Positions 1-64,000 of a stretch of 64,000 nt of DNA are shown here, piece by piece. The number at the start of each line of letters is the position of its first letter. The stretch's first letter is position 1. A model generated the notes under the pieces. It saw nothing but the letters and a program-made list of their open reading frames with translations. It had not been told where the DNA came from and ran no database searches. Origin of the DNA: Tridacna crocea (lineage: Eukaryota; Mollusca; Bivalvia; Cardiida; Cardiidae); the NCBI GenBank assembly GCA_943736015.1, contig OX031061.1, positions 53,016,192 through 53,080,191 of the forward strand. Direction: 5' to 3'. The translations under genes and the position numbers were made by a program.

Positions 1-1086
1 CTGATTGACAATTGAATACGAGAAACTACTCCTTACTCTTCCCCCCCCCCCTTTCTTTTTAATCACTAGTATTTATTACGGAACAGCATCCGAAAGCAGT
101 CAAATAGCAAATACTTTCTGATTACTAGTTTTGAAACAAAAACATAGATCATCAAGCTATGTTGAACAGGCTTTCGAATCTTTCTTTCAAATGGAATTAT
201 CAAATCAAAGAAATGGAGGAGCTGGTAAATACTCTGTTTGCCTTTGAAATCTTTGTATCTTCGTTGTCTTAATCTTGAGCAGTAATCATTTTACATTTCA
301 AGATATCTGTCGCAAACTTTTTAAAGGACCGTATCTGTAAGGTCTCTGGTACCATTAGGTAATCAAACCCATATTTAAAAGGTTCCTAGCACCGTTAAGC
401 AGTTGGTCCACATTCTTCCTGATGTTCTGCAACATATCGCCCAATTTTCTTTGTTGGGCCATGTATGACCTCAGAATGGGCAATGCCTCATTCTTTACTG
501 CTTTAACTAAATTATTTTAACTTTTGAGTTCGTAACTGAAAATAATTAATGTTACTTAAGTGTTTTGCCATAACCTTAAACGAAGAAAAAATAGGCTTAG
601 CCTATGTATACTCGATGCATGAGCAAGCCAAGCTTGCATCATACAACAAGTTAACGAGAAAAATACAGTAACGTACTATATAGATTTCAATACCAGTTAC
701 ATCGCAGGACTGATTTGCAGACGTTTATTTAATCAGATCTATAATATTTGTCTTTATCAATTGAACAAAGCTTCTCGTATACAATTAAATCTGGTAGCTC
801 CATTTTCCTCAACATAATAGCCCAATGTACTTGAAAATCATTTCGGTTTCTGTTGGCGTGTCAAGGATAGATATTGTAGAGTATGTTCAATGTTTATAAA
901 GTATTTAGTGATTAACGCATATTAACTGAATCTAAGTATAAATCATAAACAAATGTATAGGGCTTTCAAAGTAAAATTTCCTTTGGGTTTGCTACGCCTA
1001 TGTAATCGGTCAACTTTTTACCGATCAGTTTGAGGTTTTCCCTTGCAAAGAGCTCGTCTTCTGATGTTCACTCACGAGCTCGTCAT
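1..1086. other. unassigned AT-rich sequence
   Basis: No coding exon, RNA gene or recognisable repeat end could be supported here. The only structure seen is a short imperfect inverted pair near 620-645. It reads as intergenic or intronic sequence. Confidence 0.5.
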
Positions 1087-1307
1087 TGTTACGGGAGACC
1101 ACTCCTTCCTGCATGGCATATACTCCCGATTTAAATACAATACCTGGCTACTGCGCCAGGGAGATATCTCTTTGGCTCAGTGGTTAGGGTATTGGCTTTG
1201 CGTCCGGGAGTTCGGAGTTCGAATCCCGCTCCGACCCATATTTCTGCCATGCATTTAATCATGCATTTAATCATTTGTTTCTTTGTTACGGACTTCGTTC
1301 GTAAGAT
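1087..1307 (+). repeat. tRNA-headed SINE-like repeat, copy A
   Basis: A 220-bp segment recurs almost unchanged at 1651-1859. It contains a perfect RNA polymerase III A box (TGGCTCAGTGG, 1173-1183) and a perfect B box (GTTCGAATC, 1217-1225) at tRNA-like spacing. The stems flanking the B-box loop and the acceptor ends do not pair well, so this is a tRNA-derived head rather than a working tRNA gene. About 80 bp upstream of the A box are also shared by both copies, which is unusual for a SINE starting at the tRNA head; the repeat unit is therefore larger or the block was duplicated. Copy A carries an extra internal duplication of ATGCATTTAATC near 1249-1272. Confidence 0.65.
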
Positions 1308-1409
1308 GGGGGCTCGTCCGGGATTGGCCATTGAGCCATTAATCCCATTTGTTGTCCAAAATTGGACTTCCTGCCTAATAAGGCTTTGAGTCATCAATAA
1401 ATGATGACT

Positions 1410-1640
1410 TTAACCCTTTACTCCATAGATACTCATTTTGACGTATCAACAACAGACAGCTTTTGAAAACATTATGGGAAAAGGAGAAATTGCTCGTAAC
1501 GAGCAATTTCTCCTTTTTCCCACAATGTTTTCCACTTAATCAGATATTTGTATCCTCGTTTGTCCATATTTTTGACATCATATCTTTATTTGCTGCTGAA
1601 ATGGAAGAGCCTCAAATTGCCATATCAGGTACAGGGTTAA
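1410..1640. mobile_element. TTAA-type MITE with hairpin core (piggyBac-like ends)
   Basis: The segment starts TTAACCCTTTAC and ends with the near-complement ACAGGGTTAA, so TTAA sits at both ends as expected for piggyBac-type insertion. At its centre (about 1461-1537) lies a long hairpin: an arm reading GGGAAAAGGAGAAATTGCTC is followed at once by its complement. It lies between the two SINE-like copies. Related hairpin cores occur near 8868, 52040, 52345, 57246 and 58355. It has no coding capacity. The piggyBac assignment rests only on the TTAA target and CCCTTT end. Confidence 0.6.
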
Positions 1641-1650
1641 GAGGGGGTGT

Positions 1651-1859
1651 GTTACGGGAGACCACTCCTTCCTGCATGGCATATACTCCCGATTTAAATA
1701 CAATACCTGGCTACTGCGTCAGGGAGATATCTCTTTGGCTCAGTGGTTAGGGTATTGGCTTTGCGTCCGGGAGTTCGGAGTTCGAATCCCGCTCCGCTCC
1801 TTATTTTCTGCCATGCATTTATTCATTTGTTTCTTTGTTACGGACTTCGTTCGTAAGAT
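1651..1859 (+). repeat. tRNA-headed SINE-like repeat, copy B
   Basis: Second copy of the repeat at 1087-1307, in the same orientation, with the same A box and B box and only scattered differences. It lacks the 12-bp internal duplication of copy A. The 343-bp gap between the copies is largely filled by the TTAA MITE. Two same-strand copies this close may reflect local duplication rather than two independent insertions. Confidence 0.6.
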
Positions 1860-2150
1860 CATAATTCGTACAGGTCTAATTCTTGTTTGTCCAGAACGGA
1901 ACTTTGTCACCTCAAGTCAAATCGACTTGGGGCTTGGTAAACATGTTTGTTGCAAAACATAGCCTTTGCGATTATCTTACCGCCACGACAACTGGCGGTG
2001 GGACGGGCGTATCCTGCGAGAATTTGCCGCTCTTGCTTCAATACCATTTGGCATTGAACCTCGATATTTGGTATTTATCTTCATTGTAGACCTTTACTGC
2101 TTTAGACCTATAATGCTTAGTACTCAGTACTTGGTAATGCGCCATTGATT
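1860..2150 (+). repeat. 3' part of a tandem-core (Helentron-like) element
   Basis: This stretch matches the subterminal part of the tandem-core elements elsewhere in the window: the phrase CTTGTCCAGAACGGAACTTT recurs near 42898, and the run leading to TGCTTAGTACTCAG recurs near 42711 and 46257. The terminal hairpin and CTCTTG end of the intact elements are missing; the sequence passes directly into the 1.7-kb repeat. It looks like a remnant into which that repeat inserted, or with which it has been mobilised. Confidence 0.5.
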
Positions 2151-3633
2151 TTAGTTTATTTGAACTCAAAGTGATAGGAAATTTTACGGTAAGCCTGAAA
2201 GCCTATGTCAATTGCCAGTATTTCCTATTAATATAATCCTCATTTGTCTTCTTACCTAAGTATGATACTGACTTTATAATTATGTATTTCAGTGTATGGA
2301 GGAAGATACAGTATCAACCTTCAGACGGTGAAATACATAACACTATCCTTCTCTGAGTCCAAAGCGATCATTAAAAAAAACACTGTGGCAAATTCAATAA
2401 AAGTTTATGTATCGCAAATATAATTTATCATAAAGCATTTTCTTTTATTAAGGTTTAATTCAAGACGACAAACTTTTAGACAGTAGATTTATATACATTT
2501 TGACCATCAACCATCGAACCATAATCATAGGATCTCATGAACAAAGCAATAAACTAGACATTATTAGAAATGAACAAAAGATAATGATAACAATTCATTG
2601 CTGTAGAAACAAATCAACTAAATAAAAAAACAATTAATAAGTTATTATTAGAAATAAACAAAAAGGTCATATACGTTGCTGTAAAAATAAAATGAATCTT
2701 CTAAAGATGGCTTGAAAAGCAGTCGGACCTTTTAAAGAAACGTTTACAATCGAAAATCGTGGAATATGTACAATAAAATCTTCAATATAAGTATGTAGCT
2801 ATGCTAAAAGGTATCTTTTGAATTGTATGATGAACATAGCTAATACCGAGAAAATTCTACAGGCCCTAGAATCCCATTGTAATCACAAAGAAAAGACATG
2901 ACTTTTATGAAATGAAAAGTATAGGTCAACCAATTTTAGAACTAAGAGGTCTTGTCGTGCTGCATGAAAGCATACAAAGAAAGTATTGGTCAGTTATGAG
3001 GCATTTATGAATTTGATTCTTATCTAAAGATTATTCCTTAACGATTTCTGCCAGTTGTACCTACAAACCAGGCGAGATGGATACTTGCTAAGTAAATCTT
3101 GATAAGTTTCTCTGCGGACTAGTAGTATCCATACTTTGTACTTGTGTATTCATAACACGAGTGTTTTTTTTTTCCGGTTCATATGTTAAAATGCCCTTCT
3201 TTTAAATGAACCACTTCAGTTTCAAGTTGGCCTACTTTTTTGAAAGGAACGTGGAGGTTGGCCCATTGCTTTTCAGTTCCAGAATCACCTTTGTTGTAGA
3301 ATATTTTGCAGAAGTGGGCACCTTGATGAGATAATGTGCATTACGGGGGTTTCAGAGGCCTGACTCCAAGATCCATGGAGGATCAAAGCTCACTTGTGAA
3401 TAAATCGTGTCTCCTCCATATCTCTAGGAACCTTTGTCTGCTTTTCACCCCTCCCCACATATATATATGGTTACTCCATGGTGACCACTGATGAGGCGTT
3501 AGCCGAAACATGTATGGTTCTATATAGAGTTTATTAAAATAAGACGTTCAAAGGCGTGTGACGTTTTAATAAATCCGTTTATCCACTTAACCTTCTGTCG
3601 GACTGGCATTTGCCGATTTTTTTCGTTTCCGTC

Positions 3634-3637
<4 letters not shown>
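1966..3637 (+). repeat. 1.7-kb dispersed repeat, copy A (Penelope-like?)
   Basis: This region realigns, by eye at well over 90% identity with small indels, with 46100-47838 in the same orientation. It begins inside the tandem-core remnant, runs through non-coding sequence, and ends with a hammerhead-ribozyme motif (3483-3519) about 120 bp before an (AT)n tract. Hammerhead motifs in terminal repeats are an established property of Penelope-like retroelements, which makes that family the leading guess. No reverse transcriptase or GIY-YIG reading frame is present in either copy, so each would be a terminal-repeat-only or non-autonomous form. A plain segmental duplication is the main alternative. 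Confidence 0.6.
3483..3519 (+). ncRNA. hammerhead ribozyme motif, type I, minimal stem III (HHR-1, copy A)
   Basis: The core reads CTGATGA (3488-3494), stem II GGC-GTTA-GCC (3495-3504), GAAA (3505-3508). Stem I pairs GACCA (3483-3487) with TGGTT (3515-3519), including one G-U. Stem III is the 3-bp palindrome formed within ACATGT (3508-3513). The predicted cleavage site follows GUA, after 3514, which satisfies the NUH rule. All conserved core bases are present. A 3-bp palindromic stem III with no loop is unstable in a single molecule; minimal hammerheads of this kind are described as acting as dimers. The fold was made by hand. Confidence 0.7.

Positions 3638-3687
<50 letters not shown>
3638..3687. 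repeat. (AT)n microsatellite
   Basis: About 25 uninterrupted TA/AT units, starting 118 bp downstream of the HHR-1 motif. The equivalent positions after the copy B hammerhead (47838-47856) and after HHR-3 (48435-48472) are also (AT)n, so the tract looks like part of, or the target of, the ribozyme-bearing element. Confidence 0.9.
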
Positions 3688-3690
<3 letters not shown>

Positions 3691-3868
3691 CTCTCCCTGG
3701 TTTTTGTCATCATTATTTAAAATTGAATCTATGATATTTTTCATAGTTTTATGAACAAGAATGGTACAATAGTAAACATACTTCGGTTGGATAATTTTTG
3801 AAAAGCTACCCAGAAAGCCAGGGATAGTATGAAGAAGTTTCACTTATTACAATGTTTTTGAAAACATC

Positions 3869-3913
3869 AATCTCTAACCTGTAGCACAGCGCTATTACAT
3901 TGTCAGCAGACGG
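3869..3913 (-). repeat. 45-bp piece inverted relative to 47925-47970
   Basis: The stretch containing TGTAGCACAGCGCTATTAC followed by a TGTCAGCAGAC segment is found reverse-complemented beyond the (AT)n tract of copy B. So the two 1.7-kb copies run in the same direction while the material beyond their (AT)n tracts is inverted. That fits an element whose partial copies lie in both orientations. Confidence 0.6.
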
Positions 3914-6900
3914 CATTTTATTTTTTATTTCAATGGTTTTGCGTGGCATCGTCACAAATACTTATATTAGGCTGGGGAATGTGTGGTGGTAGATCAGGCC
4001 GCACGGATATCATCTGATCTATCATAAAGAGCACAAATAAATACAAATTTTACTTATCGACCGTTATGTTCGACAGGTCAGTTCTATTTCGAATAATTTG
4101 GTCATTTTTGATAACAAGTCAGTAGTTTCGTGAGCACATGGTAGACAGAAAACAACCGGCGTATTGTGTTGAAAATAATTCAACATTATCTTCAGTAAAG
4201 TGAGACAGCTTATTCATTGTTCTTTAATATGGTATAATTTTCAGTCATTTAGAAAATTTTTTTGTCCTTTTCAAAGTTTTTTAAAAAGCAGCTGTCTTTT
4301 TTTTTTCGTTTTCTCTGATTGCATTATGCCGGAGCTCTTCGCTGATGTCTGAGTCTCTACCGGGAATCTTGATTGGTGTTACGTAACGGTTTACATTGAC
4401 ATACGGACCCCATGCTTTGTTAAACAAGTACCTATGTAGAAATAGGCCGGAGTTTTACCCTGGTTGTTTGATTATGACAACATCCTAGTTAAATGTGTAT
4501 CAAGTATCTTATAGATCTATTACAAGACAAGACTTTTGGTCTTTTATTAGACCACTTTCTGATCCAATAGCACAACAATCTCAACTTCTTTAGAAATAAA
4601 TGAAAAGGATGAAAAAAAATAAAGATTAAAACAGAAAAAAAATGCAATTTAAAAAATCTACGGTAACAGACTTTAAAAGAGCAGGAAATTACTCTCTGAG
4701 AAGAAAAAAAAAAAAAAAAAAAAAAAAACTGGGAAGATAAGGGTTTTTACAAATCTCTTTAAAGTTTTCCCTGATGCGAATATTATACACTTACATGTAT
4801 AAAAATTATAAACACACCATTATATTGGACAATGTGTAAAAGCAGGACCAAAGTGCAAGAAAACAATAGACAAGATTGTCATGTCATCTGTTTTTATATT
4901 CCCTTTATGCGTAGCTCAGTCCTTTCACACAGTCTGCAAACCTCACTTAGCTCAATGCAACAGTTTTTTTATACAAAATATAACGATATTGTCGTTTTTA
5001 AAATGAAATGGATGCAAGTTCTCAGGATAACAAATGTAAACAAATATTTTAATCATGATCACAACAAAACAGAGAATGCTTCAAGACGTTATAGATTTAT
5101 TTCTTGTAATTTACTTTCGTGCTATCTAGCGTCAAAAACGGCGCAAGAGCAAATTTCTTAAACCTGTACATAGAAATAAGGAGTGACTTAAAATCAAAAT
5201 GAACGCGGCTTCCCATTTTATTAAATGGGTAATTTTGTTAAAACTGGGGTTGAATACTTTCAGAATAGTAAAAGTACAAAATTAATTCACTGCAATCTAA
5301 GTATATACAATGAAAATATCTGTATTTCCTTTAAAGTGTAGGCGTTTAAAACAGCAAAATATTTTGCAAACATATTCGAATACTTTTTGATATAATGAAA
5401 TAAAATTGTTGTTTTTTATTTACTCGACCGGTATCATAAGACGAACTTTTACTCCCTAAAGTTTCGAATGTAAAAAAACGGGTGCCTAATCTTCAAACTG
5501 TGAAATTCCAGCTTTAAAATATGAATATCTGTCGACCTGTCACACCAAAACACTTCATCTGCCAATCTAATCACGCTGTCTTTAGGCGTTTGTGTATATA
5601 GTTAATCAGTAATGTGTCAGCTATCCTAAGTGTGAAGAAATGAAAGTAAAAGGTACATATTGTCATAAGTAAGCTGTCTCTTTCGAGTTATGGAGTTATT
5701 ATTATAGTAAACCAAGCTATATATATCCTTTTTTTGTTAGCGTAAAATGTATGGTTGAATTTTTCTCCACTGAAAGATCCTAGGAAAGTTAATTTAACTT
5801 TCAGCTCCAGGTTTGAAAAGAACTGAAAATGCTGATATTTCAGCTTGAAGATTTCTTAGCTATCATGACCCTCTCGTTATTGAGCGGGCTACAAGAACTG
5901 ATCAATCAAGGCATTAAACGTTGAAAAACGGTGCACATAATTTTATAGTTTAATATATATTTACTTTTTTTGCTTGTCACCAAAATATAAAATAAAAGAA
6001 AACTCCGAATTTTATTTGATATTCAATTTATTTAATTTGATATATTGGCATATTTCTACCGGGAGATACGAGATAGCTTTTGCGTTAATTTAAGAAATGT
6101 ATCGTTCCAAAACAAAAGATATCACTATTCAATATCGCTATAATTCTGTAATCATGATATATTTTGCTTTCGTGCATGACATCACAACTGACATCATGGT
6201 ACCTATAATTGGATATGGTTTCGGAACATTTTCGTCCACAATCTTATGAATTCACCTTTTTTCCTGAATGGTCTTTAAGTTGTTCGTAGGAGGTGTTTCG
6301 AGCCTTCTTTGTGGTTAACAGATCTTTGTTCATTTAGAGTCTTGTCAAAATTTACCAATTAAGCCACACTTGTTAATAATTCTAATTTTACTAATTGCTA
6401 CCTTATAAAGTCAAAATCTACCGAGTTCACCCAAATGATTAATTTTCTATTTATAGATATGGACAAACGGATAGAACTATCACGATAATTTTATCTTGAA
6501 TGTCAGCTTCGAGCACGATTGAGAAATTTTGCGATAGAATAAGTTAATTGTGATATGTTTTTCAGGAAACTTTTCACTGTCTCTATAATTTCCCTGGAAA
6601 CTTTTAGTTTTTCGCGACAGGTTTCTAAAATTATCATAATAGCTATCTCGCATCTCGTGGCAGAAATATGCCACCATAGCATAAAGAAAAGATGAACACT
6701 TTGAGTTTAATGGGTCTGAAAAAGTCAATTTTGGCTAAGAGGCAGAAAGACAAAGGGATAGACGGAAATTAGTCTTAGTTTTGGTTTCAGTAATGGGTCT
6801 TTAAGATATTAAAGTAAAAATTCACTAACCCCCATTTGAAATATTGACCCAAATTACTATCTTGAAAGCATTTCTCATGTGAAAATAGAAACGATTGCAT

Positions 6901-8046
6901 TCTTGAATAAACCGTCTATAGGTTCTGTTTGATAAGTATTACTATTTATACAAATTCGACATGCTCTTTGCAAATGGGTTTCAGTGCATCTGTGAAGGGT
7001 AGCGACTAAGGTCAGCCTGTGAAGGCTGACCTATGTCAAAACTATCTGCTATCAATGAATTTTCAGTGTGCCCAAGGACTTCTACCTCAGAATTCAGCTG
7101 AGTGTTTGGGAAAATGGAATTTATGGATCTATGATAATGTGATGACCTAGTTGGTACAATGCATCCTATTTTTTCTAGAGCTAGATTAAAATTATTTAGG
7201 CAAGCCTTAACAGCACTGGGTGATTTTTTCTACCATGGACTTACCGCCCAAACAGGACGTATGTTTTAAATTGCAGGCGCACGATATAAGAGATATCTAC
7301 CATTTTTATTTGTATATTTTTAAAAGCGTCGTGAAGATCCTTTTTTTGCCCCATTTTCAATGGCGCAGGAGTATACAAAAGTAAAGCCTTTGTATCAAAA
7401 GAATAGGATAAAAAAGAAAACTGAATTTAAAATAGAAGCCTTAACTGGCTTTTTGCCATGTAAATTTATCTCATTGGGTAAGAAGCATGATATAATAAAT
7501 CAAGTTCGAGTTTCATTTACATATTCAATGTTGACCTACAAGCTATGTAAAGGGATAGCACTTTGTTAAAAACTATCAAACTTCCGGGTCAAACTACACG
7601 AAAAATATTAATTCGTCCATAAAAGGCAGTTGTTTTATCAGTAAGTAAAATATTTATAATTATTTCGCTTGTAGAAGATTTTTTTTTGCGGGCATGCTTT
7701 CCTAGTGTTTCGCTGGGGTTGCCAGGCGATGCATTTATTATTCAAGATGTGATAATAGTGCTGCTCATTTTTTAATCTTTCGACGCGAATCGAAAACATG
7801 TCTGTATATGTGAAAGTCTAGTTTAAGATAGACTTCTTCTCCCATATCTACCCCCATCTCATTCATACACATGTAGCACACACCCCTGGTATCCAGCATT
7901 TTCTTTTTTCCCTCATTGTTTTCTAACTCTCAATGACAGGAATAATTTGTCGCTTAAATCATTTCATTTGGGTCGACCCTATATATTTGTTGTTTGATAA
8001 AGAACAAGCAGGCGAATCGCCACCCGCTGCTCTCTTCTACATGGAC
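3914..8046. other. unassigned sequence with minor repeats
   Basis: Four kilobases without a supportable gene. Visible items are a poly-A run of about 27 bases at 4702-4728, a 10-bp perfect hairpin at 7009-7032 (AGGTCAGCCT / AGGCTGACCT), and several short open frames up to 109 codons with no recognisable motif. No splice-flanked exon with a convincing protein signature was found on either strand. Confidence 0.4.
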
Positions 8047-8248
8047 CAGGGCCTGTATTCACCAAGCATTCTTAAGAACATTCTTGGTAGTATTCTCCAG
8101 AATCTTCTACATTTGTAAGTAACACAACTTCTGATTGGCGAAACCATTCGGTTTAGCCAATCAGAAGTTGTGTTACTTACAAATTTGGAAAATCTTGGAG
8201 AATGAGACTAAGAATATTCTAAAGAATGGTTGGCGAATACAGGCCCTG
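8047..8248. mobile_element. palindromic MITE, 202 bp
   Basis: The ends are inverted: CAGGGCCTGTATTC at the left and GAATACAGGCCCTG at the right. The complementarity continues inward, with TTGTAAGTAACACAACTTCT pairing with its complement around 8156-8180. The whole element can fold into one long hairpin. No open reading frame spans it. A target-site duplication was not evident, so the superfamily is unassigned. Confidence 0.8.
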
Positions 8249-8467
8249 ATCTGCACCACTTAATTTTGATCGATGTTTAACTGTTTTGTTATATTGTCAA
8301 ACGCGAATCAATGACGCGCATTCATGTATTTCCTTATTTTATTTTTTGATTACAGCGGCTAAGTTCATCCACCGAAGAATTTGTGACACTTATCGAACTG
8401 ATTTTCATAGTTATAAAGCAATGGACTGTTAAGCCAACAAATACCACGTGTTCTTTCTTTGCTGGGT

Positions 8468-9117
8468 TATGTAATAGATAAACGCCAAGAAGTCAAAATT
8501 AAAGGATTTAAAACAGCCGAAAGGAGGGAGCGTGGCGACCGACTGTGGCTGTTTAAATCGTTTAATTTTGAATTTCTTGGCGTTTAACTGACTTAGTCTT
8601 TTTCAGCCCATATTACATCATTGCTGAAATAATGTGCCATATACAGAGTCCACTATTCACAAAGAAACGCGCCCTTACACCCATAATATGGAGTTGGCTG
8701 ATATGCTCATTGACAAAGAGACGTCATAATTGCATTGAACATCGCTAAAAAATAACGTAATTTCCACGTGAATATCGGGGCTAAACAACTCGTACACGAC
8801 CACGTGATATTTTAACCCTTTACTAAACAGTTCTTGATTTTAACTACCCTTGGAAGGAAGGTTTTTGCAAACATTGTTGGAAAAAGAGAAAACGCTGGTT
8901 ACCAACATTTTCTCCTTTTCCTACAACGTTGTCTACCTTGTCAAAAGACTCAACTTCATTTATTCCACTTCAAAAATTTTCGTCTGCAGATGGTTTCAAT
9001 TTGGAATGTTTTAAAATTTATCGTACGGAAAAGGTTGATAACTTTTCATTAGCGGTACTACGCTCCCTCCTTTTGCCTGTTTAAATATTTTAATTTTTAC
9101 TTCTTAGCGTTTAACTA
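8468..9117. mobile_element. fold-back element with ~66-bp inverted ends
   Basis: The left end (8468-8533: TAAACGCCAAGAAGTCAAAA onward to GGAGGGAGCG) is the diverged reverse complement of the right end (9052-9117). The left end also has a second, closer inverted partner at about 8548-8588, so two alternative hairpins are possible. A TTAA-type MITE (8812-9043) lies between the ends and appears to have inserted into it. No coding potential. Confidence 0.65.
8812..9043. mobile_element. TTAA-type MITE with hairpin core, nested
   Basis: It starts TTAACCCTTTACTAAACAG and carries the same type of hairpin core as the 1410-1640 element (ACATTGTTGGAAAAAGAG pairing with its complement near 8911-8932). 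The right end is less well preserved than the left. It sits inside the fold-back element at 8468-9117. Confidence 0.5.
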
Positions 9118-11499
9118 TTACTAAAACCTCGTAACTACAGCTTGTTTCAAGCTGCAGGTGTTATATGGTTTATAGGAAAACCGATCAAATATATGTAGAT
9201 TGATTGGCTTTTATCACACAATTTGTTATCTCTTTTTTACCATTTTTCTTTGTCAACAGCGTAAGTACTTGGCATGTACTTGGTTTTTTTGAAGTGTTCA
9301 CCATATAAGCCCATGTTAAACTAGTGACACCTGGTGCCGGGCCAAAGGCTGAATGTTGAATATTTATGAGAGGGAAGGGCTCATGTACGCATGCGCAGTA
9401 AATCCAGACAAACTGCGACGTTTAAATGGATTAATGACCAAAGTTAACCCGCGTTTGGTATTTATTGAAAGTAGACGGTCAAAACTTTTCTTCTGATTGG
9501 ATAGAAAAATTGTACAAAGACTAAATGGTGTGAGATGCAGCATGAATTATACCTAAACGTTTTGTGACGTAAATATTGCATAGCAAAATGAAAAGTTAAT
9601 GCTAGACAAACAAACTAAGTAAAACTGTATTTGCAATGTATCGTTTTCTTTAAATATCCATAAACATTTTAATGTCAGTGTATAAGATGGTCAAAAGTAT
9701 ACGTCCAAGTCATCGTGAAAAAAGTTGTTGTTGAGGTGTTGGAATCGTTAGGCTCTGTCAATTCAAAAACATGGTCATTTACTGAGTTCGTGTGTGACAA
9801 ATCCTGATTCCATCCCTACACCTGGCGATGCGTTTTGCTGTGTCCAACGTACTTTATGCGGCGTGCGTATGCGAACATCAACAATCCAGACACCACAATT
9901 CCAGTCCAATACTCATGAAAGTTATTTATCTTTTTTGTCATGAGAATGTCTCGCTGAACTTTGAAACGTAACCACGCTGGTTCCGAAGGAAAAAGTAGGT
10001 CAATGGGTAAATCTTAGGGAAAACCCTGTGTACACTCTAGATGCGACATTTTTGGTCCAATTTGCATGAAAGGTGGTCACAATGTTTGTTTTAATATTAC
10101 CTTGGATGAGATTGACATTAGGTCAATATCAATAAAAAAAAAGGTAGGTCTCTATAACGAACCGTAGAAAACCCTCCTATTGTGCATTCATTTTTCGATT
10201 TTTAGGTACGACCAGTGAAAATACCGATTTTCATGTTCTCTTTTGCCTAGGTAAATTGCGCGTGCATCACAACCAGATGGATATATGGCATCTTATGCAT
10301 TTCTCGCGCTTGACGTAATATTGTAATGCGTTGCTGTGCGGTAGGGGTACGTCACAGAGAATAACGGAAAAGAACTGTACTGGAGTTGAATAAAGTTCCT
10401 CCCAGAAAGGGTTAAAAGTATGAAATAAATAGAATATTTTTTTTTCGGTGAAATATCGAAATGCGCTTCTCGTGAAAATAGTACCGATGGTGTTCACGAG
10501 ATGAAATACACTTCGATCTTTCACCGAAAAAAAAAAAATCCATTATATATATTTGTCCTTGGGTTAGACATCTCAGATCCCTAGCTTATATACTAGGAAA
10601 CCCTAGGATATACATCGGTAAAATATGACTGAAATACTTTTCAAAGCGTTCTAAAACATCGTTCAATCGATCAATCTATATATGTCCTGTATACTTCTAG
10701 CATCATATCTCATGTAAATATATGAAGATAATTCCAGAACACAAATTACCACCTGCATCGTTAGCACTTCTTATAACCCAAGGCTTACTTGGTCTTGTCT
10801 GCTTTGTGACATAAAGGAATGGGATATCAGATGTAACATTTAAAAATGATATTTTATCTCCTCTCCCCCCCCCCCGAAAAAAAAAAAAAGATGTTTGTTG
10901 ACTATGGCAACGTTGGTAAGGTCGCTCGAGGCTCGGAGCTGATGTATGGTAGGATTCTCTTTTTAGCTGAGGTTTAAAAGGGTTCGACTCTCAGTGGAAT
11001 CACCCAAGGCATTGTAGGGCACAGGCCTAGTGCTGACGAACTACTAGAAACATCTGCAAAAGTATGCCTTGACCTTCATAAAATAGTTAGACAATAGTGT
11101 TCAAAGACTGCATAAGACGCCTGATATAGATCTAGATTTCATACAGGACGACCTTATTTAAAGGAATTTTGTAAGTCCCAAGTCCGTATTATTACCTCGG
11201 TTGTTTCTCGCTTAATTATTCTACCTAGTTCGAACCCCTCTAATCGGCAACACATACATAATTGTGACGACACTATTTTTTTCCACAAAGCTACGCGAAA
11301 ACTTACGGTCGAGTCAGCGACGATTTTTTTTTTCAGTAAAACGCACTTACGCATTTTATCTAGAGTGAAGTAAAATCTTATGAAACTTTTGTTCGTAATT
11401 ACCTTAGTAAAATGGACCCAAGGGCTTTCATTGGAACAACGTCAACAGGATTTCAATTCCTGGAAAAAATAATAGTTTAAAATAGAAAATTCCACTTTA
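9118..11499. other. mostly unassigned; fragment of a tandem repeat at 9975-10190
   Basis: No supportable gene. Around 9975-10190 the wording (AGGTCAATGGGTAAATCTTA, then GTGTACACTCTAGATG) matches the repeat units at 35224-35640, so this is a diverged fragment of that family. A palindromic MITE-like element lies at 10437-10538. Confidence 0.45.
10437..10538. repeat. palindromic element, ~100 bp
   Basis: T-run plus CGGTGAAATATCGAAATG at the left pairs with CACTTCGATCTTTCACCG plus A-run at the right; the inner arms CTTCTCGTGAA / TTCACGAGATG also pair. The arms are about 42 bp around a short loop. It looks like a small fold-back MITE. Confidence 0.6.
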
Positions 11500-11562
11500 A
11501 GGTTTAATTGTGAAGAAACAGTAAGCACGGATTTACCGAGCTATTCTGTTCCAAGACCAACT

Positions 11563-12388
11563 ATGGCAGAAGGCATGGACCCAAATTATATTGGACGCCT
11601 AAAGACCACACCTGTTACAAGTACACCCATTGAACAAAACAAAAGAAAACGTTTGCGATCAGGATCAGATGCTGAAAATTACCCGCAATAAGAGCAAAAT
11701 TTACAAGAATGTATTGATCATCTACAGTGTGTACATTGTGGACTAAAGTTCTGCATTAAATGTATAAAACTTTCGCCAGAGCAATATGAAGTAATTAAGA
11801 GTCATAGACTAAACTTATCATGGACGTGTCCTACATGCAGGTTAACACTGCCTACACTATTGAATGTAAGTGAAAGCATTCATGAGATAAACAAAATCAA
11901 ACAATGAAAGATTGAAAAGCTTAGAGATAGAAATCAAGGGTGTTGATGGGAAAATAAAAAGCGGACTCAGTGCACAGAAAGAATCTATTACAAAAGAAGT
12001 TATGGATGAACTTAACACAGAACTAGAAACGAAAAATGATCTTAGAATAAGAGAACATGTAGATAGAAAAAACAGAAACTGCAATATAATGGTATACAAG
12101 CTAGAAGAATCAACAAATACAAATCCACAAATGCGAAAAGATCATGATATGGGTATGTTCCTTGATCTTTGTCATGTAATGGATATTGAAGTTAAAATTA
12201 AAACAGCATTCAGAATAGGGAGAAAGAAAGACAACAGCATAAGACCCTACAAAGTAGTCCTGGAAGACAAAAACCAAAAACACCAACTACTGTCAAAAGC
12301 TAAAGAGATTAAAAATTGTGCTCCAGAAGATCTTAAAAATGATAATACTATCTGCAGACTATACTCCGCAACAACGAGAAGAACGTAA
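11563..12388 (+). pseudogene. LINE ORF1 (PHD-like zinc plus coiled-coil RNA chaperone), broken
   Basis: The likely start is ATG 11563 (MAEGMDPNYI). A zinc-cluster segment follows with CxxC pairs (CVHCGLKFC...CPTC, about 11730-11840), as in PHD-bearing CR1 ORF1 proteins. The frame has an in-frame stop near 11690, another at the end of the zinc segment near 11905, and a shift before 11912. The next open stretch (11912-12388) carries a charged helix likely to be coiled coil, then NIMVYKLEES and FRIGRK, matching the RNA-binding-like part of CR1-type ORF1 proteins. The normal role is binding element RNA in a ribonucleoprotein. This copy cannot make a complete product. Confidence 0.6.
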
Positions 12389-12616
12389 AGAACCTTTGAA
12401 GAAACTTGAGACTGTTAGACTTACAGACAAGAAAGCAAAATTCAATGATGGTAAAATAATAGGTAGCAAAACCTACAGTACAACAAAAGAAACCACTAAA
12501 CACGAAATACTGCTATAGTCAAAAAGAGAAAAACAAGCCAAATTAATAGAGACCAAAGACAACGAACATGATCTTTAAACAGAAACTATGTCAGTTATCC
12601 TAATTATGAATGATGA

Positions 12617-14766
12617 ATGTTTTATTTTAATAATGTAAACAAAAACAATGTAAATACCACTATGTTAAACAAGAACAATATCAAAATCCTATATACAAAT
12701 GCTGACACTCTTACGAATAAATTAGCAGAATTGAAAGTTATTACCCATGTGACAGGACCGGATATAATTGCCATCACAGAAACCGAACCAAAAAATTCTT
12801 TATTTGAAACTACGAACAGCAACTTTACTTTGAGCGGTTATTAATTCTTCTGAACAACACAAGATAACAGAAGGGGAATTATACTCTATTATCAGAAAAA
12901 TCTAACTGTCACCGAAGTTGATCTATATAATGAACTTATAGAGTCACTGTGGATTCCTATCAAATTGAAGAATAAAGATAATCTTTTACTGGGATGCATT
13001 TATAGAAACCCATCGACGAGTATCCAATCAACCTACAATACTTGTAAATTGATAGAAGATGCTTCAAATAGAGGATATTCACATATATGCATAGTTGGAG
13101 ACTTCAATTATAGAGAAATAGACTGGTCATTGCAAGAAGTTTGTGGAAGGGAAGGTAATCACGCTAATTTATTCTTAGAGTGCATCAAAGATAATTTCCT
13201 TACTCAGCATATAAATAGACCAACAAGGTATAGAGAACACGTTTCACCGTCATTATTGGATTTAATACTAACAAATGAAGAAAACATGATCGATAAAGTT
13301 GAATACCTGCTAGGGCTTGGTAAAAGTGATCACATGATTTTATTATTTAACTTCATCTGTTATACGTCCAATGTATCTAGTTCAACAAACAAAAATAATT
13401 ACTCAAGGGGCAATTATAAGGCAATAAACGAAGAACTTAATACCAAGAATTGGAACGACATCTTAACCGGGGAAGTTGATGATTATTGGAAGTCTTTTGC
13501 CGATACCCTCAATTACATTTTAGACAAAAACATACCAGTGTGCCAAGACAACAGTAAATCATGCAAGAAAGTCCCATTCATGAATACAGAAACAAAAATG
13601 AAAATAAAGAGAAAACATGCTAAATGGTCAAAGTACAGACACTGCCCAACATCCGAGAACTTTGAAATTTACAAAAAAGCGTGAAATGAAGTAACAGCGG
13701 CAATACGCACCTCAAAATATCAATTTGAGAAGGATCTGGCATCAAAGATAAATACCGACCAGAAACTCTTTTGGAAATACGTTCGGGAAAATAATAGAAA
13801 TAAAACAAGTATTTGTGCCTTACAGGGTGAAAACGGGAATTTGATCTCAGATGATGAAGCTAAATTTAAAGCCAATTTACTAAACAACTACTTTGCCAGT
13901 GCCTTTATAAAAGATCCTGTTACAATAAAACCACAAACCTCAGCAGAAGATAATAAACCCTCCACAATTTTAACTGAACAAATCCTGGAAAATATCGTAA
14001 TCGATGAAGATACAGTTGCTAAAATTCTGAATGAAACAAAGTCCAACAAATCGCAGGGACCAGATGGGATTCACCCAAAAGTTACTGCTGAACGTTCAAA
14101 AGCACTGGTTTATCCCCTAACAAAAATATTCAAGAAATCCATGGCTACTTCAAAAGTGCCCGAGGAATGGAAAAAGTCAAATGTTACCCCTATTTTCAAA
14201 TCTGATGATAAAGTACTGCCTGAAAACTATCGACCCATTAATATAAGTTCGACGTGCGCTAACATCATGCAGAAAATTGTAAGAAACAGCCTCCAATCAC
14301 ACAAGGAACAAAAAAAACACATTTTACATCAGCTCAATATGGCTTTTTAAAAGGGAAATCCTGTACCCTTCAACTTTTAGAATATGTGGACGATTGGACA
14401 GAAGCGATTGATAATGGAGAAGGAACTGATGTAATATTTTATGATTTCAAAAAGGCTTTTGACAGAATTTCACATGAAAAATTACTTATAAAACTAGAAA
14501 AATATGGAATTACAGGCAAAGTCTTAAAATGGATTAAAGATTTCCTCACAAACAGAACACAGAATATTATCATTAATGGGAAAAAATCCGATTCTATCAA
14601 AGTAAATAGTAGAGTTCCTCAAGGAAGCGTTTTGGTCCCCATTCTATTCCTTATCTTCATTAATGATCTTCCTGAAACTGCCGTGACACCAATAAGACTA
14701 TTTGCTGACGATACCAAAACCGATTCTGTGACTAAAAATGAAAATGACTTAAAACTTCTTCACTAA
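12617..14766 (+). pseudogene. LINE ORF2 (endonuclease plus reverse transcriptase), broken and 3'-truncated
   Basis: The endonuclease shows its motifs in order: NIKILYTNAD (12678), IAITET near 12775, GDFNYREIDW near 13100, and SDH near 13327. The reverse transcriptase shows GPDGIHPK near 14057, ENYRPINI near 14222, catalytic motif A YDFKKAFD near 14443, VPQGSV near 14615 and motif C FADD near 14700. The element is interrupted by at least two in-frame stops near 12842-12853, one at 13682, and a frame change near 14340. The C-terminal domain is absent. The endonuclease would nick target DNA and the reverse transcriptase would copy element RNA at the nick. The motif style fits the CR1 group. Confidence 0.75.
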
Positions 14767-15360
14767 ACAACGGATAATAGTTCTACTATTGTTTTTGTAC
14801 TACTGAAGAGGGTTCATTAGCAGTACCATTTCTTTCAGATTGTTCATAACACTTTTCTGTGTTGAAAAAAAAAGCTTTCCCTTATAAGAGATACTATTCC
14901 TATGTGTTCTGATATAGTGGACCAAAGTCTTCTTCTCTGAAACCGCTTATCAGATTTTGAAATTATTTCAGAAATATTCCTTGGGTGACTCTTTTCAAAA
15001 AGTGTCAATGAATTTTTTATCCGTCGAAAAACAACATCCAATTGTTGGCACCTGCATGTGGTGCTCTTGTTCGATATATGTTTTCAGTCATGTAGAGCAT
15101 GTGTTTTCTTCAAGAAATAGCTCTTTGGTGATCTGTCCAAAAATTTATTTGCATAATTCGGATTCATCAAAATCATTGCTGTGGCGATGAATGCATGGTA
15201 GTAACAGTTTTTGTATTGATTTTTACAGGTGAACTTTTCAAAATCGCTTGGCAAAATAATGATTTTGTTTCCAAAGTTTCAATACCTCAAATAAAGACGA
15301 CTGTGATTCTCTCAAAAATTCCGGTGAGCGATCCAGAGACATCTTGGTCCCCTTGTTTTA
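14767..15360 (+). repeat. fragment of tandem-core (Helentron-like) element, 3' end
   Basis: From about 14920 the text matches one core unit of the elements at 35944 and 39259 (CTTCTTCTCTGAAACCGC, then TTCCTTGGGTGACTCTTTTC). It ends with GGTGAGCGATCC and CCCCTTGTTT, like those elements' 3' ends. About 190 bp in the middle (15040-15230) do not match and may be an insertion. The 5' head is missing. Confidence 0.6.
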
Positions 15361-15799
15361 TTTTGGGTGGCTAGATCGCTCCTTTTTTCGTGGCAAACAT
15401 TTTGAATTAACCTATCGATAATTAAAAAAACTTTTAAAAGTATCAAACATTAAAAGATAATGGCTCCTAGGCAGCCTTGTCTGCATTTTCATTTCTATAA
15501 TTTCCATAATATACTAGCGAAAAAAAGTAACTGTGCATGGTAAATTTTCTCATATCTTTTTGAAAAATGAAATATTTACACATTTTTTTTTTTAATATAA
15601 CCCCTAAGATACACTTGTCCAAAAATGACCGAGTTTCACTAGTTACAAGTGCATTGACGTGCGCCCTGAACATGTAGGTCTTTTCGTTGTTTTGTGGCAC
15701 TATGTTATTCTTAAGTGAGCTTTGGATTTGTTTTTACCACGAAACTGCTCTTAATTCTCTCTGTGAAGAAATAAAAACACGTTTCAACGGACTTAAAAC
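15361..15799. other. unassigned sequence before the Tc1/mariner relic
   Basis: No gene seen. AT-rich, with several poly-T runs. The terminal inverted repeat of the adjoining transposon should lie in or near here but could not be identified by eye. Confidence 0.35.
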
Positions 15800-16535
15800 A
15801 ACACAGCACGTCTATCTGAAGACGAGCGTCTACGTGCCATCGCTTCAGACAGGAATATCCCAGAAAAAGGTTGCTCGGCGTTTTGGCGTCCACAGAAACA
15901 CTGTATCAGCACTTTGGAGACGATTTCAACAACATGGCAACACCCGCGACTTGCCACGTTCAGGCCGTCCACGCGTGACGTCAATCCGCCAAGATAATCC
16001 GGCTACAGGAGCACAACAACCATCCCAGACGCCCTGCGATACGCCCAGTCTTGCTGCAACGTCAAAGACGATGTTGTCTTTAGTGGTATAGACAGCATTT
16101 ACGGTTACGTAGGGTCGACTGAAACAACGTGTTGTTTACTGACGAGTCTCGTTTCCTTCTGGGTAGTTCCGGCGGTCGTGCTTGTGCCTACAGACGTATT
16201 GGAGAACGTTATGCGGATCACTGCGTCGTTCAGCGCCATCATTTTGGAGGCAGATCGGTTATGGTGTGGGGCGGCACCTCATTTCGCGGTAAAACTCAAC
16301 TTGTGGTTGTCTGAGGTAATTGAACGGGCGTATGCTACAAGGACGAGATTATCCAGCCCCATGTATTGCCGTTTGTTGAAGGCGAAGGGCGTCGCACGCG
16401 TAGTCACCGACATTTTAGCTCAGCAAAATGTGAATTTCTTGCCCTGGTCGGCCGTATCGCCTGATCTATCGCCAATAGTACATGTTTGGGACGGGATGGA
16501 GAGACGCCTACGTCGAAAAAGGAAGATTGGAGTGT
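15800..16535 (+). pseudogene. Tc1/mariner-type transposase, degraded
   Basis: An N-terminal helix-turn-helix is clear (QKKVARRFGVHRNTVSALWR, then RSGRPRVTS), preceded in another frame by LSEDERLRAI, so a frame change lies near 15850. A catalytic-domain piece gives LFTDESRF (first Asp at about 16141) and SVMVWGG. In a further frame VVTDILAQQNVNFLPW is followed by SPDLSPIVHVWD near 16470. In active DD34E members that last motif carries a Glu (SPIEH); here it is Val, so the third catalytic residue is lost. The DNARPH motif bearing the second Asp is not recognisable. The family catalyses cut-and-paste transposition at TA sites. This copy is dead, with at least three frame changes. Confidence 0.75.
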
Positions 16536-17650
16536 TTCTATGTGCACTTCCAAGGGACTGTTTATGGGCCGTCTGCATTATTATGGCGAATAAAAGTTTT
16601 TAACATAATTATAGTAAAACGTCTTAACAAAATGAACAGAGTAGCATTTCTTGTTTAAGTTATGGGGAAAGAGAGTTTTTTAACCTTCTCAAATAAGTTT
16701 GTGAAACACTTACTATCGGTTTTCCTATTTTGGACTTTTTTGGTCGTTTCCCAGGAAATGTTTTCCTTTACTGCGGTCAATTCGATATTAGTGTAAATAC
16801 AGTGAAGAATGGCTTTCTGTTTTGCCTTTATCATTTCTTGCCCATTTTTCAAACTGAAGTTCTGGAATTTTTACCAGTATCCTACTATTCCATGAAAGAG
16901 ATGACAACGGCATATTTATTGTTTTGTCGTGCTCTCCTATTTTTGCTGTAATGTTTGTATTTTTTGTATGTACATGTAATGTATAAAAAAGACTGTTGTT
17001 GAATTTTTGAAATATTAACAAGATTTCTTAATTTAGTAGTACTTCTATACTACTACACATAATTTTCTTTCCCGTGAAGACCGCAATAATGCTTTATACA
17101 ACTATATAATTTATACATGTACATGGATTCACGATCATGAGGGCTGCATATTTGATAATGTTTAATTAATGTTTGATAATATTTTAAATAGTGTTCGCAG
17201 ATTTGTCATATCGCTATATGTGTAGTGTTTGTATTTGTGTTTTATTGTAAAGTAAACAATTCTTCCAAAATCTCCATGGTTATAGTGTCAGCTAATTGGA
17301 TTGCTATACCCAATGGAAATGTTTCCCCTCTAAAAAAATCCTTGATTATTTACAGAGTCCTTTGCGTTTTAAACTTACAGGTGGCATGGTTTCTTTCTTG
17401 TTATTTCCTTCATGTTAAACCACAAAAGAGTTGCACAATTCATATCTGAGTAACCTTTCAGCCGACTATCTTCAAAAAAAGAACAACACCAAATGGTGTT
17501 TGTTTTAAACTCATTGTTTAAATTAACCACTTTCATATTGTGATTTTAATTTTCAAGTTTTATCGTTCATTTTCGCCACTTACTTCAACGAAAATTTATG
17601 TTAAACTGTTGCCTTGTCATACTTACCTCAACTCACTATAGTTATCATTT
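16536..17650. other. unassigned AT-rich sequence
   Basis: About 1.1 kb with no exon, repeat end or RNA gene that could be supported. The short open frames present have no recognisable motif. Confidence 0.4.
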
Positions 17651-18296
17651 TTATACCCCCCACAACGAAGTGGAGGGGATATACTGGAATCGCTATGGTT
17701 GTCCTTCCGTCTGTCCGTCTATCTGTAGGCACAATTTTGTCCGGAGCTTTTTTTCCTACAGTTTTTCAAGTACTGCACTGAAATTTACACATAATGTTTG
17801 GGTACGTAAGAAATTGTGCATGTGCAATTTTCACGACCTTGCTGACGTTGATTGCCGAATTATCTCCCTTAAGCCGGTAACGTTTCCTGCATTGTTGTTG
17901 TCCAGAGCATTACTCCTAGAGTTTTGCAAATTCTGAACCCAATTTTATACATAATGTTTCTGTATATGTTATGGTGGGATGTATTACTTGCATGCCTCTG
18001 CCTCTGCTATTTGTTCCTGAATTATCTCCCCTTGAACTTTTATTTTTTACTTAATTATATTTATTGTTGTCTGCAGCAGTTATTGTTGTCTGCAGCAATA
18101 CTCCTACAGTGTTGCATATACTAAATCAAATTTACTTATAATTTTCCTGTTAATATGAGGCTGTGTATGTGCAAGTTTTATGTACCTGGTATGAATTGCT
18201 TTCGAATTATTGCCCCTGAAAATTTTAATTACTTCAAACTTGGACTAGTTGAAAAGGGAACCCATACAACAGGGGCAGGATATCATCAAAATATTT
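17651..18296 (+). repeat. C-rich-headed repeat (TATACCCCCC...GGGGATATACTGG family), copy 1
   Basis: It begins with a hairpin head, CCCCCCACAACG then GTGGAGGGG, followed by iterated GTCCGTCTGTC and a body with repeated TTGTCCGGAGC and ACTCCTA phrases. A second head of the same type starts at 18297, and a more distant relative starts near 51113. It is non-coding. Repeats of this form look like non-autonomous elements, but the superfamily is not determinable here. Confidence 0.6.
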
Positions 18297-18530
18297 TCAT
18301 ACCCCTCACAACGTTGTGGAGCGGGGGCTATACTGGAATCATAATCGCTGTCGTCTGTTTATCCGTCTGTATACACTTTTTGTCCGGAGCAATACTCCGA
18401 CAGTTTTCATGTACTGAACTCAAATTTTCAAATAGTGTTTCTATATATGAAGTTGTGGATTTGCGATTTTCATGACCCTGCTGGGAGTGGTTACTGAATT
18501 ATCTCCCCTTGAACTTTTTTCATTTCTTAC
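18297..18530 (+). repeat. C-rich-headed repeat, copy 2
   Basis: It opens with TCATACCCCTCACAACGTTG and GGAGCGGGGGCTATACTGG, with an ACAACGTTGT palindrome in the head, then the same CCGTCTG and TTGTCCGGAGCAATACTCC phrases as copy 1. The copies are head-to-tail. It ends around ATCTCCCCTTGAAC, a phrase also present near 18025 in copy 1. Confidence 0.55.
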
Positions 18531-18980
18531 TTTTTTTTATTGAACCATTCTGCATTCTGTAACAAAGACCTGTTTTTTGTGACAAGGAGCTGGTGGAGGT
18601 TATAATCACGTTTAGTGATAGCTCTAGTCTTATTCCTGGTGTAACACATTCATGTTGCATGTGCGTTAAATGACATGGCAGTCGATAGTTGATATGGCAG
18701 TCGATAGGTGACAAAACACCTATAAATCATCGGAAGGATGTAAAAAACTAATTTCAATTGTAACAATTTTGCATTGAAAAAAAATGTTGTTTACTGTTAA
18801 CTGCATACTCAAAATACTTATTACTCGAAAGTGAATGGAATTTCAATTGTATGGCATCTTTTTATATGTACATGCAAACTTATAATCTTTTGCCAGGTAT
18901 ATTAGGTAGTGGGTATGATTTTATGGTCTGAACCGTGCCTTGTTCTGCCTGAGTATAAGTTTCATCGAAACTTCTTGCAG
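18531..18980. other. region upstream of the Ig-protein first coding exon
   Basis: No repeat end was recognised. The stretch ends in TTCTTGCAG at 18972-18980, which could be a splice acceptor. If so, an untranslated leader exon lies upstream; otherwise transcription starts in this region. No TATA box could be assigned. Confidence 0.3.
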
Positions 18981-18987
18981 GGTAAAG

Positions 18988-19054
18988 ATGAAATTGATTC
19001 AGACATTCAATGAACACATAGTTGGGGACGTGCTAACGATGATGTTTTTAGCGG
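18988..19054 (+). CDS. Ig-domain protein, exon 1 (signal peptide)
   Basis: ATG 18988 opens 22 codons (MKLIQTFNEH...) with a hydrophobic run VLTMMFLA at the end. The exon closes at GCGG|GTAAGT, a consensus donor, leaving phase 1. The exon at 26031 begins in the matching phase, giving LAAIFSP across the junction and extending the hydrophobic stretch as in a signal peptide. The intron is 6,976 bp, most of it one LINE. This is a host exon by inference; a transcript would be needed to prove it. Confidence 0.45.
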
Positions 19055-19298
19055 GTAAGTTTATTTTTGCTTTGAATCCTTTACTGGCAGAAGCGCTTTC
19101 TAACTAATAGGTCAAATTCAGCACATCATTGTTTTAATTTTTAATTGGCGTTTTCATTTTTAATAAATCGAGCAATTAAGTAATACCTTATTGGCCGTCT
19201 GCAAGAGCTATCAGTACAACCATATCTAACGTTTTATCGCCTGGTAACTGGTTATATCGTGTTTATACAATTTCGATCAATAGCAAGTCCTTACCCCT
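19055..19298. other. intron 1, 5' remainder; LINE target-site duplication at its end
   Basis: Intron sequence between the exon 1 donor and the LINE. Its last 20 bases (19279-19298, AATAGCAAGTCCTTACCCCT) reappear after the LINE tail at 25803-25822 with one substitution and one indel. This marks the insertion site. Confidence 0.6.
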
Positions 19299-19845
19299 AG
19301 CTGGGCGGGGGTATAGAAATAGCCTAGCTGTTGCACTACAGGATGGTAGAACCCCACCAATGTGCCTGCTCGTTTGCCGTGAGCTGCGACCTGTGTCACT
19401 TGATGAAGGGGTCCTGGTGGTTGAAACACACCACTTTGGCCTGGAGTTGAGTTAAACAGGAGGTCAGGTGGGCCCGTCCTGATCAATCCGCTGGTCATGC
19501 CAAGCCCTAGGGCACTCATTTTGGCACTTCCTATCTATCTATGATATTACCTTTGGAAACAAATTTATTTCCCTTGATTTTAACTATTTGCCTTAGAAGG
19601 CGGTGGCTCAAGGGTCAATCAAGTGAAAGTTTTGGCATTTGACTGACATTTGCAATGTCCTTATAATGTTTTAGAAGCTTGGTATGGCGTTTGAAAGGAA
19701 GGCATTTGTCCAGTTTAGCCTTTTCACTTGAGTATAACGCCAATGTATCCATAACATGTCCTGTGTTAGGTTTCCCCAGGACATGTCCCCTTGTTGGGCT
19801 CCGAGGCGGGTGGGGAGCATTGGCGCTGAAGTAAATATCAAAACT

Positions 19846-21420
19846 ATGGCAACACAAAAAAAGCCCAAGCTACATGAATCAAACCACCATGACGGAAAAC
19901 GACCACTTTCAGAAACTGATTCTGAAACGGAGTCTACATCTTTTACATCAACAGCTAAAACCACTTATTTCCCTACTGTCATTGTTATTGAGTCCAAGGA
20001 CGTTTCACACCCAGTAACCAAACTATCTCCTTTCGTTGTCGAGAAGCAACTTAACAGTATTTTGGGTACCCCAAAATCTGTGAAGAAGCTGAAAAACAAC
20101 ACCATGCTAGTTGAGTGTTTTACACGACAACAATCAGAAAATCTCTTAAAACATAAAAAGTTTTTCCAACAAGAAGTGAACATCTACCCTCACAAGACAC
20201 TCAATTCTTGCAAGGGAAAAGGTGTAAAGAACTCGCTTTATGTTCAATTTCAGAAATTGAGGATGGCTTAAAATCTCAGGGTGTAACAGGTGTCACTCTC
20301 GTCTCTGTCAAAAGGAATGGCGAAATGAGGACAACAAATACATACATCTTGACATTCTCATCACCAATTCTCCCTCAGTCAGTTAAAGTTGGATATATCT
20401 CTGTGAAAGTCGAAATGTATATTCCAAATCCTTTGCAATGTTTCAAATGCTAACATTACGGGCATCACATTAGTAAATGCCCTCGAAATGCTGTTTGTGC
20501 GAAATGTGGTACAGAGGAAGAGAACCACAATTTTGAGACTTGTTCGAGCCCTCTTAAATGCACAAACTGTAAAGGTGACCATGCGGCTTTTTCAAGAGAA
20601 CGTCCTCTTTGGAAAGAAGAGAAAGAAATCTTGAACGTAAAATATACCAAAAACTTAAGTTTTCCAGAAGCTCGACAGCTTGTCAAACAGCGCACAGCTG
20701 ATCGACCAAAGTCTTTCTCTGCGAGCTATGCCGATGTGACATCCCCTCCAAAAGAGGACTGTCACACTTGTGTCGTCCTCGCCAAACTCATTTTCACCAA
20801 ATTTCCTGAGATGACAACTGATTTAAAAGCCATTCTTCCACAATCTACCTTTGAAGTCCTCAGTCCCAATAAAACATCTCCGCCATCTGATAAATCCATA
20901 AACTCTGAACATACAGAAAAAGTGAATTCTCTTCCTAAATCATCTTCATCTTTGTCAAAACCTTCAGTTTCTAAAACAAAACCTAGTATGCTGAAAGCTG
21001 CAGAATTTAACAATAATTCCCCTAAAAATCTGCCCCAACCACGTACTCGGGTTCAGTTAAATAAAGAAGATTTGCCTTCGGCCTCTACATCTAGTAAAAA
21101 GCCGACAAAATCAGACGAAGAAGTCTTTGAAACCCGTGTATCTGATACAGAGATCTCGGAACTCGTCGATTCCGACAAATCACTACCGGGTAAAAAGAAA
21201 AACGAGAAAAGCCTGTGAACGTAAAATCACAGTTAAAATTGGTCAACCGTCTGTCTCTCTCTCCAATAAATTTGAAACACTTCAAGAAAGCACAGACGAT
21301 AAAGGTCCAGAGGAGGAAAAATGTGAAGAGGAGATGGAAGAGGAAGAGTCTGATGGCTCGGACAGCGAATCTCCTTGGGGTCACCATAGGTCTGAATGGA
21401 ACAAAGACCTTGACTCCTAG
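19846..21420 (+). pseudogene. LINE ORF1 (Gag-like protein with CCHC zinc knuckles), broken
   Basis: Likely start ATG 19846 (MATQKKPKLHESNHHDGKRP). The N-terminal half has the conserved SPFVVEKQL and PHKTLNS phrases of this family. The frame changes near 20215, then reads IPNPLQCFKC. After a stop at 20451-20453 come successive knuckles: C..YGHHISKC, C..CGTEEENHNFETC and C..CKGDHAAFSREC-like (the last Cys appears as Arg). A proline/serine-rich region and an acidic tail follow, the tail in another frame from about 21200 to the stop at 21418-21420. Its normal role is binding element RNA. There are about three lesions in all. Confidence 0.7.
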
Positions 21421-21564
21421 CAAAACTCGACTCCCGAAACCAAAAGTGTTGAGAAGACACACATGTAAACTAAAATGAAAATCAACATACTTCTGTTTTT
21501 ACTGCCTTTTGCATTGGTTTGCGGCCTCTTCTTTACTTCAGTTTTTACACTTTCATCAAGCACT

Positions 21565-24500
21565 ATGGATACCATAATCCAGTGGAATTGTCGAGGTATA
21601 AAGTCAAATTTTGACGAACTTTCCCTTTTAATAAATGATCACAAACCAGTTGCTGTTTATCTGCAAGAAACCTACCTTAAACAGAATGATACTATTTCAA
21701 TCAAATATCATTCCATTTACAATAAAATCTTTACTGAAGGCGAAAAAGCCAGAGGAGGTGTTTCTGTTATTGTTAACAACAACTTTCCTCATAAAGTTAT
21801 CGCTCTTAATACAAACTTGCAAGCTGTTGCAATTAGGTTATCTTTACACAGTGCTGTTACACTGTGTTCTTTATATCTACCCCCGAATACACCTATCAAT
21901 GAGACTAACCTGAATGATCTCATTTCGCAATTGCCATCCCCTTATATTCTTGCTGGAGACTTTAATGGTCACAATATTATGTGGGGTTGCGATAACACCA
22001 ACCAGAGCGGTTTACAGTTGGAAAACTTCATTTTGAACAATTCTTTGTCTTTTATGAATGATAACAAGTCCAAAACCTACTTGCATCTAGCAACTGGATC
22101 TTACTCTTCTATTGATTTAACTTTATGCAGCCCAGTCTTACTTCCCAATTTTACGTGGAAAGTGACTGACGATTTGTGCGGAAGTGATCACTTCCCCATT
22201 ATCTTTTCATCTTCCCAACCATCCAGCAGTGTACGACCACTGCTTTCGAAGGCCAATTGGAATAAATTTGAAACCCTTTGTGAACAAGCCATTACACATG
22301 ACAAATTTAGAGATTGCGATGATCCCGCAAAACTTTTTACTTCTCTATTGATTGATGCAGCAAAACAATCCATCCCTCAGACCTCGACAAATCCGAAACG
22401 TCCTGATAAGCCTTGGTACAATGATGATTGTAAACAGGCTGTCAAAGATAGAAAACAAGCCCTTAGAAAGTTTAACCTCAGACCTACCAAAGAAAAATCA
22501 TAATCTATTCCGTATTTCCAGAGCAAAGGCTCGTCGAACCATTAGAGAAAGTAAGCGCATGGCTTGGAGACAATATGTCTCTAAATTAAATAGTAGAACT
22601 ACTACTAAAAAAACTTGGGACATGATTAGAAAGATCAATGGCAAAGGCCAGCCCCCTCTTAATCACCTTCAAGTTAACAATACTTCGTTGGAATCACCCA
22701 GAGACATAGCTGATGCTCTTGCTGACAACTTTTGCAAAAAGTCTTCCTCTGTAAACTATTCTGAAAAGTTTCAGAGGAATAAAGCCCGGGAAGAAAAGAA
22801 GAAGCTTAATTTCAATTCTCCAAATTCAGAGCATTATAATAAACTCTTCACCTTTAAAGAATTAAAATCTGCTCTGAATAAGGCTCACGATTCTTGTCCT
22901 GGCCAAGATAAAATTCATTACCAATTTTTAAAACACTTACCTTTTACTTCTCTCTCAGTTTTACTTGACTTTTTTAATGATATCTGGCAATCAGGTGATT
23001 TTCCTTCATCCTGGCGAGAGGCACTAGTCATTCCTATCCCAAAACCTGGTAAGGATGCTAGTGACCCCGCTAACTATCGTCCAATAGCTCTTACTAGTTG
23101 TCTCTGCAAGACCTTAGAATGCATGGTCAACGACAGGCTTGTCTGGTATTTAGAGAAAAACAACCTCGTCGTTGATGTACAGAGTGGATTTCGGCGCCAG
23201 CGTGGCACTATAGATCATCTGGTCCGCTTTGAAACCTTTGTCAGAGAAGCCTTTCTTAATAAACAGCATGTAGTATTTGTCTTTTTCGACCTTGAAAGCG
23301 CTTACGATACGACTTTGAAATACAGAATTCTTAAAGACTTGCATGACTTTGGTCTTCGAGGCCGTCTTCCTCTTTTTATTTCAGCCTTCTTGGATGAACG
23401 CCTTTTCCGCATCCGAGTTGGTAATACTGTCTCGGGAGCCCGTGAACAGGAGATGGGTGTACCCCAAGAATGTATTCTCTCTGTTACACTTTTCAGTGTA
23501 AAAATAACAGTATAGTTAAAGCTATCTGTCCTGGTGTAGACTGTTCCCTTTATGTTGATGACTTCGTTATATGCTTCAGATCTCGAAATATGAATATTAT
23601 TGAGAGACAACTTCAACAGTGTCTTAACAAACTGCAAACGTGGTCTGATGAAAATGGCTTCAAATTTTCCAAATCCAAAACTAAGTACATGCACCTTTGC
23701 AATCTATGAGGTGTTCATCCAGACCCTGAGCTGTATTTGGACAGAACTAAAATTGAAGTCGTTTCTTGGAGTCATCTTTGACAGAAAGCTTTCCTTCCTT
23801 CCTTACATCACTGCACTTAAAAAGAAGTGCAAGAAGGCTCTTAATCTTCTTAAGGTTGTGGCCCATTCTGAATGGGGAGCAGACCGTAAAGTCCTCTTTC
23901 GGCTTTATCGGTCTTTAGTGCGCTCCAAATTAGACTATGGATCGATTGTATACGGATCTGCCCGTAAATCTTATTTGAAAATTCTCGATTCTATTCACCA
24001 CGAAGGTCCTCGTCTTGTACTTGGAGCTTTTAGAACTTCTCCCGCCAATAGTCTCTATGTTGACGCTACTGAACCTTCTCTTTCTTACAGGAGGGAAAAA
24101 CTCTCACTTCAATATCTTTTAAAACTGAAGTCGAATCGTTTTAATCCAACTCATAAAGTTGTATTTAAACCTCAATATAAAAATCTTTTTGAAAGGAAAC
24201 CAAATGTTATTTCTCCATTTGGTATCCGCATGGAGCCCATAGTGGATAACCTTGGCATAGACACCGAGTCCATTGCCGACTATAAAATCTCTGAAATCCC
24301 TCCATGGACACTAAACAGTGCAGAATTCAGATTCGACCTTGCATCTGACAAAAAGTCTGTCACGGATAGAACTGTATTTCATGCTAGATATAATGAGATA
24401 AAGGAGCATAATTTTTCCTTCAAACCCATCTATACAGATGGATCTAAAGAAGGAAATTCCGTAGCAGCTGCTGCTGTTTATGGACAAAGGACCTTAAAGT

Positions 24501-25219
24501 GCCGCCTTCCAAACAACTCCTCTATCTTCTCTGCTGAAATCAAAGCAATTGATCTTGCCCTTAATCTAGTTGAAAGTTCTAATTCCAACCGTTTTATTAT
24601 CTTTTCGGACTCTTTGTCAACATTACAGGCTCTTTCAAATCAACAACTTGTGAATCGCTTAATCTGTAGTTTACTTGAAAGGATCTCACAAATTTCTTCT
24701 ACGAATAGATTGGTATTCTGCTGGCTTCCAAGTCATGTAGGTATCAAAGGCAATGAAAATGCTGATAAGTCGGCCAAATCTGCACTTAACCTTCCCATTT
24801 CAGGTTTTAAAGTTCCTCACACTGATTTTAAATCCTCCGTTTTAACACATATCCAATCTTCTTGGCTATCCCAGTGGGATGCTGATGTTTTCAATAAACT
24901 GCATTCAGTTAAACCATCCCTTGGTGAATGGTACCCCGTTTACAGGTCTGTTCGTCGAGAAGAAGTGATAATTGCACGACTTCGAATTGGCCATTCACGC
25001 ATCACACATTCCTGGCTCTTGACCAGAGATGATGTCCCTGAATGTATTCCATGCAATGCAACATTTTCTGTAAAACATATCCTATTAGATTACGTTGACT
25101 TTCAGCCAGTTGGTTCAAAATATTTCAACGTCGATAGTTTAAAGAATCTTTTTGATTCTGTCAGCGTTGAATCTAGTATCGCTTTCATAAAGGAGATTGG
25201 CATTTACAATAAACTGTGA
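21565..25219 (+). pseudogene. LINE ORF2 (endonuclease, reverse transcriptase, RNase H), three frame breaks
   Basis: The start is probably ATG 21565 (MDTIIQWNCRG); an open extension from 21475 is hydrophobic and unlike the family. Endonuclease motifs WNCRG, LQET, GDFNGHN and GSDHFP are all present to about 22190. A frame change near 22500 leads to the reverse transcriptase: YRPIALTS near 23073, FDLESAYD near 23286 and MGVPQE near 23454. A second change near 23500 leads to YVDD near 23552, and a third near 23700 to the C-terminal half. RNase H catalytic residues are visible: YTDGS (24432), SAEIKA (24533), FSDS (24605) and NENADKSAK (24752). A zinc-type CIPC...H motif follows near 25045. Stop at 25217-25219. 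Confidence 0.85.
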
Positions 25220-25802
25220 TATTTACTCTTGAGTTTCTTACTTACCTTTTTACAATATTCTTAATTCCTATAATATTCAGTTTAAATCTCCTCAATGGGA
25301 GGATTAGCCCTCTTGGGGGATCTTATCTCATTGGAGACTGGACCTCTTTAATGGGAGTGTATTGATCCCATTGGAGGCTACAATCTTAACCAGTTTTAAT
25401 GTCATTTCCATGAAAAAGCAATATTACCAGTCTTTAATCTAAAACTGTTGAGTAGGAAGGGATTGCCCAGCCACTCAATATCATATTTTATGCACATTAT
25501 ATATGAACATATTTCTTTTTCATTTAAAAACCTCTTTTTATCAATCAAACATTGACTTCTAACTTTTTTATCACATTCTTAAATCTTATCATTTAAAACT
25601 TTTGAGTATATAGGGATTACCCTGTATCTCGATAATGCCCTTTATGCATACCTTTTAATTCAATTCTTTTATTGTCATTAACGCATTCAAACTTTATTCA
25701 TTTTAAGCAACTCCACTTTTATTAACTTTTAACACAGATATGCGAGCTAAATGACCAAAGCTGCCGATGCGCCGTAAAACAGCATTCATTCATTCATTCT
25801 TT

Positions 25803-26030
25803 AATAGCGAGTCCTACCCCTTGACTATCGGAGGAATACACGTCGTACTTTAGACATTTATCGTTCGTCATTTTTTCAGCATTCATATTCCATTTTTAGG
25901 ACAACGATCTACTTAACAATTTTATTTTGTAAAGATTCTGTTTTCAATTAGCCGAAAAAAAACCCAAGCTTTATTCAGCTTAGAGAGCATGATTGACGTA
26001 TGTACTTTAATAGTTTGTTCATGTTGTCAG
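25803..26030. other. intron 1, 3' remainder with splice acceptor
   Basis: It starts with the second copy of the LINE target-site duplication (25803-25822) and ends in ATGTTGTCAG at 26021-26030, an acceptor for the Ig exon. No other feature seen. Confidence 0.5.
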
Positions 26031-26402
26031 CTATTTTTTCACCTGGATTTGGCACTTCTTCACCGTCCATTTCACCAGATGGAAATGTAAATGTACGTTA
26101 CAACTCGAACTTTACTTTGACGTGTTTATATGAGCATCTTATCACTAACGGTGATCAATTTCAAATATCATGGAGAATAGCGGAAAGACCACAGATTACG
26201 ACTGCTCACAACTGCAAGATTAGAAAAGGATCATACAGAAGTGATATTAGTGTGTCATGCCCAGACTTGAGAAAACAAACTTTAACCTTTGTCCGGGTGA
26301 ATTTGTCATTACATAATACAACATGGAAGTGTGAGCTGAAAATAATTAAAGACCGTATCACCCTCATCGACAGTGATGACTCAACGACGATACATGTAAT
26401 TG
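26031..26402 (+). CDS. secreted or surface Ig-domain protein, exon 2 (Ig-like domain)
   Basis: This 372-bp exon is open throughout and bounded by an AG acceptor and a G|GTAGGT donor; both boundaries are phase 1, the usual phase for Ig-domain exons. The product has the V/I-set pattern: a B-strand Cys in FTLTCLY, the core Trp in ISWRI, and an F-strand Cys in TTWKCEL. There are additional cysteines (HNCKI, VSCPDL) and potential N-glycosylation sites NFT, NLS and NTT. Joined to exon 1 it gives signal peptide plus one Ig domain; joined to the exon at 26765 it ends after eight more residues. The total is about 155 residues with no membrane segment. Molluscan Ig-fold proteins often act in adhesion or immunity; no specific function can be claimed. 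Confidence 0.55.
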
Positions 26403-26764
26403 GTAGGTTGTTTTTGTCTTCTCGATCATAATGTATTTTGTCTAAGAGGCAGCATGTGCAATCTGACTTTGTACTGCACTTTCTCTTTCTCCATTAATGG
26501 ATGTACATGTAGCTCAGTCTTTTATCTCCCCTCCATATAAAATGCCGCAAAACTTTACAGAATCTATAACATTAATGGTCAATGGTACACATTTTATACG
26601 CCTTATAACGGCATTTTTAGAATGCTCTTTTTCATTCTGCTGTACTAGCTGTCAACCTTTCTTAAATGGATATCGTCCAATTTGATGATTTTCGGAATTC
26701 TTGACGATAAAGTATAGATTTCCTCATTCCACGTGTAAAAATGACTTTGATTTCTTTGTTACAG
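26403..26764. other. intron 2 of the Ig gene
   Basis: A 362-bp interval from GTAGGT to TTTGTTACAG. It contains a 62-codon open frame without a recognisable motif. If the donor is skipped, the Ig exon reads nine further codons and stops, so a retained-intron form would also be secreted. Confidence 0.4.
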
Positions 26765-26790
26765 CTACAGAACCATCCACTTACACATGA
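26765..26790 (+). CDS. Ig-domain protein, candidate terminal exon
   Basis: A good acceptor (TTTGTTACAG, ending 26764) is followed in the phase required by exon 2 with codons for ATEPSTYT and then TGA at 26788. This would end the protein directly after the Ig domain. No AATAAA signal was found nearby, and a palindromic MITE starts only 50 bp downstream. The true gene may instead splice to exons outside this stretch. Confidence 0.3.
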
Positions 26791-26839
26791 GCTATTCTGT
26801 TATGTGATGCTAGCTAACAGTTTGCCGTTTCACATCAAC

Positions 26840-27210
26840 ACGGCGGGGAATCACGTGACACAACAACAACAACAACAATGACCGTTATTTGAAAAAAATC
26901 CCCGACTTCAGGTAAGAAAATCTTCAATAATTCCTTTAATACATGACCGATTGAATTTGGTTTGAAGCAGAGAAGGCGGAAGAACTCCAGGGATTTGCTT
27001 GATGTGTTAGATTTTTTAAACAACACCTGATAAAAAAGTTATTGACGAGCAAACAAATTTTTTACCCTGGATAATTCTCTGCTTCAAACCAAATTCCAAT
27101 CGGTCACGTATTAATGGAATTATTGAAGATTTTCTTACCTGAAGTTGGGGAATTTTTTCAAATAACGATCATTGTTGTTGTTGTTGTTGTGTCACGTGAT
27201 TCCCCGCCGT
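26840..27210. mobile_element. palindromic MITE, 371 bp
   Basis: Left arm ACGGCGGGGAATCACGTGAC and right arm GTCACGTGATTCCCCGCCGT are exact complements. Pairing continues through (CAA)n against (TTG)n, the GACCG and CCCGACTTCAGG segments, and on to GGTTTGAAGCAGAG, giving arms of about 130 bp or more around a 100-bp centre. No coding capacity. It sits just downstream of the Ig terminal exon and may lie in its 3' UTR. Confidence 0.85.
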
Positions 27211-27834
27211 TATCAAGGTCTGCACAAATCAAATGTATGACGCAGCGCAAATGATTTAAGCATTCGAAATATGAAGGAGTCATATTTTTCCCGATCAAAA
27301 CTATAACATTTAAGTGGGTTGAAACTAATTGCAAAAGTTTTTATTTTACATTTCACGAAAGAAAATTAATATAATAATCCACAAAAAAAAGTTTCGTTGA
27401 TAATTTATGGTCTGAAAACAGATATTTGTGATTCAGTTTTGCAAATTTCGGAAAAACATACGCGCTGGATACTGACCTCAATAGCCGCCGTATTCAATAA
27501 TTTTCAACCTACATCAAAGTTATCCTGCGAGGTAAATGTAAACCGAAAGGATGATTACCAGCAAAACGAACTTCAACAAAGAAATTTAAATTACCGATAC
27601 ATTTATATCAACAAAACCCCGACGATTAATTGAAAGGTATTCTTTTTTCACTTACCGGTATTTTTCAGTGCAGATTGGTGTTTGATTTCGAGAAGACACC
27701 TCGACGTCGACAATTTATGCGTCCGCTATTCCTAGATCGTTGAGGGTCCTCTGACGAGTGTCAGATCATAAAAATACCAATTTCTTGCGTTTATATAATT
27801 GTACACCAGCTTTAAAGATCAACGAAGTATAGTT
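27211..27834. other. unassigned sequence
   Basis: No supportable feature. The open frame at 27397-27633 has no recognisable motif. Confidence 0.4.
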
Positions 27835-28452
27835 TAAACAAGAGGACCTAGATGATCCTATTTCGCTCACTTGAGTACTAAACAGTAAAGGTCTACAATG
27901 AAGATAAATACCAAATATCAAAGATCAAGGCCAAATAATTCTGACAGGGTATGTAACTGTGTAAAAAGCATTTTCTTTTTTTCCAAAAATCCTTTCACAA
28001 CCCTTCTTATTCAGGGTCATTGAAAGTCAGGATTGTATGGTAAGGGATTGAATTAACTTGGAAGGCCAGGCATTAATTTCCTGGTCAAAATGGTGGTCGA
28101 ATGACAGATTAAAACATCATCGCTCATTGGTAAGGCACATATGAGACTTGTCTCAGTAACTTTTGATCAAATGTCAAAGGATATTGGCTTAGACAGTAAT
28201 CAAGTCAGCGCAAACTAGGAACCCTAGACTAACAGCTCACAACATTATTGACCAATCTATTGGGGCTCAACAAGTCCAGTATGTGAAAGGTAACCCCTTT
28301 TCTGTGACACATCTTACAGAAGAAAGTTGTATCAAAAGACTATCCTAAGGAAAACATGTTTGAAGTTTCATAATGCCAAGGTTTTTAGAAGATATAGGTC
28401 AAGGTGGATGGATGGGCAAACTGACTGTAATTGGTACATAATGAAATTATAC

Positions 28453-31400
28453 ATTTAGTCCCCATGGTGAGCTTTAGTGATCGCCCAATGTCCGTCGTCC
28501 GTCGTGCATCGTCCGTCGTCCACAATTTATTTAAACATTTTCTTCTCCTAAACTACTGGGCCGATCTTGATGAAACTTGGCAGGGATGTTCCTTTGGGTA
28601 AAGCTCTATCAAAGTCATTCAAGAGATTGAATTCTATTCATATCTCTGGTTGCCATAGCAACCAAAAGGAAAAAAATTAGCAAAATCTTTGAAAATCTTC
28701 TCTGAAACAAGATGGCGTAAAGCTTGGATATTTGGGATGGAGCATCTCCTAGTGGACCTGTACCAAGATTATTCATATGATGCCCCAGGGGTGAAAACTG
28801 GCCCCGCCCCGGGGGTCACAAGTTTGAAACACAGGAACAAAGAAGGAAAACTTTAAAATACTTCTTCTCTGGAACAAGAAGGTGCAGAGCTTTGATATTT
28901 GGTATGTAGCATGTTCTAGTGGACCTCTATTAAGATTGTTCATATAATGCCCCTGCGGTCAAAACTGGCCCCGCCCCAGGGGTAACAAGTATGAAACATA
29001 GGTACAAAGAAGGAAAACTTTAAAATTCATCTTCTCTGGAACTAGACGGTGCAGAGCTTTGATATTTGGTATGTACATGTAGCATCTCCTAGTAGACTTC
29101 GACCAAGATTGTTAATATGATACCCCTGGGGTCATAACTGGCCCCGTCCCGGGGTCACAAGTTTGAAACAAAAGAACAAAGAAAGAAAATTTTAAAATTA
29201 TTCTTCTCTGGAACAAGAAGGTGCAGAGCTTTGATATTTGGTTTATAGCATCTCCTAGTATACCTCTACCAAGACTGTTCATATGATGCCCCTAAGGTCA
29301 AAACTGGCTCCGCCCCAGGGTTTACAAGTTTGAAACACAGGAACAAAGAAGGAAAACTTTAAAATATTTCTTCTCTGGAACTAGAAGGTGCAAAGCTTTG
29401 ATATTTGGTATGTAGCATCTCCTAGTGGACCTCTACCAATCTTCTTCATAAGATGCCCCTTGGGTCAAAACTGGCTCCGCCCCGGGGTCACAAGTTTGAA
29501 ACATAGGAATAAAGGAGGAAAAGTTTTAAATTCTTCTTCTCTTGAACAAGCAGGTGCAGAGCTTTGATATTTAGTATGTAGCATCTCCTAGTGGACCTCT
29601 ACCAAGATAGTTCATTTGATGCCCCTGGGGTCAAAACTGGCTCCACCCCGGGGGTCACAAGTTTGAAACATAGGTATAAAGAAGGAAAACTTTAAAATTC
29701 ATCTTCTCTGAAACTAGAAGATGCAGAGGTTGAATATTTGGTATGTTGCATCTCCTAGTAGACTTCTACCAAGATCGTTAATATGATGCCCCTGGGGTCA
29801 AAACTGGTCCTGTCCTGGGGGTCACAAGTTTGAAACATAGGAACAAAGAAGGAAAACTTTAAAATTCTTCTTCTCTGACACTAGAAGCTTCGAAATTTGG
29901 TATGTAGCATCTCCTAGTGGACCTCTAATGAGATTGTTCATATAATGCTCCCCTGGGTAAAAAAAAAAATTCCCTCCACGGGGGTCACAAGTTTAAAACA
30001 TAGGGAAAAAAGAAGGAAAACTTTAAAATTCTTCTTCTCTGACACTAGAAGGTGCAGAGCTTTGATATTAAGTATTTAGCATTTGCTAGTAGACCTCTAC
30101 CAAAATTGTTCATATGATGCTCCTGGGGTCAAAACTGGCCCCACTCCGGGGGTCATAAGTTTGAACCATAGGTACAAGGAAAACTTTAAAAGTCATCTTC
30201 TCTATAACTAGCAGGTGCAGAGCTTGAATAATTGGTATGTAGGATCTCCTAGTAGACTTCTACCAAGATTGTCAATATGATGCCCCTGGGATCAAAACTG
30301 GCCCCGTCCCGGGGATTACAAGTTTGAAACATAGGAACAACGAAATATAACTTTAAAATTCTTTTTCTCCGGAACTGGCAGGTGCAGAGCTTTGATATTT
30401 GGTATGTAGCATCTCCTCGTAGACCTCTAGTTAGATTATTCATATATTGCACCTGGGGTCAAAACTGGCCCCGTCCCGGGGGTCACAAGTTTGAAACATA
30501 GGAACAAAGAAGGAAAACTTTAAAATTCATCTTCTATGGAACTAGAAGGTGCAGAGCGTAAATATTTGGTATGTAGCATCTCCTAGTAGACTTCTACCAA
30601 GATTGTTCATATCATGCCCCTGGGTTCAAAACTGGCCCCTTCCCGGGGGTCACAAGATTGAAACATAGGAACAAAGAAGGAAAATTTAAAATTCTTCTTC
30701 TCCGACAATAGAAGGTGCAGAGCTTTGATATTTGCTATGTTGCATCTCCTAGTAACCTCTATTAGGATTGTTCATATAATGCCCCTGGGGTCAAAAAAGG
30801 CCCCGCCCCGGGGGTCACAAGTTTGAAATATAGGAAAAAAGAAGGAAAACTTTAAAATTCTTCTTCTCTGGAACTAGAAGGTGCAGAGCTTTGGTATTTG
30901 GTATAAAGCATCTCCTAGTTGACTTCTACCAAGATTGTTCATATGACGCCCCTGGGGTCAAAACTGGCTCCACCTCGGGGGTCACAAGTTTGAAACATAG
31001 GAACAAAGACGGAAAACTTTAAAATTCTTCTTCTCTGGAACAAGAAGGTGCAGAGCTTTGATATTTGGTATGTAGCATCTGCTAGTGGACCTCTACCAAA
31101 GTTATTCATATGATGTCCCTTGGGTGAAGCTCTACCTAAGTTGTTCAAGATATTGAATTCCACTCATAACTCTGGTTGCCATTGCAACCAAAAGGAAAAA
31201 AATAGCAAAATCTTTGAAAATCTTCTTCTCTGAAACAAGAAGGCGTAGACCTTTGATATTTGGTACATGTATGTAGCATCTCCTTGTTGACCTCTACCAA
31301 GATTGTTCATATGATGCCCTTGGGGTGAAAACTGGCCCCACAAAGAAGGAATACTTTAAAATTCTTCTTGTCTGAAACAAGAAGGAGTAGAGCTTTGATA

Positions 31401-32368
31401 TTTGGTTCGTATCATCTGCTAGTTGGCCTCTACCAAATTTGTTCAAATGAAGTCCCTAGGGTCCAAACTGGCCCAGCCCGGGGGTCACAAGTTCGAAACA
31501 TAGGAACAAGGAAGGAAAACTTAAAAAAAAATTCTCTGAAACTCAATGTCGTAGAGCTTTGATATTTCATGAGTAGCATCTTCTAGTGGACCTCTACCAA
31601 ATATGATTCAATAATCCCTGGATCCAAACTGGCCCTTCCCTGATGGTCACAAGTTTGAACATGGCAACAAAGTAGGAAAATTTTGAAATTCCTCTGTTCT
31701 GAAACAAGATGAAAACTTCGTACGTGTGCTCCTTATGATAGTCTGCCAATAACAATATTTTGCTTTTTTTAATTGAATGTCATGTCATTGAAAAAGGGGG
31801 GGGGGGGGCTTGGTGTAAATTTTCACTGGCATTTATGAAACTTCAAACATGTTTTCCTTAGGATAGTCTTTTGATACAATTTTCTTATGTAAGATGTGTC
31901 ACAGAAAAAGGGGTTTCGTTTCACATACTGGACTTGTTGAGCCCAATAGATTAGTCAGTAATGTTGTGAGCTGTTAGTCTAGGGTTCCCAGTTTGCGCTT
32001 GCTTGATTACTGTCTCAGCCAACGTCCTTTGACATTTGATCAAATGTTACTGGGACAAGTCTCATTTGTGTCTTACCAATGAGCGAATGTTTTTATCTGT
32101 CATTCGACCACCATTTTGACACGGAAATTAATGCCTGGCCTTCCAAGTTAATTCAATCCTTTACAATACAATCCTGACTTTAAATGACCCTAAATAAGAA
32201 AGGTTGTGCAAGCATTTTTGGAAAAGAAGAAAATGCTTTTTGCACAGTTACATACCCTGTCAGAATTATTTTGCCTTGAACTTTGATATTTGGTATTTAG
32301 ATTTATTGTAGAGCTTTACTGCTTAGTACTCAGGTGAGCGATATAGGACCATCATGGTCCTCTTGTTT
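28453..32368 (+). mobile_element. inner tandem-core (Helentron-like) non-autonomous element
   Basis: It starts near TTTAGTCCCCATGGTGAGCT, followed by iterated GTCCGTCGTCC. A short unique leader contains GGTTGCCATAGCAACC. A long core array follows, then about 540 bp of 3' region closing with ACTCAGGTGAGCG, an AGGACC-ATCAT-GGTCCT hairpin and CTTGTTT. Its insertion joins two halves of a minus-strand relative at a T-rich point (ACAT | TTTATAAC), with no obvious target-site duplication. Core tandem repeats, a 3' subterminal hairpin and insertion into TT are traits described for Helentron-associated elements, including bivalve pearl-type elements. No replicase or helicase is encoded. Confidence 0.65.
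28720..31710 (+). repeat. tandem array, ~17 units of ~166 bp
   Basis: The landmark GAGCTTTGATATTTGGTATG recurs at intervals of 163-172 bp (for example at 28891, 29058, 29230, 29397 and 29563 for its TTTGATATTT part) down to about 31555. Each unit carries CTTCTTCTCTGG, ATCTCCTAGTGGACCTCTAC, GATGCCCCTGGGG and AAGGAAAACTTTAAAATTC phrases. Units differ by scattered substitutions and small indels, so the array is not freshly amplified. Confidence 0.9.
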
Positions 32369-32559
32369 TATAACATGAGGTTTCATGAAATAAAATCAAA
32401 TAACTACTGTCTATCGCTTAACAAGATGAAGTTTAATTACATTTTGTCCTGTAGTGAAAGAGATATTGGTCCATGGTGAAAATTTAGATCAAGCCTTCTT
32501 TGTCAATGACATGACATTTAATGAAAAAAGATAACAAATTGTTATTGGCAGACTATCAT

Positions 32560-33560
32560 AAGGAACATGCGTACAAAGTTTCCATTTAGTTTCAGAACAG
32601 AGGAATTTCAAAGTTTTCCTTTTTCTCTTTCGTATAAACAAACTTGGTAGAAGTCCACTAGAAGATGCTACATACAAAATATCGACTACCAGTCGATATC
32701 TACGAATATCTACGACTTCCAGTTTTAGAGTTATTTTTTTTAATGTTTCCTTCTTTGTTCCCATGTTTCGAACTTGTGACCCCAGGGACATCATTCGAAC
32801 AAACTTGGTAGAGGTCAACTAGCAGATGCTACATACCAAATGTTAAACCTCTACTCCTTTTTGTTTCAGAGAAGAAGAATTTTAAAGTTTTCCTTCTTTG
32901 TTCCTATGTTTCAAACTTGCGACCCCCGGGGCGAGGCTTGTTTTGACTCCAGGGGCATCATATGAACAAATCTTGGTAAAGATTCATTTGGAGATGCTAC
33001 TGTACATACCAAATATCAAAGCTCCGCACCTTCTAGTTTCAGAAAAGAAGAATTTAAAACTTTTCCTCCTTTGTTCTTATGTTTCAAAATTGTGACACCT
33101 GGGGCGGGGCGAGTTTTGGCCGTAGGGGCATCATATGAAAAATCGTGGTAGAGGTCTACTAGGAGATGCTACATACCAAATATCAAAGCCCTGCACCTTC
33201 TGCTTTCAGAGAAGAACAATTTTAAACTTTTCCTTCTTTGTTCCTATGTTTCAAACTTGTGACCCCAGGGGCGGGGCCAGTTTTGACCACAGGGCATCAT
33301 ATGAACAGTCTTAGTAGAAGTCTACAAGGAGATGCTACATAGCAAATATCAAAGCTCTGCACCTTCTAGTTTCAGAGAAGAAGAATTTTAAAGTTTTTCC
33401 TTCTTTGTTTCTATGTTTCAAACTTGTGACCCCCAGGGCGGGGCCAGTTTTCATCCCAAGGATATCATATGAATTATCTTGGTAGAGGTTCACTAGGAGA
33501 TTTTACATACAAAATATCAAAGCTCTACGCCTTTTACTTTCAGAGAAGAAGATTTTCAAA
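32560..33560 (-). repeat. tandem array, ~6 units of ~166 bp (minus strand)
   Basis: The complement of the landmark (CCAAATATCAAAGCTC) recurs near 32680, 32840, 33010, 33178, 33344 and 33512. These are the core units of the outer element, inverted relative to the larger array at 28720-31710. Confidence 0.85.
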
Positions 33561-33740
33561 AAAAGTGCTATTTTTTTTCCTTTTGGTTGCCATGGCAACC
33601 AGATGTATCAGTGGAATTCAATCTCATGAACAGCTTTGGTAGAGCTTTACCCAAGGAATATCCTTGCTAGGTTTCATTAAGATGGGCCCAGTGGTTTAGG
33701 AGGATAAGGTTTTTAAAGAAATTTTGGACGACGGACTCAC

Positions 33741-34643
33741 TGTATGGAAACTCTGTAAGGGAAATTTCTTCGGTGAATTCAAGATGGCGGACACGTGTTA
33801 TTGACAAAGCAAGTGTCGTTTAATTTTGGTCCATACTTGTTTCAAATTACATACCCTACAACGTGTAAGGTACCAATCTAAAGAGCTTCGATTGAAAAAT
33901 CAAGCGATAGTAGCTTATGAGAAAACGGGAGTGCCTCTTGTCCGTAATCCCGCGCTGAACATGATGTTCGATGAAGTTTAAAAAATAAGCGTGACACTGG
34001 AAGAAAACTGGCTTTATTTCAGCAAATGGAAAGCTAATGATAAAAGAATGTGCCTAGATCGGTGGGGAAATGTCATATTCTTACAACTGTACCAAAATAC
34101 GTTGCTTATATTTACTGATTTAGCTGTTATAAAGTTTTAAAATTTTTCATGGTTTACTCTTCGGTGCAAACCGAAACTAAACTACTGTACGGTTGGGTGA
34201 TCGGAATTTCTGTACGCTTCGGTAGCAAATGAAAAGTCAACAATCTGTACGCTTCGGTGAAAATGATTAAAGGAGAAAAGTGCCAGAACAGTCTACTTGT
34301 ATTTCCCGTACAGCGAGAATTCCATATACAAGTACATGAAACCTTTCTGTGTCATTTACTCTATATCTTGTTTCTTATGTTAAAACCGTACAATTAATGT
34401 CTCAAAAATGAGTCACGCCATGGTTTCCTGGCTTTGTAAGGATTCAATAGAGAATTCCTTGTTATTCCTATTTTCTAAAGGAAAAGTACGAGTCATTTTA
34501 AAATAGTGTTTAAAATTACTGTAAATAAAAAAAAACTTATCCCAAGATAAAACTACAATGTATCATCGTATTCAGATGACCTCGATCAAGACTTTTATTC
34601 GGGTATACTAAATACCGGAGTGTAACAAAATAAAGATATGTTA
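33741..34643. other. unassigned; YY1-like motif at 33788-33798
   Basis: No repeat end was identified. CAAGATGGCGG at 33788-33798 resembles the YY1/translation-start motif seen in housekeeping promoters, but the frame opened by its ATG closes after six codons and no donor site follows. Around 34140-34250 CTGTACGCTTCGG occurs twice and a CTTCGGTGCAAACCGAA inverted pair once. Confidence 0.3.
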
Positions 34644-34848
34644 TTAACCCTTTTCCTGCTGAATAAATTGAATGAAACTTTTCAAGCCCATAGAAAATTC
34701 CAAATGGTGCTCTTCATTTTTTGCAGAAAAATATCTTCTTATCGGACTGTGTAGATCCAAGATCAGACGGTACGTTCTGTGCAGTCTGATCTTGATCTAC
34801 ACGGTCCACAAAAAGTCAGCAAGTCGCGATCAGCAGTCTAAGAGTTAA
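34644..34848. mobile_element. TTAA-type MITE, 205 bp
   Basis: It begins TTAACCCTTTTCCTGCTGA and ends TCAGCAGTCTAAGAGTTAA, so the ends are inverted and bounded by TTAA. The centre holds a strong inverted pair (GTAGATCCAAGATCAGAC against GTCTGATCTTGATCTAC, 34749-34798). The style is piggyBac-like. The GATCAGAC/GTCTGATC core word also appears in the arms of the giant fold-back near 57635 and 58060. Confidence 0.7.
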
Positions 34849-34850
34849 CA

Positions 34851-35212
34851 GAATGTAACAAAATGTTACGAAATGTAGGTGACCTGATCAGTTTGTGAAT
34901 CAATTCGTAACATTTTTTTGTTTCTGTCTCTAAATTCCGTAACATTTCTTGAATAAGACATCTACTGTTTGTAATATTTTGTTACATTCCGTAAATTAGG
35001 CATCTAAATGCCGTTGGATTTTGTATTATCTCGGGTATTTCCTGTTTTAGGCATCTACATTTTATTACATTCCAGTAATTATGCAGGTCCTTTATGACTG
35101 CATATGAAAACTGAATGTCGGAAATTATTGACAATATGCATTGATATTTTATCTAGACATTGTCGCCTTCTAGGAGGTTCCCAATTGCCTTTTCATATGC
35201 TGTCATAAAGGA
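34851..35212. repeat. two small fold-back repeats
   Basis: First, GAATGTAACAAAATGTTAC (34851-34869) pairs with GTAATATTTTGTTACATTC (34971-34989). Second, TCCTTTATGACTGCATATG (35087-35105, continuing into AAAA) pairs with CATATGCTGTCATAAAGGA (35194-35212). Each is a 125-140-bp hairpin-forming, MITE-like segment without coding capacity. Confidence 0.55.
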
Positions 35213-35223
35213 TAATACCTTGC

Positions 35224-35812
35224 GTGAGTTTGAAAATGGGTCATGTCCAGTCATTTAATAGGTCACTAGGTCATATCTTTATAAAAGGTTGTGTACGCTC
35301 TAGAAACCACATTTTTGTCCAAAATTCTGGTAAGTTAGTCAGGATATTTTACTTGACGGGTCATTGTAGGTCGAAAATCTTAGAAAAACCTTATGTAGGA
35401 TATAGAGGCTATATTTTCAGTCCAAATTGTTTGAAATGTGGTTAAAATACTTGTCTTGATTATATTTGGATGAGTTTTAAAATGGGTCATGTCTGATCAA
35501 AATCTTGGTCACTACGTCAGATCTTAGAAAAAAAAACTTGTGCATGCTCTAGAGACATTTTCAATATTATATTACATATATCATGTTTCAAAATAAAGTC
35601 ATGAAACTTGGTCAGAATGTTTGTGTTGATGATTACTTGGACCACTTTGCCACTGGATCATTTGGGGTCAATTACTTGGTCACTGAGTCCTTTTTCAGTC
35701 AATGCTTATCAAAATCTTGATAGAATATTGGTCATAATATCTCAAATTGGTCATATTTGGTCAAATGACTCAGGTGAGTGATTTTAAGGTCTTCATGTCC
35801 CTTTTGCCTAAA
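35224..35812 (+). repeat. tandem-core element of a second family, 3' part
   Basis: Two to three diverged units share AAAATGGGTCATGTC, GGTCACTAGGTCA, GCTCTAGA and TCAGAATGTTTGT phrases. The segment closes with GACTCAGGTGAGTGATTTTA and a CTTCATG-type end reading CCCTTTTGCC, parallel to the CAGGTGAGCG ... CCTCTTG ends of the other elements. The 5' head is absent. Confidence 0.5.
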
Positions 35813-35943
35813 TTTCATGCAGGTAAGAGGCAAAAAGGTTTTCATGAGTCGACATTACGCAAAGGTTTGCAGGAATGCGAATTTGTCAATAATGCGCATC
35901 CATTGTATAAGAGCGAATTCAAATAAATAAGGCCCCCACGTTT

Positions 35944-37073
35944 TTAGCTCACCTTAGCACAACGTGCTCAAGGGGAGCTTTTAGGTCTCCGTCGTGCGTC
36001 GTGCGTCGATCGTCGTGCGTCGTCAACAATTCTTTAAACATCAAATTCCACCAACACCGCTGGGCCAATTTGGACCAAACTTGGCTGGAATGGAATTTTT
36101 AAGCAAATTCTTTAAAAATCTTCTTCTTCTCTGAAACTGCTGGCCAGATTTAAAAATAATTTCACAGAGATGTTCTTTGGGTGACCCTTTTCAAAAAGTG
36201 TTCGCGAAATTTTGATCCGTCAAGAAACATGGCTCTGGTGAATGGGGGCTACTTGCACTATACAGAAATGAAGAAATTCTTAAATTTTGTTCTTCTCTGA
36301 AACCACTGGTCAGATTTTAAAATAATTTTACAGAGATGTTCCTTGGGTAACCCTTTTCAAAATTCGTTCGCGAAATTTTGATAGGTCAAGAAACATGACT
36401 CTGGTGAATGAGAGCTACTTGCACTATACAGAAATGAAGAAAGTCTTAAAAAATCTTCTTCTCTGAAACCACTGGTCAGATTTTAAAATAATTTCACAGA
36501 GATGTTCCTTGGGTGACCCTTTTCAAAAATTGTTCGCGAAATTGTGATTCGTCAAGAAACATGGCTCTGCTGAATGGGGGCTACTTGCACTTTAGGGAAA
36601 TGAAGAAATTTTTGAAAATTCTTCTTCTCTGCAACGGCAGATCAGATTTTGAAATAATATCACAGAGATGGTCCTTGGGTGACCCTTTTCAAAATGTGTT
36701 CGTGAAATTCTGATATGTCAAGAAACATGGCTCTGGTGAATGGGGGCTTTTTGCACTATATGGACATGAAGAAATTCTTGAAAATTCTTCTTTTCTGAAA
36801 CGGCTGGTCAGATTTAAAATCAATTTCACAGAAATGTTCCTTGAATGACTCTTTTCAAAAAGTGTTCGCGAAATTTTGATAGGTCAAGAAACATGGCTCT
36901 GGGGAATTGGGGCTACTTGCACTGTACGGAAATTAAGAAACAGGTGATTTTTTGAAAATTCCTTGGCAAAATAATGATTTTGTTTCAAGTGTTTCAATAC
37001 CTCGAAAAAAAAATGGCTATGGTCCTCTTAAAAATTCAGGTGAGCGATCCAGGGCCATCTTAGCCCTCTTGAT
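35944..37073 (+). mobile_element. tandem-core (Helentron-like) element, five ~165-bp units
   Basis: The 5' end is a long perfect-type hairpin (AGCTCACCTTAGCAC ... GTGCTCAAGGGGAGCT) followed by iterated GTCGTGC. Core units begin near 36123, 36290, 36458, 36620 and 36785 with CTTCTCTGAAACC, then TTCCTTGGGTGACCC and ATGGCTCTGGTGAATGGGGG. The 3' end reads GGTGAGCGATCCAGGGCCATCTT with a GGGCC/GGCCC-like hairpin, then CCCTCTTG. Both termini are present, so this copy looks structurally complete. Confidence 0.75.
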
Positions 37074-37872
37074 TCTTATAGTGTTAGGAACAGGTCCGAA
37101 ACCAGGCAAATTGGGAAAATGCGTTTTTCTTTCTAAAATTGGGAATTATTTTCTTCATGATTTTAGAACAGAAGTCCTTCCATATCATTTACTATCGTAG
37201 TGCAAAACTACTGTAAGTGCCTTTGTAACCAAATATAGGCTCTTACAACATTTCTTTCTGTAAGCCTTCAAATAGAGGTTCTTTCCCCTCTTCAGTTATT
37301 GAAACTAAAAGTGAACTCAAAAGTACCTTGTTTTACTTTCACTTTAATTGTTGTTTTCATAACCTGAAATACATGAACAAATAAATTGGTCTTTTCAAAG
37401 GGCAATATCCCTGCTTTTCATGTTCTGAAAATGAGAATAATCATAACTTTATTAGATTTAATACTTGTAGTGTTTTTATCCATGATTGCAGACGAGCGCT
37501 ACTTTCAGTTTCCTCAGGCTTGTCGACCTATCCCGACTAGAATTATAACTTGGTTTCATTAAGTCTTTTAACCTTTCAGACCCCAAAAGTTTTAAATTTT
37601 CAGTAATATTTATGTTGTAGCACATTTTCACGTTAATTCACTTCAGCTCGTCTCCCCGCGAAAACACATGTCAGTCCGACTGTGAAAATACAAAGCGCAG
37701 CTGAATTGTATTTTAGGATAACTAGCAACTTCTCCGGTATCAATATACTGGATCCCTGTTTGTTTAAATATAGAATATGTACTCCGGGAGCAGTGAACCT
37801 AAAAAAAAGACCGCAATGTATTTGGGCAATTCACCTTTTACGACCAATGTCATGGCCGATAATTGGACTATC
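37074..37872. other. unassigned sequence
   Basis: No supportable gene. A phrase with GGAACAGGTCCG near 37089 also occurs in the 160-bp duplicated unit downstream, so part of this stretch may belong to the same old repeat. Confidence 0.35.
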
Positions 37873-38192
37873 TTTACAGTGTAGCTGCGCTAAATCCTAA
37901 CAATAGCCGACGGCAAATTTCATTCTTTTATCTCTTATTTTGGGTCTAAGTAGGGAGAATCTTTCGTTTTGGGAATTTTTAAACTTGATTTTGGGAAAAA
38001 TGGTCTGTTTTTGGCATTGGGAACAGGTCCGTTTTACAGTGTAGCTGCGCTAAATCCTAACAATAGCCGACGGCAAATTTCATTCTTTTATCTCTTATTT
38101 TGGGTCTAAGTAGGGAGAATCTTTCGTTTTGGGAATTTTTAAACTTGATTTTGGGAAAAATGGTCTGTTTTTGGCATTGGGAACAGGTCCGT
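37873..38192 (+). repeat. perfect 160-bp tandem duplication
   Basis: Every base of 37873-38032 appears to recur at 38033-38192 without a difference that I could find. The unit starts TTTACAGTGTAGCTGCGC and ends ACAGGTCCGT. Identity this complete points to a very recent tandem duplication, or to an assembly artefact. Confidence 0.9.
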
Positions 38193-38462
38193 TTTACGGA
38201 CCCGTTAAAGAAGGAAAAAAGAAAAAAACCGCTGTATGTTGTCATATTTGAAAGTATTAAATTAGAGTTAGGTATTGCAAAGCATATCCGTAATCTAAAC
38301 GCCAATTTTGTACATTTTTTTGCATTTTGCATTCCAGTTGTCGTTTGTGATATTTATCTGAGTATGATAAAAGAAAAACATGAGTGAGGTCAAAGTTGTC
38401 TGCCAAGCAAGCAGCTTCTTCTAAAGTTTCAAATTATTTCTCGTCTAAGAAAGTTTTTACAT

Positions 38463-38756
38463 CTAAATGTTCCTGTCAAATTCTTCAACTAATAGTAGTT
38501 GTCTAGGTTTTCCATGATCTGCACCTATTTGCTTTGAATGACACCATTTATCAATTAATTGCTCCTCAGTTCTAGCAAATTCAACATGGGTTTGACCATT
38601 TTCTTTCCTGCAATTCCTAACATTTTGTCCATATGGTTCAGGTACCAATTCATAAGCTTTTAGAATGAATTCTTTAACATTATCATAATTGGAAAGCTGT
38701 TTATTGCTTGGCTGCGAAAAAATATCGCTAGCCTTTCCAGTTACAAGACTTTGCAA
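38463..38756 (-). mobile_element. LTR-retrotransposon gag fragment (fossil)
   Basis: The minus-strand reading resembles the SCAN-like capsid segment of Ty3/Gypsy-type gag proteins: LVTGKASDIF, then NYDNVKEFILKAYELVPE, then EFARTEEQLIDKWC. Only this short piece is present; no LTR, protease or polymerase was recognised beside it. It is a broken relic, old by appearance. Confidence 0.55.
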
Positions 38757-38774
38757 GAGTAAAGTCCAGTGCCT

Positions 38775-38856
38775 AGAATCCCAGTGGGCTTCTCGCCTAG
38801 TGAGCTTTTGTCCAGTGGGCTTTTGTCTTACTGGACTTTCGTCCTACACCCTTGGA
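38775..38856 (+). repeat. short iterated motif, 4 copies of CAGTGGGCTTTTGTC type
   Basis: Successive variants CCCAGTGGGCTTCTCG, CCTAGTGAGCTTTTGTC, CCAGTGGGCTTTTGTC and TACTGGACTTTCGTCC follow at about 16-18-bp steps. It resembles the five-fold 16-mer array at 61518-61621 in design though not in sequence. Its role is unknown. Confidence 0.6.
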
Positions 38857-38892
38857 ACAGGTAGAATTGGTAGTAGTAGTACAGAAATTTAA

Positions 38893-39258
38893 TTGCTGTG
38901 GAAATCTTGTTCCTAAAAATAGTTCACATATATTTCACATATTGTAGTCATTGGCGCAATTATTGCAACCACAACAGCACATTTAAGTATTCATCGTCAA
39001 GATCGTGAATGTGGTTGATACTCTAAAGTAGTTCACTTGGGTATATTCTCGCATCTCCAGGTTAAAATTCACCAAGTCAGGACAAAAAACAACTGCGGAT
39101 TGATTTCGTTGTCAGTAAGAAAAGAATTCGTTTTATCTCACTCTACTTTTTCCTTACAACACACAGTGTGTTGTTTTGAGGTTCATTTACTAAAGTCTTC
39201 ATATTGACACGGAAAATTTGGGAGTTGCATTAGTTCAACTTATTTGTCCCTCTAAGTT
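38893..39258. other. unassigned sequence
   Basis: No supportable feature seen. Confidence 0.4.
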
Positions 39259-40616
39259 TTTAGCTCACCTGAGCACAACGTGCTCAAGGGGAGCTTTTAG
39301 GATCACTGGATGTCCGTCGTCCGTCGTCCGTCGTGCATCGTCGGTCGTGCGTCGTGCGTCTTCAACAATTCTTTAAACATCAACTCCTCCTAAACCGCTT
39401 GACCAAACTTGGCTGGAATGTTCCTCGGGAGGTCTTCTTTAAAAGTTGTACACAGAAGTTTATTCTGTCAAAAACTCTGGTTTCCATGGCAACCAAATGG
39501 AATTTTCTAGGAAATTCTTCAAAAATATTCTTCTCTGAAACCGCTGGTCAGATTTTAAAATAATTTCACAGAGATGTTCCTTGGGTGACCCTTTTCAAAA
39601 AGTTTTCAAGAAATTTTGATCCGTCAAGAAACATGGCTCTGGTGAATGGGGGCTTCTTGCACTATACAGAAATAAAGGAATTCTTAAAAATTCTTCTTCT
39701 CTGAAACCGCTGGTCAGATTTTAAAATAATTTCACAGAGATGTTCCTTGAGTGACCTTTTTCAAAAATTGTTCGCGAAATTTTGATCCGTCAAGAATCAT
39801 GGCTCTGGTGAATGGGGGCTACATGCACTATACAGAAATGAAGAAATTCTTCAAAATTTCTTCTTCTCTGAAACCGCAGGTCAGAATTTGAAATAATTTC
39901 ACAGAGATGTACTTTGGATGACCCTGTTCAAAAAGTGTTCGCGAAATTTTGATCCGTCAAGAATCATTGCTCTGGTGAATGGGGGCTACTTGCACTATAG
40001 GGAAATGAAGAAATTCTTAAAAACTTTTCTTCTCTGAAACCGCTGGTCAGAATTTGAAATAATTTCACAGAGATGTACTTTGGATGACCCTGTTCAAAAA
40101 TTGTTCGAGAAATTTTGATCCGTCAAAAAATGTGGCTCTGGTGAATAGGGGCTACTTGCACTATAGGGAAATGAAGAAATTCTTAAAATCTTTTCTTCTC
40201 TGAAACCGCTCGTCAGATTTTGAAATTATTTCACGAAAATGTTCCTTGGGTGACCCTTTTCAAAAGGTGTTCATGATTAGTCAATAAACATGGTTCTGTT
40301 GAATGGGGGCTACTTGCACTCTATGGCCATGAAGGATTTTTTTTTTAATTCTTCTCTGAAACGGCTGATCAGATTCTGAAATAATTTCACAGAAATGTAT
40401 CTTAGTTGACCCTTTTCAAAAATTGCTCCAAATATTTTGATCCATCAAGAAACATGGCTCTGATGGCTGTGGGCTATTTACACCATACAGACATGAAGAA
40501 AGTCTTCAAAATTCTTCTTCTCTGAAATGGCTGTTTAGATTTTGAAAAAAAAATGGCTATGGTCCTCTCAAAAACTCAGGTGAGCGAACCAGGGCCATCT
40601 TCGCCCTCTTGTTTAA
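39259..40616 (+). mobile_element. tandem-core (Helentron-like) element, seven ~165-bp units
   Basis: 5' hairpin AGCTCACCTGAGCAC ... GTGCTCAAGGGGAGCT, then GTCCGTCGTCCGTCGTGC. A leader with GGTTTCCATGGCAACC follows, then units starting near 39525, 39690, 39860, 40025, 40190, 40355 and 40518. The 3' end is CTCAGGTGAGCGAACCAGGG, hairpin, CCTCTTGTTT. It belongs to the same subfamily as 35944-37073; both ends look complete. Confidence 0.8.
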
Positions 40617-40689
40617 ACATAAGTAAAGAAGAAGCCCAGTTCGAAATTATAATAACATTTTTTTTTTTTTTAAACCAAGTTAGTTCCAG

Positions 40690-40840
40690 ACATAGACCGA
40701 AAAGGAGATAATAAGCGAATGACCCCATTCACTAAATTAACACAGATTACTATATAACGAACTGTAAGGAGAATTGAGGATCGGCCACAACCCTCATGTT
40801 TCGTTTAGACGTGAACAATAAAGTTACACAAAAAAGTAGG
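40690..40840 (+). repeat. LINE 3' UTR fragment (L1/Tx1-like family)
   Basis: GAGGATCGGCCACAACCCTC, then TTTAGACGTGAACAATAAAG and a short A-run, corresponds to the 3' end of the truncated LINE at 43116-44812 (GGGGATGGCCACGACCCTC and TAGACGTGGCAATTAAAG). It is probably a very short 5'-truncated insertion. Confidence 0.5.
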
Positions 40841-40869
40841 AATGACTTGAAATTATTTGGTATGCTTAT

Positions 40870-42985
40870 TTGTTGCAATATTTGGAAGTGCAGTGCGCAA
40901 ATATTGTAACTCTTCCTCGTGCTGTCTGAGTTATTTCCCTTTGTTCATTATTTTTACAGCATTTAGTGCTTGTCCAGAATATCACCTTTTTAGCTCACCT
41001 GAGCACGTAGTGTTCGGGGTGAGCTATTGTGATCGGTCGTCGTTCATCGTCCGTCTGTCCGTCCGTCCGTCTGTCCGTCTCTAAACAATTACTAAAAAAT
41101 CTTCTCTTCTGAAACCGCTCATCAGATTTCAATGAAACTTCACAGAAATTATCCTTAGGTGATGCACTTTCAACATGCTTCAAAGATTTGAATTCCATGA
41201 AGAACTCTGGTTGCCATGGCAACAGAAGGAAAAAAAACTTGAAAAATCTTCTTGTCCCAAATCGTAATGGCTAGAGCTTTCATATTTGGCATGTAGCATG
41301 ATCTAGTGGCCCTCTACCAAAATACTTCAAATTATGGCCCTGGTGTTGAAAATACCCCTATGTTGTCGGTTCTCGGATTTCACAAAGAGATAAAGAAGGA
41401 AATCTTTAAAAATATTCTTGTCCCAAACTGTCAGGTCTAGAGCTTTCATATTTGGCATGTAGCATCATCTAGTGGCCCTCTACCAAAATACTTCAAATAA
41501 TGGGCCTAGTGTTGGAAATAGCCCCATGTTGTGGGGTCTCGGATTTCACAAAGAGATGAAGAAGGTATTCTTTAAATATCTTCTTGTCCCAAACCGTATG
41601 GGCTAGAGCTTTCATATTTGGCATGCAGTATCATCCAGTGGCCCTCTACTAAAATACTTCAAATTATGGTCCTGGAGTGAAAATTAGCCTTTTGTCGTTG
41701 GTTTTATTTTCACAGAGACACAAGGAAGGAAATCTTTAAAAATCTTCTTGTCCCAAATGGTAATGGCCAGAGCTCTCATATTTGGCAAGTATTATTATCT
41801 AGTAGCCCTCTACCAAAATACTTCATGTTATGGCCCTGATGTAAAAAAAATGGCCCTATATTGTGGGTCTAAGATTTCACATCGAGATAAAGAAGAAAAT
41901 CTTCAGAAATCTCTTTCTCCCAAATGGTAATGGCCAGAGCTTTCATATTTGGTATGTAGCATCATCTAGTGGCCTTCTACCAAAATCCCTTAAATTATTA
42001 TGCTAGTGTCGAAAATGGCCCTTTGTTGTGGGTTCTCGGATTTCACATAGTGATAAAGAAGGAAATCTTGGAAAATCTTCTTGTCCCAAACCATAAGGGC
42101 TAGAGCTTTCATATTTGGTATATAGCATCATCTAGTGGCTCTCTACCAAAATACTTCAAACAATGGCTCTGGTATGAAAGTTAGCCCTATGTTGTTGGTC
42201 TCAGATTTCACAGATAAGGGGGGGGACCTTTAAAAATCTTTTTGTTAGCATTCTAGGGACCACATTTCTTGCTTAGCTGAATTTAAAGTTAGTTAGAATG
42301 TTTGTCTCGATAAAATCTCTGAGCCTGCATTTAGTGCTTGTCCGGTATATAACTTTGTCATCTCAAATCAGAACGACTTCAAAATTGGCATGCATGTTTG
42401 TTGCATTATTATCGAGTACTGTGTGGAAGAACAATAATTCTACCTAGCACGGATTTTGAATAATTTCACTTTGATCTTCATTGTTACAGTAGGTTTTGCT
42501 TGTCCAGTGTGGAATTTTGAAGTCTCTTGTCAAATTGACTTAAGACTTGGTAAACATGTTTGTTACATTGCCTGCTCTTTGCAACTTGTATACCTCCTTG
42601 ACAAATTGTGGTGGGATTGCATATCTTGCGACTATTTTCTGTTCTTGTTTCATTATCATTTGCCCTTGAACCTCAATGTTTGGTAATTATCTTCATTGTA
42701 GACCTTTAATGCTTAGTACTCAGGTGAGCAATATAGGACCATCATGGTCCTCTTGTTATCTTAAGTCGAGACCGCTTCAAACTTGGTATGCGTGTTTGTT
42801 GCAATATAACAGAGCACAGTGCGCAAGAACAAAAACACTATCTAGCGCAAATTTTGAGTAACTCCACTTTGATCTTCATTTTTACAGTATTTCTTGCTTG
42901 TCCAGAACGGAACTTTGTCATCTCAAGTCAAATTGACTTGGGACTTGGTAAACATGTTTGTTGCAGTATGTAACATTATGGGTTA
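40870..42985 (+). repeat. older repeat interrupted by a tandem-core element
   Basis: Flanks on either side of 40989-42757 rejoin to match an uninterrupted copy beside them: left flank GCTTGTCCAGAATATCACC and right flank ATCTTAAGTCGAGACCG together correspond to CTTGTCCAGAACGGAACTTT plus GTCATCTCAAGTCAAATTG at 42898-42937. This gives an empty-site comparison within the window. The older repeat also carries TTGTTGCAATAT and GCACAGTGCGCAA phrases in each unit. Confidence 0.65.
40989..42757 (+). mobile_element. tandem-core (Helentron-like) element, third core type
   Basis: 5' end TTTAGCTCACCTGAGCACG with a shorter hairpin, then (GTCC)n/(GTCTGTCC)n, a leader with GGTTGCCATGGCAAC, and about seven ~166-bp units marked by GCTAGAGCTTTCATATTTGG (near 41270, 41437, 41605 and on to 42110). 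A 3' region runs to CTCAGGTGAGCAATATAGG, hairpin GGACC-ATCAT-GGTCC and TCTTGTT. Inside the 3' region the CTTGTCCAG-type subrepeat occurs twice (about 42341 and 42497). Boundaries are supported by the empty-site comparison with flanking sequence. Confidence 0.75.
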
Positions 42986-43099
42986 AAACTCAAATACCAA
43001 GAACTCAAGACTGACCGAGGAGGCGTGGTTTCCCAGAATCTCATTTTCTCAGATTTTGGCTATTGATGTCTTATTTGCCTGGTTGGCAATATGAATATT

Positions 43100-43115
43100 G
43101 ATATTGATAGTGGGA
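43100..43115. repeat. target-site duplication of truncated LINE (left)
   Basis: GATATTGATAGTGGGA is repeated exactly at 44813-44828, directly after the LINE's poly-A tail. It fixes the inserted piece as 43116-44812. Confidence 0.9.
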
Positions 43116-44812
43116 TGGCCCAGCTAAAATAAAACATTCATTGATGATCAAAGATTATGTGGAGGGGGGATTAAGGATGATAGATATCAAGAATTTTAAT
43201 ACAACTATGAAATTAAAATGGATGAAGAAAATAGTAGCCAACAGTAAAAATGATTGCTACAAATTTATAACCAACATATTTGATCCAGAGAAAGTTTTTA
43301 ACTTTGGTACTTTATACTGCAAAAAAATTCTAGGAACAATAAAAAATGAATTTTGGATAGATGTTTTAAAATCATTCATGGTATTTAGCTCTAAATATAA
43401 GTTTACAAAATTGTCGGAAATAATGACCATGCCTCTATTTTATAACGAGAACATTACGATAGACTCTAAGTATATTTACAATGCAAACTTATACAAATGT
43501 GGCATAAGATATGTTAAAGACATTTTGAGATCCGACGGATGTTTTAAAAGTTTAAATGAAATCAAAACCGTAACCAAGAATAGAATAAATTTTTTAAACT
43601 ATTATAGTATTGTAAATTCAGTTAAAGCTTTCTTTTCACATCAGGATATTCCATTTCCAGTTACACATAAAATTTTAAATGAATGTCATAATCCTTCAAT
43701 TAACAGTTATTTTTTTCATATAATAACTAAAAACGACATAAACAAACACGTTTATAATACTCTTATAAAAAACGACGAAACACCAACAAGTAGGAACAAA
43801 TGGTCTACATATTATAATGGTTTAAACTTAGATTGGAAACAAATTCACGGAAACGTATTCAAATACACACGAGATACTTACACCCAATGGTTACAAACAA
43901 GAATAGTGCATCGGATTATTGCAACAAACGCCTTACTTTTTAAAATGAAGCTGATAGATACGAATTTATGTACATTTTGTGGCACAGATGTTGAAACAAT
44001 CACACATTTATTTTACGAATGTAGATACACGAAAACTTTGATAAGTAGAGTCACAGAAATTATAAAAAAATTTAATCAAACTGTGCAAATTAACAGCTCT
44101 ATTTTACTTTTGGGCTCAAACACAACAAATATTAAATTAGATATACTCCTTTTGGAAATAAAAAAAATATATATATTTCTGCAGAAATAAACTATATAAA
44201 CCTTCAATAAATGGATTAAGGAACCACCTCACAACAAATTTAGACGTCTATAGAAATACTAAAATGTTTGAAAAAGGAGAAAATATCATGACTTTTGTAG
44301 AACATATCATACAAAACCTCCCATGAGCCGATTAAGATAGTCAGTAACCGAAGACAAAAATCATAGAAAACGCGAAAAAAAAAAAAAATCAACAATTAAG
44401 AAGTAAGATTTAAAGACACAAGACTTTTCCTTTTATCCTGGTTCATTTTAGTGAGTAAACAAGCATATCAGCATATTAGCCCACCCATGCACACACACAC
44501 ACACACACCCGTATACACCCCCCACACATACCCGCACACTTTTGCACCACATAAGAAAATAAGCTTTGTTGTCGCAAATCAATCAGTATTTTGGCACATC
44601 AATTACATATTAGTTAACTTGAAATTCTAGAATGGGGAAATTGTAAAATTTGAAAACATTTTAAAAGCTATTACACAATGAAACAATGATATTTGTAAAT
44701 ATGTACTACTAACAAAATATTTACTAACAATAATATGTAAGGTATGTTGGGGGATGGCCACGACCCTCACATACCGATAGACGTGGCAATTAAAGCTTAA
44801 AAAAAAAAAAAA
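43116..44812 (+). mobile_element. 5'-truncated L1/Tx1-like LINE with poly-A tail
   Basis: A 1,697-bp insertion flanked by a perfect 16-bp target-site duplication and ending in about 15 A residues. It holds the C-terminal part of ORF2 and a 3' UTR with a (CA)n tract (44489-44508). The perfect duplication and uninterrupted reading frame point to a recent insertion. Truncated LINEs of this kind arise when target-primed reverse transcription stops early. Confidence 0.85.
43141..44190 (+). pseudogene. C-terminal ORF2 fragment of L1/Tx1-like LINE (349 codons, open)
   Basis: An uninterrupted frame to the TAA at 44188-44190. It has no polymerase motifs; it is the region after the reverse transcriptase. 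The diagnostic part lies at about codons 240-300: WLQTRIVHRIIATNALLFKM followed by LCTFCGTDVETITHLFYEC, the C-terminal zinc-type CxxC...HLFxxC motif of L1/Tx1 clade ORF2 proteins. The first in-frame ATG is not a natural start; the fragment is open at its 5' end because of truncation. It is not expected to be active. Confidence 0.75.
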
Positions 44813-44828
44813 GATATTGATAGTGGGA
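44813..44828. repeat. target-site duplication of truncated LINE (right)
   Basis: Exact copy of 43100-43115, following the poly-A tail. The target sequence continues as GTGTTTTGACTTCC, which may be the start of an LTR-element fossil, so the LINE inserted immediately next to that fossil. Confidence 0.9.
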
Positions 44829-44829
44829 G

Positions 44830-46089
44830 TGTTTTGACTTCCTATATATGTGGTGTAGGATGTTTGATCGGGGGAGAGATGTGAGTGAATTAAGATCTCT
44901 GTAGAGAGAAGGCTAAGATCAGGACAGAATGTGTTACCATCTAGATGAAGTGATAAGATCTGGAATGAGAGAACAGTTGGTTTTAATAACTAAGAAGAGT
45001 TTTACTGAGTAACTGATTCATGTTGTAATATCATGTTTGAGTAGTTTACTTGTGTTGTAATTAATACACATAGAATAGCAGATTCGTGTTTATATTGTAT
45101 TTGACGTACTAAAATCTACTATACGATCGAGACATTAGACGCATTATGTTACATGCCCACACATTTATTTTTGGTGCCGTGGCCAGGATTGGTGATCCAC
45201 CAAGTAACGAATAGGGGACTCTTAGGTTATCGTTTTCAGTGTATTTTGAAGAAATAGATTTAATAAACAAGTCAAAAACGGAGAAGAAAACCCCTCCGTC
45301 AAAGAATACTTTTGAAATTCCGGTGACAGAATATTGGGACACTGAGAAACAAACAAAAGTGCTGCATTCGAGGACCGGAACCGAGTCACCTCCAAAGTCG
45401 ACGAACCAGGGGGCAGTCTTGCCGATGGAGAACCACACAATGGACTTTATAGGTTCAGAAGAAAGTTTAGATTCTAGACTTTTATTGTATTGTGTATGGT
45501 GATTTGAAATGTTGTTTGTACCTTAAAGTTTTATGGTTAAAGCAGTATATACCTTTAACATAAGGAGCTTGACGACCATAAAGGTTTTGTTCGATGAGAT
45601 AGCAGATTAACCAAGGGGGAAAGGATTAATGATATCTCATGGTTTTATTGTTAAGGCAGTATTTTTCCTTTAACATAGGAAGGTTTAACAGTAAGTCATA
45701 AAGGCTTGGGTAATTTTCTTTTCGATGAGGTTTTGAATCGTTCTTGTTGAAGATAATTTCTTTAATGTCATGGCTTTGTTAAAGCAGTTTTGTCCTTGGA
45801 AACAAGGTGCTTTAACAATTTGCCCTATCAGCCTTTGACGAAGGCAAGTAGGAACTAGTAAGTTAATCTTGATGTGAATGATTTATTGTGCTTTGTTCAA
45901 GAGTAGAGGTTTCTGATGATGGTTTTTTTGTCTGAAGTAATCAACATTAAGTATTGTGAGGTGTTACTTGTATCGTCTTTTCTCATATTTTATCATAGTT
46001 TATTCGTGTTTATGTTATATTTGACGTAGTAAAATCCACTATACGATCGAAACATTAGACGCATTATGTTACATGGTCACACATTTATT
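44830..46089 (+). mobile_element. LTR retrotransposon remnant (fossil)
   Basis: A block of about 88 bp (45082-45169, including TATACGATCGAGACATTAGA) recurs at 46002-46089, consistent with the ends of two LTRs. The left copy is followed directly by TTGGTGCCGTGGCCAGGAT, which resembles a primer-binding site. The left LTR would run from about 44830. The interior is short, non-coding as far as I can see, and holds three diverged ~120-bp repeats (45530-45830, around TTTAACATAGGA-type phrases). The element is broken, with most of its interior missing; family undecided (Gypsy or BEL/Pao). Confidence 0.45.
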
Positions 46090-46091
46090 GT

Positions 46092-47838
46092 TACAAGTAC
46101 ATGCCCTTTGCAATTATTTTACCGCCTCGACAACTGGCGGTGGGACGGGCGTATCTTGCGAGAATTTGCCGTTCTTGCTTCATTACCATTTGGCATTGAA
46201 CCTCGATATTTGGTATTTATGTTCATTGTACATCTTTACTGCTTTAGACCTATACTGCTTAGTACTCAGTACTTAGTATTGAGCTATTGACTTTAGTTTA
46301 TTTGCACTCAAAGTGATGGGAATTTTTACGGTAAGCCTGAAAGCTTATGTTAATTGCCAGTATTTCCTATTGATATAATCCTCATTTGTCTTCTTACCCA
46401 AGTATGATACTGACTTTATAATTATGTATTTTAGTGTCTGGAGGAGGATACAGTATCAACCTTCAGACGCTGAAATACATAATATTACTATTATTCCCTG
46501 AGTCCAAAGCGATCATTCAAAAAAACACTGAGGCAAATTCAATAAAAGTTTATGTATCGCAAATATAATTTACCATAAAGCATTTCTTTTTTTTAAATTA
46601 AGGTTTAATTCAAGACGACAAACTTTTAGACAATAGATTTACATACATTCTGACCATCAACCATCGAACCATAATCATATGGTCTGATGTAAAAAACAAT
46701 AAACTAGACATCATTAGAAATGAACAAAAAGTAATGATAACAATTCATTGGTGTAGAAATAAATCAACTAAAAAACAATTCATAAGACGTGTTATTATTA
46801 GAAATAAACAAAAAGTTCATATACGTTGCTGTAAGAATAAAATGAATCTTCTAAAGATGGCTTGAAAAAAAGTCGGACTTTTTAAAGAAACGTTTACAAT
46901 CGAAAAGTGTGAAACTGATTGCAACAACATGAGAATCGTGGAATATGTACAATAAAGTCTTCAATATAAGTATGTAGCTATGTTTAAAGGTATCTTTTGA
47001 ATTGTATGATGAACAATACCGACAAAATTCTACAGGCCCTAGAATCCCACTGTAATCACAAAGAAAAGACTGATGATTTTTATGAAATGAAAATTATAGG
47101 TGAACCAATATTAGAACTAAGAGGTCTTTTCGTGCTGCATGAAAGCATACAATGAAAGTATTGGACAGTTATGGGGCATTTATGAATTTGATTCTTATCT
47201 AAAGATTGTTCCTGAACGATTTCTGCCAGTTGTACCTACAATCCAGACAAGATGGATACTTGCTAAGTAAATCTTGATAAGTTTCTCTGCGGACTAGTAT
47301 TATCCATACTTTGTACTTGTTACACATCTCACTGCGGGTAATCTAGTTAGTATCCATACACGAGTGTTTTTTTTTTTCGATTCATATATTAAAATACCCT
47401 TTCTTAAATGAACCACTTCAGTTTCAAGTTGGCTTACTTTTTTGAAAGGAACGTGGAGGTTGGCCCATTGCTTTTCAGTTCCAGAATCAACTTTGTTGCA
47501 GAATATTTTACAGAAGTGGGCACCTTGACGAGATAATGTGCATTACGGGGGTTTCAGAGGCCTGACTCCAAGATCCATGGAGGATCAAAGCTCACTTGTG
47601 AATAAATCTTGTCTCCTCCATATCTCTTGGAACCTTTGTCTGCTTTTCACCCCTCCCCACATATATATATGATTACTCCATAGTGACCACCGATGAGGCG
47701 TTAGCCGAAATATGTTTGGTTCTATATAGAGTTAATTAAACTAAGACGTTCAAAGGCGTGTGACGTTTTAATAAATCCGTTTATCCACTTAAACTTGTGT
47801 CGGACCGGCATTTGCCGATTTTTTTTCGTTTCCGTCTT
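46092..47838 (+). repeat. 1.7-kb dispersed repeat, copy B (Penelope-like?)
   Basis: Same-orientation counterpart of 1966-3637, starting inside the same tandem-core 3' remnant (CGACAACTGGCGGTGGGACG) and ending before (AT)n at 47838-47856. Small insertions distinguish it, for example about 35 bp near 47325-47360. That both copies carry the same remnant at their left edge means the junction predates their separation. It adjoins the LTR fossil directly. Confidence 0.6.
47685..47721 (+). ncRNA. hammerhead motif, core-mutated (HHR-1, copy B)
   Basis: Counterpart of 3483-3519. Stem I (GACCA / TGGTT) and stem II (GGC-GTTA-GCC) are unchanged and GAAA is present, but the core reads CCGATGA rather than CTGATGA. 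The changed base is one of the invariant core positions, so cleavage is expected to be lost or very poor. Stem III (ATATGT) now has one G-U pair. Confidence 0.6.
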
Positions 47839-48076
47839 TATATATATATATATATAGTGGTGAAAAAATAGTTAAGAACATCAACGAATTTCGTTTAAGA
47901 CAACTGGATCCAGAGGATACATGAGCACTGTCTGCTGACAATGTAATAGCGCTGTGCTACAGCTTAGAGATTTCATTTCATAAAAACCAGCTGTCTATCC
48001 TATTTTTAAACAAAGCTGTTCTTAGATAAATACGCTTACATGCTAACGCCATTTTGGCTTATAAGTAAATTCAAAA

Positions 48077-48133
48077 CCCCTGATGAAGGCAGAAAAAACC
48101 CTGATGAAGGCAGTATGCCGAAAGCGCTCGGGT
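48077..48133 (+). ncRNA. hammerhead ribozyme motif with partial duplication (HHR-2)
   Basis: The core is CTGATGA (48101-48107), stem II GGCA-GTA-TGCC (48109-48119), GAAA (48120-48123), then AGCGCT as palindromic stem III and a predicted cut after 48129 (CUC, NUH-compliant). The 3' strand of stem I is GGGT (48130-48133). Its best 5' partner, ACCC, lies before an upstream partial copy (CCCCTGATGAAGGCAG, 48078-48093), whereas the complete core is preceded by AACC. So the 5' half has been duplicated, and the complete core pairs only about 2-3 bp in stem I. Confidence 0.55.
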
Positions 48134-48362
48134 AAAATTATTATATAACTGTTGACAAATACCATTGAGTTCTCATTTAGATAGTTGTTGTAAAACAGAT
48201 CCAAAATTTTCAATTTTTCCATTTTTTAAATGCAAATCAACCGACGTTTCAGCTAGAGTATCAAAGGAAAAATATTTCATAAACATTTTTCGTCCAAAAT
48301 TGAACTGTATTTAACCGTTGTTCTATGACGTCAAAATGACGTTAGTTACAATGTTTCATTAA

Positions 48363-48404
48363 AGCGTTGCCCTGATGAGCGAAAGCGAAACCGGTTGGCA
48401 CGTT
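48363..48404 (+). ncRNA. hammerhead ribozyme motif, type I (HHR-3)
   Basis: Stem I pairs AGCG(T)TGCC (48363-48371) with GGCACGTT (48397-48404): eight pairs around one bulged T. The core is CTGATGA (48372-48378), stem II is GC-GAAA-GC (48379-48386) with a stable GAAA tetraloop, GAAA follows (48387-48390), and stem III is the palindrome ACCGGT. The predicted cut follows GUU after 48396. All invariant core bases are present. It is the best paired of the four motifs. An (AT)n tract begins 30 bp downstream. Confidence 0.75.
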
Positions 48405-48433
48405 AAAAACTATTTGTAGTGTCATTTCTCTTT

Positions 48434-48434
<1 letters not shown>

Positions 48435-48472
<38 letters not shown>
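48435..48472. repeat. (AT)n microsatellite after HHR-3
   Basis: About 19 TA units beginning shortly after the HHR-3 motif, paralleling the tracts at 3638 and 47838. Confidence 0.9.
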
Positions 48473-48475
<3 letters not shown>

Positions 48476-48481
48476 TTCTAA

Positions 48482-48578
48482 CAGGCGTATTATGGGTCAT
48501 TTCGTCAAATTCTGACTCACGTTGTGGGTAATCTTGGTGGTTTGTGGGTCATCAATATTTTGACCCATAAAACGCCGG
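48482..48578. repeat. small fold-back repeat
   Basis: CAGGCGTATTATGGGTCA pairs with TGACCCATAAAACGCCGG, arms of about 18-20 bp with few mismatches. The word GTGGGTCA / TGACCCAC also recurs around 48544 and 48670. Confidence 0.5.
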
Positions 48579-48828
48579 CAATCTGGAAGCAGAATTTTAT
48601 TGCAAATAGCATGATTCGAATGTTTACGAAAAAAATCATTTTCGTGATCCACAAGTATATATAATAAAATGACCCACAAGGTACAATCTATTTTTAGAAC
48701 ACGCTCATATCACAGCCTCTGTGCGAGTAATTCGTATTTTTTGAGACTGCCCACAACGTTATTTATATATCTACTCGATGACCCTGAAGTACGGGTTGAC
48801 GTTGACGCATTGCATTGTTGGAAACAAA

Positions 48829-48858
48829 ATGGCGGCGCTCTCTCGAGGCAAGCAAGCG
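48829..48858 (+). CDS. candidate first coding exon, MAALSRGKQA
   Basis: ACAAAATGGCGGC at 48824-48836 combines a good translation-start context with the YY1-like AAAATGGCGGC motif common at starts of housekeeping genes. Ten codons (MAALSRGKQA) run to GCG|GTAAGC, a consensus donor, in phase 0. The basic, Ala/Ser-rich start would suit a mitochondrial or ribosomal protein, but no downstream exon could be joined within the window, and the 11.9-kb element beginning at 49328 would lie in its first intron. Evidence is the motif plus donor only. Confidence 0.3.
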
Positions 48859-49327
48859 GTAAGCAAAATATATCAAATTTATTATCATTTTGTTATTCAT
48901 TTTGCATTTTTACGAGATTTTCTGAATAATACAAGAAGTATTAATGTCGATTTCTTGTTGGCGTGTAAATGTGGTTTTTCTAGGAAGAAGATCCAGTGTT
49001 TAAATCTTAGACGCGGGATTCCCCGATTTTTTCGTCCCCCGGCCCCAATTTTTCTGCCGTTGTGCGGGACCTAGCCCACACTTCAAGTTAAATAAAGTTA
49101 TTTTCACAAAGCTGGGTTGTCCGTGATCAACTTAAAATCCAAATTAAAAAACCTACCTATTCTCCAATAGGATAGCGTACTGTTTTCTGAAAATGAAACG
49201 AAAATTCCAGGAACGATACCCCATTTAACATGGCTCCTGATATTTTCCTTCAATTAGATCCGAAAGCCACCAAAACCTTTTATTAATGCACTTGGACTTT
49301 GTAAATGATAGTCAGGTAAACTAATCG
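48859..49327. other. unassigned; possible intron start
   Basis: No repeat end seen until the giant element at 49328. The last eight bases before the element (AACTAATC, 49319-49326) form its left target-site duplication. Confidence 0.4.
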
Positions 49328-50044
49328 GGTATAGCTAAACAGCGAAATGAACTTCCTTTCGCTTCCTTTCGCGAAAGGAACATAATGCCCACGAAAGGAA
49401 GATTGTTTTCTATGAAAAAAGCGTTTTTCTTGCGAAAGGAAGGTGTTTTTGGAAAACTAACGTCAATTTTTTCGTACGGTTGAAATAGAATTGTTGGGAT
49501 TGAGCGTTTGAGGCCGAAAAATCGTGTTTTAGTAATCGCTGTAAATGGTGTTACTATAAATAGCATTTCCTTTCTAAAATTGAGTTTCTTTCACAAAAGG
49601 AAGGTTTTTGCCCGCAAGTAATGTTTATTCCACGACATGTTTTATAAATAATGAAATATCTCTTTTGAAGTAGACTAGGTACCCCTTACAGATTAAAGGG
49701 CTAGGTTCACAAAGGGGCATTTTTGGCCCTATAAAGAATTCTGGGTAAATGTGTATTAAGTGGAAGTACAATGTCTACATGTTATAAAAAATAAGTCGAA
49801 ACTGACAAAGTTTTGTTTTTGTTACCATGGCAACCACAGAACCATGATTATGTGAAATAATTAATTTTCTGCTTTATTTCATGAAAATAATTTTTGTTGC
49901 TTGTTTTATCGCATTATTAAACAATTGCTTAGTATCTTTATAAAATATATATCAAATACTTGCTATGTAAAATTCGCGTTGTCATGGTAACGTTATTTAT
50001 TGTAGTGAAAAAATGCATATTAAGTATAACTTTATGTATGGCAT

Positions 50045-51076
50045 GCATACTGATGCCATGAAGAATTGATATGGATATAACTATTTGAGCATTCAGTGAA
50101 CAACAATAAAACATGTATTTAGTACAATGACCTGTAATATGTTTCCATGGCAACCACAAAAACAACCCATTTTCAGCACCATTCTGTATAAGAATGATCT
50201 TATTTGTTATTGAACATTTTTTTCAAAGGATTACATTTTGAGTTACAGAAACAAATGTCAGATAACTATATAATTATGTAATATTTATGTTGTCATGGCA
50301 ACTAAATCTTAACTAGATCTTATTCTAAACATATGAAATGTAGCACAATCATTTGGATCCATTTGGACCCCCCAAAAAATCATGTTAGATTGTATCTCTG
50401 GCTTGCAAAAAACAAAAAGGGGGAATGACAACACTGTACAGTAACACTTTGTCAGATTATTATCAATAATACCCATATATCCATACATTAAAATGGTATG
50501 AATAAGTTGTATAAAATATGCCTGTATTATAACACAAATCATTTACTTTTTGCGGTCTCTCCAATCGTCCAACTCACGCCAACTGAATAAAAAAGTAACT
50601 CACGGTTACTATAAACATGCTTACTATCGCCATGAAGAACTGATATGGATATATCTATTTGAGCATTCAGTGAATAACAATAAAAACATATATTTAGTAC
50701 AGTGACCTGTAATTTGTTACCATGGCAACCACAAAAACAACCCATTTTCAGCATCATTCTGTTTAAAAATGATCTTATTTGTTATTGAAGATTTTTCAAA
50801 GGATTACATTTTTGAGAAACAAAATGTTAGATAACTATATAATTATGTAATATTTATGTTGTCATGGTAACTAAATCTAAACTAGATCTTATTCTAAGCA
50901 TATGAAATGTGGCACAATCATTTGAATCCATTTGGACCCCCCCCCCCCAACATGTTACATTGTATCTCTGGCTTGCAACACACAAAATGGGGCAATGACA
51001 ACTGTACAGTAATACTTTGTCATATTATTATCAATAATATCCCTATATCCAATCATTAAAATGGTATGAACAAGCA
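50045..51076 (+). repeat. two ~460-bp direct repeats, 574 bp apart
   Basis: 50045-50506 and 50619-51076 share almost all phrases in order: CATGAAGAATTGATATGG, TTTGAGCATTCAGTGAA, CATGGCAACCACAAAAACAA, AGATCTTATTCTAA, TTTGGACCCCCC and AAAATGGTATGAA. Identity is roughly nine in ten by eye. The CCATGGCAACC words are also seen in the leaders of the tandem-core elements. Non-coding. Confidence 0.8.
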
Positions 51077-51112
51077 ATTTCGTTGAAATGATATTCCCCG
51101 CCGAAAAAGACC

Positions 51113-51873
51113 TTTTTATCCCACACCGAAGGCGGAGGGATATAGTTTTAGCGTTTTCCGTCTGTCCGTCCGTGAGTCCGTCCCGGCAAATATCTCCAAT
51201 ACCATTGGACGGAATTTCATGAAACTTAGTACATGTGTACAATGACCCATTCTGCCGAGACACTTTTTTCTTTATTCGATGCAAAATAGCCGACTGGGAA
51301 CAATTTTAAGTTACACTTAAGTACGCTCTTGATGTTTGGAGTCTTGTATTCAAAACTATACAAAGTTTTTACATTGAACTTGTCACATCTGTCAACCTCC
51401 ATTAGGAAATGCAGAAAAAAAGTTTCACCTGCATTTACCGTGCAACACCACAGTTATATACCCTTGTTTTTTTAATATTAAGGTGTCATGGAAAAGGGGG
51501 GCTTCATTTTATATTTCATTCCATTTCTTGTGAAGGCAACTCCTCCCACATTTCTCGACGGAATAGAATAGAATTTTCACAGAATATTTCTCGTCATGTG
51601 ACCTATTGCATATTGTCAACAATTTTGATTTGTAGCTGCGCCATGAAAAAAGGGGGCTTCATGTTTTATTTCATTCTGTTTCTTGTGAAAGCAACTCCTC
51701 CCATATTTCTTGACAGAATTGAATAGAATTATCACAGAAAGTTTCTCGTCTTGTGACCTATCGCATATTCTCAAGGTTTTGCGATTTGTAGCTGCATCAT
51801 GAAAAAAGGGGGCTTCATGTTTTATTTCATTCTATTTCTTGTGAAGGCAACTCCTCCCACACTTCTTGGCAGA
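51113..51873 (+). repeat. C-rich-headed repeat with three 156-bp units
   Basis: The head TTTTTATCCCACACCGAAGG, then CGGAGGGATATAG and GTCTGTCCGTCC, is a relative of the heads at 17651 and 18297. Three units begin at 51487, 51642 and 51798 with CATGAAAAAAGGGGGCTTCA-type starts and contain CTTGTGAAGGCAACTCCTCC. The units are close in sequence, suggesting fairly recent expansion. Confidence 0.65.
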
Positions 51874-52034
51874 AAAGTAACACATAAGTAATTATTATAC
51901 CTTACAATTTAGATCTATTTAGGTCACAGACTGTTAGGCAAAACACTTAGAATATGCATATTTTTCAAGAATTTGATGTAAAATATGAGTTAATCCTTTA
52001 TCACACAATCCTGATTTTTAGCAACCTCTGGAAG

Positions 52035-52420
52035 AATCCTTTTGTAAATATTGTGGGGAAAAGAGATAATACTAGTAAGCAGTATTTTTTTCCTCTAGCA
52101 ACAATGTTTTATTAACCCTTTAAAGGCAAATTTCTCCTTTTTAGGACCCTCTTATTTTGCCATTAAAAGCTCTCAATTTGCGCAAATCTAAGATTTTATT
52201 GTTTGTTAAGGGGTTAAAGTGATAATACATTCAAACTTTGAGTTTGAAAACCACTTTTCCAACATACAAATTGAAGAGTTACATTGAAATGAGTAAAATC
52301 AAAACCCTAAGCTCATATAAATAATTTTGGACACCTCCTCAGCAAGAGGCTTTTGAAAACATTGTGGAAAAAAGAGTTGTTATTCAGAACAACAACTTTC
52401 AAACAATACTTTGTAAGAAA
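52035..52420. repeat. two hairpin-core MITE pieces around TTAACCCTTT ends
   Basis: A hairpin-core piece (52040-52110, AATATTGTGGGGAAAAGAG with a diverged partner) abuts TTAACCCTTTAAAGGC at 52113, whose inverted mate GTTAAGGGGTTAA ends at 52217. Another core half lies at 52338-52420 (CTTTTGAAAACATTGTGG ... AACAACTTTCAAAC). These are degraded copies of the family seen intact at 1410-1640. Confidence 0.45.
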
Positions 52421-52512
52421 ATTCTTCTTGGATTTATCTCAGTTTTTCTTGATTTTTTAATTTCCTAATTGGAAGAAAATACTGAGTGATAGTTGAAGAA
52501 AAAAAAAATAGT

Positions 52513-52583
52513 CCAGGATGGGATATGATCCTACAACGTCGCATATGACGGGCCGCGCTCATGACCACTGCACTACACGCCCC
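52513..52583 (-). repeat. tRNA-derived block (pol III A and B boxes), minus strand
   Basis: Read on the minus strand: GGGGCGTGTAGTGCAGTGGT, with TAGTGCAGTGG fitting the A box (52565-52575), and GGATCATATCC (52521-52531) close to a B box. The spacing suits a tRNA, and the ends CCAGGATGG / cccc do not pair as a clean acceptor stem. It is most likely a tRNA pseudogene or SINE head; it does not match the SINE-like repeat at 1087. Confidence 0.45.
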
Positions 52584-52899
52584 GTTATCATAGTAGCGTC
52601 ACAAATTAATTTTATACCAATTATTGATGAGTACAGATATTCACTAAAACAATTTTTCCGTAATTACAAAAATTTATAAACTTTAATAGCGATACAGTTA
52701 CTTTTAAGACGTATTTTCATTGTACAAAAGCGCTTATATGGACATTACACTTACAATGCCGATCTTGTTCGTCTGCACTTCTGCCTCGAACATTATAGGC
52801 CAAGCTAAATTATCGCGAAATCGCTGTTTTACTAAAGCAATGAAATAACCTATTGGTGTCTCCGATTTTTGTTAGTTAAAATTATGCATGTTTACTTAC

Positions 52900-53054
52900 T
52901 CAGGGTCCGTCTGTACCTGGCATTTCTTTAAAAAATTGTCCGTAGTCAATGACGCCATCGTTACCTCTTGAAGCGTAACTGATGGTATTTCGGATAGCAT
53001 AATAATCGGATAAATCTTGATAAATGTCACGTAAAGTTAGCAGCATAGGTAATT
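52900..53054 (-). CDS. possible small exon with degenerate EF-hand-like loop
   Basis: On the minus strand a pyrimidine-rich acceptor (CCTTTCTTC...CAAG, ending 53055) precedes 50 codons containing LRDIYQDLSDYYAIRNTI and SRGNDGVIDYGQFFKEM, then TGA. The NDGVIDYGQF stretch fits the second half of an EF-hand loop (DG then I at positions 5, 6 and 8), but position 1 is Ser and position 12 Gln, so calcium binding is doubtful. A second open stretch at about 52756-52870 ends in ATT|GTAAGT. It lies inside the nested 3.9-kb element, so it could be a captured host exon, old transposon coding sequence, or chance. Confidence 0.2.
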
Positions 53055-53229
53055 CTTGAATTTTGAAGAAAGGAAAATATGCACAATCGCATGTTACCGT
53101 GTATCTAGTCTACTAATAGTACACCTGTTTATTTCATGACTGATCTGATAAAACTTCTTCCAAAACACGATGGATTGAACTGTGCCTGGGAACCGCCTGG
53201 GAAGAGGCAAGATTTTTATTTTTTTTAAC

Positions 53230-53331
53230 ATGAAGCCATTCTGCCGACGACATGAAATTTTCAGAAAATACATATGATATCTTTATTAAACCCCTCTGTA
53301 AATTTCATGGATGCGGCAGAGTGGCTTCATA
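53230..53331. repeat. palindromic repeat, ~100 bp
   Basis: ATGAAGCCATTCTGCCG and CATGAAATTT at the left pair with AAATTTCATG and CGGCAGAGTGGCTTCAT at the right (53300-53330). MITE-like hairpin. Confidence 0.6.
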
Positions 53332-53570
53332 TTTATCTTTTACTAAAATATGGTAAAAATCGGCAAAAACCGCTCAATTTGACCGAACCGTATCATTTTC
53401 TTAAGTCATTGCTATGGTAGCGATGGAGTTTTAAGGCAGGATATTTACGTAATTATAAACATAGTTAGTTCTTTGTTCTAGATAAATGACTTTTAGATAG
53501 AAATTCGTAAATTTATTTTTCAGAGTTTACAGGGCCATTTTTGCCCATTCTTGAACTTAGCCCTTTCAGC

Positions 53571-54166
53571 TTTTTTTTTTCAGTGATAGTGTGTAGTGAA
53601 TTTGTTATTGATGATTTTGCAAAGTCTCTTTTAGAGGAAAACTCCATTCATGAAAACAGGGACCATATGTAATAGACTATGTACATTTTACAATCCCTGA
53701 TGAAAGGAAAATTCACTCTGAGCTATGCAAGAATTCTATTCCAATCGAAAATAGGATTTCTTTCCTAAGTTTAGTACATTTTCGCAACATAAATGAAATT
53801 TGAAGGTTTAATTTAACTTTTTACATCCCCCCTCAAAAAAGAAAGAAGTGTTTTAGTGGCGCTTTCTTTGTGTGAAAAAAAAGGGTTTCTTTTCTAAAAC
53901 GCATGTTTTCTCGATATGATTTAAATTCACCCTTTACCCCATAAGGCATTTCTATGGTATCTCTAGTTGACACTAAATAACAGCAAGGATGAAGCCGTTT
54001 CTTATGTGTATATGACACCTTTTGATAGTGTAGAAAACATTGTGACAAAAGGTGAAATTGCTCGTCACGAGACAGCAAACAGGGAAAATCCCGAAATTAG
54101 CATTATATCCCTTTCCAACAATATTTTTGTGTTTTCAATCTCATACTTTAATCATTAATCACGTCT
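53571..54166. other. inner part of the 11.9-kb element, low-complexity and degraded repeat
   Basis: No gene. It contains a half-core of the hairpin MITE family near 54030-54065 (AAAACATTGTGACAAAAGG then AAATTGCTCG). Confidence 0.4.
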
Positions 54167-55100
54167 AATCTTCCTTTCGCGCTAGGAAGCGAAATGATTA
54201 TGGTACGAAATTATTGCATATACCATCATGATTCCTTTAGAAGAAGAAGAAGAACAAAAAATCCTGGAAATAGCATTTTATCCCTTTCCAACAATATTTC
54301 ACCCCAAAATATGCTATTCAAATGAGGACAAGAAAGAACAGGGCAATCATACGAGTTTAACAACCACTGATCAGCGTGTTTTACATTTGTGATTTCAATC
54401 TCATATTTTAAACTTAAATCACGTCTAAATTATCAGACATCTATAATTACATTTTATTTCTCTTCTTTCACGAAGTTTGCTACTCTAATGATTTCATCTT
54501 AAAGTCTTAGACTCTTCCAAGAAGAAGTTTCATATTATCTTGTTTCTATCTATAGACGGATTTCTATTTCGCAATAGGAAATTCCTTACAGTAAAGAATC
54601 TGGTTACTAGCAAAAGTTTTATATGAAACTTATAAAGTGAAGTTCATCCATGTCGAAAAGATATTCTCAAATTTAGAAAAATGCTTTCATGCAAAAAGAC
54701 TTCGTTCGAGGCAAAAATCTTCCTTTCGTGAACGGACATACTTTCATGCAAGAACGGTTATTTATAGTAATACTTTCACCGCGATAGTAAAACACGATTT
54801 TTCTAGTCTAGAATTCCAGTCTAGAAACTCTCAAGTTCAAAATCTAACTTTAACAAATAACTAGAATATATAATCAATTCATCAACGGCGGTTTCCTTTC
54901 GTGAGGAAAACACTGCCTTAATAGTAAACAATCTTCCTTTCGTGGACGTAATCTTCCTTTTTGCACAAGCAAGCGAAATGATTATGGTACGAAATGATTG
55001 TATATACCATAATGATTCCTTTAGAAAAAGAAGGAAAAAAAAAAATCCTGGAAATAGCATTTTATCCCTTTCCAACAATATTTCACCCCAAAATATGTGT
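54167..55100 (+). repeat. 783-bp-period direct duplication inside the 11.9-kb element
   Basis: The stretch from AATCTTCCTTTCGCGC through GCGAAATGATTATGG and TCCTGGAAATAGCATTTTAT to CACCCCAAAATATG (54167-54330) recurs at 54950-55100. Between the two copies, 54461-54960 is a direct copy of the element's right end. Confidence 0.75.
54461..54960 (+). repeat. direct copy of the 11.9-kb element's right subterminal region
   Basis: This ~500-bp stretch aligns in the same orientation with 60726-61215: CTTCTTTCACGAAGTTTGC, CTTAGACTCTTCCAAGAAGA, ATGCAAAAAGACT, AGAACGGTTATTTATAGTAA and ATCTTCCTTTCGTGGACGT occur in order in both. It stops just before the outermost palindrome and TIR. So the element contains an internal copy of its own right end, pointing the same way as the real one. 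Confidence 0.8.
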
Positions 55101-56295
55101 TGTAGTAGCATGGTGCTATTTGAATGAAAGGAAGATTCTCTCACGAAAGGAAGATTGTTCTTTTAAGCCATGAAATATGAGATTTTTTTTAAAGTAAAGA
55201 TATTTTCGAAATGGACTCATTTTATTATTTGAATGAAAGGAAGATCTTCTCACGAAAGGAAGGTTTTTCTTTTATGCTACGAAATATGAGATTTTTTAAA
55301 ATTAAAGATATTTTCGAAATGGACTCATTTTATTAATCAAATTAAGGCTCTTTTTTTTTTCAAGTACGGTAATGTTTGTTGTTAGTATTTGTTATGAATG
55401 GTGTTGCCAATCCGGTATTTTGTTTGGAAAAATCTTTTACGAAATTTCGATTATTTTTAACCGTGAAAGAAGTCGTTCATCCACGAAAGAAGGTTTCCTT
55501 TCAAACTTAATTCATTTTTCTCGATACGGATACATTCAGTTACACGTTAAATTTAAGCCTTATAACTGAAAATGTGCGTAAATTAATATTGTAAGCAATT
55601 GTGTTGAGCACTACGATCATTTTCACACTGTCGTGAAGGTAAATTCTCTCCACGAAATGAAGTTCTTTATTACTGAGGTAGATGATGTTGCTTTCTACAG
55701 TATTCCTTTAGCAAAAGAAAAGACTTCGTAACAAAACGCTTCACAGTTTCCGGGAAAAGTAATTTAAAGAAAAAAAAAAGAATGAAAAAAAAAAATATAT
55801 ATTTGATGTTGAGTTTTGACATTTGATATTTCTTTTCTAATATGTTAACCTTGCAGGGCAGGTTATTTTCGTCCTTTTTTCCTGTATGGACGTTTCTGTC
55901 CCGACCAGCTTTATTCCTTCTATAGGTCTTGTTCATCCCTAACATTGTGTGGAAGAGAGTAAAGGTTTACTTTATCTCTCTAAGGTTGAATGAAAAGAAC
56001 CTTTCCTAAATTTTCCCCCTCACACACAAGGTCATATCATCGAACTTTTTTTTGGCAAGGAAACACGAGGACGAGTTATACAGTATATTTTAAGAAAAAA
56101 ACTTACATAGATCTCTCTCTCTATGAGTCTGTTTCTCTGGTTGTCCCTTCACCTGTCTGGGTCACTAGAATGTAACAGTATTTAATAACTTTCAGCAAAA
56201 CAAGAAGATCTCTCTCCAACACTGTTATCCTTCGCTGGGAAGAATCTCTCTCTCTCTCTCTCTCTACAAGTCTCTTTCTTCAAGTCACAGACAAC

Positions 56296-56332
<37 letters not shown>

Positions 56333-57663
56333 GTTTCAAACATCCTGCATAACTTTTGATTCAAGACGTCTTGCATGCAAAAGGGTGAACATTGAAATGA
56401 TCAAGTCTGATAATTAGTTCATCAGAAAAAATGGATTTGCGTCTTAAGGGTAACCTTGGCGTACTTTTTTTCTTTATTTGATTAAGTCTTCAAACGAATT
56501 TCACAGCCTATGGTCAACAAACTCTGGTCAAACAGTTGCCTGGGTTCAAGTCCATTCCTGTTTTCAAAAATTACGTGTCAAATTCAAACCAAAGTGCCAC
56601 ATTCTGTGTGCCACATCTGTGAATTTAATCAATTCTAGTTGAATTGACTTCTTTTAGTTGTATGAACCATATCCTTTTACTTTATCATTTTAAACCACCT
56701 ATACAGAGGTTGAGACCAGCCATTGGCGTATAAACTGTATGAAATGTACAACGCTGGAAATGGCCAGAAACTAAAACAGCCGGTGACGTTATATATACCA
56801 AGGAAAAAGCATGATTTCGTATACAATAACGTTTACAAATGTATTGCAAGAATAGGATTTTATTTTATTTAGTACAATCAAAAGCTCAAATTTGATTCGA
56901 TGTGATTCTTTGTGATCTTTTGAATCTATGAAGTACATGTAGCTATAGTCTCCAGTTTCATTTCTTCTCATTTCAGTTTAATTTTACTCTTCTTTCAACT
57001 TCAGAAGTGTTGGTAGTGGTTAATATACAATGTCACTGTTCTAGAAACCGCATCATTGTCGTCATCGGCTATATTGTATTTCTAGAAAAAATCGCCAAAA
57101 GACTGTATTTTAAGGGAAAAATTTAAAAATTGGGGCATGTTTATCCTATGTCTTTCCCAAACGACAAATTTTACACTCCTCCAAACTGAAAGAGCTTTCA
57201 GACGACGATTGTTAATATGATAGAATGGGGGAGAGTTCTCCAAAATGGTAGAAAACACTGTGGGAAAAGGAGAAACTGCTCAATACCAGTAATTTTTGCT
57301 TTTCCCACAGAGTTTTCAAAAGACTTGTACTGCAGACAGGTAAAAACAAGGACTTGTTTGGTAAAGGGTTAAGAAAATGTAGGCACAGAAAAAGGTGCGA
57401 GCAGATTGTTGATTTTGATTGGATTGTTCGTTATTTATCAGCTATCAATCCATTGTAGTAATAGGCGGAGCCAGCAACTAGTCAATCGTAACATTATGTA
57501 ACAATCAGTCGCCCTGCTGAGAATTTGTAATAAACTGACCATCAATCTGGCACGTATCCAGTTTATTCACTATATGCAACTAGAGGCGCCTTTTAAGGAC
57601 ACTATGTATTTAATATCGGACTGCACAGAGCATGCTGTCTGATCTTTGGTTTCAACTTTAATA
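55096..57663 (+). repeat. left arm of giant fold-back (2.57 kb)
   Basis: Reverse complement of 58037-60559 along its whole length with interruptions of a few bases; identity appears about 90% on average and about 99% across 55370-55640. It includes (TC)n tracts (56244-56265, 56298-56326), a TTAA-type hairpin MITE (57147-57371) and several GAAAGGAAG words. A 65-codon frame (55372-55569) encodes the same peptide as its mirror in the other arm, but the near-identity continues into the non-coding flank. Confidence 0.9.
57147..57371 (-). mobile_element. TTAA-type hairpin MITE in left arm
   Basis: On the minus strand it starts TTAACCCTTTACCAAACAAG at 57371 and carries the core CTTTTGAAAACTCTGTGGG with its complement. 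It has a mirror copy in the right arm at about 58316-58542, so it was present before the arms were duplicated. Confidence 0.6.
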
Positions 57664-58036
57664 CAATGTCACAGTTATCGGCAATTTACCATTTTCCTGC
57701 AAAGTGTTCAATCCGTTTCAATAATGAATACCATTTTAAGCCACATTTAGTTTGATTTTTCGTCTGCAAATGCTGTCATTGTACATGATGTATTTGGTTC
57801 TGGTCAAAACGACCACAGTAAGTGGATTTTGCCGTCTAGCAAATCCGCTTAAAAGTCTAAATTTTATCGTCTGGTAAAGAGTTCACTCTAAATAGGATGA
57901 TTTTGTCAGAATTCAAAAACTGTATAATTTACGTGCATATGCGTTTTGGGAGTAACGTTTGAGGGAGAGAGGTTGATAAATTTGATTCGAAGCTCAATTT
58001 CTGTAATTTCAAATTTCTTGGCAAGTAAATTTTGCA
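57664..58036. other. spacer (loop) of giant fold-back
   Basis: About 370 bp of single-copy sequence between the arms, with no strong internal pairing or reading frame. AAATCCGCTT / AAGTGGATTT words (57815-57850) form the only short inverted pair noted. Confidence 0.6.
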
Positions 58037-60559
58037 GTATTGAAGTTGAAACCAAAGATCAGACAGCATGATTTCGATATTAATACAGTGTCCTTAAAAG
58101 GCACTCCGAGTTGCGTATAGTGAATAAACTGGATACATGCCAGATGGATGTTCAGTTTATTACAAATTCTCAGCCGGGCGATTGATTGTTACATAATGTT
58201 ACAATTAACCAGTTGCTGGCTCCGCCTACTATAATGGATTGATAGCTGATAATTAACGTATTATCCAATCAAAATTAACAATCTGCTCGTACTTTTTTCT
58301 GTGCCTACATTTTCTCAACCCTTGTTTTTACCTGTCTGCAGTACAAGTCTTTTGAACACTCTGTGGGAAAAGGAGAAATTACTCCTAATGAGGGAAATTT
58401 CTCCTTTTCCCACAGTTTTTTCTACCATTTTTGAGAACCCCTCCTCCCCCATTCTATTTTATCATATTTACAATCGTCGTCTGAAAGCTCTTTCAGTTTG
58501 GAGGTGTGTAAAATATGTCGTTTGGGAAAGAGTTAGGATAAACATGCCTCAATTCTTTAATTTTTCCCTTTAAAATATAGTCTATCGGCGATTTTTTTCT
58601 AGAAATAACGTTACAATATAGCCAATGATGACAATGATGCGGTTTCTGTAACAGTGACGTATATTAACCACTACGAACACTTCTAAAGTTGAAAGAAGAG
58701 TAAAATTAAACTGAAATGAGAAGAAATGAAACTGGAGACTATAGCTACTTCATAGATCAACACATCACAAAGAATAAAGTCGAATCAAATTTGAGCTTTT
58801 GATTGTACTAAATAAAATAAAATCCTATTCTTGCAATACATTTGTAAACGTTATTGTATACGAAATCATGCTTTTTCCTTGGTATATATAACGTCACCGG
58901 CTGTTTTAGTTTCTGGCCATTTCCAGCGTTGTACATTTCATACAGTTTATACGCCAATGGCTGGTCTCAACCTCTGTATAGGTGGTTTAAAATGATAAAG
59001 TAAAAGGATATGGTTCATACAACTAAAAGAAGTCAATTCAAGTAGAATTGATTAAATTCACAGATGTGGCACACAGAATGTGGCACTTTGGTTTGAATTT
59101 GAACGTTATTTTTGAAAACAGGAATGGACTTGAACCCAGGCAACTGTTTGACCAGAGTCTGTTGACCATAGGCTGTGAAATTCGTTTGAAGACTTAACCA
59201 AATAAAAAAAGTACGCCAAGGTTACCCTTAGGAGGCAAATCCATTATTTCTTATCAACTAATTATCAGACTTGATCATTGCGATGTTCACCCTTTTGCAT
59301 GCAAGACGTCTTGAATCAAAAGTTCTGCAGGATGTTTTTAAACCATGCTGAGAGAGAGAGAGAGAGAGAGTTGTTGTCTGTGACTTGAAGAAAGGGACTT
59401 GTAAAGAGAGAGAGAGAAAGGGAGAGAGAGAGATTATTCCCAGCGATGGATAACTGCTGGAGAGAGAATTTCTTCTTGTTTTGCTGAAATTTATTAAATA
59501 CTGTTACATTCTAGTGACTCAGACAGGTGAAGGGACAACCAGAGAAACAGACTCATAGAGAGAGAGATCTATGTAAGTTTTTTTCTTAAAAGATATAACT
59601 CGTCCTCATGTTTCCCTTCCCAAAAAAAGTTCGATGATATGACCTTGTGCGTGACGGGAAAATTTTAGGAAATGTTCTTTTCATTCAACCTTAGAGAGAT
59701 AAAGTAAACCTTTACTCTCTTCCACACAATGTTAGGGATGAACAAGACCTGTAGAAGGAATAAAGCTGGTCGGGACAGAAACGTCTATACAGGAAAAAAG
59801 GACGAAAATAACCCGCCCTGCAAGGTTAACATATTTAGAAAAGAAATATCAAATATCAAAACTCAACATCAAATATTCATTTTTGTCATTTTTTTTCTTT
59901 AAATTACTTTTCCCGGAAACTGTGAAGCGTTTTGTTACGAAATCTTTTCTTTTGCTAAAGGAATGCTGTAGATAGCAACAGTAATAAAGAACTTCATTTC
60001 GTGGAGAGAATTTACCTTCACGACAGTGTGAAAATGATCGTAGTGCTCAACACAATTGCTTACAATATTAATTTACGCACATTTTCAGTTATAAGGCTTA
60101 AATTTAACGTGTAACTGAATGTATCCGTATCGAGAAAAATGAATTAAGTTAGAAAGGAAACCTTCTTTCGTGGATGAACGACTTCTTTCACGGTTAAAAA
60201 TGATCGAAATTTCGTAAAAGATTTTTCCAAACAAAATACCGGATTGGCAACACCATTCATAACAAATACTAACAACAAACATTACCGTACTTGAAAAAAA
60301 GAAAAGAGCCTTAATTTGATTAATAAAATGAGTCCATTTCGAAAATATCTTTAGTTTTAAAAAATCTCATATTTCGTAGCATAAAAGAAAAACCTTCCTT
60401 TCGTGAGAAGATCTTCCTTTCATTCAAATAATAAAATGAGTCCATTTCGAAAATATCATTGCTTTAAAAAAAATCTCATATTTCATAGCTTAAAAGAACA
60501 ATCTTCCTTTCGTGAGAGAATCTTCCTTTCATTCAAATAGCACCATGCTACAACACAAT
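58037..60559 (-). repeat. right arm of giant fold-back (2.52 kb)
   Basis: Mirror of 55096-57663. It carries (GA)n at 59349-59370 and 59404-59432 where the left arm has (TC)n, the mirrored TTAA-type MITE with a well-preserved hairpin core (AAGGAGAAATTACTCC ... AAATTTCTCCTTTTCCCAC), and the mirrored 65-codon frame at 60085-60282. Confidence 0.9.
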
Positions 60560-61257
60560 TTTTCGGTCTAATCCACTTAAAATCAACATTAAAATTTTAA
60601 TTATATCGGGAATATGTACTAAGTTTGGCAGTGAAACCTTCCTTTCGTTTAGAAAACACATCTGACACAGCAAACAATCATCCTTTCATGGATGGAACTG
60701 TCCTTTCACTGTCAAATTTTAGTTTTCTTCTTTCACGAAGTTTGCCAGTCTAATGATTTCATCTTAAAGTCTTAGACTCTTCCAAGAAGAACAGTTTTAT
60801 ATCTTGGTTCTATAGACGGATTTGTATTCGCAAAAGGAATTTCCTTACCCTAAAGAATCTCGTTAATAGCAAAAGTTTTATATAAAACTTATAAATTTGA
60901 CAAGTCAAGTTCATCCATGTTGGAAAGATATTCTCAAATTTTGAAAAATCCTTTCATGCAAAAAGACTACGTTCGAGGAAAAAATCTTCCTTTCGTGTAC
61001 ATACATACTTTCATGCAAGAACGGTTATTTATAGTAACACTTTCACCGCGATAGTAAAACACGATTTTTCGAGTGTAAAAATCTTAAATTCATAATCTAA
61101 CTTTTACAAATACCTAGAATGTATAAGCAATAAATCAACGACAGTTTCCTTTCGTGAGGAAAACGCTTCTTTTATAGTAAAGAATCTTCCTTTCGTGGAC
61201 GTGATCTTCCTTTCGCGAAAGGAAGCGAAAGGAAGTTCCTTTCGCTGTTTAGCTATA
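60560..61257. repeat. right subterminal region and TIR of the 11.9-kb element
   Basis: Contains GAAAGGAAG/CTTCCTTTC words about every 50-100 bp, then the palindrome CTTCCTTTCGCGAAAGGAAG (61204-61223), AGCGAAAGGAAG, and the terminal TTTCGCTGTTTAGCTATACC. Its outer ~235 bp are the inverted, diverged partner of the left end. Confidence 0.75.
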
Positions 61258-61258
61258 C

Positions 61259-61266
61259 CGAACTAA
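61259..61266. repeat. target-site duplication of the 11.9-kb element (right)
   Basis: AACTAATC, identical to 49319-49326. Confidence 0.6.
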
Positions 61267-61517
61267 TCCAGACATTTTTTCTATTCAATTAACAAAACAT
61301 GACTGGAAATAAACAATATCTATGGTCATTAATATTATTGGTCTATAATCTACAGTGCTTTACAAGCTTCTGCTCTGAAACAATTTACAGATGTTTCTGT
61401 AACAGACGAGTTCGGTAACATAGACTTATAGAGTAAATCGATTGGATGTTTCGTTAACAAGGCAATTATATAGTGATATTGTTATATTCTTTACACCCAA
61501 CGCCTGAACGGGTTTCA

Positions 61518-61621
61518 AGACAGTTCCCCGACAAGACAGTTCCCCGACACGGCTTTTCGAGACAGTTCCCCGACAAAATTGAAGACAGTTCCCCGACACT
61601 TTTGAAGACAGTTCCCCGACA
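61518..61621 (+). repeat. five copies of AGACAGTTCCCCGACA
   Basis: Exact 16-mers start at 61518, 61534, 61560, 61583 and 61606. The first two abut; the others are separated by 7-10 bp of variable sequence. Each contains GGGGAA/TTCCCC, and nearby spacers include CTTTTCGA and ATTGA. No surrounding TIR was found. Function unknown. Confidence 0.9.
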
Positions 61622-62119
61622 CATTAATTATTAGCAAACTTGATTTTCATCGACATTTATCATCGGTATCTATAACATTTAAGGAAAGGTAATGGGGGCT
61701 GTTGTACTTGTGAAAGGATTGTAAATAATTTAGAGTATTTCTCCTTTTTAGTTTATTATTGAATATCACGCCATTTAGAAATGATACCTTAGCCGTTGTG
61801 CAGATCAGGATATTATTACGTTTGTTACATGAATATGTGTATTTGATTACTAAAACAAATCCTTATCCCAGTGTTGGATAGGAAATGCATGTGGGCCTAG
61901 GTGTGGCGCATTTTTCATTTTACATCTATTACTGTTACTTCCGGAGAAACTGAAATAACCCGCTAGTAATGTAATGGATAATATAAGTACATGTAGATCC
62001 CCTTTATTTTGTGCCTTTATGGACAGTAGCAATTAATATGACACTTATACAGTGAGCCCAACGAGAGTCAACAAAAGGTTTCAATGTTTAGCTTTATTCA
62101 AGAAATTTACAGCACATAC
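61622..62119. other. unassigned sequence
   Basis: No supportable feature. A minus-strand open frame of 60 codons near 61850-62032 has no recognisable motif. Confidence 0.35.
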
Positions 62120-62588
62120 CAGGGTTCGACATTAACATTTTTTTCAACTAGACCAGTGGACCAGTAATCTGAAATTTTTACTAGACCACTTCAGATTTCT
62201 ACTAGACCATTTTTGCAAAATGAATAAAAGTATGAAATAGATCTAATTCTATGTTTTTTTCCTTGTTCATACACCACAATTGTGAAAAAGGATAATGTCA
62301 TGTTAAGTAATGGCCAATGAATGTTTCTCGGTTAGTTTATTTGAATTACAATTTTTTCGCCAAAGGAAAACCAATAGCCTTACCCATTTTAAAAGCACTA
62401 TCAGACACATACTCTAGTGTAACTTAAGCTCAAAAGCACAGAATATGAGTTTACAAGGACAAAACCATAGTGATATAATATGAGCTATGAATCTGGGGGT
62501 AAGATTTCAAAATAAGGGGGCATGACAATGTTTCCAAACGAGAAATGAAGTAATCATTTAATGATGTTTTGCACCATAAAAGTATATC
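62120..62588. repeat. hAT-like end with iterated CTAGACCA
   Basis: CAGGGTTCGAC at 62120 is a typical hAT-type terminal start. It is followed by four spaced copies of (A)CTAGACCA within 90 bp (62155, 62189, 62207-62213 region), plus GGACCAGT. The remainder to 62588 is unassigned. No transposase is visible. Confidence 0.4.
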
Positions 62589-63050
62589 CAGGGTTCGCGC
62601 TGCTGATCGCCATTGTCGCCATTTGCGACAAAAATTAAAATTTGGCGCAAGATTTTTTCATTTGGCGAAAATGCGTGGCGACAAGTTTTTACAAGCTGGC
62701 CCCAAAAAGAAATTCTTTTGAAATTCATTGTCGTAAGCGTTTGCGAGCTAAGCTTGCGATTGGGCGAAGAAGTCGCCGGATTTCAAAAAACTTCGCGCAT
62801 TTCGCCAAGAAAAGCGAAGTCCAAGTCGACTGAAAAAAATCGGGAAATCGCCTCGCGTATATCGTCAAAGCGTCCTGTGTGTAATCTACCATATCAGCGT
62901 GTGCCGTACCCGATTGACAGTTAGGGCCCAATCAGCGAGTTTAATTAGTTTACAACATACCGAGAGTCTGATTGACAAGTCATTGTTAATTAACTTTACG
63001 ACACAATGGGATAATCCCCTATTATTGACAAATATCAGCGCCGCCTATCG
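62589..63050. repeat. second hAT-like end with GCGACAA / TTGGCG words
   Basis: CAGGGTTCGCGC at 62589 is another hAT-type start, followed by GATCGCCATTGTCGCCATTT and several TTTGGCG and GGCGACAA words. The open frames across it (up to 103 codons) overlap in three frames and contain no recognised domain, so none is called as a gene. Confidence 0.4.
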
Positions 63051-63893
63051 GTGTTTGTCGGACCTCTATTTTTGAAACACAGTTTACCAATTCTGACATA
63101 CGGAGCTGAAATATACGGATTTGAAAATCTTGATATCATAGAAAATGTTCATAAACAGTTTCTTAGAAAATTACTGAAAGCACGCAAAAGTACGCCCCTA
63201 TACATGTTGTATGGTGAAGTAGGACGCTATCCAATATCGATCACAATCAAATGTAGAATGATTGCTTTCTGGTCAAAATTACTATCGAATCATAATAAAA
63301 TTTCAAGTAAGATCTATTTCTATATGCTCAGCCAACAAATAAATAACTCGAAATGGCTCAATAAGATAAAAGACATTCTCGATTCCGTAGGGCTATCAGA
63401 TTTCTGGTATCATCATTTGAATAATGGCCATATTCCAGTAAACCTGCATAAGCTAGTCAAGCAAATATTAATAGACCAGTATCATCAAGAATGGCAATCT
63501 TCTATGCTGGAGACAAATAAAGGAAAAATATACAAGTTAGGTAAAGAATGTCTAAAATTTGAAAGCTATTTTAAAATCTTACCAATTTTTGATGCCCTTA
63601 TGCTTTTCAAATTTCGAACGGCTAACCATAAATTACCTATTGAAATAGGACGGTGGGATGGCACTATTTTTGAAAATCGAAAATGTAATCTTTGCCAACG
63701 CGATGAAATAGGTTCCGAAAAACATTATCTCTTTTCATGCGACTATTTCAAAGAGTCTAGAAGAAGATTTCTTCCAAATTCAAATACTGATGATACTGAA
63801 TATAATTACATGCAACTGATGCAGTCCTCGAGTAAACATGTCATGTTAAATCTTGCACGTTTCGCTAGAGTCATTATGGCTACATTTAACTAA
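63051..63893 (+). pseudogene. C-terminal ORF2 fragment of a CR1/L2-like LINE
   Basis: A 280-codon open frame ends at TAA 63891. The start resembles the thumb/connector region of ORF2 in this group (LPILTYGAEIYGFENLDIIE, then LLKARKSTP and YGEVGRYPISI). The end has KFRTANHKLPIE and CNLCQRDEIGSEKHYLFSC, the C-terminal CxxC...HxxxxC motif. No polymerase motifs are present, so the copy is 5'-truncated; the upstream boundary is near 63040. The frame is uninterrupted, suggesting a recent insertion. The 3' UTR continues to a T-run at 63968-63986 and may run past the window. Confidence 0.65.
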
Positions 63894-64000
63894 TATAGTC
63901 TTATAACCCTTACGGTGTCTCTGATTATGGTGTGAACTGATCTTAGCCTACACTACCTTGTCTAGTTTTTTTTTTTTTTTTTTTTGTAACCAAGTCGCTT

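Follow-up and report, generated by a model that had tools for sequence, protein, structure and literature searches.

An apparently non-autonomous DNA transposon family with composite inverted termini and a palindrome-carrying lineage in Tridacna crocea

What kind of element is a unit of nearly 12 kb that has exact ends and a flanking duplication, and how is it moved if it encodes nothing recognizable? The question is raised by a locus of Tridacna crocea within a 64-kb stretch of DNA (hereafter the window), for which an initial annotation had proposed a single large non-coding transposon-like unit. The element proper was found to occupy 49327-61260 (11,934 bp); a transposon unit with exact ends was thus retained, with the proposed end positions corrected by 1 and 3 bases. 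The proposed 8-bp flanking duplication (TSD), AACTAATC, was exact at 49319-49326 and 61261-61268, and on the plus strand of the window it occurred at these two flanking positions only. As proposed, the termini were complementary over an exact 20-mer, with 2 mismatches in the first 54 aligned bases, and continued into a longer, diverged TIR (87% complementary across 124 bp and 73% across 342 columns), a length in keeping with MULEs, whose TIRs often extend over hundreds of bp. The features are as follows.

49319-49326, unstranded: left TSD, AACTAATC
49327-49697, plus strand: left end with TIR (GGGTATAGCTAAACAGCGAAA...), containing 6 CTTCCTTTCG-type motif sites
49698-53563, unstranded: nested 3,866-bp putative Spy-type non-autonomous transposon
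53564-54165, plus strand: internal non-coding part, common to other copies
54166-55097, plus strand: internal duplicated pieces
55090-57664, plus strand: palindrome arm 1
57665-58036, unstranded: palindrome loop, 372 bp
58037-60562, minus strand: palindrome arm 2
60563-61260, plus strand: right end, motif-rich subterminal region with TIR (...GCTGTTTAGCTATACCG)
61261-61268, unstranded: right TSD, AACTAATC

The heavy internal inverted structure noted earlier resolved into one 5.47-kb palindrome and duplicated right-end pieces. The palindrome arms (55090-57664 and 58037-60562) were 95.4% identical to each other with gaps ignored and 91% with gaps counted. Positions 54166-54313 were repeated as 54949-55097 at 92% identity, and 54451-54981 represented a diverged copy (84.7%) of the right end at 60716-61233. 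With at most one mismatch, the CTTCCTTTCG motif was found at 28 sites in the element versus 3 in the remaining ~52 kb of the window, with clusters at both ends, in the end-derived duplications and in the outer arms of the palindrome. The TIRs are therefore composites of repeated short motifs, as in foldback-like elements of the Tm1 type, with a regularity below that of Tm1.

The nested element of about 3.9 kb was confirmed as an insert of 3,866 bp with its own ends (GGGCTAGGTTCAC.../...TTGAACTTAGCCC), lying between AAA and TTT without a TSD. It was missing at all 19 loci compared, and sister copies provided clean empty sites reading AAATTT. Genome-wide, its ends were preceded by AAA in 53 of 54 cases and by TAA in one, using a search pattern that barred C at three flanking positions. 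The cut made by Spy falls precisely at the AAA/TTT boundary. The insert shares with published Spy elements of the PHIS superfamily the strongly preferred AAATTT target, the lack of a TSD and the presence of TIRs (PMC4482050, PMC11304231), and differs from them in having no recognizable transposase: its six frames gave no Pfam match, including to a PHIS DDE transposase. By target signature and TIRs, it is classed as a putative non-autonomous Spy-type transposon, which places on record a clean duplication-free insertion of this type with the empty site documented by sister copies. Without the insert, ~8.07 kb of the host element remains, as the initial estimate of about 8 kb had indicated.

The host element is not a single unit. 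Its exact terminal 20-mer occurred 302 times in the 1.05-Gb genome versus 0 times for a reversed control, so the match is not due to chance, and 302 ends correspond to at least 151 copies. The family ends are GGTATAGCTAAACAGC, the terminus opening with GGTATAGC...; variant ends, with the first 16 bases exact and the 17th changed, were found at 1 place. The commonest form among the listed ends was ~3.77 kb long (17 of 38 paired ends), with its right subterminal region duplicated. The window copy falls in a class of 8.0/8.4 kb that carries the 5.5-kb palindrome, and specifically to the 8.0-kb lineage, whose structure it shares, nested insert aside, with copies L009, L010, L011, L013 and L014. 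The early reading of a non-coding TIR unit stands, but its large size comes from a derivative that carries the palindrome and from the nested Spy-type element.

Among 22 copies compared, 12 had exact 9-bp TSDs, 9 had exact 8-bp TSDs and 1 had none; L022 and a 19.2-kb copy, each with one end unmatched or not fetched, were omitted. With uniform 8-bp duplications and chance extension, 12 of 21 TSDs at 9 bp would be improbable (P 0.0017 for p=0.25, 0.02 for p=0.33). The occurrence of both lengths side by side is characteristic of MULEs, though not exclusive to them; Merlin TSDs are 8-9 bp long. The exact 8- or 9-bp TSDs of 21 of the 22 copies fall within the 8-11 bp described for MULEs (PMC6446971). 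A junction search with the 22 joined flanks returned four spanning matches. One marks an unambiguous paralogous empty site of BIG14 (83% across 172 bp), two rows make up a single looser case, L009 (75%, gapped at the target), and a 63-bp match of S37 within its own locus was not counted. The joined flanks of the window insertion, compared with the fetched loci only, gave no spanning match. The initial annotation had asked for other copies and empty sites, and held that the lack of both would overturn its reading; further copies and the BIG14 empty site exist.

Six-frame Pfam searches yielded no domain above cut-off in a 3.77-kb copy, in 53564-61260 or in the nested insert, in agreement with the earlier remark that no transposase, capsid or polymerase could be seen. 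Rfam gave nothing at the gathering threshold for 49200-61400, and no phage record matched 49327-49600. Short strings of the family termini were not found in papers, two virology papers matching merely a 13-base string from the end of the nested element, and none of the papers listed was recognizably about this family in literature on Zisupton, Mutator/Phantom, bivalve palindromic non-autonomous elements, Spy, or foldback, Mutator and mollusc elements. The search for a coding relative with the same TIRs, as had been suggested, was carried out without success: no partner transposase was recognized among MULE, hAT, P, Merlin and KDZ matches, and no autonomous family copy was found, within a cross-check that covered 100 of the 302 exact ends (C1 to C5:38.4 Mb) and 150 scored hAT candidates of 403. 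The genome held 61 MULE matches; none of the 15 in range with listed ends lay inside a family element, and the nearest (C5:38436263) was 2.5 kb outside a family end facing away from it. L046, the sole MULE-domain element with ends examined, speaks for the Mutator reading in that its own TIRs contain short tandem motifs; those TIRs are unrelated, and it was rejected as a relative. The 19.2-kb copy (BIG19) was rejected as a coding copy, its extra ~15 kb resembling a Maverick/polinton-type insertion in an ordinary 3.77-kb copy. Three further copies were read in part: 2,271 of 2,501 bases of L045 (5.7 kb), ~1,900 of 2,201 bases of L047 (7.0 kb) and nearly all of 2,001 bases of L048 (5.0 kb) aligned to the 3.77-kb form, and the parts read contained no long open frame (longest 166 aa).

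Could transposition be mimicked here by an assembly artefact or a segmental duplication? Large palindromes are difficult to assemble, but the same ends were present at unrelated sites on many chromosomes, each with different exact TSDs, BIG14 has a paralogous empty site, and the 8.0-kb structure recurs in six copies including that of the window. As a general explanation this is already refuted by the TSDs, and its probability is close to nil. The remaining alternatives concern the transposase only. Mobilization by a hAT transposase appears improbable. A 12.7-kb copy (BIG12, L031+L032) contains a hAT-type gene with a dimerization-domain match at C2:22490118, and a second match of equal score lies 2.8 kb from another family copy. 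However, inspection by eye showed the gene in the 12.7-kb copy to be nested there as a separate insertion: it has inverted termini (CAGACATGTTAAGT.../...ACTTAACATGTCTG) and a 6-8-bp duplication of its own, and it adjoins a Gypsy-type element with 190-bp LTRs that were 100% identical. Both being nested and bounded by ends of their own, BIG12 was rejected as an autonomous source. Moreover, hAT transposases generate 8-bp TSDs only and their end consensus starts with CAG, whereas 12 of 22 family copies have 9 bp and the family ends lack an initial CAG. A third hAT match of equal score was located at C7:58766038, the comparison with family ends having covered the other two.

A P-type mover acting on a Galileo-like foldback element is likewise given little credence. 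P-type TSDs are 7-8 bp, as against the 9-bp TSDs that dominate the family, and all nine P-type matches in range with listed ends were at least 88 kb from such an end, although the genome has 19 matches to P-type RNase H domains, several within long open frames. What speaks for it is that Galileo, a P superfamily member, is described with long internally repetitive TIRs (PMC3573991). It is also unlikely that the mover belongs to an unrecognized superfamily invisible to domain searches. Five known families were searched and no partner was recognized, even though the arms of the 8.0-kb copies are ~99% identical; but the cross-check extended to just 100 of 302 exact ends and 150 of 403 hAT candidates, and this individual may lack the autonomous copy, or the copy may be missing from the assembly, broken up by introns or alike over only ~10 bp of terminus.

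The data are best explained, with high probability, by a non-autonomous family of cut-and-paste DNA transposons mobilized in trans, which its TSD length and its composite, internally repeated TIRs place closest to Mutator/foldback elements, Tm1 among them. Beneath this reading lie the observed mobility signatures, copy number, TSDs, nested insertion and absence of recognizable coding sequence; the Mutator-type transposase, the motif as binding site, the order of forms and the palindrome origin are inferred, and assignment to the Mutator superfamily is unproven. A transposase made elsewhere would recognize the ends, with the repeated CTTCCTTTCG motif and the GGTATAGC... terminus as its probable binding sites, and would excise the unit and reinsert it with an 8-9-bp staggered cut. 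One derivative may have gained the 5.5-kb inverted duplication between right-end repeats, given rise to the 8.0-kb and 8.4-kb lineages and multiplied to some 26 copies or more, and the window copy of the 8.0-kb lineage would later have been struck by the Spy-type element. Corresponding arms among four 8.0-kb copies were 99.2-99.9% identical, indicating that the transposase source was recently active.

The palindrome travels with the transposon family. Its loop had 26 near-complete and 2 partial matches in the genome, and at 23 of these 28 loci, the ones open to checking, a listed family end was judged by eye to be no more than 10 kb away. The family, non-autonomous, recently active and apparently orphan, is able to amplify 8-kb units bearing a 5.5-kb palindrome, a kind of structure commonly held to be unstable. 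Its ~26 palindrome copies offer replicates provided by nature in which to study how palindromes of this kind outlast transposition and whether their hairpin RNA feeds a silencing pathway. It is conceivable, though very improbable, that this non-coding lineage took up the palindrome, with its 95%-identical arms, as a passenger and disperses it as a preformed locus for long-hairpin RNA, whose transcripts could yield small RNAs against the motif-rich sequences of the family in a self-limiting form of regulation, with a transposase of an unrecognized superfamily making the 8/9-bp cuts. The hitch-hiking palindrome and the missing partner are the interesting parts; the kind of element is itself ordinary.

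The initial annotation had called large non-coding TIR elements of this size unusual, which holds for the architecture; non-autonomous elements whose TIRs are composite or repeated are known from Tm1, Tetris and tandem-TIR MULEs. Tm1 of Meloidogyne is described as having composite TIRs that combine asymmetric outer motifs with repeated short ones, TSDs of 8-10 bp (mostly 9), and MITE-like and other transposase-less members beside transposase-encoding ones, with 39 and 22 elements annotated and two element lengths of 1.08 and 2.59 kb (PMC3169594). The present family resembles it in composite TIRs, repeated short motifs, TSD length and transposase-less members, but its motif units show a less regular tandem arrangement, its paired copies are mostly longer (3.7-8.4 kb), its copy number is higher and no transposase-bearing member was found; the likeness is one of architecture (PMC3169594). 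Tetris and Galileo of Drosophila are also alike in architecture, being described with long TIRs that are modular or internally repetitive and with rearranged forms; Tetris is apparently non-autonomous, and Galileo differs as a member of the P superfamily (PMC4079207, PMC3573991). Plant MULEs with multiple (tandem) TIRs also have extra terminal copies, are mostly non-autonomous and have in some cases been amplified, whereas in the present family the extra copies derive from the right end and, in the large form, a palindrome lies between them (PMC3310237).

The transposon-like unit of the initial annotation, defined there by exact ends and a flanking duplication, proved to be real, with both the duplication and the matching inverted ends confirmed. 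The window corresponds to G000:C6:53016192-53080191 of the 1.05-Gb genome, and comparison of the ends with their flanks placed the element as follows.

Element features (window coordinates)
49319-49326 and 61261-61268: target-site duplication (TSD) AACTAATC, the only + strand occurrences in the window
49327-61260: element proper
55090-57664 and 58037-60562: palindrome arms (95.4% identity when gaps are left out), separated by a 372-bp loop

The left terminus reads GGGTATAGCTAAACAGCGAAA... and the right terminus, read inward, CGGTATAGCTAAACAGCGAAA...; the two show 2 differences in the first 54 aligned bases, and complementarity between the inverted ends is 87% across 124 bp and falls to 73% across 342 columns. 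The motif CTTCCTTTCG (at most one mismatch) occurs at 28 sites in the element versus 3 in the remainder of the window, concentrated at both ends, in the copies of the ends inside the element and in the outer palindrome arms, and we infer it to be a candidate transposase-binding repeat.

The exact terminal 20-mer occurred 302 times in the genome (154 +, 148 -), indicating at least 151 family copies, and the reversed 20-mer, used as a control, 0 times genome-wide. Variant ends that matched exactly over the first 16 bases but differed at the 17th were found at 1 place. When neighbouring + then - ends within 25 kb were paired among the 100 ends listed of the 302, 76 formed 38 pairs and 24 had no partner. 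Among these listed ends, 17 of the 38 paired copies were 3.73-3.79 kb long, 6 were 7.98-8.43 kb and the remaining 15 spanned 1.4 to 19.2 kb, the 3.77-kb form (e.g., locus L034) being the commonest member. Exact TSDs of 9 bp and 8 bp flanked 12 and 9, respectively, of the 22 copies with both flanks compared, a count leaving out L022, whose right end was unmatched, and the 19.2-kb copy, whose left end lay outside the sequence compared; an exact TSD was absent from one of the 22 (L012). Under an 8-bp TSD plus chance, 12 of 21 exact TSDs at 9 bp would have a P of 0.0017 (p=0.25) or 0.02 (p=0.33), and the 9-bp cases are not well explained by such extension. One copy, BIG14 (L027+L028), was inserted in a repeat whose uninterrupted relative in L005 (83% over 172 bp) held a single near-copy of the 8-bp target; L009 provided a second, looser empty-site case (75%, gap at the target). 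Very probably, these copies constitute a family of non-autonomous TIR transposons that has been mobile recently.

No domain above cut-off emerged from six-frame Pfam scans of the nested insert (49698-53563), of 53564-61260, or of a 3.77-kb copy extended by 100-bp flanks; the element's left 371 bp were covered via the 3.77-kb copy only. A weak PF23660 match (E 0.018, 15.5 bits vs a cut-off of 27) was discounted. An antisense open frame of ~106-172 aa (...WALFFSVL...KGHSH...) recurred in L018, L022, L045, L047, L048 and L031+L032, and had no Pfam match in L034.

At 16 of the 19 compared loci with a left end, the base matching 49697 was directly joined to that matching 53564; the other three (L024-L026) ran unbroken along the 3.77-kb form, itself without the nested insert. 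The occupied junction reads GATTAAA[GGGCTAGGTTCAC...TTGAACTTAGCCC]TTTCAGC and its empty counterpart GATTAAATTTCAGC, the insert having been placed between AAA and TTT without duplication. A genome search for its ends, with a pattern barring C at the three flanking positions, returned 54 places, with AAA ahead in 53 and TAA in 1. An AAATTT preference without TSD is described for Spy transposons (PMC4482050, PMC11304231). Since its scan gave no Pfam domain, the insert is classed by target signature and TIRs as a non-autonomous Spy-type element.

The palindrome is bracketed by duplicated right-end pieces (54451-54981 = 60716-61233), and by eye no target duplication was seen at its borders. A 461-bp loop query had at least 26 near-complete (≥440 bp) and at least 2 partial genomic matches, lower bounds because 40 of 365 candidates were scored; its other rows were a common ~65-90 bp repeat and short arm echoes. 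By eye, the 23 of these 28 matches that the partial end lists allowed to be checked all lay no more than 10 kb from a listed end of the family; it therefore appears that the palindrome is spread by the family as cargo. Corresponding arms were 99.2-99.9% identical among four 8.0-kb copies, and 96-97% identical when the 8.0-kb lineage was compared with the 8.4-kb one. Within a single copy, arm 1 matched arm 2 at 95-96% identity in all 8 copies measured. Across gap-free columns of six aligned copies (12 arms), 2189 were uniform, 104 single-change, 84 polymorphic inside a group, 50 arm-specific in both lineages and 19 lineage-specific in both arms. This pattern argues that the palindrome predates the lineage split; the two arms may also have exchanged some sequence. 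A ~230-bp repeat common in several of the compared loci (L035:2287-2518 among them) has diverged copies in the window's arms near the loop.

Several family copies and the window itself hold further elements. The 19.2-kb copy (L029-L030, G000:C1:43327245-43346288) contains a nested ~15-kb insertion that looks like a viral element of Maverick/polinton type; its long open frames include a 1297-aa one resembling a DNA polymerase (labels from reading). Two separate elements sit in a 12.7-kb copy (L031-L032, G000:C2:22481756-22494661): a Gypsy-type LTR element whose 190-bp LTRs are 100% identical, and a hAT-type transposon. Elsewhere in the window, 28490-42212 includes several tandem arrays, four of the five preceded by short GTCCGTC-type arrays; they resemble the satellite-like arrays reported to be carried by mobile elements, the oyster Helentrons (PMC7492417).

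Other window features
28696-31125; 32777-33560 (inverse orientation); 36105-36940; 39511-40547; 41234-42212: 166-167-bp tandem-repeat arrays
11891-14766; 19738-25219; 43111-44190; 63015-63893: non-LTR retrotransposon-like long open frames (labels from reading translations)

Readings that assign the family to a hAT, P-element-type (Galileo-like) or unrecognised-superfamily transposase differ from the main reading over the transposase only. Whole-genome domain searches matched MULE 61, KDZ 1, Merlin-type 5 and P-type 19 times, and hAT at least 104 times with 150 of 403 candidates scored. Nearest-end distances, computed within C1 to C5:38.4 Mb and covering 100 of the 302 ends, compared 15 MULE, 1 KDZ, 3 Merlin, 9 P and 35 hAT matches with listed ends. 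Three fell within 10 kb of one, two hAT and one MULE: the hAT gene within the 12.7-kb copy was rejected as nested with its own termini, the second hAT match lay 2.8 kb outside a family copy, and the MULE match lay 2.5 kb outside an end pointing away from it. Among the MULE, KDZ, Merlin, hAT and P-type matches so compared, no partner was identified. A MULE-domain element whose open frame spans 515 aa (L046, G000:C9:7512600-7516900) was likewise rejected, its termini differing from the family's; it is itself foldback-like, its TIRs being made up of short GGACGTTTTGGCCAC-like motifs in tandem, and 18 further MULE matches share one score, 41.1 bits. The sole KDZ match (G000:C3:2212536-2213114) lies in a 1361-aa open frame. 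On balance, a Mutator-type transposase is slightly favoured.

Among the papers listed in literature searches, none was recognisably on this family, and judged from that literature neither the family nor its palindromic derivative has probably been described before. The kind of element is already known. MULE TSDs measure 8-11 bp (PMC6446971), and Tm1 has composite TIRs and TSDs of 8-10 bp, mostly 9 (PMC3169594). Because its transposase was not found, the element is filed only as one that appears to work like a non-autonomous Mutator/foldback element; that likeness fits both the length of the family's TSDs and its TIRs, which are composite and internally repeated.
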